Source: Tubulanus polymorphus (lineage: Eukaryota; Nemertea; Palaeonemertea; Tubulaniformes; Tubulanidae). From it: a DNA stretch of 64,000 bases. Shown one piece after another: positions 1 through 64,000 of the stretch; positions within the stretch are counted from its first letter, which is position 1; the number at the start of each line of letters is the position of its first letter. The notes below the pieces were generated by a model. The model saw only the letters and a list, made by a program, of their open reading frames with translations. It was not told the origin of the DNA and searched no databases. The position numbers and the translations under genes were made by a program. The stretch is from assembly GCF_964204645.1 (NCBI RefSeq), contig NC_134034.1, positions 9,173,414-9,237,413 on the forward strand, given 5' to 3'.

Positions 1-171
1 CATCTGTGCTATTAGTGCTGTTGGATGGTAAGTTCATAATCCTAAATAGATAAAATGAGTTCAAATCAGCAATACCGGTATAGCAAATTGGTATTCGGTC
101 AAATAAAAAGATAACTTAAGTTCAGCTGAATAGCGAGAAAATTCAAAGAACTGCAGCTAAATTAAGCAAGC

Positions 172-3100
172 TTACTCGTCACTATTTGTTATTCCATTTA
201 TAACGTCGTCTGTACAATCATCAGACGATATTTCGATGACTTCCTTTAGATTTGTACTGAAAGTAGGAATTGATAACATATTAAAAAAATTATCATCGAC
301 TCATAAATCTTCATTAATGACAATAACAAACAAACCCCACCTAAATGTCTGTCATTTACTGATTTTCTTATTCTTCACATGTCACAGAATTTTGATATGA
401 TGTTCTAACATAGATATTCTAACATGTTCTAGATATTCTAACATGAAGTGCTTACCTGACATCAACATAACTTGTTAAGTCATCATCAGATGATGGAGGT
501 TCTGAACTAAAATGAAAGGAAAAAATTTATAACTTCATCAATAAGGTTAGCTATCATAATCAGGGTGTTGTACCTTTCGACGCCTATTTCCTCCATGTAT
601 TGCTCCAAATGTTTATCGACCTGATGATCTCCCATTGCGGACTGACTGGCGCATTTAAAACCACAAGATATACATTTATAACTCCGCTGCCTGAAAAAGA
701 AGTGAATGCATAAGAAAACTGCTACCATTTAAGGGACATTTTATAAGATGGACATTCCCAAAATTGATTAATCATTTTAAATGTAAAACCATTTTTTGAA
801 TCACATACCTACATACTTTAGATACTTTAGATTTGTTTTTCCTATTATTTCTTGCAGATTCTCCAAGTGAACTATACTAAAAATGTTGGATAACAATTAT
901 GATATAAAAAACAAAAAAACTCAAAGAAGTATTAGATGTTTTTAGTTATTCTGAATGCTAGGAAAGACATAAATTCAATCACCAAAATCGTTTTTGCAAT
1001 CTGACCAACCAAACGTATATCTTAGTTATAATGTGGCCTAACTGATATTTTCACTAATAAAATAATTATTTACAACTCTTTTCCTGGCACTTTCCAGATG
1101 GCTCGTGACTATGCCAGGAATAAACTGGCCCTTGAATATAGTATCGCCACATTGTTCGGATGTTGTAGGAAAGTCACTCTGAAAATAAATAAATAAATAG
1201 TACTGAATTTTACAGAAACAAATGAGTAAAAAATAAACAACATTTAATAACTTCCAATTAAAATAAGTAGTTTTATTGGATAGTTGAGATTCTTTCGTAA
1301 ATGTCGCACATGTAAGGAGTAAAAATCTGTCAGCAAAATCTATGTTGTGAATAAAACGTTTGAGTTTGTTTTGGCTAAGGATGTTTTTTTTTTCTTTGGT
1401 AACAGTTGCTCTGTCTACCACTAACAACATCATAAAATCTGTATAAACACTTGTATCTCACCTCAATCTTTTCGTAAACCATGAGAGTTTCCATCGCAAA
1501 GTCTAATGGGTCAAAATATATCTTTTCAACCTGAAAATGATAAGTAATCTATTAAATGGTTAGAATGATCAATTCTCATAACCAGATGCACTGGATACTA
1601 ACATTCCTATCATCAAACATATACCAATCATTAGAAATATTCGAAACATTTCTGTAGTGGCCAGATGTGGCAGAGTCTCCACTGTGTAATATGACACTCC
1701 TGAGGGAATATCGGATCTAAAAAATCAAGGCAAAATATTCAAATATAACAATCTTGGCCCACTAATAATTATCAAAATTGAAAGCGAGATAATGATTCGC
1801 TAATAATTGAAATATAAAATTATCAAAATCGGAAATGACATCATACCAGCTGGTTTCCTGCCTGATCAGTTAAACCTTTAGGCACATTGACTGGATGATT
1901 CAGTCTTCGAACAGATGAGGATGTCAGATCAAAGGAAGACCTTAAGTATAAAGAAGCATAATTTTTTCCATAATATAAAACTTTTCAATAACATTTTCGA
2001 TACAAATTTATAACTTGCATTTACCCAGCAATGCATAAGTGCAATGAGTTACAGGTTAATCATATCCTGAACACAGAAAGCAGCAGCTTTGATGATTAAA
2101 ATGGATAGAGATTAGTGCAGAATTATATGATAACTTTGAAATTACCCACAAATTTTAAGTGAACAAGTGTGCTTTACTCCATATGTTAATCACATGTTTT
2201 TGTAACCAACCTATACAAAGTTTAGCAAAGGTAGCAAGTTTTCAAAATTGTATATGCTGATTTCATATCATACAGCTTCAAAGTTGATGGTATTTCATGG
2301 ACATTTGATCAAAAATTATGATCGTTTATTGATGTACCAAGATATCTAAAAAAAATATATCCAGTATCTCTATTGTCTTATCAGTCAAATTTCATAACCT
2401 CTTGAAAACTTGTAACCTTGTAAATATCAAGTGCATAACACTAAAGAAATTAGAATGTATATGTAGTGTATATCATACAACACATTATCTCATCATACGA
2501 CACATTTACAGTATATTTAGGGAACCTTTCGATATTTGGTTCAGGGCTTAGGTAACTAAGGAATAAATGATATCACATGAGGTTTATCATATAACGCTTT
2601 TGCAAATCTAATACAAACTGTGTCCTCAAAAGTTTTCTCTGAAAATCAAAAGATATAATAATGAAGTGCAGATAATAACTGTATGACAAGTTCTTGTTTA
2701 ACATGCACTTTAATAAGATGAGATATTTCGAGTTAACAAAAATTGATGCTGGTTGCATCAGCACTTGCAAAACTACAAACATACCGTTTCAAATGCAATA
2801 TAAAGTATTTTCCCGAAGATGGAAAACACAACTTTTTTTCCTGGAGAGCCTGAGTAGATCCACATCTGTAATGAAAACGTATAAAAGTTATCACTATGCA
2901 TAACGGGATCATTCATTTATTACTAAACCCCCCTCCCCATGTACGCAATATCGGCCATTTTTTCATATACATCAAGCATTACAGTAAGCAATTGCACTTA
3001 CACCTCACTCTCCCCTAATGTGTACGTAATAAATGAATGACCCCTAAGTATACTTTACTTGTCTTCATGAGTAAGCACTGCAGAATGGCTGGATAAAGTT

Positions 3101-4531
3101 TTCAAATCATCCATATGAAAAAGATGCACTTGCTTCTTAAACGGTTTATTGGTTTATTCAAATAATGACATACCCGCAATGAAAATTTATTTTTTCTTGC
3201 ATTACTTCCATTTTGAGGGATTCCAGTATGTCTACCACTGGTTCAAATTTACGATCCTAGAATAAGTAACAAAAAACCCTTTAACACAGCCAATGAATGC
3301 AATATTCTATTTACTTTCTCACATCAGAATATAAATATAAAATTCATAATCACTATTCACTATTTTTAATCCTGTGATTTTATGTGAATGTTGCTTTAAA
3401 AATGACTTACCAAGCACGACAAAGACACAATAGGAATGGAAGTACCCCTTGTTCTTTTTTCGCTGCATTTAACACACGAAGCTGAAAATTGAAATGATGA
3501 TGAAAATTAAGTGTATGAAACGGAGTGGGATTTACAATAGAGTCTAAGCTAAGTAATTTGAAAGCGTTTCAATGATTTTTGATTCATCATTTATTTAATT
3601 TAGGTCTATTCCATATATCAAACGTGTATGCAAAAATAGAATCAGCCAAAATCAATTTAAAATCCATGAAAACAACTTCAACATACTTGATTCATTCCAC
3701 GTACTTTGAAACATGTCCAACAGAGACCTGAAAGTATAATTAGTCATACCATATGTATGATAAATAATGATGTAAGGCTAAAAAAATTATACCTTGTTTC
3801 TCATTTCTGCTGAGCTTCTGGCCGCCTATCTACCCTGTACATTACTTTTTTACAATCGTGATCAGGCTAACCATAATAACAGATCCGGCAGCTATAGAAA
3901 TGAACTGTACAATTTTTTTTTTACAAAAGTGACCCGTTTAAGTTTAATAATGTGTCCTAGTTCGACAGCTCATCTTTTAAGCTTAAAAGAAAAATAAACT
4001 AGGTCGCTTAGCTTCAACTATTTTAAAGAATTTGTGTTACTTACGGATCTTCTCCAGAAACTTTTGTCAAGAGTCCTCGAAGGAACTCTTCAGCATCTTG
4101 CTGATCAGTCATTCTTGCACCAGGTATAATATCTGGAATCAATATTAATAACACTATTTCAAAATGACCTAGTTCATTTTGCTCCTTTTACATTCAATTT
4201 TACAATACTCGGCAGTCGAAATTTGTGTAAAAGAGTTATTACCACTAATCAAGTGGTACAGCTTTTCATTGTACCCGTTAAAACAATGCCACAGAATACA
4301 CCGAATACATTCGTCATCCATACCTGTAACCAAACAACACAACAAAAAAAAACTATTAACTAAATTCAATAAGAAAACAACTTTTTTCCTCCAGCTGAAA
4401 TACTTACATTCCACTGTTGTGGCATGTTGTTCGATTTTTGATAAAAAATCTGGCACCGATTTCAGCACTTGAACGACGACATTCAAATAACAGCAACTGT
4501 TGTTAAAGTTAGGCAGACCGGAAGGCACCAT
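172..4531 (-). CDS. Ubiquitin-specific protease (USP), multi-exon host gene
   Basis: A chain of short exons with GT-AG borders encodes a ubiquitin-specific cysteine protease, which removes ubiquitin from proteins. The first coding exon (4408-4531, ATG at 4531) holds the Cys box GLPNFNNSCCYLN, with one residue more than usual before the CY pair. Later exons carry QQDAEEFL (about 4045-4137), a CxxC zinc pair (about 3418-3484), FILHLKR (about 2789-2866) and the His box HSGDSATSGHY followed by WYMFDD (about 1601-1716). Exons at about 1464-1530 and 1066-1180 follow. Then come a C2H2-like finger (576-690), an acidic exon (455-508) and a last exon (about 172-266, TAA at 172-174) with VIEISSDD, the form of a SUMO-interacting motif. 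No exon contains a stop, so the gene is probably intact. Exon edges are by eye and small exons may be missed. The subfamily was not recognised. Confidence 0.72.
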
Positions 4532-4727
4532 AGTTAAACCTACAAAATAACGAAAGATGTATTGCTCAAATATAAGCGGTAGGCCTATCCAAATAGCGGC
4601 ATTTTTTTATCAATTATTATGAGATAGGCCTTTTAAAGGCTAGCTAGGTCTACTGTATGTTTAAAATTAAAGGCCTAATCAGATCAGCATTTAAATTAAT
4701 ATTATTACGAGATACGATAGGCCGACG

Positions 4728-4792
4728 ACGATAGACTAACTAATAGTAGGGCCAATACATAGTATTAGCCTTATTATTAGTTAGTCTATCGT
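4728..4792. repeat. Inverted repeat (hairpin) upstream of the USP gene
   Basis: Two perfect 18-base arms, starting ACGATAGACT and ending AGTCTATCGT, face each other across a loop of about 29 bases. It lies about 200 bases upstream of the USP start codon. It could be a small MITE or a 5' UTR hairpin; nothing else identifies it. Confidence 0.6.
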
Positions 4793-5830
4793 AATAGTAA
4801 CTATTAGTACACCGGTGGTACTTGTCTGTCTGTCAAGAAGAAGTGAGCCGCTCCCTCTCCTCGCTCACTCTACTCTTAAAAAACCCACTCATAACTTTCT
4901 CTCAGCAGTCGCGGCCGCTTCGTCAGTGAATAGGCCAACATATATATATTTGATCTGTTGCATAGTATTGACATTAACGGCCTACTTACCGGAAAATGAA
5001 GATTGAGATCGATGAAGATTGAAAACGTGAAAGCAGGCTGTAACGCAGGCTAGCATTAAAACAAATAAGTTTGTTAGCCGCTGTAACAATTTGACATAAA
5101 TAAATTGTATGTCGCGGCAGTACTACTTACAACAGCACGGAAACGACTCCTTAGACCCGATGCGCTATATACTCCGCAATCTCGAGTATCCGGTATTTAG
5201 GTGTCCGGTATCCGGTATCCGTGATATTCGAACAGCCTCATATCATAAGCAGTCTTTGAAAAGTTATAAAAATGATGTCATTCTATTCTTGCGGATTTGT
5301 GTTTTTCATGTTTTTATTCCACGTGATGCGTGTGAAACCATCTGGCCTCAGTCTTATGAATTGAAAAAAACGTTCTAAAGGGCCTCGGAATAGTTCTAAA
5401 GAATAAACAATAGTTCTGAAAGTTTGGAACTATCTTCGTGAGAAATACAAGAAATCAACGGTTGAAAAAGAAGATATTGAAACGGAAATAGATGAAAGAC
5501 ACTGTACGATTTTTACATTTCTTCTACTTATTTCCTCTACAGCTGTGTTGTATGTTCTAAATTTATCAGATTCCTGGAAATTCGTCCATCAAAACACCCC
5601 GACAACTTCAAAACAAACCTATGAAAACTATTCATTAATTATGCACTCTTGGATATCTCAAGAGTTGAAAATAATTCTAAGATATATCAGAAATGCAACA
5701 AGGTAGCAAAGCAAATTCATTCGTAACTTTTGCTCTTGTTACCACTCTTTGCCGTGACTATAGCAACAGCCAGCTGATTTTGCTGACTCACTAAATCTTT
5801 GCACGAGGTCCAGCCACTTCAGCTGTTGTC
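4793..5830. other. Intergenic sequence, no gene recognised
   Basis: A GC-richer patch near 4800-4930 (with a GCGGCCGC site) may be the promoter side of the USP gene. The short open frames here show no family motif and no codon pattern, and were not called. Confidence 0.5.
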
Positions 5831-5837
5831 CATTGTC

Positions 5838-6168
5838 CCAGTGACACTACCTATCTTCTGGGTCGACACGAGCTTGTTAAGTATTGGGTGAAAAATGACT
5901 GGAAAGCGCGTGTAAACGCAGGAGAGGTCACTATACCGATCGGGTGGGAGTGGTGGGAGAGGATAAAATTAATGCTATATAGCTCCCGCTCCAGCAGATA
6001 GGCATTCTGCAACCAAAATCTATCCTCCATTTGATGTCAGTCTTCAAGCAAATGTGCACATTGATTGTTGACCACTAGTGTCGCTAGTGTCACTGGGACA
6101 ACGGGCAGTTTCTCGGTAACCTCTTCTGGGTCGACACGAGCATGTTAAGTATTGGGTGAAAAATGACT
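5838..6168. repeat. Terminal or internal repeats of a DIRS-like element
   Basis: A block of about 48 bases starting CTTCTGGGTCGACACGAGC occurs twice in direct orientation (about 5855-5902 and 6119-6168). Between and beside them, TTGTCCCAGTGACACTA (from 5838) recurs as its reverse complement at about 6083. Split direct and inverted repeats at one end are typical of tyrosine-recombinase retrotransposons, and the block lies just downstream of the recombinase gene. The exact element boundary was not determined. Confidence 0.5.
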
Positions 6169-6389
6169 TTCCGCTTTCCCGATACATTATATCCGTCCCT
6201 ATCTCGGGTAGTTCTACTTCCTTGAAGGCTCTCTCCCCAATACTCATAATAAAAAGAATGGAGAGAGTACTCTGGGAAGCTAAACTTTATTTATACGTAT
6301 AACATTTCCCACTTGCTGGTTTAATTGTTTGTCTTACTTGGAAATAATAAACTACAGCATTTTGTACAAATTGTGAATATGTAATTAGC

Positions 6390-7620
6390 TATAATAGATA
6401 TGCTCGTATAACATTCAGGGGAAGGCTTTTTTAAACCTGGTGTGTCGCTGAGATTGGGGAATGTTTCCATTACCTTCGTCGTGTCACAGATGGCCTGCGC
6501 CAAATTTCCTGCAACTACCCCTGCGTCTTTCATGAGGGTCCCTCTAGTGTACGTTTCGAAACTGCTGACCAACCTATGTGAGTCATGATGTCATCTTTCC
6601 CCGTAGAACAGTTACCCAACATGAGTGTGAGGGCGCATGCTGACCTGAAGCTATGCGGTGTCTCACCTTCGTCTATCCCTAAAGTCCTTAAATAAAATCT
6701 TAATCTTTCGTAAACTGCGCTGTAGGTCAGTGGGCGTTTCAATACGACCCCGGCTTCCGTGACTGGTCCGAAGAGATAACCTACGGATAAGTCAATCCCG
6801 TCTTTTCCCATCCAGTCAAAGTACTGCTGTAGCGCCAGGACTGGGCAAAGTACTTTATCCGGGCACCTTTTGATACTAAATGTATTTGTGGCGTCCCCTC
6901 TTAATGTTTTGCCGAAAGATCGGTCGATAACTAGGCCTGAACCATCGTTTAGTTTCTTGACCTCCTGTGATTTTAACCATGTCAGGTCCCCAGCCCTGTC
7001 CCCTCCAAAACATTGTAATTTAAAGAACGCGTCATCTCTGAAAGCCGTGGATTGTTCCCGAAGACTAGTATCTTCCCTCGATTTCTGGCCCTTCAAATAG
7101 TTCGCAATTCGGCGAAACTTTTCGCTGAAGAGAGGTTTTGCATTCTTTTTCATGACGTGTGACTTTGCCTGCTCTTCTCGGATGTATTTTAGGTATTGTG
7201 TTACTTCTGGGGACTAAGCTGGGTTCCCCGATTGGCAGGACTCGTCCCAGCGCAAACCCCTCCCGGCAAGATCAAATATCACGGTCAGGCTTCTAACGAT
7301 ATTTTCCACTGAACTGGTTGCCATACGAGTGTCGCAGGGGCAGATGCCAGCGTCCCGAGTCACCAGGTATTCGCAATTTGTTTTGTGGATTTTTGTCTTG
7401 CCATCTCGGTCTTTCCACACCAGGAACCTTCTAACCTCTAGAGGAGTAGCTGTTTCGATGCATCTTTTTTGGGGGAGTCCTGCTAAGAATTTGGAAAACC
7501 CGATCGAAGGGAGTTCCTGGCTTTATACACTTTACTTTCCTTTGAGGATCTCTCAATTTCAGCAAGCCTGGCGTCGATGAGGGATACTGGCACCCACGGA
7601 AACAGTTCCTACAATATACG
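6390..7620 (-). pseudogene. Tyrosine recombinase of a DIRS-like retrotransposon
   Basis: This would encode the recombinase that inserts the circular cDNA of a DIRS-like retrotransposon. The recombinase domain shows GGDRAGDL with the first catalytic Arg (about 7000-7020), HSFRSA with the His-x-x-Arg pair, THIGW, and TYTR with the Tyr nucleophile (about 6545). The gene is broken: the Tyr lies in a different frame from THIGW (shift near 6560), an in-frame TAG sits at 7214-7216, and the N-terminal part beyond about 7430 is in a third frame. It lies 3' of the reverse transcriptase, the expected gag-RT-RNase H-recombinase order. Family membership is clear from the motifs; DIRS versus Ngaro is not resolved. 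Confidence 0.8.
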
Positions 7621-7734
7621 AAATGGAGACTAGTTCGTATTGGATAGTGTATTATTTTAATTATGGTATATTCTTCATATATCATAATAAATGTCCCTTA
7701 TTTCATACAGAGTTTTACAAAGTTGTAGTTTCAT

Positions 7735-9901
7735 TTATATATCACAAGTTATTCTGAATGCGACAAGATCCCATGGTAATCCTTTTAGATCCCTAACGAA
7801 TCCTTTGGTGGTTGGGTACCACAAGACACCCTTTTCTGATTTACTTGCTACTATATATCTATCTATTTCATGTCGTGATAGTAGAGGCCACCATGTTGGT
7901 CTAATGTCAAATTTCGGAAGTAACATGGTACATACTTTAACCCTTTGGGTGTATAGGTATCTCAATAAAGATGGTGTAAGGCAGAAGGGCGGGAAAACGT
8001 ATGGCTTTTTTTCTGTGTATATGTCCTGGGCAAATACATTTACGCCCGCTGATTCTAGGGAGGGGTAACGAGTGAAATGTCTCAAGATCTTCCCATCCCT
8101 TGATCGCATGGCGTTTGCGTCTGATGCCGTCAGGTCAATTGTGTGCGGGCCGAATATCTTCTCTAATACTCCCCATTTCCTAAGGTCTATGAACGCGTCC
8201 TGTGGGGAGGTTATACGCGAGAAATAATCCGCAGGATTTTCAAGAGAAGGTATGTATATTAAAGTCAGTTCTACGTTGTTGTCCATTGTAAATACGAAGA
8301 TATCTTTCATTATATCATTCAGGGGTTTACTCTTGCCCCCCTGTTTGCACCAGGAAGCAACGACGGCTTGATTATCTATAAACGCATCTACGCGGCAGTT
8401 TGATATATCGTTCTTCATCATTTTGAGACCAATAAGTAGAGCTTCCGCTTCCTTCAGGTGGATTGGTCGGTTGTCTCCGGCTTGCCAGTAACCTGCGGCG
8501 GGTTTCGTTGTAACCTGGTCATCTAAGGGTACTAAACCATACCCTGAAAGTGATGCGTCCGTCGCTAAACGGACTGGGACATGTTGTTTCGAGCGCCACC
8601 TTACGAAACCGGTCCAATTGTCTAAGAATTGCCAGTGTTGGATTTCTTTTTTCAAGTCATCAGAGATAACAATTGGTTTGCTGTTTTTTGAGGCTTGAGA
8701 AATTGCCCTGTTAACCTCCCGTGTGTACAGTGAGGCACTTGGTACCGCCAAAACGAGGGATATGCATTTTCCCGCGAATCTTTGCAGTGTTCTTAGGTTG
8801 ACGAAATTTCCTGCTAAGATGGTGTCTCGAAGCTGGCATAGATTATCCTTTTTTATTTGTGGAAGAAGGAAGGCTTGTTTTATCGCATCTATGACTAGAC
8901 CCAAATATGCGGCTGACCTAGATGCTGGTATATGGCATTTTGGAATATTGAGGGTGTAGCCTAGGCGGGTCAGTACTGAAAGAAACACGAAGAGTGCCTT
9001 CCTTGGAGTAAGTTTATCCGTTTTTCTAACGATGCCGATTCTATCGTCAATATAAAGCATGTTAGATAGTGCCTTGTTCCTCAAATAAACGGTTACTGAC
9101 AGACCAATAGTTTGATAAATGTATGCGGATGCCTTCGAACCAAATGGTAAAGTGTTATATGTGTATACCCATCCACCGAATATAATCCCAAAATATTTGT
9201 GACAGTTTGGTTTAATAGACACATGGTCATATCCGGATTTTTCATCTAAGGTGAATATATAGCTGTCCTCGAATACTAGTCTTGGAATATCCTTGAGGGT
9301 TTCCAAGCTAAATGGTAGGTCTTTAATCCATAAGTTTAAGTACCTTTGGTCGTGACATAGTCTGGGTTTTGACGGCTCTAATGTCAGTGGCATTACTAAA
9401 TATGGCATCTGACAGTTACCCACTTCCCCACATATGGATAAGGATCCGTTTTTATTCTGTCTTCTAGGGTTTTTACAATGAATTGGGGAAATTTCTTGCA
9501 TATTTTATTATTGTATATGACGCAAGGTTCCGGTTTTCTCGAGTCGTAAGGTTTCCCTTTGAAGTTACCCTTGAAGTGCGCAAAGAACTCTTCTACATCT
9601 ACGCCATCTCTTACCCATGATAGGATGGTATCCTTTTAGGGGTGTTCGGCTAAGATAATTTCCCATTGTGCGACTTTAGTAGATAGCATATTTGGCTTAA
9701 AGAAAAACGGGTCCTATATAGGTAGCGTTTCGACGTCTGTCTCTAAATCTGGGTCATCTAAGACTTCTTCAGCTGAATGGCGAGTCTGAGAAGGGGACCC
9801 GCTCAGCGAGGTCCAACGTGGTCGGTTCTTATCTACAATGATGTCGTTAGGGTTAAAATTTATGTTCGCCTCCCATTCTGGAGTCATGTAACCACTTTCC
9901 T
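7735..9901 (-). pseudogene. Reverse transcriptase-RNase H of the DIRS-like element
   Basis: A 588-codon open frame (7735-9501) covers most of the protein. It shows KPRLCHDQRYLN, FTLDEKSGYDHV (palm, first Asp), LPFGSKASAYIYQ, YIDDR in place of YxDD, then LATDASLSGYG of the RNase H fold. The N-terminal part continues upstream to about 9901 in another frame (FFAHFKGNFKGKPYDS), with one shift near 9445. It would copy element RNA into cDNA. The final 130 codons have the DNA-binding region usual for these elements. The length of the open frame suggests a fairly recent loss of function. Confidence 0.85.
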
Positions 9902-10227
9902 AGAAATAAAGGGGGTTTATTAATGAATATAACCATGTGCGACCTCGCCAAGCAGGTCCCGATCCAAGCTGGCGTGAATACAATCCACTAGAGAATCAGT
10001 GTCTCTTGAGCTTACACCGGAAACTGCATACCCTTATGAAAATAGGTGGGGTCCACAAACAGTTATGAAAAAGTTATGTTTTGCTTTATACACTGTGAAA
10101 ATAAATGGAGAAAAATAATTGGTTTTCTACACCTCTATAAAGGGGGTCTGTATAGGTTCCATAGAGGTGAATTATTATAACGACCGGGCCGTTTTTCTTC
10201 TTCCGAGGTGGAATTTTTCTTGGGGAC

Positions 10228-10694
10228 TTATAAACATTTGGCCATAATTTTCATCACCTTCCCTGTTTCAGATCCCCCAAGGCTTGCTAAACAAAAATTC
10301 CCTATATCGATTTTATCTTTGTTCTTTTCCGCCTGGCAGAATACCGCTGCATATAAACCGGCATCTTTATGATTATCTTCCCGGGCAGTGCTTGATAGAT
10401 CCTCTAATGCTGCGATCAGTAAACTATCTGCAGCGCTTCCCTGATAAGATAGGGATTGTACCCTTTTAAGAGCTGCCTTTACCCTGTGTCGCATTGTTTC
10501 GCTCCAGTTCTTCTAACTTTTCTTTAACTACCTTTAATTCCGATTCGTCATCAGGCTTTGACTCCGTCGGGGTTCGTTTTCTTTTCCCGGGAGTTGCGGG
10601 TTGTTGGTTCTGGCTCTCCGCAGCTGAGGTACTTGGTTGTGATTGGTCGTTAATTGTACCAGCGCTGGTTTCTGCACTACTATTGGTGGTCTAA
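10228..10694 (-). pseudogene. Gag-like ORF of the DIRS-like element, broken
   Basis: Two frames joined by a shift near 10490 give a Ser/Thr/Pro-rich start, a basic patch (GKRKRTP), a charged helix likely to form a coiled coil (about 10500-10560), and an Ala/Leu-rich domain (88 codons, 10228-10494). It lies directly upstream of the reverse transcriptase on the same strand, where gag-like proteins sit in these elements. The assignment rests on position and composition, not on a sequence motif. Confidence 0.45.
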
Positions 10695-11028
10695 AATACA
10701 AATATAGTGTCAGATTTAGTTTGATTTCAGTATAATTTACTGAAGTATCCTAGAGTAAAGTACATGGAATTGAGTATAGATTAATTAATTTACTAACTTA
10801 GTATCTCCAATTCGTAGTTAAGTTCACATACAGAAGAATAATGTGACATACTTCACCGATGCATACGTACGGGACGGGATATCCCGGATAACGCGGGTGT
10901 GGTTTCCCAGTTTTCTATGATATTTACATTTTACATCCACAATCTATATTTATCAGATTATGCACTATAACTTTTGTTGTGATCATCATTATTGATCCAC
11001 ACCCGGGACAAAATGTTCGCTCTTTAAT

Positions 11029-11391
11029 TTAAAAATCTATGTTACTGACGTTATGCCATACCTTTTTTCCCCTTAATTGTTTGCCTTCTGGGGCTCCAAA
11101 ATCATTAGCGTATACGATGCAGTGGTGGTTCGCCTTCCTGGCCTTTTCTTCAGTAATTGGACGCCCTGCAAGGTCCATGATCTCGGAAAGGGATTCATCA
11201 GTAACTTTCTTGAATATAACCGTCGCTTCCTGTAAGCTCAACTGTTCTGTACTATCTTTTGAGTGTCTCGCCATAGGTGATGTCGTTGGTGCGTCATTCC
11301 GAAGGGCTCTCACAACCGGCAGTATGCTACGTCCTATCAAGGTGTGTCCTTTTTCAAGGTTGCCATCTGGAAAGTATAAGACTGAAGGCAT
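11029..11391 (-). CDS. Unrecognised ORF, 120 codons, DIRS-like element region
   Basis: An open frame on the strand of the retrotransposon genes, 5' of the gag-like ORF. The protein is mixed helical and charged, with no zinc knuckle, membrane segment or known motif. It could be the first exon of a gag protein or the remnant of an upstream insertion. Function is not known. Confidence 0.35.
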   Translation of the reverse strand: MPSVLYFPDGNLEKGHTLIGRSILPVVRALRNDAPTTSPMARHSKDSTEQLSLQEATVIFKKVTDESLSEIMDLAGRPITEEKARKANHHCIVYANDFGAPEGKQLRGKKVWHNVSNIDF

Positions 11392-12009
11392 GACAAATCG
11401 TTACTACAGTTATAGATATTGAATTTATCCTCAAAAGTAATTATTCAGAATAAATCGTCTAAAATTGTCAAGTGACTGTCCAAAAGTAATTAACTATGAC
11501 TACAATGAATTTTGGTCGGATATTCTGCATTAATTATCATATTCATGGTTAACCTTTACTACAAAGTGTGAGCAAATTATAAGTATGCTATGTACAAAAA
11601 AATCTTACTTCAATCTTGTTCCCTGAAGACCCGAGTTACAATACTGTCGTCGACGTATGTACCTGCAGTGAATGTGATCTGGAAACCATGAAGTTTTATA
11701 TACCCCATGCTACAACTATGAACTGGAAAGATTGGTCTTTTCTATTTCGGAATGCCTCTTTTGAATATCTATTTGTATTTCTATTACCACGGAAACATAT
11801 ATGTCCTGTGTGCACCCGGCCTTGAAGGCTTAAAAGTGTCAATGTATTAAAGGATAGTGAAATAGCTGTTTCCAAGCGTCCTTACATATATTATTTCTAC
11901 ATGACTCCAATCCAATAGAAAATTGTGTGGTTGGGCACATTTCAAAACAGAATTCCAGGCCCCGATTCTTGGGTTAAAATTTGTAAATTACACGAGACTT
12001 ACCTGTAAG

Positions 12010-12860
12010 TTGAAGTGGAATTCAGATTCTGTTTTCTCCCTTTCAAGGGTTCTATAATGTAGTTTCCCATATTCTACCCCAGGGAGTGCCGACACAAGAG
12101 AACCAATTACCTCCGCCACTGATCTAATAGTTTGCTCTGTTTTTTGGATAGCTAATGCACACATTTGCCTGATTTTTTCCCCTTCTGTGTGAGCTTTACT
12201 GACATAGAGATAGAATCGAGAGCAAAACCCAGTGTCTCAATTGAGGTATTAGGTTCCAAGCAAGATTTGACTGGGTGGACAACAAATCCAAATTTATTCA
12301 GTAAGTCTACCGTTTCTGGAGTTTCTTGTGCCCTTGGGCTCTAGGGATCGAGTAGTGTGCATCTTTAATATCCAGCGATGCCATGTAGCACCCTGGCCGC
12401 ATCATTTGAATGATGGTTTCAAGCCCCTCCATTTTGAAATGATGGTATTCAATATAGTCGTTAAGTTTAGAGAGGTTAAGAATCATACGGAATTGCCCAT
12501 CTGGCTTCGGTCGTACAAATATGTTTGACAAGAACTCGCCTTGCTCATGGCAGCAAATCTCTAAGACACCTTTAGTCTGCAGTTTAGCAACTTCCGAATC
12601 TATGACGGTTTCTTCTTTATTATTAAATTTAATCCCCTTAGGGGCTCTACACATGGGTAGGCCTGTTAATTCAAGTTTATAGCCGTTTTTGATGATTTCT
12701 AGAATAAAGGGGTCCGAAGTGATATTCCGCCAATTTTCTAGGCACTTTGTAACGCCACCTGCTTTAAATGCCTGAACGTTCTTTACTGCCATTTGCAAGG
12801 TGTTCTTGACGAACGAGTCACAAGAGTCTGATATTTCACTTACCAAGGGTTTTATACCTA
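12010..12860 (-). pseudogene. Reverse transcriptase remnant of a second DIRS-like element
   Basis: The frame at 12307-12846 has FVRPKPDGQFRMILNL and the palm motif ASLDIKDAHYSIP of a DIRS-1-type reverse transcriptase. After about 12300 the sequence jumps to a later part of the same protein (ETLGFALDSISM, followed by ALPGVEYGKLHYR), so the YxDD region is deleted. It overlaps the gag frame upstream. The motifs differ clearly from the RT at 7.7-9.9 kb, so this is a separate family member, truncated near 12000. Confidence 0.75.
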
Positions 12861-13972
12861 CTGGTTGTCCACTTTGGGCTTCTTTGACATTTTCTGCTAA
12901 TAATGCTGGGGTTTCCCCCGTTTTCCTTTCTGATACGGATAGCGTTGTTGTTGGTATCCGCTGCCGCGATAGTACTGCGGGTTGCCGTATTGTGTGTTGT
13001 TGTACTGACCGTTGTACTGGGGCCCCTGGCCCCGACCTCGCCAGTTTTTTGAGTCAACAGTTTTTGTTGGTTCTGCTGGGAAGGTATAGCTGGCTTCCTT
13101 ACTAATACCTCCTTACTAATATCATCCGACTGTTTGACGTCTTTCAACAGTTTTGCCAGATCATCCCCAAAAAGCCACTTCGTGACTTCGACGTTCTCGT
13201 CACAGAGTCTAGAGGCGTATTGTCTTTTCAACACTGGCCTAATTAATTCTCTCCTTCTCAGGGATAATTCATGGACGCTATGTCCTATCAATCCCAGACA
13301 GTCGGTCAGCATAGGTATAACGGATGCGACATCTTTCCCATTAACCAACTGGTCAGTAGCTTGAGCTACTGCCGAGCCTGCTTTAATAAGAACGGCCTGG
13401 TTTGCTGATGCCGCGAGGTCCGAGCCCCTCTTGTACTTATCTAATAATTGCCAGATTGCGGCATTGACCCTTGGCACTATCATGTTGCTACAGTTTTCGG
13501 GTCTTAAGTATTCTTTATTTTTCACTGTTTCCTTGGGCATACTCTTGCCGAATCTCCGATTCGCGACCTTGGCCACTTTAGGTTCAATTGACGGCCCATA
13601 GGCCTCGTCGTCAGATCCTTGATCATCGATACTATCGAGAAGTGTTTGTTTGTCTGTGGGAGCTTGGTGTAATTTAGCCACCAGGTCCCTCACATCCGCA
13701 TCATCCTCGTCACTTTGAGGTTCTCTCTCCTCCTCTGACATGTCGTGGTGGGGTTTTACCCCTGAGTTTGGCTTTCGCCTTTTGTTTGGATTTACCCAAG
13801 AATCACCTTTCGGTGGTTTTTGCGCATCTAGCGCCTGTTTAATCGCTTCCGCTATGAAGCCTTTCAGGTCATTATTAAGACCGGAGGAGGACCCAGGTCC
13901 TACCTCATCCACCGTTGTCGACTTGTCGAGAGTTAACTCGTCACCAGATCTTTGATCACCAGCCGTATTCAT
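12836..13972 (-). CDS. Gag protein of the second DIRS-like element
   Basis: A 379-codon frame from an ATG at 13972; a start at 14047 in the same frame adds a hydrophobic stretch that looks like untranslated leader. The protein has an acidic Ser-rich N-terminal half (about residues 60-130) and an Ala/Leu-rich core containing NCSNMIVPRVNAAIWQLL and RGSDLAASANQAVL, a pattern seen in DIRS gag-like proteins. The C-terminus runs out of frame where the reverse transcriptase begins. It would be the RNA-packaging protein. Confidence 0.65.
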   Translation of the reverse strand: MNTAGDQRSGDELTLDKSTTVDEVGPGSSSGLNNDLKGFIAEAIKQALDAQKPPKGDSWVNPNKRRKPNSGVKPHHDMSEEEREPQSDEDDADVRDLVAKLHQAPTDKQTLLDSIDDQGSDDEAYGPSIEPKVAKVANRRFGKSMPKETVKNKEYLRPENCSNMIVPRVNAAIWQLLDKYKRGSDLAASANQAVLIKAGSAVAQATDQLVNGKDVASVIPMLTDCLGLIGHSVHELSLRRRELIRPVLKRQYASRLCDENVEVTKWLFGDDLAKLLKDVKQSDDISKEVLVRKPAIPSQQNQQKLLTQKTGEVGARGPSTTVSTTTHNTATRSTIAAADTNNNAIRIRKENGGNPSIISRKCQRSPKWTTSRYKTLGK

Positions 13973-14289
13973 GATAATGGTGGGAACAAAGTTCAGAATA
14001 ACAATTATATCCAACGAAAATAAAAGTAATCTAAGCGATATACACAATAATATCCAATCGTCAACGTTTGTTTATAATCCAAGAGTCAAAGTTTTTTTAA
14101 ATAAATCCGATTAAATAGAATATGAGTAAAAGCACACTGTGATATGGGTAAGTATACACAAAATAGCGCATTAACACGAAAGTGCGTGTAACCGATCTAC
14201 AAGATAGAAGCACACTGATCTACAGATGGCTTCACGCATCTCATGTTACACGGAGTGAGGAGATTGATGGGTAGATAGAATAGACAACG

Positions 14290-14585
14290 CTTCTGAGAAC
14301 ACTTCTGATAATACACTTCTGATAATACACTTCTGATTCACTTCTGATTCACTTCTTATACACATTTCTGATAATACATTTCTGATTCACTTCTTATATA
14401 CTCTCCTGATTCACTTCTGATGATACACTTCTGATAATACACTTTTGATAATACACTTCTGATTCACTTCTGATTCAATTCTTATACAAATTTCTGATAA
14501 TACACTTCTGATTCACTTCTTATATACACTCCTGATTCACTTCTGCAAATACACTTCTGATAACCCACTTCTGATAATACATTAC
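14290..14585. repeat. Minisatellite of CTTCTGATWMWACA-type units
   Basis: About 295 bases built almost entirely from short units, CACTTCTGATAATA and CACTTCTGATT, with CACTTCTTATAYA variants, in mixed order with a step of 11-17 bases. It lies upstream of the second gag gene, in the 5' region of that element. Confidence 0.9.
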
Positions 14586-14676
14586 TTATAAAATAGGCCT
14601 TTTATAAAACCGGACAAAGTTGACGATGAATCGGAAATATGCTTACTGGCAGCTAAACGCGACCGGTGTTTACGGC

Positions 14677-14742
14677 AGTCTTCAAGCAAATGTGCACTCT
14701 TATTGTTGACCACTAGTGTCGCTAGAGTCACTGAGAAACCAG
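14677..14742. repeat. Direct copy of the block at 6033-6098
   Basis: About 66 bases starting CAGTCTTCAAGCAAATGTGC and containing ACCACTAGTGTCGCTAG match 6033-6098 in the same orientation with a few differences. The two copies flank the whole 6.0-14.7 kb retrotransposon region, so they may be the ends of an outer element interrupted by an inner one. The 108-codon open frame crossing here (14582-14908, -) is probably chance. Confidence 0.6.
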
Positions 14743-14959
14743 TACCAATTAAAGTGTGTACATTTGATATCCTTTGCCTAACAAATGCCGCGGCAAACTG
14801 GGCTGAGACAGACTTTATTATCTTATAGAGCTTCCAGCTCGCGCCTCTGGCGCTCGCTGTGCGCTTATCATCCTGAAAATGCCATTTATCGCCCTCTGGA
14901 TCTGACACCAGCTTCCTCTGGCCAATCCCTCTCCTCTTAACAAACGCCCACCCACGTGA

Positions 14960-16074
14960 ATGTCTTCACTTTTGGTACTGAATGGAAATCTGAGTATAAT
15001 TACAATAGATTTAAGAAAATGTCATTTTCACGACCTTCAATCTTTAGAGATAATGAAACTGATTAAATTAGGCCTAGACAGAAATAGAAACTCGATCAAG
15101 AAATCAGTGCCATTGTGCACAGCAAGATCATTTAACTCAAAATTGATATACATATTATTGATGACTGTCTTTAATTTTTTTGACTGAAGTATTAGAAACT
15201 GTTTCCCAAATGTAAATAAGTTGTGTTAGCGCAACCGTTGCCGCTCCTCGAAATTTGTTTGCTGAGGTTCCTAGTTGTTGGTTTGTATGTAATTATCGTC
15301 TGGCTGTGGTTCCTGTTGTAAGGTGTTGGTGTCTCGATGTGCTTCCTGTGAACGATCCCAAACGATCTATGCTTACGGAATTTATGGATTGATTGAAAAT
15401 ACTAAGGTTGCTGAACAGGGCTTTCAGAAATACCAGCATTGTTCACGGTTGCTGATCGTGAAAGGTAATAGTAACGATTGTGAAATGCACAACATACACA
15501 AGTCCACGAGTGGTTCGCAAAAATTCGATAGAATCCTTTACAAAGTTTAATTGCCAAACTGGTTTGTATTGACGAAATTGTAACAATTGTTCTAAAAACA
15601 TCTTCTGATTAGTCTCGACACCACTCCAAATAAATATATAGTCCTGCTGGATGGTCTGCAAGTGCCCCTTCAGTTCAGTAAACGAATTGTGCCCCATCGA
15701 TAAAACCAGTTTCATTGCCAATATGTAAAATCTTATCTAAGGTCAGGGGTTCGTTAAGGAAGAAAAATTCGTGAACTTTACGGCGATAAATGCTGAGCAA
15801 GAAATCATCCAGTTTCTTTTTTTCTTCATTGATTTTAACTGTTCGTTTTTGTGGGGTTAAAACCTTGCCTTCTCTCTTTTTCTGCTGTCTTACTCTTTGG
15901 ATACTGTTGTAGCCTATAGCAGTAGCTTGAGCTGTCCTTTTAATAGTTTCTTCAACGGTTTTGAGTCATATCTCAAGTATTCAAAACACATTCAAAATGA
16001 TATTTCGCTCTTTTGATGATGTTGGTGTTCCTCTCTTTCTCTTCGAATTTACTGTGTTGATGGTGTCTCACAGG
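14960..16074. other. Intergenic sequence, no gene recognised
   Basis: Only short frames are present, the longest 92 codons at 15443-15721 on the minus strand. None shows a family motif or a convincing splice pattern. The stretch ends at the hAT terminus at 16075. Confidence 0.45.
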
Positions 16075-19000
16075 CAGTAGCGGATCCAGGTGCATCTTGT
16101 GACTATGTCAACCAAAAAAAGGCATATATCTACAATTTAGGGCGTATCAGCAAAATTTAGCGCCGCAGGGGCGAAATGCGACCGTCGTAGACGCGACGCC
16201 AACAGCGGGGGTCTGGGGTCCTCCACAAATTTTTGAAATTTAACTATCATTTTAGAGCTTTCTGAGCATCTCTGAGAGGTATTTAGTCAAGAAACATAGG
16301 TTATATATATTCAGGAAAAATATCTAATTATTCAAAATTTATTAACAATCATATCAATAAAATCCACTGTACTAACTAAAATATGTCAGTGTTTTTAATC
16401 ATCATTATCCTGGAGATTGCAACATTTAGTTCTAGCAAGCATAGAGACATTTCAATTGCTCCATATTTTCAAATCAGATTTGAAAATATTCCACATCTTA
16501 GCATTAAAATTGATTCAGAACAATTACAGTCCTAGAAGATTGCAACATCCCTCAACAGATAATGGCACTTAGGTTATTATTACACAATGAAGCTACCTTC
16601 ATTTATAAGACTGATTTATAAGATATGATTTGTGGATAAGTAGATAACTATTTAACAATCAATTTTGAAATGATAATTAAGTCGAAAATAATAAAACATA
16701 ACACATATACAAAACACTAGTTATTTCAAAATGATAATCAAGTAAAAAATAAGAAAAGATAACCTAAAGATTTAGATGTGATTGCACATTCAAGCGATTT
16801 TGTGTCATGGTACTCCTCATACAGGTTTTCAGGCGACAAAGTACAACTGGTAATTGGGAGGGTAGCCATGATGACAAGTGCTGTATATATGTTTGGAAAT
16901 GCTGCCTTGTTACATTTCATTAAGAGCTGTACCAATGACTCTGGAACTTCCTTTTTATCATTAACCATTTTGATCCAGTAAGATTGCCCAACGGACATCT
17001 CAGAAGGCAACAAAGAAATTAAAGGTAAGTTTTCTTTGTAGTTATCACAGAATTGTGTGAATTCTGGTTTCCAATTATCCAAATTCATGGTTAAGTAATC
17101 TGGTAGTGCTGTAAATCCCTTGAATACATTCTCCTGGCCACTTTTAAACCGATCTTTCAACTCTTGAGACAGGTGATCAAGGAGAGGGATACATACTTCT
17201 TCATGCGTCTCTACAGCATGGTATGCTCAATTTCTCTGCCGAACACATGTACGTGGTTGTTTAATTTCAATGTCTAGTACTTGGGCCATGTGTCACGCTT
17301 GTTCAAACCAAACCGAGTACTGTGCATCAACATTATCTCTTGATTTTTGGCGAACCGTAGGTTTGCCTATGCAAATGGTCTGATGAAGCAGTAGTCATTG
17401 AAAATGAATAGAGTACCGGTGTGTCAACAAGGCACAAACATTGGCTGTTGAACCAATAGTGTTGATTTTTGGTGTCATGGTTTGGCCTAATGAGTTATCG
17501 AGCCCACAAAAATTTCATAGTGATCGAGTTATTTTTAGGGGACTTATTCTTGAAAAACACACAAAAACCCTGCTTTTTAGCACTCAGTAATGGCACGTTT
17601 TTACATATGACAATTTGCATGCTTGGAATTGAAATATATAAAAGTTCAATCCTTCCTGGAAGTGTTGCCGTTTTTAGTTCGACTGATCTCAATGTACTTT
17701 TCGACCTACAGGCCCTCACTTTATAAACCCCCTAAATTTCCTCGCTTCTATTTATTTGAGTTGGCCTTGTAACCTGAGCTACAATGAATGTGATTGGCTG
17801 TTTGTGGGATATACGGGACATTCCGGGAATTTCGCCATTTGTGATGTCATTGGGAAAGCCCATTGGGAAAGCCTAATGTGAAACCCAAAACAAAATGGCG
17901 CGCATTTTATTGTATTTGTTTTGATTTCTAGAAAAAAAATCTGTATATGTTTGCATTTTTTACATTTAGTCGATGGATGGCTTCTGACTTGTGAAATTGC
18001 GGTCAATCTAATACTGCGTCGCTAGTACATTTGTATATACGCGCGTCAGCTGTCAGCCGCGTGTGTGCGAATATAAGTTACAGTTTGTGGTGCGTTAATA
18101 ATCACCTGAGCGAGTCTATATATAGGCAATTATAGTATACACAATTCAATTCAATTCTTTCTACACAGCACTCTCACACATCTGCAGGCGCATAAATTGT
18201 CAGCCTCATACTTTTCTAATCCAAATTAATTCATATTTAGTATAATATTTTTGACAATATATGCACTCAATGATTTAATGGGGAGCCACAGGGCCATTGG
18301 ACCTTTATTTAACTCCTTCTATTACTGAATCAATGAGAACATCTTGGTCAATGGACTGAAGCTTTAGTGTTAACCCACCTGTCATACAGATGATTTCTCG
18401 CACAAGAACAAAAGCGATGATAAACTGGAAATCAGTCAACTGGGTAAAGAGACCATTTGCTTTTCGTACTGATTCAGGTAGCCAGGTGCGACTTTCTTTA
18501 GACCGAATTATATTGTGAGTCCAAAATCCCAATGCCTGTGTCGCTGTAGATCTCCATGACTTGAAGTCGCTTGATCCACCTTGTCTGGCAAATATCAGGC
18601 AATTTATATTGCCTAGCACCCGGACAAAGCTCCTTCACTCGCTTTTTAAACAGTTCCTCTCGTTTTAGAGAAAATGTGAAAAACCTTGACCATTCTGCAA
18701 GGCAGTCCATCATATTCCTAGCCAATTGGACAGTGGCTGTCCGCACCACACACAGATTAAGCCTGTGTGAGGCACAGTGTATGTACAGAGCTTTCGGATA
18801 TCGTTGCTTTATTCTAGTTAAAGCACCCTGTACACACCAGACATATTTCCTGCGCCATCATAGCATTGTCCAATGCAGTTGTTCACGTCTAGTCCCATAT
18901 CCTTTACATTTTTCAATATCAATTTTGAGATGGCCTCATCAGATGTTCCTTCTTTACAGTGAATGATTCTTGAATGTTACCGGTCTCATCGACATATCGC

Positions 19001-19075
19001 ATAACAAGTGGCATCTGCTCTACATTTGATGAATCAGTAGCCTCATCAGCTAATATGCGGAAAAACGTAATTTTC
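16075..19075 (-). mobile_element. hAT transposon, truncated at its transposase 5' side
   Basis: The left end at 16075 reads CAGTAGCGGATCCAGG, a terminal sequence common to animal hAT elements, and lies 3' of a hAT transposase read on the minus strand. The opposite end is missing: at about 19060-19075 the sequence passes directly into a CACTA-like transposase. About 0.85 kb between 17.45 and 18.3 kb does not code for transposase and looks like a later insertion or intron. Confidence 0.65.
16738..19075 (-). pseudogene. hAT transposase (52-kDa-repressor/ZMYM1 type)
   Basis: From the 3' side of the gene start, ILADEATDSSNVEQ with RYVDETG (about 19030-19060) is the RNase H-like core opening. YPKALYIHCASHRLNL (about 18750-18790), KLPDICQTRWIKR and SKESRTWLP follow. 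After a gap (17.45-18.3 kb) the C-terminal helical part resumes with WFEQAWHM and FPNIYTALVIMATLPITSC (about 16850). The classic SFS dimerisation sequence after PITSC is lost to a frameshift. There are several frame breaks, so no active enzyme is made. Confidence 0.75.
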
Positions 19076-20481
19076 ATCTGGTACAAATGTACGCTTCATT
19101 ATCATACATTTTTTTCCAAGAGCATCACTATAGCAAACACCCATTCTCCCATTTTCATCACCTATCAGTATATGACTCGTTATCTGACCACAATCAGCGT
19201 CACTTTTACGATGGCAATAGCATGAAATATTGTGCGTCAATGCAACTGCTCTTGTTTGACATATACATTCCATATGACACTGACAGTTAGTTTTAATTCC
19301 TACTAAACAAATGATCTTTCTAACATAATGCCCATCATAAACGAAACAGTTACACCTATAATATTTTTCACTATAGCTATATGTGTCAACGGTCTTTGAC
19401 TTAAATTTCATTCTATGATAAAAGTTATCCACAATGAATTCATTTGCTCCAATCATATTTTGAATGGGCCGAGTCTCGACGACAGATAATGGGCGTTTGA
19501 TTCCAGCACCAAAGAAATTTCCATCTTCAATAGCAGTTACATTTTTGGTTAAGGGAAAGCCTCTTGCAAGACAATCAAATAAATTCTTAACACGGTACGA
19601 TTTATTTTCACTGATTATATTATACTCACAGACAAGCTCTTTACATGTTTCAGGAAAAGAAATGATCGTACGACTTGGCATGGTACACCACGTGTGCCAT
19701 TTATCAATTCTTTCAGTTTCCGCCCTTCACCTTCAAAAATGAATGCCGATGAGGCCCATATAGGTCCACAATTTCTTACACTTTCAACTAAATGCAATAA
19801 CAAATGGGAATTGTATGTGCAGTTTTCGATACCATACATATCTTGCATTTCAAAAACAAATTTCTTCAACTTCAAATCGATTGACTTTAGCTTTTCCTCT
19901 GTAACCACAGGAAGTAATAATTCATAATTGGCACTTGACAATAGTAGCCAGTGATTCATATATTGCACTGGTAATATTCCCGAAAGTACAGTTGGCGAAA
20001 CGATTAAAAAGAATCTCCATTCATTTCCTTTCGAAAATTTCCTAACAGAAAGAGATCTTGGTTTTCTTGTTATTTCGCAAGGTGTTTTTATCACTTTCAG
20101 CCTGCGATAGATCTGGTCAATCTTATTTCCAATGTAATATGGTGACCTAGTATCATCACACCAATGCACAACAATCCTACGAACAACCCCCAGACACACA
20201 TTATGAAGATATTCGCCAGTAAAACTATGAACGATATCAAATGAAGGAAGAAGCATAAGATCGCTTAAGCCTTTCACACCCATGCAAGCTTCATCTGTAT
20301 TAATTGCTTGTCTTGCATAGCCAATTGTCTGCGCATGATTACGAAGTGCTGGTAATGGAACTTCCATAGGATACACGATTTCCAGCAGCCATGCGTTGCC
20401 CAGGATGCTTGCAAGCTGGGCAGCCATATTCTCCATTAAACTGCTAATAGTTTTGCAGTTTACTTCGTGCAGGCGAGTCAC
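19046..20481 (-). pseudogene. CACTA-like (EnSpm type) transposase, C-terminal two thirds
   Basis: Two long frames (19615-20481, 19046-19681) overlap and join by one shift near 19640. The first contains GVKGLSDLMLLPSFDI, LHNVCLGVVRR, GNEWRFFLIVSP, YMNHWLLLSSA and NCGPIWASSAFIFEGEGRKL, which is the conserved domain of Transposase_21/DUF4218-type proteins found in animal CACTA-like elements. The second frame is a cysteine-containing C-terminal tail. The N-terminal part is absent beyond 20481. At its 3' end it abuts the hAT transposase within about 30 bases. Confidence 0.75.
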
Positions 20482-20777
20482 ATATGCACATCAAATTTAC
20501 AATTTTTGAGGTCTTTATACCTGTGGCTGAATTCCATTCCACTCCATTCAACTCAAGATCCCTCACTTCATGGACAAAGTGATACAAGAAATTTCCATGC
20601 ATGTTTGGCGCTCTATTGCCAAACCATTAACCAGCTAGAATATGATATGCGATGTTTTGACGAGCACTTAATGTTAAGTAGACGAGCAAATTCGATGTTT
20701 CGTTTTGACGGGTTAAAACTGAAAGTTTGACGTGTGAAGAATGAAAGTTTGGCGGGTAAAATATGAAAGTTTGACGG

Positions 20778-21545
20778 TTAAATTTGATGTTTCATTTTGA
20801 CAGAATATCTATGCCATAATTTCGAAAGCATACGATCGGGATTACCATCAGGTGTTGTTGCTGCGCACCAATAGAGATGGTTAATCATTGACTTGCACCA
20901 TTCGTTTAAGATTTCACAATTCTTTTCCTTTGCTTTCGTTAAACCTTCTTCTAACATAATATTTAAAACATTGACAATGAATTCTTGTCCAGTTATCTTG
21001 AAACCAAGTTGACAGTTTTCTTTCAAGTAAGGTTGAAATTGCATTCAATAACCTCACAAATGAACTTGAATATGCTTACTAATTGCTAAATGCGATGATT
21101 TATTTCGGGGATATTATCTCGAACCCACTTCTTAATTTGGACATGTCATTCTATCACAATTTTTTAAATTGGCAAGTTGCCCCTTTTTTAGATATTCAAT
21201 ACATCTGATATTTTCTGATATGTAAATTATCTCCTACATGTACGAGCTGGACATCCAAAATTTTGTTTACATTCATTTCAAGCACCGAATGAGAGCCATA
21301 TTTTGCGCAATGACCTGGACTATCTGATGGCCCATCACCACCAAGTTCTAATGGGGTTTCTGACCTTTGTAGAGCCTCAACCACTTCTGTTTCCTCAATC
21401 TTCCAGCATGATTCGATGGCTGGCCACAGATACTGATTCTGATGTCCGAAGAAGGTGTTTGGGTGGAACACAGCACAACCAAGATTTCTCATGACTTAAA
21501 TAACTTTGCCAACTGTGGCACCAGAAAACAGAATAGCCGCCGAAT
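20778..21545 (-). pseudogene. Kolobok transposase fragment
   Basis: The frame at 21196-21492 has LWPAIESCWK and ELGGDGPSDSPGHCAKYGSH, the signature of Kolobok transposases. The frame at 20778-21044 has MINHLYWCAATTPDGNPDRM, a later part of the same protein. The central section, with the TDRH motif seen in the copy at 37 kb, and the THAP start are missing. It sits directly 3' of the YqaJ gene of the neighbouring ISL2EU-type unit. Confidence 0.7.
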
Positions 21546-21602
21546 TTTCCTGTAAAAAAATGAAATATAGTGTTTGAGAAAGCAATCCAATTATAAGAAT
21601 TA

Positions 21603-22540
21603 TTATTTGTTTCGTCCGCTGTAAGGGTATTTCACTTCAACTAAGATATCGTCTCTGATTAATCCATCGGGTGATGCTGCCAGATATGGTCTGTCAACAC
21701 AAATAAAAAGACCAGCTTCAGTGACCAACAAACATTCTTTTTCTTCCATCTTGTAGATTGCCTTTTTTTCATCTAGCTGGCCATGAATAACTGCAGCCAT
21801 ATTCAATGGTGGTGGGTTTGCGATCTCCTGGCGCAGTTTCTCCTTGTTCCTGCCTTTTCTGGTGCCATAACTTGCACTCATTTTGTTTTTGGGTAATTCT
21901 TTCAATGGCGACTGCCTTTGCCTCAGTAACCTGCAAAAAAAGAAGTAAACATTCGTTGCTTTGACAGATGTAAAGTTACTAAGAAATCATTTCAGTTTAA
22001 TTTCAGTCTACTTACCCTTGTGGATTTTTCTGTCCAATAGTGTGTGAACAGCTTTTCTAGATAGGCATGGTCCTGTGCTGCAACTTGAATATTGGCCTTG
22101 TAATACATATATCTCAAGGTGATGTCCTTTATGGTATTGGAACAGTAATCGAACAAGGGACCGAAAGCGGTCATTATAACCGGGCATGTTTCTATACTGT
22201 TGTGGCCTTGGGTCATCCGAGTTGTCAACATTTTTGTCTTCCGGAGATTCCGTGCTTTGGTAGGTGACCCTGAAATATCATACTATCACTAAATTAGTCT
22301 GAAACTGCAAATCCTGTAAATTTAACACTTCCATACCTTGGTAATTTATTTTGGTTTATGAAATATTTGAAGATCTTCTGTACAACTTTTGCCAATTAAA
22401 AGTTCACAGTCGAAATAAACTCTTCAAGCACTACTAAAACTGCAGCCAGATGTTTGCAGGTGCCATGGGGCCCTTGACCTGCTGGGCATTCTCAATGGGA
22501 ATTCTTAACATCAGGTGTCTTACTGCAGAACTTGAAATCC
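21603..22540 (-). pseudogene. SWIM zinc finger-YqaJ nuclease of an ISL2EU-type element
   Basis: The C-terminal exon (21603-21905) has GLFICVDRPYLAASPDGL and ILVEVKYPY, the conserved core of YqaJ-family exonucleases with its acidic and Lys residues. An upstream exon lies at 21992-22231. The region at about 22430-22510 encodes a SWIM zinc finger (CxC then GTCKHLAAVL), with its first Cys codon changed to TGA; the tandem copy at 22.9 kb still reads Cys. A frameshift breaks the YqaJ exon near 21860. YqaJ proteins accompany THAP-DDE transposases in ISL2EU elements, and such a gene lies divergently at 24.4 kb. Confidence 0.7.
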
Positions 22541-24172
22541 CACGCTTCAAATTTTAAATTATACGATCAAATTTATTATGAAACTACAACATTTCGGCTG
22601 TAGACTAACAGCCATTATCAGGTGGAATGACCAGCAATACAAGTAACAGAGCATATAAACTCGCAGGATCTAAATTTGAAGCAATGTGTTGAAACTAAAG
22701 ATAAACAGACCAAGCAATAAAAACATCAAGGGATACAGTAGAAACCACAGCAATTCTAAACAGTTCAGAGTAAAAACAAATTATTTAACTAAGGGAGCAT
22801 CTCAAAATTTCAATAATTCCCGCAATTAGAATAACTGTCTAATTCGATTTAACCCCGACCCAGTCAAAAAAAAGTTCACCAGTCGAAATAAACTCTTCAA
22901 GCACTACTAAAACTGCAGCCAGATGTTTGCAGGTGCCATGGGGCCCTTGACCTGCTGGGCATTCGCAATGGGAATTCTTAACGTCAGGGGCCGGTTTCAC
23001 AAAGCGTAATTAACCCTTAATTATGATTAAATTACTAATCATGATTAAATTATCATGATTTAATCAAGTTAGGTGTTTCACAAAACATAATTAACTTTAA
23101 TTATAATTAAGTTAATTACAAAATTTAATTCTCCTCTAATTATCATCATTAGTTTATTATCAAAAACAAAAAGCTGCAGATATTATTCATGGAATTTGGT
23201 GTTTATTAATTGACGACGGCAATTCCTACACTTATTCAGTTTTTCAGATTGTTTGGCTCAAATAATCAGGATTTTTTGCCTTTTGTAAAAAAGGCATGTC
23301 AATACTCTAAATTCTATTGATTATTTTCAAACGTCCTATGTCTTTTTGTCAGCACGAGCACTACATACTTAGAAGTATTGAATTAATTGATTTTTCCCAT
23401 ACATATGATAGATTTCTGTCAGTAGAGTACATATCTATGGAGTTAGTGTTAAAAAGTGCTAATCACTGCTCGGAAATAAACCCCATTTACGAGGATTTTA
23501 TTTTGCTGACTGGAGGTGAGTTTCTATTTAAAAACTTTTGAGACATCTTGCTAAGTTTTTCCACTGGTTCCTAAGACCTTTCAGAGCAATCTTTAACTCC
23601 CAAAGAAGTGAATTTCTCTTTTCCTCTTAACAAGGAAGGTTGTTGATGCTTGGAGAGCAAATGGCTGTCTAAAGTTCCGCCATTTTGATACAGTTAAATT
23701 GTAATTAAGTTGCCTAATTGTGTAATTAGTTCATTTTGTAATTAAACCCTTTCGTGAAACCGAATTTTAATCGTAATTAACTAATCATGATTAAGGAAAT
23801 TTAATCATGATTTAGGTCCTAATTATAATTAAAGTGAATTATGCTTTGTGAAACCGGCCCCAGGTGTCTGACTGCAGAACTTGAAATCTCACACTTCAAA
23901 TTTTAAATTATACGATCAAATATATTATTATGAAACCTTCAGGTGGAATGACCAGCAAAACAAGTAAGAAAGCATATAAACTCACAGGATCTAAAATAGA
24001 AGCAATGTGTTGAAACTAAAGATAAACAGACCAAGCAATAAAAACATCAAGGGTACAGTAGAAACCACAGCAATTCTAAACTGTTCAGAGTAAAAACAAA
24101 TTATTGAACTAAGGGAGCATCTCAAAATTTCAATAGTTCCTGCAATTAGAATAACTGTCTAATTCGATTTAA
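22397..24172. repeat. Tandem duplication of about 460 bp, second copy split by a MITE
   Basis: The segment 22397-22857 (with the SWIM exon) is repeated at about 22868-24172, where a 0.87-kb insertion interrupts it. Outside the insertion the copies match closely, except that the second lacks about 30 bases present in the first (around 22590-22620). Confidence 0.85.
22988..23860. mobile_element. Harbinger-like MITE with 3-bp CAG target duplication
   Basis: The ends are inverted repeats starting GGGCCGGTTTCACAAAGC. Both sides carry CAG (22985-22987 and 23861-23863), while the tandem copy without the insert has CAG once at about 22515. A 3-bp duplication and such ends fit PIF/Harbinger. The interior is AT-rich, with many TTAATTA-type blocks and no transposase gene. 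Confidence 0.85.
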
Positions 24173-24177
24173 CCCCA

Positions 24178-24300
24178 GCTGCAATTCAAATTCAATTCAG
24201 TGTTATCTTTATTGCACTGCAATAAATCGATAGTTCGGCAGTCGTGATGAATCCGCTGGAACCCCCCCCCCCCCCCACCCCTTCCGCAAATTATTCTAAT
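24178..24300 (+). repeat. Left end of ISL2EU-type unit, shared with 40046-40160
   Basis: A segment of about 120 bases, including a poly-C run (24260-24276) and TAATGAGGAGCCGGT at about 24295, is nearly identical at 40046-40160. In both places a THAP gene follows on the plus strand and a SWIM-YqaJ gene lies upstream on the minus strand. Confidence 0.75.
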
Positions 24301-24427
24301 GAGGAGCCGGTTACGCCGTGCGCTCCAATAGATGGTGCGCCTGATAGTAGGATAGGATAAATCCGGAAGTGCTGTGTTATCCTACTTGTTTCGCTTTAAA
24401 AACGCGATATTCCACTCTATCACGTCA

Positions 24428-25952
24428 TGCCAGCGCAATTTTGTGTTCCCGAATGCCATATAAAAGGTGGACATCGCTTCCCTAAAGACAAAACCGTCAT
24501 AAAAAATAGATTCAGGCAGTGAAAGTGGCGAGAAAAACTGGCAAACGTGACAATGATCGTTTCATTAGTCTGTTCAAATCATTTTGATGAGGGAGACTAC
24601 AATGAAACAACTTGCGAAGGTATTTACTTTTTTCCCATATAACTGAATTAGATTGTGAAGGCTTTTATTTTTTATTGTATGTGGGATGTTAGAATGCATG
24701 CATGGATTCAATCAATGGCAATGCATCATTCATGTGTCGACCTATTGTATCGTATTGCACTACATTGTGCAGAAGGGCTTCTTTTCATTCACGATGAGTA
24801 ACATTTTGTAGGGGACAAATTTAAGATTCCTTCATCGAAAAAGGATGCAGTGCCTTACAAATTTCGGTGCATCCAGTTATCATCTGAGAAAACGACAGCC
24901 AATAAGGCACAAAACAACAGAGCACAAAAGAGATTGAAACTGGACGATGATGACATAGGATTAAACAGCCCCATGGACATCGGCGCTTTTGAGACAATCT
25001 ACACCACTCTCCCTGGAATTGAGGGTGAGTGCCATGGCATTTCAAATCATGAGATATTTTTGACTGGTAAAAGTTTGTTTTTATGAATTTCTATTTTTTA
25101 GGTTTGGTTAAAGATGCCGAATGCCAGACATATACGTTAAAAACATGTGTCACGTCTCATAAAAGTTCACAGACAATCAGTCACAAAATTTCGGCGCAGG
25201 CATATGCACGAAATGACAGTTTCTTTCACAAGTATACTGGTCTGGAGTCGTATAGCAACTTAAAAATGATCGTAACATCTTTTGGAAATAGTATTCAGGA
25301 TTGAACTATTATTTTGTTTCATTCCATCCATGGATATTGAAGATCAGTTCTTTCTGACCCTAGTTAAACTCAGTTTGAATAGACTAAACTGGGAAATTGC
25401 TGACATGTTTAAAACATCTGAAGTAAGCAACATTTTTGTAAAAATGATAAATTTCATTTACTGTCATATGAAAGATTTAAACTGGTGGCCATTGAATCAA
25501 AAGATCTTGTACGATACTATTCTCCAACAGATTTCCGTGCTAAATTTCCAACAATCAGGGTTATTGTTGACGGCACTGAAATTCCATTGAAAAAACCAAA
25601 GCAACCTGTGGCGCAGCAGGCAACATATTCGACGTATAAGAACCGAAACACTGTTAAATGTTTAGTTCTTGTACGTTATGTGTCTGATGTATTTGGGAGA
25701 TCAACCAGTGATCGTCAAATCTATGAACGCAGTAACCTTACAGGTATAGTTGACCCGGGTGACAGTATAATGGCCGATAAGGGCTTTAATGTCCAGGACC
25801 TATTTATATCAACTAATGTGGAAATCAATATCCCAGAATTCTGCACAAACAAAAACAGAGTGTCGGATAGATCAGTCAGAAAAGACAGAAAAATTGCAAG
25901 CAATTGCGTGTGCATGTTGAGCGAATAATAGGACTTGCGAAGACATTTAAAA
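24428..25952 (+). pseudogene. THAP-DDE transposase of an ISL2EU-type element, cut by a Helitron
   Basis: The first exon (from about 24428) encodes a THAP zinc finger: CVPECHIKGGHRFPKD, then W, then VCSNHFDEGDY. It contains a TGA in the W region. Later exons lead to a DDE domain of the Tnp_4 class: VDGTEIPLKKPKQPVAQQ (first Asp, about 25560-25620), STSDRQIYERS with the second Asp, and GDSIMADKGFNVQDLF (third acidic region, about 25760-25805). The expected end (RIIGLAKTFK) is reached at about 25950 and the frame stops there, because a Helitron is inserted at 25953. A 1-base shift occurs near 25925. The remaining tail was not found beyond the Helitron. Confidence 0.75.
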
Positions 25953-25980
25953 CTAGCTAAATACCCGTCCCACGGACGGG
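25953..25980 (-). terminator. Helitron 3' terminus: hairpin plus CTAG
   Basis: Read on the minus strand: stem CCCGTCC, loop GTG, stem GGACGGG, then TATTTAGCTAG and host T. In Helitrons this hairpin marks where rolling-circle transfer stops. Confidence 0.85.
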
Positions 25981-26158
25981 GTTTTTTGATAAGGAATAAT
26001 TTTAGAATAAAGCAATGCAAACGAAAAATGAACCAATATTAAATATATATCGTGAGTTTATTTCAAGCAAGGACTTATGATTTGTACATAGTATGTCATT
26101 GTAATTGCCATGATGTAACAGTTTATAATAGACTAAATGTACGGTATAATACCACCAA

Positions 26159-29100
26159 TTATCCACCCAATACCTCTGGGTACACAATGTTTTTGATTTG
26201 AGCTGGATTTGAAGAGTAAACAAAGAGTGAAGATGGTGTGCCTACACGTGATAGGGCAACATACAACATGCCATGGCTGAAGACGGGGTTGTCTAGATCA
26301 ATGCCAACTGCAGTGAATGTCTGTCCTTGTGCTTTATTTATTGTCATTGCAAAGCACGGTCTAACAGGGAACTGGAGCCGTCTAAACTGGAAGGGAAGGT
26401 CACTGTCAGATGGTATAAGAGGAATGCGAGGGATGAACGTTGTGTGACCTTTAGATGGACCAGTCAAAATGATTGCCTCAATAACATTTGGGTGAAGATG
26501 TTTCAATACACATCGAGTTCCATTGGTTATGTGGGGAGGGTTTAGGGAGCGCAAAACGATGATTGGTGCACCTACTTTCAAATGAAGTGTGTGTGGTGGA
26601 AGTCCTGGAATATCAAGGGTATTCAGGAATTCAACAGGGAAATGTATTGCCTCATCAGGTGTGAGTGTACTATCCACCGACTTGTAAGTGTGCATGTTAC
26701 CAGGGAAGTCAGACATTATCTTGAAGTTGATGGTATTCACATTTTCATTCAGGGGGCAAAGAATTGTTCGCTCAGCTAACCACGTATGATTTGAGTATTG
26801 TGTCTGCAGATTAGGATACACAGCATTGATCATTTCGTCAGTACTACCAACTGTGTGGATAGTATCAGGCAATTTAATGAAATCAGGTTGTTCTATAATA
26901 GGATAGGTTCCATTACCCACATCCATAAGAAACTGCGCGAAACACTCGGCATCGCGATCATTGTGGAGGTGTACACGCATGTTGGTTTTCAAATGGTGAA
27001 CTGTAACATTCGCCCATAAACTCGATTTTTTCAATGAGGCATCAATTATGTTTGCCTTTGTCCCATTCCTTACAACGGGAAGAATCTGACGGAAATCCCC
27101 ACAGAGCAATGTAGGTATTCCTCCCATTGGTAATTCATTTGAACGGATGTCCTGCAAGCTGCGGTTGAGTGTTTCAAAAACCACTCTGTGGAGCATTGGT
27201 GCCTCATCGACAATGATAGCAGATGCATCTTTGATGACAGAAGCTAGGGCAGACTGCATGGGTATATTGCACATTGGCTTGTCTTGTCGATGTACATCTA
27301 ACGGTACTTTAAATGTTGAGTGGACTGTTTTTCCACCGGCTAAGAGTGTTGCTTTTATTCCACTGGAAGCTGTTGCCAACACGATGTTGCCTTGGGAGCG
27401 AATAAATGCAAGTAGCAAATTCAACAGATAGGTTTTGCCAGTTCCTCCAGGTGCATCAAGGAAAATAATTCCATGGGAGCCTGATGAAAGTAAAGAAATG
27501 AAGCTGTCGAAAACCTTTCCTTGCTCATCTGTCAGATTTTCTATGTTCTGTTGATAGATATGTAATTGTTCATCACGGTCATATGCAATCTGCGCAGCAT
27601 AATCTCTTGAGAGCTGCTGTGAAGGTGCTTCAGTAGGCATGGGTAGACCATAGGTATCAAGTGGTTTTCCCGAAATTTGAAGGACACGATTCGAAATGTC
27701 AATCAGAGCCATGCCATATATGCTATTGCTATATGGCATGTCTTCTTTGGCACTGTTTATTCTTTGTTCATGGAGGAAGTCTTCTGATAATGAGTCCCGA
27801 TGGGCTTGCCAAAGGCCTAGTGGGTTTGACGGTTCACATGATGTCAAAATTACGGCAAACAGCAAGCGCAGAACACGGGGTGATTTACATATAGCAGCTT
27901 CAGTTAATGCAAGCAGGAGGTGGTCATCATTCTCAATTAGACCCTGTTGTAGGCAAGCTTCACGATATGAATCGAATGTCTGTCCATCTGCAGTCCGAAC
28001 AGCAGCAAAAGATGTTGGTCCTTTGACATAGTGCAGCAAAAGTCGCAAGAAGTAGCATTCAGATAGTTTAGGACTAACAGTGTAAACACGTCCTATGCAG
28101 TCTGTAGAGAATATTCCAGGGTGACAGGAGTGGGGTGTCCCACGTTTTCTTCTGGTCCATGTTTTTGTTGCTTTTTGCCAAACATAATACGTCGGTAGCT
28201 CTGCATAAAGCAGGGTTTGTGCAAATGTGTCACGTTGGCATAATGAGAAGAATTCAGTCAAAGTGGTTTTGGGTGGCTCATTGAGTGCCTCTTGCATGGC
28301 AGTGCTTTCAGTGAAGTACACTCGCTGTTCATTCTCTAAATGTACTGCTAGTTGAACCACTGGTGGGTAGTGTTCATGCATTGGAAACTCAAATAAACGC
28401 CATGCTGCTTCTGTGCTCCCCACATACCTACCATGTTGAAAGTTAGACACTTCGTCAGTTGCAACAGCAAAAACTGCTTGATCAGCTCCTTTTGTTATGT
28501 ACTTAAAAACATATTTAATGCTTTTGATAGACATACACAACTCTACATTGGCATGTGCATCAATCTGCCTTATTAACCATGGGTTATAAGGAACAAGACA
28601 TCGGTTATCAATTTCATATGTCTGCCTTTTGCCATTAATTGTTACAGGTATTGTAGCTGTATGACCCCCACACTCTGGTGAAGGGCGTCTGTATTTTGGA
28701 TAACCATCATTCCCCAATTCTGTATGTTCTAGGAAAGGCTTTGGAAAGCTTTTTGAACAGCTACTGTTGATCATACATGGGGAATGCCGATTTATGTTAC
28801 CGCAAGGCCCATGAACCATATTCTTGGTAACGATTTTATGAAGTTCTGGTTCAGAATGTGGACATGGAATAGTGGCCCATACAACTTCATCAATTTTCTT
28901 GTTTCCCTGAGTTAACCATAGAAGTATGTGCGCATGGGGCAAGCCTCGTTTCTGGTATTCTATGGAATACAACCAAGCTGCCAAAGTACCAAAGCAACCG
29001 GACTTGAAAGCATTGAGCAAAGAGCGGAGCTTGAGTCTGAAAACTCTGGCTACAATGTCCGGTCTATCCTGGGGTGACATATTGGGTGGTAGTTGTGATG

Positions 29101-30373
29101 TTATTTCTGACCATTTAGGATTTGTTGTAATTGTGATGAACAGGTCAGGACGGCCAAATTTTTGGACATATGCCATAGCGTCCATCTGCCTCACATGCAT
29201 ATAACGTGGTCCTCCTGTAAATGTTGCAGGCAGTATAACTTTAGTACCTACTGTTGATGGATTGTGGTCATTGGTGATAAGGGAATCTCTAAGATCTTCA
29301 TATGTATTGGCTCGAAGCGACTTCTGTTCACGGCGTATAAAATTCAATCCTTCACTCTCCACTTTACAATACATATCAACTAAATATTGTTGGAACAGTC
29401 ACCTACCTAAGAGAATATAATTGATATCCTCGCGAATCATAAGGTGGTATGAATAAAACTGTAGCTGAGAGACTTTTTTATTCTGGGGCGTGCGGATGTA
29501 AAGATGATATGCATCAGAACCGTGTGGCAGTAGCAAAGGATACTGCAGGGCATCGTATGACCGATGTAACTCAGAGATATGTTTCAAAGGGCCACTGCGC
29601 TGTGAGATTACAATATCTCGATGGTGAGCTGGTTCATTGGGCATCAAAATTGCTATTTCAGAGCAAGTTGGGGCATTAAACCTACGGGTGTGCTCACCAG
29701 GAGGTTTCCTATTCTCCTCAATGATAATGCTTAGATTTTCACTATTATCGTTTATGAGTTCTCTGGCACATTTGAAATCTTTAATATAAGGATTATACAT
29801 ATCAAGTTCATCAGTCAGTTTATCGATGATTTGGGGCTGTAAATTTGACCCTATTTGATGACGACGCCCACGCTGCTCTGCTTCATTATCCATGAAGTAT
29901 ACCTGAAGGAACTGTGGTTGACAGTTATCATCAGGATACATGGCGCCAATTCTATGACAAACTTGACCCTGAATAGTGAATGTAGGGTTCCAGCCAGTAA
30001 TTGCACGGAGACGATGGCCAAAACTGGTCATCTGGAAGATATTGTTGAATGACCTTATGTTATTCAAAAAGTGGTTTGCCTCACTATTACCCCCACTGAA
30101 TAAATTTGCCTAATATGGTGGTGGCTCTGGGAATAAAGGCAAGGATATTTTGCCACCCATACAACACAATGAAGGAGGTTCACCAATAAATTTTTTGGCA
30201 CCACAGAAAGAACAAATAATGTCCAATGTCGCAACATCTGTAATGGATTCAAATGAATGTCTTTCATATTGTAGTGCTGGTGGTGTCGGATCCACTACTA
30301 TTGGTGGTGTAGACGGGTGCTGGACTCTTTGCTTCGCTCGTCTTCCAATTTGCCGTCTCCTAGGGGTGGGCAT
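26159..30373 (-). pseudogene. RepHel: HUH replication initiator plus Pif1-type helicase
   Basis: A single reading frame of 1,405 codons encodes the Helitron transposase, interrupted by only two stops, TAG at 30110-30112 and TGA at 29399-29401. Domains in order: a Cys-rich N-terminus (CSFCGAKKF with a following CC, about 30150-30220), the Helitron-like N-terminal domain, the HUH motif GLPHAHILLWL (about 28920-28960), the two-Tyr motif KYVFKYITKGAD (about 28485-28520), then the helicase with GGTGKT (Walker A, about 27433-27453), VDEAP (Walker B), GDFRQILP and, near the end, TINKAQGQT and YVALSR. It would nick and unwind DNA for rolling-circle transposition. The near-intact frame suggests a young copy. 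The start at 30373 (MPTPRRRQ) fits the family. Confidence 0.9.
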
Positions 30374-30588
30374 TTTGAATGGATGAGGACCCTAGCTTCA
30401 CTAAAAAATACAAAGATTGCAAAAAGATAGAAAGTCAAATTAAAGTGAAACTTTTATTTTCATAAAAAAGTACAAAAGTTACAGGGTTAAAAAACAATCA
30501 ATTTCTCTCATTGGACTTGGCCGACATGACCTCCATATCATCAACCTCGCTGTCACATCACGGACATTGGCTCATCGGATTTTACTGA

Positions 30589-31050
30589 CTACGATTTAAC
30601 AGACATAGGTTGTTCAACATCATCCTCGGGTTGAGGTTGTCCAATTTCAACATCCTCGGGTCTCATTATTTGGTCGTATGATCTCGAAAGGATTTCATCT
30701 TCAGAGGAATCTATCAGCGGTGGGGCTGATTTTTTTGGGGTTGACGTGCTGGGTCTGGGTTTCACAGTGGCCGCCGCCGCAGCCTTGTTGTGCACAAACA
30801 TATTGTATACCTCCTGTTTAATAGAATTTATCTCTCTACTGATCTCAGTTTTCTGCATTTCTAATGTTTTTCTTAGTAACGGCAACCCTATAGCGACTTT
30901 ACGCTCTCCATTTACATCAGATGATATAAAAGTTTCATAAGCTGCCAGGTTCATAGCTGTGTTGTCAATTATTTGACCTACTTTATTATTTAGTCTTGCC
31001 AGCTTGCAATGTGGCGGCACTTTTGTCGATGCTGATGAAGATGGTGCCAT
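30589..31050 (-). CDS. Unrecognised ORF upstream of RepHel, 153 codons
   Basis: A complete frame (ATG at 31050) on the RepHel strand, about 220 bases 5' of its start. The protein has a Ser/Ala-rich start, a helical middle (residues about 55-95) that could form a coiled coil, an Ala run followed by Ser/Thr/Pro, and an acidic end (SSEDEI, PEDDVEQ). A near-canonical splice donor pattern is not obvious. It may be an accessory Helitron protein, a captured exon, or part of the disrupted neighbour. No known domain is visible. Confidence 0.45.
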   Translation of the reverse strand: MAPSSSASTKVPPHCKLARLNNKVGQIIDNTAMNLAAYETFISSDVNGERKVAIGLPLLRKTLEMQKTEISREINSIKQEVYNMFVHNKAAAAATVKPRPSTSTPKKSAPPLIDSSEDEILSRSYDQIMRPEDVEIGQPQPEDDVEQPMSVKS

Positions 31051-31119
31051 GGTGATCTGAAATATAATAATAATTACAATGTATTTATAAATCTATTATG
31101 ATGACCCACAATTATTAAT

Positions 31120-32240
31120 TAATTTTCCCTATTATATGATGAGGATAAACCTTGATTTGTGAATGTCTGAAGCAGCTGGGGATTCTACACCAAAAATAGT
31201 ACACGGCAGACAACAATAACAACAGGCTTGACAACAGAAAATCTACTTGTATGTGTTTGTGTTTTTCTCGATCACAATCATTTTATTTTATGCATTAATA
31301 GATTAATCATAAGATTCATGAGATGGTCCCCATATTTTTTTAATTAAAAATTAATTTTTGGTTTCATTATCTAATTTATTATACACATGTATTCCCTTTT
31401 TGTACAATTTTCCCTGTTATACGATGAGCATAAACAGATGAAATGGTCCCTTGTTCTGTGGATGTCTGAGGCAGGAATTAGACTTACATCTCAAATTTGT
31501 AAATAGCTGAATAGTAGTTCTTCGTCTTCCTGACAACAGATGTGGAAATCTGAAAAAAAGAATTAAAAAATGATATACAAATTTTACGTTTTTTCTCCAT
31601 AGTCCGAGTAGCCATTCATGAGATTAAAATTTAATATTCTTTATAAAATTAAATAAGTTTTTCTCCATCATCACAATAATCACTATATTCTAATTTTGTT
31701 ATATATACGGTACATTCAATTACAACTTATAAGATCATGAGATGGTCCCGGTCCAGGCCATCTTTTTATAAAAATTAAATAAATTTTCCATAGGCCTATG
31801 GTTCTACTGTTTATAACTTATAATATCATGAGATGGTCCCCGGTCCCCATCTTTTTAAAATTGTCCATAGGCCTATGCTTCTACTGTTTATAACTTACAA
31901 TATCATGAGATGGTCCCCGGTCCCCATCTTTTTAAAATTGTCCATAGGCCTATGCTTCTACTGTTTATAACTTACAATATCATGAGATGGTCCCCGGTCC
32001 CCATCTTTTTTTAATTAAAATAAATTTTCTATAGGCATAGGCCTATTATGGTTCCATTGTAAGTTATTTATATTCCCCTTCTGTATAGCCTATAGGATAT
32101 GATGAGCACGGCAAACAGATGAAATGGTCCCTTAATAAGCAGGAATTAAACTTACATCTCAAATTTATAGCTGAACAATACTCAGTCCGGTCTTCTTCAG
32201 ACAACAGCTGCTAAGGAAATCTGAAAAAAAGAATGAAAAG
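31120..32240. repeat. Diverged repeats with a recurring ATGAGATGGTCCC motif
   Basis: The motif ATGAGATGGTCCC or GATGAAATGGTCCC occurs at about 31319, 31438, 31737, 31829, 31905, 31981, 32120 and 32486. A longer block at about 31430-31590 is repeated at about 32100-32250. Within it, three tandem 76-base units lie at about 31789-32015. No coding sequence was seen. The stretch may be the 5' part of the Helitron. Confidence 0.8.
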
Positions 32241-32249
32241 ATGATATAC

Positions 32250-33960
32250 TATTGTATTTGTATGGTTTTTCTTCATCATCATTTTTAATTATAAGATCAT
32301 GAGATGATCCCCTCTCATGCTCTGGCTCTGGCCCTACCTGGCAGCCTACCCTCTTAGTCCTGTCCCCATATTATTATTATTCATAACAATATTTGTACAT
32401 GCTTTATTTAGTAGCATTTGTGAAGTTATAGGCCCTAAGCCTACTTTTCTTTACATTTAATCATGATTTTATATGTAGGGTAAACATGAGATGGTCCCAT
32501 CCACACGAACGGAAGTGGAATGGAACACACGTGTGTGTCTATTTTTATTGTATAATAATATCACTTTGTTTGTTGCACATGCAGTCTTCATTTATTGTGT
32601 GAAATTATGACTCACCTTCGAAAGCGAACAATGAAGGATCAAATTCAATGACGTTGTAATATCGATATGGTTTTACGATCTGATAATAAACAAAACAGCG
32701 AACGGACAATGACATGAATGGCGTGAATAGAAATCTCCGCGAGTGTATGAGAATGATGTCGCGAAATGACTCGTGCCGTTGAGTGCACTTCTCGGCTACT
32801 CGAGAACAATAGTTTGATCTTCAGTTGCTACGCGGCGACACGTACCAGTGCATTACATGTATTGCAACATTTTATTGATAGGCGGAGTTACCGTCAAATT
32901 CAATCGAAATTTCACTAATTTTAGGACCATGATTCTAGTCCCCTGGTTACTTTCAATCACTTAAAAAGCCAACCACTGCATTTATATTGATGTTAAGCAG
33001 GACCATGGCGATTTCTGTTATCATGAGTGGCCCAGGTAAAGCTCAATTTGGTTCAGAAAATTGGACAGTTCGTTTTTATTGTATAGATACTGACTAGTCC
33101 TCTGAGATGCTCCACTTGCTGATGCCATAGTGTAAATATATGAAATGATAATTCTGGTAGTGACTGAAGGTGTCCATAGGTAGCGTAGTCGTAGTCACTC
33201 TGCTGTGCCGGGGCGCTCGCTACACAGGTCCGCCTGGGTCGACCGCACTCGGGTAGTGAATGCGGCAAGGAGACTCTTGTCTTCGCCAGGAAAGCGTTTA
33301 ACATATGTAAAATTCGTTCCCCTAAGGATAAATGTCGCTAAAAAGGGCACTTACGCAGTATGCTCTCCTCCAAACAGTCGCCTCCCTACTCCACGTAGCC
33401 TTAATCTGTGTGGCCAATCCGGCCCCCCAACCCCCTCTCCTCGGAGTAATCCGCTTTAGGGGCTTTCCTCTGACGGAACTTGCATTGTTGGTTACTCGGC
33501 GGATATGGCTGCCCCCATTCCAAGTGTCCTCTCGCACATAGCTGTCCCCAGTCACCCAGGAGCTAATTGCGACTCGTGCCAGATCTGTCAAACTAGTCGT
33601 ATGCATAAGTGTCGTCATTAGCGACGGTCAATAGGGGAATGATCCTCATGTAAAACTAAATGGGTTAGGTGCAACAGGAAAACAACATAAATCCTCATCC
33701 TTCCTTCTAGTGCCAGCAAATCAAATAAACACAAGATTCGAAGTTTGATTGGAATGTATGTACGATTGATCAAATATATATTTTGTTATAATTACAAAAT
33801 TACATCACGTCAGCACGCAAAATAACTTGTTTCTATACATTTTGATATATAAAGATGTCCCCTTTTTGGCCTGAAAATCCTCAACACATACGTGGGTGCG
33901 ATGTTGCTGCGGACTCCGGCGGGTATCTACAATAAGGCCAAAGTAAACGAGCGTTGTAGC
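32250..33960. other. No gene recognised; GC-rich patch at 33.2-33.6 kb
   Basis: The patch 33180-33620 is clearly more GC-rich than its surroundings and has 60-100 codon frames on both strands, but no family motif. It could be part of an LTR or another unrecognised element. Confidence 0.4.
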
Positions 33961-34198
33961 TAATAAACAATTAAGAAGTTTACAAAGGAGCGTCAAATAG
34001 TTAATGACGAGCGTTTTCGTTAATCGACGATTAAGAAATTTACGATGGAGCGTCAAATAGTTAACGACGAGTGTTGTCGTTAATCAACGATCATGAAATA
34101 TGACGGAGCGTCAAGTAGTGAACGACGAGCGTTGTTGTTAATCAACGATTAAGAATTATACGACGGAGCGTCAAATAGTTAACGACGAGCGTTATCGT
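33961..34198. repeat. Tandem repeat, four units of 58-60 bp
   Basis: Four head-to-tail units begin at 33961, 34021, 34081 and 34139, each starting TAAT and containing GGAGCGTCAA and AACGACGAGYGTT. A partial unit precedes the array and another follows it. Confidence 0.9.
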
Positions 34199-34199
34199 T

Positions 34200-35010
34200 A
34201 ATCAACGACAGCGCGCCAGATTGAAAATGTCGTTGACGCAAACTCGAAGAGTCGACATTCAGAGGCGACGTTACGAAGGAAATGAAACGACCGCGTATTT
34301 GAAAGATGAGTAACACTGAATATAGGCGATTGCCATGGTCCGCTGAAATAACATTTTGGTGTAAGATTATGAAGATAGCACAGAAGATATACTATACTAT
34401 TACTATTACAGTGACGAGAGCGTTAAGATGGCATCGTCAAAGGACCGAGTTTAGACAGACGACACATTTATGGAGAATTTATAATATTAACAGGATTGTA
34501 AGTAACCAGTTTATCGCCTGCCCATGACCGACTGACGACACAGCCCCCGGACACGTCGGCACCCGGGATTTACTGGGAAGGATGCAGCGATCTCGGGGGC
34601 AGAAGACCCTGAGACCCGTGTCTTAAATAGAAAGTGGAATCATCTTCTTACATGATCTATATGATTTGGAGCATTCGTCTTCGTAAAACTGTAAAGCACG
34701 AAAGAATTTCTTAAGTGGGCTCCGCCAGAGCCAAGTTGCCATTGAACGCGATTGCGCTAAATTTATAGTTTTTATGCGGTCAACGCACGCGGCGATTGGT
34801 CAAGCGTGATGAGCAGTGATACGCTCCGTGGACGAAGTAGAGCCCGCGAAATCGTTCGCCCTTGACGAATGATAAAACCCTTAATAAAGACTTAAGACGC
34901 GTGAAATAGAATCAAGTTCTATAATATTTTAAGATAGACGCGAAAAATGACGACTATAAGACCGATACGGAGATATTTACTACAAAGTAAACCGCACCAA
35001 CGCAAAAACG
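34200..35010. other. No gene recognised
   Basis: The block 34510-34640 is GC-rich, and AATAAAGACTTAAG near 34890 could be a polyadenylation signal on the plus strand. An LTR is possible but a matching partner was not seen. Confidence 0.35.
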
Positions 35011-35012
35011 CA

Positions 35013-35210
35013 TTAGGGCTTAGAGTGTATAACTTGCGGTGAAATTAAACTATCCACAAGTTTCGACATATCCCTTCTCTCTGTTGCTTTGCAGACATTT
35101 CCAAAATTAGATGCAGTGATGCGTTTCTTTCTTTCTTCGAACCAGTTTTTGTTTTTACTCTGTCCCCATGTCTTCTCTTCTATCCGAACAACCTGTTTGT
35201 TCCCCACTTA
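35013..35210 (-). pseudogene. YqaJ nuclease exon of a second ISL2EU-type copy
   Basis: NWFEERKKRITASNFGNVC is the opening of the YqaJ domain (W, then R-x-x-R-I-T-A-S). On the minus strand it lies downstream of the SWIM exon at 39.8-39.97 kb, the two being separated by the Kolobok element. The core with the acidic residues is missing. Confidence 0.6.
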
Positions 35211-35841
35211 AAACCACAAGCTAGCAATGAAAATAAGTAATTGTTATTACATGTTACCACAAAATAACAATATCCATTTTCGAATTAAACCAAATTTGTG
35301 AAATGATAAAATATGTCATTTTTCAAATGTTTATTGGGCAAGTTAAAATTCTATAAGCAAAATTACTTACATTTTCATTGTGCAAAAATTGATCATCGAT
35401 GCTAAGTTTCAAATAATCATGATCATTTGATATTCCCCTCAAACTTGCTGGTGGTAATGTCTGCATTACTGGGAGTCTAACTGACTTTTTCTGACAAAGA
35501 GAAATAGAACAAAAATATCAAATGCATGCTACCTAAAATAAAACTTTCAGCTAGATTAAGCGACGTCTGCCTTGATAACATGAATTTGAATTATAACATT
35601 AAACCAAATTAAAGCAAAACACCTACCGGCCAATTTAAAGGTCATTGACACGTTATTTTTTTGTGCATTCATTGTCAATATATAGGTTTAAAATATATAA
35701 TAGCAACATTAAAATCTCTCAGATGTCACTGCATGCGACATGTTTTCTAATTTTTGTGTTCATATTTCCGTCGCTTCCAATCGTATGTTAACATGACGTA
35801 AGTTCTACAGAGTTCCAATAGGCGGCGCCACGCAGCCTATT

Positions 35842-35871
35842 GCGAGTGACGTCATTTGATTCGGAAGTGCA
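35842..35871 (+). promoter_or_regulatory. Subterminal promoter block with CRE and ETS sites (left)
   Basis: A 30-base block contains the palindrome TGACGTCA (35847-35854, cAMP-response element form) and CGGAAGT (35862-35868, ETS form). An inverted, identical block lies at 39364-39393. Each sits about 75-100 bases upstream of one of the two divergent genes of the Kolobok element. Confidence 0.65.
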
Positions 35872-35945
35872 GTGTGATTCATAACAAACAAGCTCTCCAT
35901 CGTGTATTCGCATTTCACGTGGCATATTTTCCCGATAATTTTAAA

Positions 35946-36969
35946 ATGTCGTCCGATCAAAACACGTCTAGTAGCGACTTAGATGATGATGCAATACCTG
36001 AAGTGTCGATTCGCAAATGGGAAGTATTGCCGTATCAGTTTGAACCAGTCGTGCGCCCAGAAGATAATACCGGCACCGGTACTGAACATGCTGAACAAAC
36101 TCCTGGTCCGACCGATACCGATTCCGATTCATCTACGGAAAGCGAAGATGATCATTCTTTGAGGATTGATAACCTTGACTGGTAATATTTTAACTTAAAT
36201 TCTATTGCTATCAAATCAAAAAATCACACGAAGCGTACCGCAGTAAATAGTGGAAAAAGTGAATTAACCGAACTAATAGACCGAGAAATGTGCGGATTCT
36301 GTAAAAGGTGCACTTCGCCGTTGGTACTATAATGTGGATCGAAACCTAATAATAAACAATGCAACAATATTTTTCAGGTGCTCTTGTAGATGCAGCACAA
36401 CGCGAGTGTATTTATGCAGTACTATGCAGACAGCTGAAGAGTGTATCTGTTGTCGGGAAATACCAATACTGCAGTATATCATGGAAAAGTCGAACTGTAG
36501 CTGTATTACAGAAACTCATGGCTTCATTGTGAACTGCCTTGATGCAGATGTTTTAACGGTGTCATTCTATGAATATAGTGAGTTAAATGGACCAATTGGA
36601 GATGAAGAACCAGTCCACGAGTAAGTTGGTTCAAATAATTTGTAATAAATTTTATTTTAGAAAATTATAAATCAACATTCATATGTATAAACATTTTAAT
36701 TCAATGTGTAAAACACAATTCAGCGCAAGATTTGGATTCTTCAGTCAGTTCTGGAAATAAACAAAACAAAATTGTAAAATTTGCGTTTATTTTACAGATT
36801 ATACAGACTAGTGGCATATAGGAGATTTGTTCGGTGGGTGTGGCAGAAACTCGGCAAAGGGAATAGACGGATTCTACCATCTTGTGTTGTTTCGAAAATA
36901 AGAATGACCTGGCCCTCACAAGATAATATGTATAAGGGGTTTCAATATCCAGCAATAAATGATTCATAA
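35946..36969 (+). CDS. P2X7-ballast-domain protein carried by Kolobok, three exons
   Basis: Exons 35946-36181, 36378-36620 and 36798-36969 join with GT-AG introns into an open frame of about 216 codons, starting MSSDQN and ending with TAA at 36967-36969. The first exon is acidic and Ser-rich and ends just before the Cys-rich core. The second carries CSCRC, EECICCREI and CSCIT, then NCLDADVL. The third has YRRFVRWVWQKLGKGNRR and LPSCVVSKIR. This order of Cys, His and aromatic residues is that of the zinc-binding cytoplasmic ballast domain of P2X7 receptors. There are no membrane segments, so this is a stand-alone soluble protein. Its role in the transposon is not known; a regulatory or DNA-binding role is only a guess. 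An upstream ATG at 35856 is in frame but unlikely. Confidence 0.75.
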
Positions 36970-39291
36970 ATTGAATATGTTGAATTCTTATTTTATTCAA
37001 ATTTTCAATACTTGCCGTAGGTAAGTTAAATCGACTACGATGGGCCAACACTATGTCTTCCTGTTCAGCAGTTTTCTCGTAGACATCAGTAAGAGTACCT
37101 TTACAGGCTTGCAAAATTATGAATATTAACCTTTTGAAACATGCCAGACATCAAACCAGTGTTTAATATCGGGTAAGTCTTCGCAAATGTATTTTCTTAT
37201 TTGGATGTGCCTGTCAGTCACGAGTGAGGAGATTTTCATGCCATTCGTTTTCAAAAATTCAATGGACCGCTTGAGCCCTTCGAGTTCCATCGCATTAGAA
37301 TTCGTGACTTCACTGGACTGCAAATAAAACAAAACATCTACATCTATCTTGTATATCAAACCCCACTTGAGAAATACTGGTGGATGGGAAGTTAATAATT
37401 CACCTGGACAAGCTGAACGTCTAGAACTCTGTTTGTTTCCAAGTCCCTTAGAGAATACGAACCAAACTTGGCGGTATGTCCTGGAGAGCAACAGCGGGCA
37501 TCTCCCCCAAGCGTGAGATTTTTTGATTTAAGTTCATTAAACATGGACTGTTGTTTTGATTTCCACAGTTTCGAGATTGCAGGGATGAGATACGCAGTCT
37601 GCATCACTGAATATGCTCTCTGCTTAATCATGCAAATATTGAAATTCGCACACATCTTAAGAAATCGTGCGGGCCAAATACCACTGAAGTAAATGGCGGC
37701 TGTCATTGAAAGATTCCCCAGCGGCATCCTTCCTTCTAGGTTGAGTAAACCAAGTTTTCTGATATTTTTCAGGGCCTTTACATCGAGTTTCTACACAGAG
37801 ACAAGATCCTAAGACACGCTTCTTGACGATTTCACATGAAGCCAGACAGATGGTACATATTTGAAAAAGAGTCTGGAGATTTTATGTACTTACTCCTCAC
37901 CACCGACAATCCAAGTGGGATCATTTCTAAAATCATCAGCATCCATGTAATCATCATCGTCGTCGTCGTCGTCATCGTCATCTTCACCCACCAAAAGCAG
38001 ACACTGAACACCGACATCCATTGTTCGCGGAGTTGCCTGACATTGTTGGGATGATTGTGGCTGGTTTTATGCTACACTGAATGCTCGCCATTCTCCGTGC
38101 CTAATCCAAAGGAAAAATATCACAAATAAATCGAAGTATTGATAGGGAAGTAGTGTACAAACACAAAAACACACTTACTATATAAATCTGAGTCGATTGA
38201 GTGCGAAAAGGCAGGGCTTTGTCATCAACATTCAACATTGTTGTCAATGTTGATGTAGATTTTTGATCGTTAGGCCTGAAAATATCTGGGCTGTTAGGTC
38301 GTGACCGTTTGGCAGGATTCACCGGAGTGCTTGTTTGTATGTCTGAAAACGAAGGACCCTCCTCCTCCTCGACAGTTGAGGAAACAGGAATCGTTACGTT
38401 ATCCGTCACATCTTCGTTTCTGTCCATTTCATCCTCATTAACATTTTCGGGGAAAAGTTCCTTCATCAGCTATAAAAACATATATTAAATCCTATATTAA
38501 ATCATTGTCGCTTAAAACAAATTCGATTGATGGGTGGGTAGGCCTAATGAAATGACTACTGACTGTCAACGAATGTCAAATGAATCACACAATTTTCATC
38601 GGTAAAACCCTCTTCAGTAACCAATAAACACTATATAACAGGCCGTTTCTGTAGTGTAGTCTACAAAAACGTAGTTTGTAACGACAGAACCCGGTGAATT
38701 CGCAATAATCGTCGGTAAATATAACCCGGAAACAATTAGCAGTGTGGGTTTTTCCAGCTGTGTATCACGATCGAGTTCGAGTCCCACACTATCATTTCCA
38801 AACAGACTGACTACTGCGGATTATTTTCACAGGTTATTTGTTTTTAAAAGGGTTATAGAATCACTAGAGACAAATGTAAATAGAAGAAACTGGAAAAACT
38901 CATTGAATTACGAAAGTTAATTTTCCCCAATTACCGATGCGCGTTCACGTTTAGCTCTCGACGTTGTTTTCCTTTTGTTTTTCGGCTTCTGAATTCCACC
39001 TGGTATAGGATTCCTAGTAAAAATCGTCGGTATAGAACCCAGTTTTAGCCTGCGTTGTCCAGGCACAAAGCCAATCGAAGTGGCTATCGTCGATGGAACG
39101 ATAAAACACTCTTTGTCGAAGTGCTCGCAGCACAGTCGAGAATATGGAGTCGGCTTCCATGAATTCTCTCGTCCACACGCTTTCGTCCACAAACTTGCTA
39201 AAAATTTATCTTTAGGAAACGTGTGAAACGATTCCACGCTCGGAACGCTATAGGAATGCTTCTTACAATTCCCGGCGACACAATAAACCAT
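36701..39291 (-). CDS. Kolobok transposase with THAP zinc finger, multi-exon
   Basis: The first exon (about 38938-39291, ATG at 39291) encodes a THAP domain: CVAGNC, then FHTFPKD, LWTKACGRE, WKPTPYSRLCCEHF. Later exons: an acidic/Ser-rich linker (about 38182-38468), an Asp run (about 37895-38060, from a GTC/ATC microsatellite), the transposase core with LTLGGDARCCSPGHTAKFGSY (about 37430-37727), VTNSNAMELEGLKRS, SLVTDRHIQIRKY and KHWFDVWHVSKG (about 37130-37327), and a C-terminal region to about 36701. These are the conserved blocks of Kolobok transposases. The exons lack obvious stops, so the gene may still be open. THAP binds the element ends; the core cuts and joins DNA at TTAA. Confidence 0.75.
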
Positions 39292-39363
39292 TATGAAGCC
39301 GTAAAACGTAACAAAAGAAGAATAAAATAACCGTATAATAGTAGAACGAGTGTAGAACGAGTG

Positions 39364-39393
39364 TGCACTTCCGAATCAAATGACGTCACTCGC
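39364..39393 (-). promoter_or_regulatory. Subterminal promoter block with CRE and ETS sites (right)
   Basis: The inverted twin of 35842-35871: TGACGTCA at 39381-39388 and, on the minus strand, CGGAAGT. It lies about 75 bases upstream of the transposase ATG at 39291. Confidence 0.65.
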
Positions 39394-39659
39394 TCATGCG
39401 ATACTAGCGCTCCCTATCGTCGGGACCGCGAAACGAACACAGATCATCACGAATCAATAAAAGTGTTTTTTTTTAATAAACATTTTGAATATCAGTTTAA
39501 AAACTATTGAGAAATGTTTGAAATATGCATATGGACCATATAAGCACATAAACCCAATTTATAAAAATCAATGTGCCAATGACCTTTAAAATGACATGAT
39601 CATGGTGTCTGCATTTCTGCATTTTTTCTTGTCCTCGGGTCATACAGTTTTGGTCCACC

Positions 39660-39970
39660 ATCTTTATTTCTTACTTCGGTAAGGTTTCTGGTCTTTACAG
39701 GACTATCTTTATGAGCTTTCGCTTGATGAAATTTCTGAAGAATCTACAGAAACAAAAATAATTCTATTTTAAAAAGTTCACTTGAATTTAAATTCTGAGT
39801 CTTCTTAACTAAACTTACTTGAGTGCATGTAATTTCTGTTAACATCTGACCGTCCTTGCAGTATTTCGTCAGTGCATATAATACTGTCGTTACATGTTTA
39901 CAGTGTGCTGTAGGACCCTGTCATACAGCACATTCACATTGGGTTTCATGCACTACACCATCCCTTGTTA
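39660..39970 (-). pseudogene. SWIM zinc-finger exon of the second ISL2EU-type copy
   Basis: ETQCECAV, a TGA, then QGPTAHCKHVTTVLYALTKY is a SWIM finger (CxC...CxH), followed by a donor site. A next exon at about 39680-39745 has PVKTRNLTEVRNKDGGP. The gene continues on the far side of the Kolobok insertion at 35.2 kb. Confidence 0.6.
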
Positions 39971-40045
39971 AGATTATATCGACCTCATAACAAACACCTT
40001 TTTCTCATCTCGGCCCAAACAGTTGCAGTAACGTACATATAATAA

Positions 40046-40605
40046 CTGCAATTCAATTCAATGTTATCTTTATTGCACTGCAATAAATCGATAGTTCGGC
40101 AGTCGTGATGAATCCGCTGGAACACCCAACCCCCCCCCCCTTCCGCGAATTATTCTAATGAGGAGCCGGTAACACCGTGCGCTCCAATAGATGGCGCACC
40201 TGATAGTAGGATAGGATAAATCTAAATAAAGTGCTGTGTTATCCTACTTGTTTCGCTTTAAAAACGCGATATTCCACTCATCTCACGTCATGCCAGCGCA
40301 ATGTTGTGTTCCTAAATGCCATATAAAAGGTGGACATCACTTCCCTAAAGACGAAACCGTCAGAAAAAAATAGATTCAGGCAGTGAAATTGGCGAGAAAA
40401 ACTAGGTTGCATCCATGCTCTAAAAATTGGTTTGATGTAGGCCTAATATTTCGTTCGCGATGAACCTGGAAGTAAAATGAATCTACCATGTATCGTTTTG
40501 AAATAGAAATACCTTTCAGTTAAGTCTTTTTCCCAGAAACTTACAGATTAGTATCTGTATAGTGGCGCCATCTGGCGCTCATTTTGACCGGCTCCTCATT
40601 GAAGT
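40046..40605 (+). mobile_element. Internally deleted ISL2EU-type copy with THAP start
   Basis: 40046-40405 matches 24178-24540, including the beginning of the THAP gene (CVPKCHIKGGHHFPKD at about 40305-40350). After that it differs and ends near 40605, where ACCGGCTCCTCATT is the inverted form of AATGAGGAGCCGGT at 40155. It is a short copy with inverted ends, possibly non-autonomous. Confidence 0.6.
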
Positions 40606-40699
40606 AACTATCAAAATTTTGATATGCTCCCTAGGTGAAGTGGACTGGAGAGGGTGGCATTAACAGAGTGACACATAGTGACATTTACCCCAATCTAAT

Positions 40700-42480
40700 A
40701 AAGAGTTGATGTGTCTGGATAATAATTGGTTATGTGGAGAGAAACCAGTATTCAAATTAGTAGATAAATTGGATTTTGAAAGTTTACATATTAGGGCTGT
40801 TGGCGTTTATTTTTGGTTAAAACAATAGTGAGTTTGTTATTATACTGAAAGACTAATCTAGTGTCGATGGTGCTTAATGTGGATTTAAAGAGTTCCAAAG
40901 TAAGTTAATACGGGATTATAATATTCTTTTGAGCTCTGCGTTTTGTGGACAGGTCATTACGTCCAAAGTGAGAGATTCGGGCCTTGAAATAAGCTTTGTT
41001 TAAAATTTTGGATAGGCTTCTTTCTTGAGGGTAGTTCTTATATTTTTGATTTCTTTATCTAAAAACATTTGATCACAAATATGTAGAGCTCGAAGAAATA
41101 ATCATTAGGCTATTCCAATTTTGATGTTCAAAGGAGTAAATGAGAGAAAAAGAAGATAAGCTTCAACATAAGTCGGTTTTCTTTATACAGATAATTTCAA
41201 ATTTGTTTTGAATATGACTGAGTACATCGAGAAATGGGATGCAGTTATTTTCTTCCCACTCAAAAGTGAAATTCAAAGTAGGATATAAAGAGTTCAAATA
41301 ATGTAAGAACCCATGCACATTAAAATCGGGGGAAACTAAACAAAGAATATCATCAATGTAAAGTCGCCAAAGTTTGGGTCTACTTTTGGTGTAAAGAGGA
41401 AGAATTTCACTTTCGACATGTTCCAAAAAAACCTGCTAAAACAGGGGAAAGTGGCTTCCCCATAGCCATACCAAAAATCTGTTCAAAAAAGTTGGAAACA
41501 AATTGAAAATATAAGTTTTTTGTACAAAGTTCTATCAAGACAATGAAAATCTAAAGTAGGTAACTTTCTCCTAAGAAAGTCCAAAGTAGGTTCTTAAGGA
41601 ACATTAGTGAATAAGCTAGCAACATCAAATGATATGAATTTATAATGCCCAGGAATAACATTTTTTAAACATTCCAATTAATCATGAGCCAACAACCGGT
41701 GAAAGAGTTTTAGCCAAATATTTAGATAGTCTATAGGATGGTGGGATGATCGGTCGAAGCGGAATATCCTTCTTTTGAATTTTCGGAAGTCCGTAGAGAT
41801 GCGAGAGCGACGATAACCGAGATTTAAATTTGTCAAGCGTTTTGGAAACATCGTCATCTTTAAAATTCGCAATAATGTCCGACAGTCCTTTGTTGAATTC
41901 ATATTGCATTGTTAACGGGTTCGATTTGAGTTTTTTGTAAACATCCAGATTGTCAAGTAGATCTTGCATTTTAGATTTATACGATTCAATGTCCATGAGC
42001 ACAATTTTTCCTCCTTTGTCTTTTAGAGATGCGGATTGTTAATTCTGCGAAGTTCACTGAGGGCAGATCGAAACCGGTGCGGGAAAAATTCATTGTGGTG
42101 GGTTTCAAGGTCATTGGTTTTTGTATATAGTCACCAGGGGACGTTGAATATTGAAATTGTTAGATTGTTGAGCATTTGAAACCACTTCCCAAGTGGGCCC
42201 TGGACCCCTAGTTCGGTTGTTTTATTTCTGTTGGAAGAGTTTAAATAAGCGTATTCGTCAACTGTCTTGCTTTCCCCCTTTGTGGGGCCATCCACTTCTT
42301 AAATGTATTTTCTTTTTAGGCGTATTTTCATGTTTATCGTCGTTCGTGGCGGACTCAGAGCTGAAATCTGAGTTCAAGTACATCTGGGAGATAGAGGCTG
42401 ATTTCGAGTCTGTTTCTGCGTTGCTTGAGTCGTTGTTTGTTGCTGGTGCAGTAGTCAGTTCTTTATCTTCCTCCTCGCTA
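40700..42480 (-). pseudogene. Penelope-like reverse transcriptase
   Basis: On the minus strand in several frames: SLKDKGGKIVLMDIESY (about 42010), LYGLPKIQKKDIPLRPII (about 41750-41790), then MAMGKPLSPVLAGFF and RLYIDDILCLVSPDF (about 41335-41400) with a YxDD motif, and NFTFEWEENNCIPFLDV. These are the conserved blocks of Penelope-like element reverse transcriptases. Frameshifts and stops break it. A C-terminal GIY-YIG nuclease was not recognised. The 5' part near 42.2-42.5 kb is Ser/Asp-rich. Confidence 0.75.
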
Positions 42481-42499
42481 CTGCTCTACTCTTGAGTTC

Positions 42500-43280
42500 G
42501 AAGTTACTATAAACGAAAAGAACATGATTTATCAAATGCTAAATCGTTTGCAAATCAAGTCACCTAAATAAGATATTGTGTGCAGACGGTGAAGGAAATA
42601 TAAATATCTAACACTAACTGCCAATGCTCACAAACTAATCTGAAATAAAATTTCATTCATAAAAATTTTCTTAAAATACCATAAATGCTCTCAATATCAA
42701 TCACAATATAAAAATCAAATGACAACGTAGCATGCAAAATTGTGCTGCTAACCACTAATCTACAGGGATTTGAAGAAGGATTGTTGCAAGTCAGTGAAGT
42801 CTTTTTTTCAATTTTTATTACCATTGATATGAACTAGAAAATTGGTTATTATGGGGTAGTAGAATGAAATTCCATATTTAAATTGATGCAGCTGTAGTTT
42901 CTAAATCTTGATCATTATCTTCAGCCTAAAAATGTAACTACTCAAACTGAAAGTACTCAATAATTTTCGGCCAATTTTGGCTTAACACAAAAAAATTACC
43001 GCAATGCAGATTTTTCAATGTTCGGAAAACTGTCTCATGCCAATAAGGCTTCCACAATTTTGACACTGTTCAGTATGTAAATCATCGTCTTCCATCAATG
43101 CAAACGGGTCATATTCAACGGCAGCCTGCAAGGGTCTGACATAAATTCTGGATGTTGATAAAGAAAGAAATCTTTCGATGGAGACTGGCCCATTATGCCT
43201 CGTCTCTAATTGATTCCTGGTACTGGTGGCGACGGTTAGAAGTTCAATGCGCCTGCCCTCATCTTAGAAATGCTCTGGAA
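42500..43280. other. No gene recognised
   Basis: AT-rich sequence between the Penelope remnant and the CACTA-like element; no motif seen. Confidence 0.4.
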
Positions 43281-43283
43281 AAA

Positions 43284-44915
43284 AAAATTTATATTTGAAC
43301 TTAAGATTCAATTGACTGAATTTTAATACATTCAGGTAAAGTTTTTTCATTAACTTTGACTTACTGATAAATTTTAGCCAGCAAATAGCTGGAATCACCC
43401 TCTTTTTCAAATAAAATTATCATTTTCCCCAGTGCATTCGCTTCCAAGCAATCTTTCTCCGGCTGGATTGGGGTACGCCTCCAAGTTGTCAAGTGCAAAG
43501 CTAATACCTTTTTTTCTCATGTATAACTATTGATAGCAAAAACAGTAAAGAGTGCATTCTTAACATAGGCTCCGCAAGAACTGGCTTCAATCTTATCAAT
43601 TTTAACTTGAGTTAGGGCGGTACGGGTGATTACGGTTCACCCTTGCCAAGGTGGAAGCCTAACCTGCAAGGGCAAAATAGATATGCGATATTTGCGTATT
43701 CTTAATTGCTTCAGCTTATTTTGAAAAACAATAGCTTAACTAACCAAGTGAGTGAAAACAAGTAAGTGCGATTAATCCTTACCTGGGGATTTGAGTATTG
43801 TTTAGTATTCCTGTAAATAGAAGATGAAGAATTGATATTGACTATTTTACTGCTTGTTAGAACAAACCCCAAAATGATAAGATAGCTCGCTGGGACTTAA
43901 GTAAGTCTTCATCTCATTTCAAATACTTTTTAGCATTTATATGACTGCCTAAAGATATTGTATAAGTTTCACATCCACGATCTACAAGCACTGGCAGGTT
44001 GGTGCAATTTTGACAATGTTTTGAATTTTGAAAACATTATTGCCGTGTAAAACATACTTATGTTCATTATAAGATGCAGTACTATACAATCTACTTCCAT
44101 GTGTACAGCAATGAAAGAATTGCGCAACATCTTTTTCAAACTGAAAATCTAACAATCCCTATATAGCTGATTTTTTAATACCATTGAGATTTGTGGTTTT
44201 ATTGGCACCAAAGAAGTTTGCATTATTAGTAGTGTCATGATTTTTGACAGGGGGTATCCTCTCAACAGGTAATTATAAAATTACAAAACTGATGCACTAG
44301 TTTCATCCCTTAAACACTGACTTGATAGCCTGCTAATAAATTTCTCCTAGATGAACGATCGAGTTATTTTCGAATGGACTCGTTGAGTACCATGAATGGA
44401 ACTCTTCAATTTCCCAGCAAACAGCCAGGCAAATGTAGAGCAGGTTGTAGATTAAAAGTTAATCAATTTCTATGATAAAGATCCAGAGTATTCAAAATTA
44501 CTTTTTTGTCATAATGTCAGCTTGGCTGATTTGAACTTCTGAAACTTAAGTGCCATTCAATAAAGTAATACCCGTAACAAATAAAAGCCAATGACTAAGG
44601 TAGGCATTTGGTAAAATACCAGATAAAATGACAGCAGAATATACAAGAAATGCTCTGATTTAATTTCCCATCCAAAATTATCTCTCGACAAGACTCGAGG
44701 CAAGCAAGTGACTCTGGAGGTTTAATTGACTGGAGGCAATTATCAATTTGAATAATCTTCTGTCCAATCTACTTCTCAGCATTTGCTGTCTCGCACCACT
44801 CTGCTAAGAATTAACAAATACATTTACAATCAGGTTGAAAGATGGCAGCAAAATCAAATCTGAGGGTCCTTTGACTCCAAACACTGCACAACCAGATTCA
44901 ATTGCTTTTTCACAT
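43284..44915 (-). repeat. CACTA-like element 3' region, copy 1 (paralogue of 48328-53330)
   Basis: About 1.6 kb nearly identical to 48328-49648 plus 52939-53330. It includes a short C-terminal coding stretch (about 43960-44160) with EKDVAQFFHCC. This copy keeps the empty TTAA site at about 44549 where the other copy has a piggyBac. Confidence 0.85.
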
Positions 44916-46063
44916 GGGCGACTGTATCAAGTAGATTACGTAAAGGGGGAAGCGGGTAGTTTAGTGGCCAGTAAATTATGGCATTACCATTATCTACCGC
45001 GCATTCCTCTTCATGAAGGCAGTATGGGCAACCGTAAAAACTGTTATACTGCTTAGAATTCTGCAGCATTGAATCACAGGACCAGAGAAGATTGACAATT
45101 TTAGTATTGTGATTTCTACCACGTTGGTCAACCCAATTAAGAACTTCTGTCTTCAATGAAATACTTTCATCAACAAAACGTTTAAGGAATTTCCATTCAT
45201 AATTGGTTTGTCAGTGCCAAACCAAAGACCACACAATAAAATGTTTTTTTCTGTATCTTAGGAGGAAGTTCATCGATTGTACACTGAATAGGCGAAAAAC
45301 TGAATTTACCAGATTTGAAAATTTGAATGCTGCTGTCTAGCTGATGGAGAGCAGGTATTGTTTTACGAAGATCTCCGTCAATTAGATCGCAATAACTTTC
45401 ATTGTTAATGTGTTCAGCTTTATAAAGTAAAACCTCGTCCATCAAATTTTTTTTTCAATGAAAAGTTCTCTCAACTGTGTTGCCAGGGGAAGATATATGT
45501 AAAAATTACCTGACTTATGGGAATCATCCTCATTTAAAGTGGTTCCACACTGTTCACAACTTTTGCCGGTGTCCACACATTGTGGTCCTATATATTGGCT
45601 ACACTGCCCACAGAAAAAAATTAATTTGGTATAGGTCTTGCAGATTAAGCGCTAGTTGTAACTGCTTCAAAAACAGAAACTTTGTCCACGGAATGTTACA
45701 TCGCTCCGGTAGCAAATTTTAAATCAGTAATAAAAGGTCACGAAGACCAATACTGGATGTTTTATGTCGTAACGTATACAAAATTATAAGTAGCGCCGAT
45801 TCGCCGACTGTTACGTTTGCTCCCTCGTTGAGCGGCATAATAAACTGGTCAAAACTTGATGCAAAACTTGATTGATATAAATATCTTGGCTGGGACATGA
45901 TGGAAAACATCAGAATAAACCTGTTTCGTGTTTTTAACATAATCGCATTAATGACGTTTAACAATACAAATAGGCTAAATCGTTGGGCGAAAAGAAATTT
46001 ATTTTCAGCATGAATAAAAATCGTACTAGACAAATTTAACCTAAAAGTATGTGGTCGTCCCAA
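44840..46063 (-). pseudogene. CACTA-like transposase, N-terminal half
   Basis: Frames from 46063 downwards give EGANVTVGESALLIILYTLRHK, then a Cys-rich piece (about 45520-45640), SFSPIQCTIDELPPKIQKK (about 45240-45310), and FYGCPYCLHEEE with RNLL (about 44930-45030), leading to a GVKGPSDL-type motif near 44860. This is the usual N-terminal order of animal CACTA-like transposases, and it complements the C-terminal part preserved in the copy at 19-20.5 kb. Several stops and shifts are present. Confidence 0.65.
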
Positions 46064-46264
46064 TCGACATCATTATAGAACATTTGCCATCAGATGTAAA
46101 ACATTATAACACTTATTACCTTGTATAATCTACCAATGCTTCAAGGCCCATCGGCCTGTCGTTTATCTTTTGCTTTCGAAATGGATACCTTATACGGCTA
46201 CCCGGTAAGTGTTTATTTCCGCTATTACCATACACCATTGCTAAACCAATAGAAGTAACAAAAT

Positions 46265-46515
46265 CATTATATCTGGTTTAGGATCACAGGTATAGGTTTG
46301 GGGCTCTTGACCATTAATAACACACCTAATTAAGGCAGAGACACCCCACCGTTGCAGCGGGAGACCTTGTAAATAATTATAATCATGAGTGTGATTAGAG
46401 AATTAGTGAAGTTTTAGCGGAGGAGCTGAAATCTGTCAACCACCGAGACCGGGACTCAAACCATTGATCTCTCACTTGCCGAGTGATTGCTGTACCACTT
46501 CTGCCATCAGGGTGA
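46265..46515 (-). repeat. tRNA-derived SINE, copy 1
   Basis: On the minus strand, GTGGTACAGCAATC (box A-like) and GGTTTGAGTCCC (box B) are spaced as in tRNA promoters and followed by a body that recurs at 46570-46735. Confidence 0.55.
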
Positions 46516-46569
46516 CTTGCAGGTTGTCGCCCTAACTCTCAATTCGTTCAATGCTTCCTGGCACAGGCT

Positions 46570-46735
46570 ACTGTTAGGATCACAGATAGAGTTTTGGGCG
46601 CTCTTGACCATTGATTACGCACCTAATTAACGCAGAGACACGAGAGCTTGTAACTTGTTATATAATACTGTGTGTGATAAGAGAATTAGAGAATTACTAG
46701 TGGACGAGCGAAAATCTGGGTTAGATAGGTTCCGA
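46570..46735 (-). repeat. SINE copy 2, without the tRNA-like head
   Basis: The body TTAGGATCACAG to GAGCTGAAATCTG-like sequence of copy 1 recurs here with moderate divergence. Confidence 0.5.
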
Positions 46736-46820
46736 TAGGTTTAGAGTCTAAAGGACCCAGAAGGTTATGATAGGGAAGGGCGTTAGGTGCTAAATGTGGT
46801 TAAAACATTCGGTTTGTTCT

Positions 46821-46940
46821 AGCGAGCTCGGTGGTTTAGTGGGATGACTCTGCGCTAGTAATTTACTGGCCCTGGTTCGAGTCTTGCTCTGTGTCCCTAT
46901 TTTCTCTAACTCTATTCTCGATACTTCCCTTGAATTTTTT
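46821..46940 (+). repeat. tRNA-derived SINE, another family
   Basis: AGCTCGGTGGTTTAGTGGGA holds a box A and CCTGGTTCGAGTC a box B, about 40 bases apart. The unit ends with a pyrimidine-rich tail and a T run. It is not a functional tRNA: no cloverleaf with CCA-type acceptor pairing is evident. Confidence 0.6.
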
Positions 46941-46949
46941 TTTACACTT

Positions 46950-47205
46950 ACAATAAATGATATTTTCTTAGTTTTTACGATGAATGTTCATATAGTTATA
47001 TATTTCAACATATATGAATGTAAAGATATGATTTAGGTAGTACACAATATACACTTGTACGATTTTCTGGAATCGATGATATTTTCTTAGCATTTACAGT
47101 GAATGTATACATAAAGTATTATCTAATGTAATTTCAACTTATGTCTGTGAAAGTAATATGATTCAGGTAGTTCACAATTTACATTTGTACTATTTTCTCG
47201 ATCTG
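46950..47205. repeat. Tandem duplication, about 130 bp x 2
   Basis: TGATATTTTCTTAG to GTACGATTTTCTGGAATC (about 46950-47080) is repeated at 47081-47205 with some divergence. Confidence 0.75.
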
Positions 47206-47739
47206 TAGACTTTCAATAGGGCGCTTTTGATTCCAACGCATTCACAATGGAACCATCATCGGCAGGAAGAATCGCACTCAATCCAGTTATTTGTCTTTTT
47301 GTTCTTGACATCGCAGTGATTCATGTATGTCAGCTACGTGTACATTGCAAATTGATTCTTGAAGTGACAGTTCATTCATTACGCATTGTTTTTACAAAAG
47401 AAGCTACATGTTTTGTTATCGGATTAGGTACCTGATCTCTGCTCATTTGGTCTTGCCAATATCACTCGACGTGCCCGAAGCCATGGTTCAAAGTTTTCGG
47501 TGACTAACTATATACACTCCTGCTTAAAATTTTCAAAATTCATTTCAATATGAATCTCATGTTTTCTCTTACCAGCACTCGGCTATTCAATTGATTCTAT
47601 GATTACTTTCTTGGTAGACTCTGAAATGAAATCTATTCAATATGATTCTCAGTTTTTTTTCTTTCTATTTACCGGTGACTTTTATTCACGTGATGGTAAT
47701 TTTTTTTTTAAATTGAGTTGTTAAGGTATTTTGCCTGCA

Positions 47740-47935
47740 CTCGGTTCTTCAAAGGAAATTTGTTCAGGAGACTCGGGTGTTTATGCACCACTCGGTGTTT
47801 CAAATGACATTTTGTTCAGGAGATTCGGGTATTTGACCTGCACCACTCGGTGCTTGAAATGACATTTGTTCAGGAAACTTAAGTATTTCACCTGCACCAC
47901 TCGGTTCACAAATGACACCGGTTCAGGAGACCTCG
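47740..47935. repeat. Tandem repeat, three to four units of about 55-65 bp
   Basis: Units contain GCACCACTCGGT, AAATGACATTTGTTCAGGA and a GGGTATTT-like linker. The adjoining 144-codon frame (47923-48357, -) shows no known motif and was not called. Confidence 0.8.
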
Positions 47936-49813
47936 GGCCAATTCCATCGATCCCTTCGTCTTCTTGGACGATCTTGGACATTTTCGAAGTCGTGGCTCAG
48001 AATTTTCTGGAAAAAAAATATTTCTTCAATAACGATTGAACGGTGATAGGATTTCCACTCATTTCGAACAACATACATACCAGCGAATAATCCGTCGACA
48101 ATTTCGGTTGGTATCTCAGAAAGTGGAATTACTGCCGACGATACATTACTTCCCCCGATCCTCGAATGTTGCCCACAACGTCCCCTCATCTCCAAAACCC
48201 CATCCTTCAGCTTTTTCTCGCTTATTGTTATAGTTGATTGCCTTGGCCGCAGTTCGGCGCTCAAGTTTCTTATCCAAACGGCAACACGGCGCTCCTGTTT
48301 GCTGTTTAGTGAATGATGAGTGATGAGATGAAATTTATATTTTAACTTAAGATTCAATTGACTGAATTTTTAATACATTCAGGGAAAGTTTTTTCATTAA
48401 CTTTGACTTAGTGATAAATTTTAGACAGCAAATAGCTGGAATCACCCTCTTTTTCAAATAAAATTATCATTTTCCCCAGTGCATTCGCTTCCAAGCAATC
48501 TTTCTTCGGCTGCATTGGGGTACGCCTCCAAGTTGTGAAGGGCAAAGCTACCACCTTTTTTCTTATGTATAACTATTGATAGCAAAAACAGTAAAGAGTG
48601 CATTCTTAACATAGGCTCCGCAAGAACTGGCTTCAATCTTATCCATTTTAACTTGAGTTGGGGCGGTACGGGTGATTACGGTTCACCCTTGCCAAGGTGG
48701 GAGCCTAACCTGCAAGGGCAAAATAGATATGCGATATTTGCATATTCTTAATTGCTTCAGCTTATTTTGAAAAACAATAGTTTAACTAACCAAGTGAGTG
48801 AAAACAAGTAAGTGCGATTAATCCTTACCTGGGGATTTGAGTATTGTTGAGTATTCCTGTAAATAGAAGATGAAGAATTGATATTGACTATTTTACTGCT
48901 TGTTAGAACAAACCCCAAAATGATAAGATAGCTCGCTGGGACTTAAGTAAGTCTTCATCTCATTTCAAATACTTCTTAGCATTTATATGACTGCCTAAAA
49001 ATATTGTATAAGTTTCACATCCACGATCTACAAAGCACTGGCAGGTTGGTGCAATTTTGACAATGTTTTGAATTTTGAAAACATTATTGCCGTGTAAAAC
49101 ATACTTATGTTCATTATAAGATGCAGTACTATACAATCTACTTCCATGTGTACAGCAATGAAAGAATTGCGCAACATCTTTTTCAAACTGAAAATCTAAC
49201 AATCCCTATATAGCTGATTTTTTAATACCATTGAGATTTGTGGTTTTATTGGCACCAATAAAGGTTGCATTATTAGTAGTGTCATGATTTTTGACAGGGG
49301 GTATCCTCTCAACAGGTAATTATAAAATTACAAAACTGATGCACTAGTTTCATCCCTTAAACACTGACTTGATAGCCTGCTAATAAATTTCTCCTAGATG
49401 AAAGATCGAGTTATTTGCGAATGGACTCGTTGAGTACCATGAATGGAACTCTTCAATTTCCCAGCAAACCCTTCAAATAAAAATGATGATGTAGACCATA
49501 AAGGTCCACATCGCCTGACACAGTCAGGCAAATGTAGAGCAGGTTATAGATTAAAAGTTAATCAATTTCTATGATAAAGATCCAGAGTATTCAAAATGAC
49601 TTTTTTGTCATAATGTCAGCTTGGCTGATTTGAACTTCTGAAACTTAACCCTTACAATACCGACCGGCTTGGTGAACGCGTCTGTACCGAGGGTATTTTG
49701 GGGGGTTTTTTTAAACCTCTGTAAACAGTAAACCAAGCATTTACCATAGAAAACTCCTATACCATGTAGTCAAGTACTTATAGGACTTGTTTCCAAAAAA
49801 AAATTCAATTTTG

Positions 49814-49833
49814 TGACCTTGAGGTCAAGGTCA
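49814..49833. promoter_or_regulatory. Palindrome TGACCTTGA-GG-TCAAGGTCA
   Basis: A perfect inverted repeat in the noncoding left part of the piggyBac, with half-sites of the form bound by ERR/SF-1-type nuclear receptors (TCAAGGTCA). A near-identical palindrome lies at 50191-50210. Confidence 0.5.
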
Positions 49834-50190
49834 CGTGATCCAAGATGACCGCCACGTCAACATTTTTGTAATTATTTTACAGTAAAACTGCTGTAACTTT
49901 CAAAATAGTGCACTAATTCACTCAATTCCAACTGTAAATGATGGCTATGAATGTTTTCCTTTATTTATGAGCAATTTGAATGCTATCTGACAACTAGAAG
50001 TATTGTCTTTTAGGACTTATGTCTCATAAATTACGGTGGAGCAATTTTCATGTGCAACGAAAATTGAAAATTCATCCTCAATGTAACAGCTGACCAATCA
50101 TTTTCCAGAAATAAATCATATAAAGGTTAGTCCAGAAGAGTTTAGTAATTCATTTGGATCAAAAAAACATAATACAGCTTTCTTGATTGA

Positions 50191-50210
50191 TGACCTTGAC
50201 CTCAAGGTCA
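50191..50210. promoter_or_regulatory. Palindrome TGACCTTGA-CC-TCAAGGTCA
   Basis: The second copy of the half-site palindrome, differing only in the two central bases from that at 49814-49833. Both lie 3' of the transposase stop. Confidence 0.5.
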
Positions 50211-50497
50211 CATGACCTAAGATAAACATGAGCATTGAATCGAACCTCAATTTTTACTCAAATTGCTCCATCTTTCAAGACAATTCATGAAACCAATGTA
50301 TTTCAATTGTAAATGAAAGCTATGTGTATTACCTTTATTGAGAATAAAGGAGAAAACAAATAAACTTGTAGATAGCTTTCTTTCTGGTAATTTATATATA
50401 TGTTGCCTCACTTGAAGTCTAACAATTTTCTTATTATTCAACTGGACCAACTCGACATACAAAAAAGTACATGTATAAGCTTAGTACTTACATAGAA

Positions 50498-52770
50498 CTA
50501 CTGTCCTGAGTAGTCTAGCTTGGTATGATACTGTTCAAAACAGTCCCCTTCAATGTGAAGGCCAGGCTGATCAACACAAGTCTTACAAATGAATGAAGTC
50601 TCAACTGGTTTTCCACTGGGTTGCCGAATTCCCCGGTCATAACAAACACGGAATTGCTTGGTCTTCCAACGTTTGCCACTGTCTTGAAATTCGCGCACTG
50701 CTGGAAAGTGACGTCCTGTCAGTCTAGTTACGGTAGTTTGGCGCAAAACAGTTTTGTTCAATCTGGGACTCGATGTCAGCAGTACCGCAATCGTGTCATG
50801 TAGAAATGTTAGAAACGTGTTACTCTCGGCGGCAAACTGCTCATAAAGTTTGTGAGCATTCAAAGCAGCTAATATAACCAGGTGTAAAACTAGCTTATGG
50901 CTCCACTTGTATGACCTACGCAATGTCAGAATGCTGTGTAGCTGTTGATCAGTCAGATCGACGCCGCCCATTTTATGGTTATAATCGATGATGCATGTAG
51001 GTTTGAGTACACGATTACCCAAACGGTCAGGTTTACCTGTATCCGCAGTTTGAGCACCATGCTTGGTGGATAATAGATGAACTATTTTCGGCTTTTTGTT
51101 ACTTTTGTCTTTCGTCGCCCTGTATTTTATCGCTAATACATTTTGCGTGTTGTCGCAATGAAACAACGATTCTCCCTTCTGGATATCTTCAACTTTTAGA
51201 TCAGCAGGAAACATTTTCCTAGTTGGCTTACAGGTACCACATATATACGTGTCTCTGCTCAACAGCCATACTGCAAGAGACGGTGATGTATAATAGTTAT
51301 CAAGCCAAATGATTCGGCCATTGTCCAGATAGCGATCGCATAATGTTCCGACAATTTTCTCACTGGCCGATAACTCGTCAAAATCAGGCAGTGCGGCGCC
51401 ACAATACACAATAAAATCTAGTGTATAGCCAGAGGATGTACATAATTTATACAACTTGATCCCAAATCTTACGCGTTTCGTTCTAATGTACTGTTTGAAT
51501 GCTATTCTTCCTTTATACAGCATAAGGGACTCATCGACACAGAGGTCTTCACTAGGCTCATACACTGTACGAAAGCGCTCGCAAAATTTATCAATCATTG
51601 CTCTCACTTTGTAGAGTCGATCCCGATTTGGATCATTGATATCTGGCATGTTGGCATTGGTCGCGAAGTGGAGAAATCACATAATAGCTTGAAATCTGTT
51701 TCGTGTCATGCATTCACTAAAGATCGGGCTATGATAAAGTTCGTCAGTACTCCAATGCATGTGGATGCGTGGCTGGTGGTTTATGCCCATGAGCAGATGC
51801 AGCCCAATAAAAGTTTTCATTTCGGCCAGGTCTACATCTGTCCATTCAAATGGCATATCACCTTGCATAGCGGTTTGTTTCTCGAACGATATGATCGATG
51901 ATATCATCAGTGACAAGCAAATTGAAGTATCCATATGGTGTCGCATCATTTGCCATGCGAACGCGCATGCGTTCAACAGCGGTAAGATTCAGTTGTTTCG
52001 GTCCTGTATATTCAGCTGGTTGGTTCACTTTCTGCCAATCCCAAGGTGGCTGCCTTGGGTGCTGTGGTGCTCGTCCACGCAGGGACAGGGGCAGGATTCG
52101 CAGGTCCAGCGTTAGCATTAGCGTTAGCAGCATCACCTTGTCCACGACTGCGACCACGCCCTCGTGGCCTGCCTCATACTTGCCCACGTGCCCTGCCCCT
52201 GCCTCCTCGTACTACCGGCGGATTGGGATTGGCAGGATTGGCATTCCCACCATGTCTAGGTCTGCCTCGCCGCCTTGGTGCAGCTGCTCGAGCTGGGACA
52301 TTGTTATTAGGTGTCGGTGCCGGTGCCAGTGCCGGTGCTGGTGCAGGAGGGATAACAACATTGTTGACAAATGCATCAACAGCTGCAGTTGCTGCAGCTG
52401 CAGTAATGTGATTGTAATTATTGTCAGAATCACTTGAGGACACTGTATCTGTAGGCCTATGTATGTGGTGGTGTGGTACGGACAAGTGCACCAAGGCCGC
52501 GATCCCTTGTACAGCCCCGTGTGGGTAATGTGGGTTGAGCCCTCACCCCATCATCACTACTGTCCAAGTCACTACTAGCATGACAAGGGGGGTCTGCATC
52601 ATAATTTTGTGTTTCCCCATCAGAATTTGATTCCAAGTCATTGTTTTCACCGTCTGAATCATTCTCACCATATTCATCATAACTTTCACTTTCGTTATCA
52701 CTGTCACCATCAGCTATGACACGTAACAGCGTCTCGTTTACAGAAAATCGTTTTTTGTGGGCGCAGCCAT
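50498..52770 (-). pseudogene. piggyBac transposase (PGBD4-like), frameshifted
   Basis: The main frame (50498-51649, 383 codons) has the catalytic Asp triad: VDESLMLYKGR, WLDNYYTS and KMGGVDLTDQ. It ends with a Cys-rich zinc domain (CYDRG, FICKTCVDQPGLH). Upstream pieces lie in other frames: FIGLHLLMGINHQPRIHMHW (51677-51976), ATPYGYFNLLVTDDII (51858-52187), a Pro/Ala-rich part with an AT-hook-like RRRGRPRHGG (52174-52494), and an acidic start from an ATG at 52770. About four frameshifts, so the enzyme is dead. It would cut and paste at TTAA. Confidence 0.85.
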
Positions 52771-52862
52771 GTTTTTTGTGAGATTAGTTTGTTAGAAAGA
52801 CACTAGTGGCAGCACGTGATGGTGGAATTCAAATTGTCCTTAGGAGAAGCAAGTAAAGCGAC

Positions 52863-52922
52863 CCCGTAGATACTACGGGTCAGGTACAGCACACTGGCTG
52901 TATATCCCGTAGATACTACGGG
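52863..52922. repeat. Two subterminal palindromes CCCGTAGATACTACGGG
   Basis: Identical 17-base inverted repeats at 52863-52879 and 52906-52922, each followed by TCAGGTA, next to the right end of the piggyBac. They may be transposase-binding sites. They do not occur at the other end. Confidence 0.7.
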
Positions 52923-53326
52923 TCAGGTATTGTAAGGGTTAAGTGCCATTCAATGAAGTAATACCCGTAACCAGTAAAAGCCAATGGCTAAGGTCGGCAT
53001 TTGGTAAAATACCAGATAAAATGACAGCAGAATATACAAGAAATGCTCTGAATTCATTTCCCATCCAAAATTTTCTCTCGACAAGACTCGAGGCAAGCAA
53101 GTGACTATTTGCAGGTTTAATTGACTGGAGGCAATTATCAATTTGAATAATCTTGTTTCCAATATACTACTCAGCATTTGCTGTCTCGCACCACTCTGCC
53201 AAGAATTAACAAATACTTTGTAAATATTCAACTGTGAAACTTTCTATCAGGTTGAAAGATGGCAGCAAAATCAAATCTGAGGGTCCTTTGACTCCAAACA
53301 CTGCACAACCAGATTCAATTGCTTTT

Positions 53327-53737
53327 TCACATCACTTTTTCGCTTAATATTAATTTTATTTGAAAATATGTATGAAATCTAAAAAGTGATAACATCAATG
53401 GTAAACTTGGTTTGTTTAAATGATCATTCCAACTAATTCCATATCCTGTTGTTGCGCAATAAACAGAAAAATTTAATTGGTTCTGCCAATACTTCATATT
53501 AGATTTTAATAACCATTGTTTTGCCTCATTTAAATTTTTGAAATTAATTGTATACACATAAAATTTATTCTCCATCTTTACATGAAAATTATTACTTTCA
53601 GTAACATAAATATATAAATCAATTAATGAATTTAAAACTTCATTTCTATATGTAATATCTTTATTAAAATCTATTGCTGGAATATTATATTTAATTGATT
53701 TATTATATTGGAAAGCTTTTGGAAAACTATCTGCCAT
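53327..53737 (-). pseudogene. Polinton major capsid protein, N-terminal fragment
   Basis: 136 codons from ATG at 53737. FSVYCATTGYGISWNDHL (about residues 88-105) and SLFRFHTYFQIKLIL resemble the N-terminal region of Polinton major capsid proteins, the double jelly-roll subunit of a predicted virion. The frame is cut at 53331, where CACTA-like DNA starts, leaving about a fifth of the expected protein. It is the last of six genes read on the minus strand. The similarity is from memory and moderate. Confidence 0.55.
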
Positions 53738-53753
53738 TTATATAATTAAAAAA

Positions 53754-54188
53754 TTAATAATTTATTAATTCTTTTAATAATTTATCTTGTTCTTCAACTG
53801 TTATATGACCATTTAAACTTATTATATAATCTAGTGTATTCTTTAATTTATTAATTTCTTTTATATTAGTTTTAATTTTTTCTTTATTACTTTTTATATT
53901 TAATTTTGAACTTATACCAGTTAAAACACTTGGACTTAATCCTAATACACCAATTGATATAGCTAAAGGTGTTAATGGACTGAATATTGCTAGAAATGTT
54001 ATTACAGAACTAATTGTAACCGAACCACTAATAATAAGATAATATATAATTTTACTTTTTAAATATTTATTCTTTTTTATCTTTAAGTCACTTTCAAATT
54101 CTAATATTTGTTTTTCTAAATTTATTTTTAATTTAGTTTTATTTATATCATGAGGAATAATATCAATACTATCAACTTTATCTTCCAT
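53754..54188 (-). CDS. Polinton small protein with two membrane segments
   Basis: 144 codons. Two adjacent hydrophobic segments (residues about 50-70 and 73-92) sit between charged helices rich in Lys, Glu, Asn and Leu that are likely coiled coils. Two-helix membrane proteins of this size are common in Polintons and virophages, but this one matches no named family. It lies 16 bases upstream of the capsid gene start, in the same run of genes. Confidence 0.55.
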   Translation of the reverse strand: MEDKVDSIDIIPHDINKTKLKINLEKQILEFESDLKIKKNKYLKSKIIYYLIISGSVTISSVITFLAIFSPLTPLAISIGVLGLSPSVLTGISSKLNIKSNKEKIKTNIKEINKLKNTLDYIISLNGHITVEEQDKLLKELINY

Positions 54189-54206
54189 TTATTTAGAAAA
54201 AAATTA

Positions 54207-54613
54207 CTAATTAGTAAATTTATATGCTACAAATATAACGATAACAGTTCCACCTAAAATCCATATTATTTCATATTTCTGTTGTTCTTTACTTGGGGTA
54301 TAATAATCTGATAATTTAGGTTTGAATAGATGTAATTTTTCTTTATTTGTTACTGCGTTATATAAACTGATTGAAAATCTCTATGTGAAATCATCTGATC
54401 ATATAATTCCTTGTTAATATAATCCATATCGTTTTGTCTCTTTTCTCAATATTCTTCAGCTGCTTTATTGTATTTCTCTAATGCTAAGTTATGTCTTTTT
54501 TGTTCTGTTAATGATCCATTTTTATCAATATGCTTAAATAAATAACCACCACCAGTAAATGCTAAAGCGTTAGCAATTGCCGATCCTATAATAGTTATAA
54601 CTGCAGAAGCCAT
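54207..54613 (-). pseudogene. Polinton small membrane protein, broken
   Basis: Starts MASAVITIIGSAIANALAF, a hydrophobic N-terminus followed by GGGYLFKHID and a charged helix (KRHNLALEKYNKAAEEY). A TGA follows that helix and a shift near 54370 is needed to reach the C-terminal hydrophobic segment (IIWILGGTVIVIFVAYKF). Similar small proteins occur in many Polintons; the function is not known. Confidence 0.5.
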
Positions 54614-54637
54614 TTATTTAGTAAAATAATTATGTAT

Positions 54638-54859
54638 TTATATGGGAGGAATATATTTTTGTTTTTCCAAATAATCAATAGTTAAATTAGATAAAGTAAC
54701 TGCTAATGTTAATTTTAAAATATCATTGATATCAAATCTATCAACATTAACACTTCCCATTTTGAATACTTTTTTTAATACCATTGAATAACCAACAGTT
54801 CCAACTGATAATAATGCTCCACTATATAAACCAGTTATTATCCACTTATTATCACTCAT
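54638..54859 (-). CDS. Polinton small membrane protein, 73 codons
   Basis: MSDNKWIITGLYSGALLSVG begins the protein, which has one clear hydrophobic segment and a second weaker one (LKLTLAVTLSNLTI). The start is 3 bases from the stop of the next gene upstream. Short proteins of this form recur in Polintons. Function unknown. Confidence 0.6.
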   Translation of the reverse strand: MSDNKWIITGLYSGALLSVGTVGYSMVLKKVFKMGSVNVDRFDINDILKLTLAVTLSNLTIDYLEKQKYIPPI

Positions 54860-54862
54860 TTA

Positions 54863-55219
54863 TTAATCAAAAAAATTACTATCTTCAAAATATTTAGTTA
54901 TCTTAGTGATGATTAATTCAACATTTATTTCATTACTACTTTTATGATTATCATATATTTCGGTTAATATGTTTTTAATATCATCTATGATAAAATCTTC
55001 ATCTTATTCATAAAATCTTAAAGATTCTCTAATTAAATTAGTAATCTTTTCTACATTTAAAGTTTCTTTATATATTGTTGTTTCATACTCAAATGTTGTT
55101 TCATTAGAAAATGCAATATTTTTGATATGTGTAATTACATCATTAATGTTAAATTTCATTTCTTTCTCACGTTTAAAATCAAATCCAAAACATATACTCG
55201 GTCCAACAGTTATATTCAT
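54863..55219 (-). pseudogene. Polinton small soluble protein with one in-frame stop
   Basis: A frame of 118 codons with one TAA at 55004-55006; without it the frame runs from ATG at 55219 to TAA at 54863-54865. The protein is rich in Asn, Ile and Glu, with no membrane segment or known motif. The position between the penton-type and membrane-protein genes suggests a structural or assembly role. Confidence 0.5.
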
Positions 55220-55235
55220 TTATATAGTGAAAAGA

Positions 55236-55994
55236 TTACTCTTTACATCTTATAACTAATTCATAAATTACAGGAAAGTTATTCAAATCAATTAAATAAC
55301 CATTATGATTTTTTATTTCTAATTTAAAATTATTGAAATGTGGAATACAAGGTTTAAAATCACATTCAGTTAAATTATAATTTATTTGCGTTCCAAATTG
55401 TTTAACATTTTTTAATGGTAAAATATTTAATATACTAGAATTACAAATTGTATCTTTAGTTGCTTCAAATGTTTTTGTTGGGTCAATTAAATTGCAATAA
55501 ATATAAAAATGTGTAAAAGGTATTAAGTTTGATCTACCTTCTGAGTATGCTGTAACAATATCTGGGTTAATTCCTAACAGTTTACCTAAAGGTTTTCTTA
55601 CTGTGAATTTAAATTGTTCGTCATTAGCTAACCTAATCTTTATTTTATTAGAACTATCACTTTTTAAAATTGTAATACTAAATCCGGAATCACTTCCTAA
55701 TTTAGCTCGAGCTTTTCTATTAATTTCTTGTGCTAATGTATCTAAATTATATAATCCTGGTTTTAAATATATAAAAAACCATTTATTCCTTTTTTTGTAA
55801 AAGATTGAAAAAATTAAATGTTCTAGACTTTTATCCGATATATTGTAAAATGAGTTACATAAACTTATATTTACTAATTTTAAATCAACACAATTATTTA
55901 ATTCTCTATCTAATTGAACTATTAAATTATGTGATTTATAATTTGTAAGTTTTCTAGAATCAACAAATATTCTGTATTCTTTTAATTCTACCAT
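55236..55994 (-). CDS. Polinton minor capsid (penton-type) protein
   Basis: 252 codons, intact. The N-terminal half has the alternating beta pattern of a jelly roll (REYRIFVDSRK-type opening, LKPGLYNLDTLAQEIN). The second half has HFYIYCNLIDP and ends with FPVIYELVIRC. These features fit the Polinton minor capsid protein, expected at the fivefold vertices of the capsid. It heads the minus-strand run, 69 bases from the divergent zinc-finger gene. It is the best preserved gene of this Polinton. Confidence 0.7.
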   Translation of the reverse strand: MVELKEYRIFVDSRKLTNYKSHNLIVQLDRELNNCVDLKLVNISLCNSFYNISDKSLEHLIFSIFYKKRNKWFFIYLKPGLYNLDTLAQEINRKARAKLGSDSGFSITILKSDSSNKIKIRLANDEQFKFTVRKPLGKLLGINPDIVTAYSEGRSNLIPFTHFYIYCNLIDPTKTFEATKDTICNSSILNILPLKNVKQFGTQINYNLTECDFKPCIPHFNNFKLEIKNHNGYLIDLNNFPVIYELVIRCKE

Positions 55995-56062
55995 TATTTA
56001 TAACATAAAAAAATTACCGCTCATCACTAAAAATAAATTTTAATAAAATTTTTCCTTAATAA
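55995..56062. promoter_or_regulatory. Divergent promoter region between Polinton genes
   Basis: 68 bases, very AT-rich (AATAAAATTTTT), between the divergent starts of the penton-type gene (55994, -) and the zinc-finger gene (56063, +). Inferred from arrangement only. Confidence 0.4.
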
Positions 56063-56437
56063 ATGGATGAGAAGATACCATGCGAAATTTTTGGTGAACT
56101 TCTAAGAAAAAGTAATATGGCTCGACATATGAAAAAACATGATGAAAATTATAAACCCCCTAAACTAAACTGTCCAAAATGTAATAAATTATTCTCAAGA
56201 AATTATGTTAAAAAACATTCAGAGAAGTGTAAAATTAATGGCGCAACAGCTAATGTTGATAGTAACGAAAGTAATAGTAATTCTGTTGAAGTTGAACCTG
56301 AAGTTATTTGGAAAAGACCTTTCTTATTCTATGATAAGGATAATATAAAAGATCATTTCTGTGAGCCTTGTCGAATAAAATATAGCCCTGAAAATATAGA
56401 AGATTGGGAGAATCATCAATTTCGTAAAGTACATATA
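56063..56437 (+). pseudogene. Polinton zinc-finger protein, 5' half
   Basis: The frame opens with a C2H2-type finger whose second Cys reads Phe (CEIFGELLRKSNMARHMKKH), then CPKCNKLFSRNYVKKHSEKC, a Ser/Asn/Glu linker, and FCEPCRIKYSP ending in a His pair (HQFRKVH). At 56438 a hAT transposon begins. The gene resumes at 59855 in the same frame once the insertion and one CATATA copy are discounted. Multiple fingers suggest nucleic-acid binding, perhaps in regulation of this element. Confidence 0.65.
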
Positions 56438-56833
56438 CAGAGCTGCCAACCTTGATTTCATCTTTGGCTGAACACATGTCCAGATTTATCAGTATTTTCA
56501 AAAATTTTCCAGTAGTCCCAAATTTTCAAAACAGAAAACGCTTAAAAAGTCAGTATTAAGTTATCAAAAGTCTGTATTACAATTAACACATAGAACGTTA
56601 TTCATAATAGAACAAATTCTATTAAAATATATTAAAATATATTGAAATACTTCAGTAACAGAAATATTATTGATTGTCGAGATCACAATTAACTAAAATT
56701 AACAGTCACAGTAGAAAAACACAACAAAACTTTTGTTTGTTGATAAACTAAAATAAAACATAACATAACATAGCAGTAACAATAATAATACTAAATTTAT
56801 GATCAGGCACTAGATAATGCCAGTGTGTTGCGA

Positions 56834-57715
56834 TTAATGATTTTTTAATGACAACCTGGTTGTAGATTTGCATTTTCTTAATAAAGTTTCACTATGATTA
56901 TTCGAATGGCATATCCCACCACGTGACTTCAAAAGCATCAGTGCCTCCAGAGTATCTGGAGCAAGGCAAGAACGAAAATCTGTCTTATTTTTACGGACGG
57001 TACTGAACACGCGTTCACAGCAGGCATTGGCCACTGGTATCAGAAGAATTATCATCATGAGTCTGGGAAGCACATTAAATCTAAAAAAGATGACAGACAA
57101 GATGCTCATTGATAAGAATCTAATATATATGACATAAAGTGTTACACTAGACATGAATGAGCCTATGTACCTTTGAGATCCAGTACAATCAATAAGCTGT
57201 GCCATCAGTTTCCACTGTTCTTCGGCTGGTCTATGAACAGGACCAGAGCTATAATCTTTAGCTATTTGACTGTCAGGAAACATTTTGCGAGCCAATTCCC
57301 CGACATGGTCAGCTGCACTAATAGGAATATTGTGCTCGACTAAGAACTCACAGAACATCGTTTCAGCACGAATAACAGATAGGTCTTCTTTTTTCACGAA
57401 AAATGATGTTATATTCTTAGATTTATTCAAAACTTTGGCAGCTTCCGAATGTTTACTTGTGGCCATGTGTCTATGGATATCGTCGACGCCACCGTAGGCT
57501 ACCGTAAAATCGCTTTTACAGTAGGCGCAGAAGGCATGATGTTTGGACTTACTACTCTTTTCAATACACGGATATTTCATTGAATATTCCTCCCGAAACT
57601 TTTGCATTCTACGCTTTTTCTTTGCAGGGCAAGCCGCTTTAGTATTCAGCTCCGAAACATCAGAATCAGACGATTCTGAATCAGATCCTACCGAAATCAA
57701 AAGGCCGGTCGCCAT
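56834..57715 (-). CDS. hAT transposase, internally deleted
   Basis: 293 codons. The N-terminal half has a BED/TTF-type zinc finger (HHAFCAYCKSDFTVAYGGVDD, then HRHMATSKHSEA) after a Ser/Asp-rich leader and a basic patch (KKKRRMQKF). The end has ANACCERVFSTVRKNKTDFR, the dimerisation region of hAT transposases. Between them, 30 hydrophobic codons (about residues 192-222) look like an unspliced intron. The catalytic middle is missing, so this protein may bind ends but cannot cut. ATG at 57715 opens the only long frame. Confidence 0.75.
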   Translation of the reverse strand: MATGLLISVGSDSESSDSDVSELNTKAACPAKKKRRMQKFREEYSMKYPCIEKSSKSKHHAFCAYCKSDFTVAYGGVDDIHRHMATSKHSEAAKVLNKSKNITSFFVKKEDLSVIRAETMFCEFLVEHNIPISAADHVGELARKMFPDSQIAKDYSSGPVHRPAEEQWKLMAQLIDCTGSQRYIGSFMSSVTLYVIYIRFLSMSILSVIFFRFNVLPRLMMIILLIPVANACCERVFSTVRKNKTDFRSCLAPDTLEALMLLKSRGGICHSNNHSETLLRKCKSTTRLSLKNH

Positions 57716-57733
57716 TTTGTCAACAAACTTCTG

Positions 57734-57789
57734 ACACCGTACTAGTGCGCCATCTTCACTTCAATGAAGGTGGCGCACTAGTACGGTGT
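57734..57789. repeat. Near-perfect hairpin next to the hAT transposase start
   Basis: Two 25-base arms, ACACCGTACTAGTGCGCCAT on the left and its inverted form on the right, differ at one position and have a loop of about 6 bases. It begins 19 bases upstream of the ATG at 57715, so it lies in the 5' leader. Confidence 0.85.
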
Positions 57790-58528
57790 AAGAGAAATTA
57801 GATAAGGACCGGCGGGGTCCTCGGGGATGGGTCTGACTATTTCAGATGGCTGGGAGTCACCTTCATTTCGGTCAACGAATTATACATTTAGACTTCACCT
57901 ACGATGTAACGTAGCACAATACACTGGGTTCGAATCCCGTAAATCGTTCCAGGAACTCGGTCCCTCAGCGCAATTCGTTCAAACAAAATTCCCATTTTTT
58001 GTCTGAATGAAATTCAATTTAATGACCAATAGAAACTTATTTCCAATCAGGAGATCTGCTAACCAAAAGGAAATTCCTTAAAAAGTCCTCGTAAATTACA
58101 TTCAACTTGAACAAAAATATAAACTAAAACCATATATATGTACCATACAAACTTTTTTATTTCACAAATTTCTAAATTTGAATAAACACCACATTGTTCT
58201 GATATAAATCAAATTACACAATTTTAAAATTTGAATATACATGTACATAGTTCTGATTGACTTGGAAATTTGAAAATTGGATTACAACACGGCCTTACAG
58301 CATTTTAATAGTGCATACGGTTCAGATGATGTTAGGTGACATTGAGTACAATATGGTGAATATTACAAGTCGTTGATATACAAATATGGTGATTGACAAA
58401 CATTTCTCTACAACGATCGGGTTACTAAGATATAAAAAATTATTATGTGTAAAAAGTTAAAAAGCAAACCAAAATGGCCAAAGTGTGCAGAAACCTGTTG
58501 CCGAAGTGTGCAGAAAATAAATGTTATC

Positions 58529-58529
<1 letters not shown>

Positions 58530-58586
<57 letters not shown>
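58530..58586. repeat. TA dinucleotide microsatellite
   Basis: About 28 uninterrupted TA units inside the nested element. Confidence 0.95.
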
Positions 58587-58588
<2 letters not shown>

Positions 58589-59364
58589 GGTATATATATG
58601 CCAATGAGTCAACACATTTACAATGGACAAAAATTTTCCACAACTTTAAATGTTCCTATATTAAAATAATTAGCATATTTTTTATGTAACTAATCGACAC
58701 CACATTTGTGCTGTGTAATGATCCCAATAACCATTATCAAAAATACATCATATACATGTTATATGGAGTATTAGACAAAAACATTAAGTCAAAAAGCAGT
58801 AAGTGAAAGAGAAAAAAGCATGTTGCACCCCCCAACAAAAATATGTTTTGGTATTAAGTCCATTCAAGTCAAGCATTTATAGAATTAAAAATATAACCAG
58901 AAAATTATAGTTTAAGTAGGCTAGGCCAAGCAAAACTGGCAGCTTGTCAAAGCGGCATCATAGGGGGGGGGGGGGGGCGATGAAGCATCTGCCCCCCATA
59001 ATTTTGGGTACGACCTAATTTTTTGTAATGATCACCATTAGGCTATATATTGTGATTTCGCTGAAATTAAATGAAGTGGTTTGCCCCAATAATACCCGTA
59101 ATTCCGGTGACGCGCGCCTGCATGTATTAGCCTATAGACATACGATCATATCGAAAAACAGTACAGGAAGGCTTATTCGTACTGGTGCATATATGCTGTT
59201 TGCGAGGCCATATGTCAACACGACAAGTGTTTTCTTAACACAACACTCATCAGCTTATAAGTTATTATACTGTACTATAGGCCTAGATAGATAGAACAGA
59301 AAACAATTAACAAGACTAGAGTCAGAGAGACATTAAAATTACGGTAAAAGATAAACATACCACC

Positions 59365-59517
59365 ACAATATTCAGAGAAATTTTCCTTCCACCAGACGCA
59401 CCACTTAGTTCTTGACTTCAATTCGTGTTCATTGATGAGTGATGACACCGCCATAAAATCATGACAATCATGACGACAATAAGACGGATCGGAAGATGAA
59501 GTTGAATCGTCCGCCAT
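59365..59517 (-). CDS. Possible first exon, MADDSTSSSD
   Basis: A short frame from an ATG at 59517, just inside the right inverted repeat, encodes a Ser/Asp-rich start, CRHDCHD, and KWCVWWKENFSEYC, ending at a GTATGT donor-like site. It may be the first exon of the lost transposase or of a captured gene. No family was recognised. Confidence 0.35.
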
Positions 59518-59854
59518 TTTAGGTACGTAGGTAAAGTCTAAATGTATAATTTGCAGACCGAAATGAAGGTGACTCCCAGCCATCTGAAATAGTCAGACCC
59601 CTCGGGGATGAACAAATGAAGATCGTCGATCATCGGGCCAAACTCCACCCTCAACTTACAAGTTTGATTGAGAGAAAATGAGGAAAAACGAAGTAAATTG
59701 CTTTAAAAAGACATTTTGTCAATCCGTAATATATCAATTTTTTCCGTACTCTCTGGTGAAAATATCCGTAATGATTTTTCAAAAAACGGAACCCCGTATT
59801 TTGTCACGATTTTCCGGAACTGTTACGGAAAAATCAGAACGGTTGGCAGCTCTG

Positions 59855-60812
59855 CATATAGATAAAATTTCTAATTAATTTGAAACTGAATTCAATGAAA
59901 GAAAAAATAGTTTATTAGAAAAAATAAAATATGAGAAAACGTTACCAGATAATAAAGAAACAGTTGAAAAGTTAGAAAAACAATATAATGAATTAACAAG
60001 AAAAACATATTATTGTAAATATTGTAAATTGATTATTACAACAAGTAATTCAAATCTACATAATAGAACAATAAAACATAAAGAAAACGTAAGAAAATAC
60101 CAGGAGCTTAATGAAGATTTATTACCAATAAATTATAAACGAAAATGTCCACAATGTAGTTATGCGACCTTAAGGCAAGAAGGTACTGTGTTATTTTGTA
60201 ATGAATGTGGATGGCAAAAGAATTTATGGGGTGAAGAAAAAACGAGATTTTCTCATAGAACCAAAATTAAATAATCTTGATGAAATTTTTAAAATATTTT
60301 CTATAGAAGATCATACACCAGAATATAAGCAATGGCTTGAAAAAATGAAAATAATAGAAAATGAAAATGGTGAAATAACTAAAAAAGATATTATAAAAAC
60401 AATTATTCCATCAACATTTAACACAAAACAAAAGAAAATGTATTTATATTTATTATTTAACGATTATTATGAAAAACCGAAATTAACAGAAGAAGATATG
60501 GAAAAGATAAAAAAAATATTCAAACAAATATTAATGTATCATTTGGAAAATAGAATAACAGATTCAATTAATTATGAATTCTTTTTAAATAAGATTGTAA
60601 ATTATTTAAACATAGATATTATAATTCCATTTGACGAATTAACAAACAAAAAGAAACAAAGAGAGCGAGATGAAATGTGGTACAAGATAGAACTATATTT
60701 AAATGAGAAAAATGAAATGGAAGAACCTAAACAAATTATACAAGAACAATTAAATGAAAATGAAGAAGCCAATAGTGATTTCGAGTATGATGATATTGAT
60801 TTTATGTTTTAA
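59855..60812 (+). pseudogene. Polinton zinc-finger/zinc-ribbon protein, 3' part
   Basis: After the hAT insertion the frame continues through one TAA (about 59873), a charged helix, another finger (YYCKYCKL with two His) and a zinc ribbon, CPQCSYATLRQEGTVLFCNECGW. A shift near 60235 leads into a 190-codon helical domain (60240-60812) ending in an acidic tail (EEANSDFEYDDIDFMF). A ribbon followed by helices and a conserved-looking RERDEMWYKIE segment recalls viral late transcription factors of the VLTF3 type, but this is a weak impression. The stop overlaps the stop of the convergent polymerase gene. Confidence 0.55.
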
Positions 60813-63800
60813 TGGCCATAAGGTAATGTTTTTATACCATCATCTAAAATATGCCTTTTATCATCAAATGGATTTAAACTAGTTTTTTCAACTTCATTAA
60901 TGTACATCTCGTGATCTTCTGATCTTAAACAATTCATTTTATGTTTCATTACAATTGATTTATATAAACACTTGAAATTCTATATGTTTATCAACCACAT
61001 GTTTTGTTATTCCTTTTAACTTTTTAGCTTCATGATCTTTTGTTCTATAACTATACATTTTACTTCTTATCCCAACAAATTCAATCATTTCATCACCCCC
61101 TAATTCATCTTTAAATTAACCAGGAATGTTTTTATTATCATTGCTAAATAGTTCATGATCTTTGGGATAATTGCTAAAATCAAAATGATGTTTTAAAGTT
61201 TTTAAGTCTTTTGTTAATTGGAATTAATGGGAACCCAGAATTGAATGTTCCATCATCTGTTGATAAATCATAAACATAGTCAGTTGGGTTATATATTTCA
61301 AATAAATCTTTAACTTCTTCTGTTAACTCATTTTCTACATGGCTTAAATTAAAGCAATTTGGTTTAGATTTAATCAATCCAATATTCATATTAATCCTAA
61401 TGAACTGCATAATATATTCAATCCTGATATAGCAACTTTTCCTTTTTGAGCTAAAGATATTGTTTTGCGGTTTTTGAAACTTTTTGAACCATCTGCAGCA
61501 TAGAATCCAATGAAGAACCATTTTCTTAAATTATTTTTTGCATTTAATACATAATCTGGAACTATCTTTTCTTTTGTTGAAGTATTACTTTTAACTATTG
61601 CATGAATATAGAATTCATCATTATATTTTATAGCAAAATCTTTAGGATTATTTACAAGTATTCTATAAACTGCTGTTGATTTCATAACATCCATGATTTT
61701 AAATGTTTTATTTGGATAAACTTCTTCACAGAATTTCTTAATTCTTTCTAATAATTTTAAGTCTTGATTGCATAAATACCAACAATATTGAGTGCGATTA
61801 ACATAATTATACACACCTGCTGAACCATCACCCATGAAAAATCCTTTGATAAAATATTCTTTTTCTTCTAATGTTTCGGGTTCTATATTATAAATATTAT
61901 CAATAATTTCATCGAATGACATATGATTCATTCTTTGGAAAAATCTTTTATGTAATAATTCATCTCCAATTTCTATATCAGTTGGTTTTATTTCATCGCC
62001 ATTTCGTTTAATTAAACTATGATCTTCTGTAACATCTACAAATCCAAATTTAGTTCTTACTCTATAGATTTTCTTATTTGTTTTATGTCTAATAATATTC
62101 TTTAATTTTTTCCATCCATTTCTTGTCCAAACATCCATTAAACCATTTATTTGTATTAATTCTTTTTCACCATATGAAATATAACATTCATTTTGTTTTG
62201 GATTTATTTCTGAAATTCTTCTTATCAATATTTTATCATTACATTTTTATAATATTGGGGTGTCAGCTGTTACAGAATCAAAATATAATATTTCAATATG
62301 CTTTTCCCCAAAAAGTGGTTGTAAAACATTATAATAAAAATCATACATTAATAATTTTGATACTTCTAAAACAGTTGAACCAATGAATATAGGTTTATCA
62401 AATTTCATTGACGTTCTTTTTAATTTAACTGCTGTTAAATAATCTTCAAATCTTTTATTTCCTAAATGTCTAGGACTTGATTGTAAATGTCTTAATCTTT
62501 CAGAATTATTTACTAATTCAATATCATTTCTATTTCTAATATTTTCACATGTTTTACCATGAAAACTATTGTTCATTAATTTGAAGAAATCTTTTTCAAA
62601 ATCTGTTTTTGATATGGTTCTCTGTTGAGTATTGAAATCTTTTCTTTAATTTCATTCCTTGTTTTAGATAAAATTTTAACATTCTATAATGAACAATATA
62701 ATTGTATTTATTATTTTGAGTAAGTATTAATTTTTCTGTAAAAACATGATCTTTCGGTTTTATTTTCTTCTGGTATTCACTTAAATAACTATCATCTACA
62801 GTTAAATGTTCTGGGCAATAAGGTAAGTTTCTTGTTTTAAACTTTATATTTTCAGGATATTCTAAATCAACTACAAAGAAATAACCAATTGGTGCTTCAT
62901 CTTCTAAACTCATAATTGCGCTTTCCCAATCAGTTTTATCACCATTTTCAACTTCTGTTAATATAAAATTTTTATATGGTTGAGGTTGCATCATTGCCCA
63001 ACCATATAAATTATTGGCGTCAATATATAATAATTTATATTCATCATTTGCTTTAAAATATCTCCCATAACACCACTAATTCCACCTCTAATTGATTTTT
63101 CAAATAATAAAACCATATCTGGTTCTTTTAATAAATCTAATTCTACATTTGTATATTTTAAACCACATTGCCAGGTTAAACCAGGACTAGAGTAGCATTA
63201 ACAAGGATCAACATTAAAATGATTCAAATTAACTTCTCTAAATTTTTCAAATATGTCAGCCAATATCATAACATCTGATTTTAAATATAAATCAACTAAT
63301 TCACCATGATTTTTCATCTTAAAATGGTTCCAAATATTTAATGTTCTATTAAACACTTCGTCTTTCACATACTCCTCTTTTAATTGATCATAAAATTGAT
63401 CTTTTAATAATTCTGTTACATTAAAATCATTGTGTGTTTTATAAAATGAATAAGGAATTGCGCCTTTATATCTCAATAATTTAAAATCTTGTTCATTTGG
63501 ATAATAATATCGAGTTATAACAAAATCATTATCAACTAAACTTTTTGATAAATTATCTAATGAACTTGCTAGAAATCTATAAGAATCTAAAAATCTAATG
63601 CAACCAAATTGAAATGAAATATAATTTTCAGATTTTTTAGCTAATAGTTTAAAATCATATTTTCTTACATTTACACCACTCATAGCATTATATTCTTCTA
63701 TTTCTTGATAAATTGCGCCCAATTTCTTTGATAATTGTTTTATAAATAGATGGGTATCATAGCCTGATAAATTATGAAATAATATTGGTACGAAATTAAC

Positions 63801-64000
63801 TTTCTTAGCTTGTAAATTGCAATCTTCATGAGCAGCTCCACGATATTTTGAATTTAAATGATCATGATCTCTAACTTCTTTATCAAATGAATAAAAACGT
63901 TTTTCACAATAACAACAATGAGTTGCATAATTAAAATCAATTTCATCTTCTTTTGTCATAACTATTCTTTTATTTTTGTTTAATAATTTTGCAAAATCAC
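60809..64000 (-). pseudogene. Polinton protein-primed DNA polymerase B, intein-containing, partial
   Basis: The gene enters from the right edge and ends at TAA 60809-60811. The exonuclease domain has FHNLSGYD (63756-63779) and SDVMILAD (63255-63278). The polymerase domain has DANNLYG (63001-63021, motif A), NNSFHGK (about 62553-62573, motif B) and YFD at about 62277-62285 (first half of motif C). After the intein, the C-terminal region resumes near 61220 (DFSNYPKDHE, ELGGDEMIEFVG) and ends with DDKRHILDDGIKTLPYGH. Breaks: TAA just after VDPC (63198), shifts near 63060, 62600 and 61220, a stop near 61120, and one near 60970. It would replicate the element from a terminal protein. Confidence 0.85.
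61220..62276 (-). pseudogene. Intein with LAGLIDADG homing endonuclease in polymerase B
   Basis: About 350 codons that do not belong to the polymerase split its YxDTDS motif after YFD. The insert starts SVTADTPIL (Ser1 at 62274-62276; splicing block A). VDVTEDHSLI (about 62004-62033) is block B with the T-x-x-H pair. FIKGFFMGDGSAG (about 61820) and FFIGFYAADGSKS (about 61490) are two LAGLIDADG motifs with their acidic residues. YVYDLSTDDGTF (61243-61278) is block F. A normal intein cuts itself out of the precursor and its nuclease spreads it to empty alleles. Here a TAA follows block A (62247-62249), a frameshift lies near 61400, and the C-terminal junction (His-Asn plus the TDS of motif C) is missing, so it is dead. 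Confidence 0.85.

What the first reader, a model, noticed from the sequence alone, without database searches (positions are those of the whole stretch)
61220..62276. An intein in the DNA polymerase of an animal Polinton
Directly visible: intein blocks A, B and F and two LAGLIDADG motifs interrupt a protein-primed polymerase exactly between YFD and the expected TDS of motif C. Established: family-B polymerases of giant viruses carry inteins in this same catalytic motif, and inteins in animal nuclear DNA are very rare. Inference: the mobile polymerase intein entered the Polinton lineage, so selfish elements are nested at the protein level inside a selfish DNA element. I know of no well-described case in metazoan Polintons, but could not search.
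Basis: partly seen in the sequence, partly recalled or inferred. Interest (0 to 1): 0.92.

Follow-up and report, generated by a model that had tools for sequence, protein, structure and literature searches.

The report
Decayed intein in an animal Polinton polymerase
A worn-out copy of a self-splicing protein parasite (an intein) sits inside the copying enzyme of a virus-like jumping element in what looks like an animal genome, and intact relatives show that it belongs to a real, precisely placed and probably mobile family in a place where such parasites were said to be absent.

The parts
63201..63998 (-). Polymerase N-extein piece: Endonuclease-VII-like part followed by the exonuclease-side part of DNA_pol_B_2; runs off the window
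   Evidence: Pfam DNA_pol_B_2 3.5e-08; Endonuclease_7 0.0038, below its cut-off; tblastn of P0146 and P0147
62641..63063 (-). Polymerase N-extein piece in another frame
   Evidence: tblastn HSPs of P0057, P0144, P0146 and P0147 in frame -2
62277..62639 (-). Polymerase N-extein piece ending in YFD of motif C (62285-62277)
   Evidence: tblastn frame -3; 60% identity over 98 residues to P0005
61222..62276 (-). Intein remnant, from Ser1 to the last readable residue before the deleted C-terminal junction
   Evidence: Pfam; 20 protein relatives; comparison with complete inteins
62250..62276 (-). Block A, SVTADTPIL (Ser at position 1); an in-frame stop follows at 62247-62249
   Evidence: sequence
62013..62033 (-). 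Block B, VTEDHSL (TxxH motif)
   Evidence: present in relatives
61821..61838 (-). First LAGLIDADG motif (FMGDGS)
   Evidence: Pfam LAGLIDADG_3, two stretches
61485..61499 (-). Second LAGLIDADG motif (AADGS)
   Evidence: Pfam LAGLIDADG_3 best stretch at residues 242-285
61243..61275 (-). Block F (VYDLSTDDGTF), in a shifted frame after a frameshift near 61.39-61.40 kb
   Evidence: matches P0014 YVYDLSTDDGTFNCGFPL
60951..61217 (-). C-extein piece of the polymerase after the deletion that removed the intein/C-extein junction
   Evidence: tblastn frame -3 of P0057 and P0144
60815..60976 (-). C-terminal end of the polymerase, in a further frame
   Evidence: tblastn frame -1 of P0144 (residues 725-778) and P0057 (483-519)

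Best explanation
The segment is the decayed remnant of a 'pol-c' intein with a LAGLIDADG homing endonuclease, inserted exactly between D and T of motif C (YxD|TDS) in the protein-primed type family B polymerase of a Polinton or very close kin. In intact relatives it would be translated within the polymerase, excise itself by the Ser1 / TxxH / Asn-Thr+1 splicing pathway and restore the catalytic motif YMDTDS, while the endonuclease would cut intein-free polymerase alleles and copy the intein in by homing. Shown by sequence: identity, site, intact open frames, occupied and empty alleles, one clade. Inferred: splicing, cutting and homing activity; homing as the cause of the flank signatures; the Polinton label beyond the polymerase. 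This copy can neither splice nor make endonuclease.
Against: The window copy lacks the C-terminal Asn and +1 Thr. Its own Hint match is below Pfam's cut-off. No splicing or cutting was measured. Hosts of all database relatives are unnamed, and no source calls them Polinton; no second Polinton hallmark gene was found in the window. The polymerase trees are poorly resolved: supported branches force only 2 and 1 changes of occupancy, and in the first tree occupancy was somewhat clustered (8 changes, as low in 14 of 500 shuffles). Intein (47.6%) and polymerase (34-47%) identities between the window and the larger relative clade are similar, which also fits long vertical co-inheritance.
Confidence: 0.95

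Rival explanations
1. The segment is a spliceosomal intron or junk insertion in a polymerase pseudogene that happens to translate.
For: The window copy is broken and A+T-rich (G+C 0.24-0.25).
Against: LAGLIDADG and Hint profiles, 20 protein relatives, relatives open in frame with the polymerase on both sides, intein fold.
Confidence: 0.01
2. The segment is a fixed insertion domain of these polymerases, not a mobile intein.
For: It recurs in many polymerases, e.g. clusters P0002 (55 members) and P0140 (41 members).
Against: Of the 120 closest polymerases listed 108 lack it; the insert carries Ser1, TxxH and N|T ends and splits a catalytic motif.
Confidence: 0.02
3. It is an intein inherited vertically with the polymerase for a long time that no longer homes; empty alleles are losses.
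For: Similar divergence of intein and polymerase between clades; the window clade is separate from the P0146 plus P0002-type clade; one tree shows some clustering of occupancy (8 changes for 10 rows of 113, as low in 14 of 500 shuffles).
Against: A second tree shows no clustering (16 changes for 16 rows of 119, shuffled mean 15.2), though both are poorly resolved; one column of 250, five residues from the site, tracks occupancy; both LAGLIDADG motifs persist in complete relatives.
Confidence: 0.25
4. The window is a contaminating viral or protist sequence and not animal nuclear DNA.
For: Host not named; own assembly could not be searched; pol-c inteins occur in viruses.
Against: A THAP domain (4.8e-15), piggyBac-type, Harbinger-type, Helitron, reverse-transcriptase and hAT open frames lie on the same 64 kb; the polymerase matches DNA_pol_B_2, unlike the PF00136/PF03104 polymerases of L004 and L005.
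Confidence: 0.12
5. The element is not a Polinton but another virus-like element with a protein-primed polymerase (for example an adintovirus-type insertion).
For: No capsid, ATPase, protease or integrase gene was identified in the part that lies in the window.
Against: None decisive; the groups overlap and the intein finding does not depend on the label.
Confidence: 0.15

Closest known systems
pol-c type inteins of archaeal PolB (Thermococci L104, Methanocaldococcus L130, Nitrososphaerota L086, Lokiarchaeota L084)
   Same: Same insertion site (D|S...N|T in motif C) and, in the long ones, the same architecture; the name pol-c is recalled
   Different: Host is a cellular archaeal polymerase; 36-39% identity at best (L084); separate branches
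Polymerase inteins of giant-virus-like and phage contigs (L004, L005, L006 and others)
   Same: Same site; L004 and L005 fall in the joint clade with the Polinton inteins, support 100/99
   Different: The polymerases of L004 and L005 match PF00136/PF03104, not DNA_pol_B_2; no single row is established as sister
PI-PkoII (2cw7), an archaeal intein endonuclease with solved structure
   Different: 537 aa instead of about 347; its insertion site was not compared here
Homing-endonuclease insertions in Polinton polymerases (Jeong et al. 2023, cited in PMC11071308)
   Same: Nuclease domains inserted in Polinton polymerases, interpreted by PMC11071308 as intein invasions (passage seen)
   Different: From recall only, Jeong et al. 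describe HNH and VSR nuclease insertions, not Hint plus LAGLIDADG at motif C; that paper was not held

Membership tests
LAGLIDADG intein | Hint (splicing) domain | tested here: met
LAGLIDADG intein | Two LAGLIDADG motifs | tested here: met
   Both present at 61838-61821 and 61499-61485; LAGLIDADG_3 3.9e-07
LAGLIDADG intein | Ser/Cys at position 1 and TxxH in block B | tested here: met
   SVTADTPIL and VTEDHSL; TEDH in most relatives whose block B was read, TEYH in P0141 and a shortened TDH in P0142
LAGLIDADG intein | C-terminal Asn and Cys/Ser/Thr +1 | tested here: not met
   Deleted in the window copy. In 9 relatives with a readable junction: 7 HN|T, 1 KN|T, 1 HN|A. So: remnant of an intein, not a working one
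pol-c polymerase intein | Insertion between D and T of motif C | tested here: met
   YFD|S in the window; YMD|S...HN|TDS in relatives; YMDTDS in empty relatives
pol-c polymerase intein | Groups with inteins of the same site in a tree | tested here: met
   One clade, joined to L004, L005, L084 and P0019 with 100/99 (98). All rows of the trees were chosen by likeness to this family
Polinton/Maverick | Protein-primed type family B polymerase | tested here: met
   DNA_pol_B_2 3.5e-08.
Polinton/Maverick | Capsid, packaging ATPase, protease and integrase genes | tested here: inconclusive
   ORFs at 53.3-60.8 kb had no such Pfam match; element runs off the window; the 253-aa ORF had no relative in viral contigs and no PDB match
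Polinton/Maverick | Terminal inverted repeats and target-site duplication | not testable with these tools
Animal nuclear genome | Animal-specific sequence in the same contig | tested here: met
   THAP domain 4.8e-15 at 38917-39375; that THAP is animal-specific is recalled. Phylum not determined

The most novel reading that the evidence does not exclude
A selfish protein element drives inside a selfish DNA element: pol-c inteins home between polymerase alleles of Polintons multiplied in nuclear genomes, animals included, leaving a short co-converted flank (Leu to Cys at -5), and the Polinton family answers with a homing-proof polymerase allele (YMDCDS, with 11 near-fixed changes over some 66 residues that start exactly at the insertion site) spread by gene conversion.
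Probability: 0.3. Interest if true: 0.9.

Novelty: new member of a known kind. Interest (0 to 1): 0.72.

Why it matters
A 2018 survey of eukaryotic inteins speaks of their absence from metazoan genomes (PMC5784728, passage seen). A true intein in a transposon of an animal genome would break that rule, puts a homing parasite inside a multicopy mobile element, and offers a natural system in which homing, escape and loss can be followed among many alleles, some occupied and most empty. It also ties the polymerase-intein pool of archaea, phages and large DNA viruses to animal transposons.

Tried and rejected
Donor: single-donor readings were tested by AU on the careful tree. Polinton clade plus L004 p 0.040, plus L084 p 0.034, plus P0019 p 0.069, plus L005 p 0.132. 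None is established. Giant-virus sampling was limited: the viral scan used two peptide patterns and kept 80 of 81 loci. Of the 134 loci fetched I examined the ends in 83, cut inteins from 48, and put 37 into the first tree and 16 into the second.

Host phylum: no Rfam match at gathering score and no tRNA in the window; six requests to search the window's own assembly did not complete. The relatives' hosts are not given by the database.

Other Polinton genes: close relatives of the first polymerase piece, of the 253-aa ORF and of P0146 were sought in viral contigs and none was confirmed.

Occupancy on the polymerase tree: first tree 8 changes for 10 occupied rows of 113, shuffled mean 9.7, as low in 14 of 500; second 16 for 16 of 119, shuffled mean 15.2. 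Supported branches force only 2 and 1, so I do not rest homing on the tree. One independent pair on supported branches, too few for a test. Rows left out: seven without a readable motif and one short; rows with under 170 N-extein residues; also P0001, P0005, P0014 and P0146.

C-extein of occupied against empty TDS-type alleles: 5 and 60 rows, 100 columns, lowest p 0.02.

Literature searches: intein+Polinton 9 papers, intein+adintovirus 2, intein+Maverick 13, intein+metazoa+DNA polymerase+eukaryote+homing endonuclease 18, Polintons+nematode+homing endonuclease 4, two of intein/Polintons/pPolB/protein-primed 56, 15 listed, three of inteins/transposable element/animal genomes/invertebrate 241, 15 listed, three of Polintons/HNH/VSR/nematode since 2023 3. 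Passages only were seen of PMC12220804, PMC11071308, PMC3671162, PMC5718144, PMC5784728, PMC7765530, PMC5874633 and PMC1635734; no whole paper.

Full report
What is there. On the minus strand the window holds a degenerate polymerase gene that enters at 64000 and ends near 60815. tblastn with database relatives shows its pieces in order, in three frames: 63974-63060, 63063-62641, 62639-61401, 61482-61213, 61217-60951 and 60976-60815. The first piece matches DNA_pol_B_2 (3.5e-08) and, weakly, Endonuclease_7. After YFD (62285-62277) lies the insert, 62276-61222. It starts SVTADTPIL, then an in-frame stop, then RHKTNKK (62090-62070), VTEDHSL (62033-62013), FMGDGS (61838-61821), AADGS (61499-61485), a frameshift near 61.39-61.40 kb, and VYDLSTDDGTF (61275-61243). 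Pfam: LAGLIDADG_3 3.9e-07 and Intein_splicing 2.5e-04, the latter below its cut-off. phmmer against solved structures gives PI-PkoII, 6.3e-07, as best of six.

What is broken. Besides the stop and the frameshift, the right-hand junction is deleted: compared with the nearest relative that covers it (P0014, 76% identical over 101 residues) about 40 nt are missing, including the last residues of the intein and the first of the C-extein (my count). The copy cannot splice and cannot make its endonuclease. The polymerase itself has further stops and frameshifts. It is a fossil.

Relatives. A search of about 5.8 billion proteins gave 20 relatives of the insert. Three (P0001, P0005, P0014) are 66-76% identical to the window; the others 45-56%, except P0019 (37%). 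P0002 stands for 55 sequences. P0019 and P0020 do not group with, or look like, the Polinton rows (P0020 was not in a tree). A search with the polymerase part of P0017 gave 6212 proteins, of which the best 120 were listed. Of these 120, 10 carry the intein start at motif C (P0017 among them), 103 match an uninterrupted motif by pattern (75 with T, 28 with C after the D), 5 more are uninterrupted by eye, and 2 do not cover the site. So close relatives differ by a clean presence or absence between D and T of YMDTDS. A third search gave 18 intein-bearing proteins; P0141 to P0144 are open from the polymerase through the whole intein into the C-extein, and P0141, P0144 and P0008 run to an end like that of uninterrupted P0057. 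P0146 is a further lineage (68% to P0023 in the part compared). Of 9 proteins with a readable right junction, 7 read HN|T, P0014 reads KN|T and P0140 (41 members) HN|A.

Place among inteins. A profile scan of viral contigs gave 80 loci, one of archaeal and bacterial genomes 51 loci. I examined the ends in 83 loci. In 55 the right end reads N|T-D-S or N|T-D-G, with D|S at the left in nearly all where it was read. Of the other 28, 18 begin GD|S but their frame ends soon after or no junction was seen (some may be split inteins, as the solved 9hth is), one (L118) begins SD|S, and nine (L031, L036, L057, L059, L067, L083, L085, L101, L105) were not read or look different. In trees the Polinton inteins form one clade: 8 rows of 46, support 99, and 11 rows of 28, support 100/99. 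The next node (98; 100/99) adds L004 (a contig with thymidine kinase beside the polymerase, giant-virus-like by my reading), L005 (a virus contig with a DNA methylase), L084 (Lokiarchaeota) and P0019. The order inside is not resolved, so a giant-virus donor is possible but not shown.

Signs of movement. (1) Over 250 N-extein columns, 19 occupied alleles (from three searches) and 103 empty alleles (all) differ strongly in one only: residue -5 is Leu in 101 of 103 empty and Cys in 15 of 19 occupied alleles, Cys in 1 empty (Fisher 3e-15; next column 0.003). Within the 120 rows alone it is Cys in 8 of 10 occupied. The p value ignores relatedness; the two polymerase trees show weak or no clustering of occupancy and are poorly resolved. 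(2) The 28 YMDC-type alleles differ from the 75 T-type alleles at 11 of 150 C-extein columns with p under 1e-6, all from +0 to +66 after the insertion site, and at one of 383 N-extein columns (-115; the next two, -81 and -113, have p of 3e-06 and 4e-06). The rows were picked by N-extein likeness, which can make the N side look uniform, but not the far C side. A block that starts exactly at the homing site fits repair of a break there, or a selected target-site variant. Both points are inference from protein sequences of unnamed hosts, and they concern the larger clade, not the window's own.

Host and element. The same 64 kb carries a THAP domain (4.8e-15), piggyBac-type (1.7e-49), Harbinger-type (8e-20), Helitron (PIF1 1e-63), reverse transcriptase and hAT matches (the family names for the transposons are partly recalled). 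That set speaks for an animal; the phylum stays open, as the own assembly could not be searched. The name Polinton rests on the polymerase; no second hallmark gene was identified in the part of the element that lies in the window.

Literature. Green et al. [quoted passage not shown] PMC5874633 says inteins are absent in multicellular organisms (passage). PMC11071308 (passage) says Polinton polymerases contain diverse homing endonuclease domains at different positions, citing Jeong et al. 2023, and suggests intein invasions; Jeong et al. was not held. In the eight searches listed under Tried and rejected I saw no description of a Hint plus LAGLIDADG intein at motif C of a Polinton polymerase; the library lacks most subscription papers.

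Verdict. It did not see that the copy is dead, and the donor it assumed is open. As a molecule it is a new member of a known kind (pol-c inteins) in a new kind of host.

Noticed in passing
polymerase relatives (for example P0025, P0028, P0034, P0040): 28 of 103 uninterrupted alleles read YMDC- instead of YMDT-, with a block of near-fixed differences from +0 to +66 that starts exactly at the intein insertion site.
   Followed up: partly
occupied polymerase relatives (P0017, P0021-P0024, P0027 and others): Cys at -5 of the insertion site in 15 of 19 occupied alleles, Leu in 101 of 103 empty ones; the only strongly associated column of 250.
   Followed up: partly
P0140 (41-member cluster): A complete intein followed by ADS instead of TDS: the +1 Thr is replaced, so this multiplied copy probably cannot splice normally.
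   Followed up: no
window 56834-57760 and 57826-57903 / 59526-59603: hAT dimerisation domain fragment and a pair of 78-nt inverted repeats, 94% complementary, within the element region: probably nested insertions.
   Followed up: no
window 55236-55997 (-), 53754-54188 (-), 53327-53737 (-): ORFs that may be further genes of the element (the 253-aa one looks like a minor capsid protein from recall only); no informative Pfam match, and no PDB or viral-contig relative for the 253-aa one.
   Followed up: partly
window 59879-60812 (+): Two overlapping open frames, the first with zf-U1 and zinc-ribbon-like matches, convergent with the polymerase; perhaps one broken gene of the element.
   Followed up: no
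window 26159-30109 (-): A large Helitron: a 1079-aa open frame with Helitron_like_N and PIF1 helicase, preceded by a 236-aa frame.
   Followed up: no
window 6530-14071 (-): Pieces of an element with reverse transcriptase (RVT_1 2.5e-10) and a recombinase-like frame at 6530-7213, DIRS-like from recall.
   Followed up: no
L003 5821-6297 (same contig as L052): A phage-like polymerase with a 159-aa mini-intein at the same motif C site; too short to hold a LAGLIDADG domain.
   Followed up: no
L028, L032, L035, L037-L039, L041, L043, L047, L050, L051, L056, L060, L065, L066, L120: Polymerase frames that enter an intein at GD|SF or GD|SV and end some 135-150 residues after the start of the matched block: perhaps split polymerase inteins in phage-like contigs (and one Bacteroidales MAG).
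   Followed up: no
L084 5001-5777: A Lokiarchaeota contig carries a polymerase intein at the same site that groups near the Polinton inteins.
   Followed up: partly
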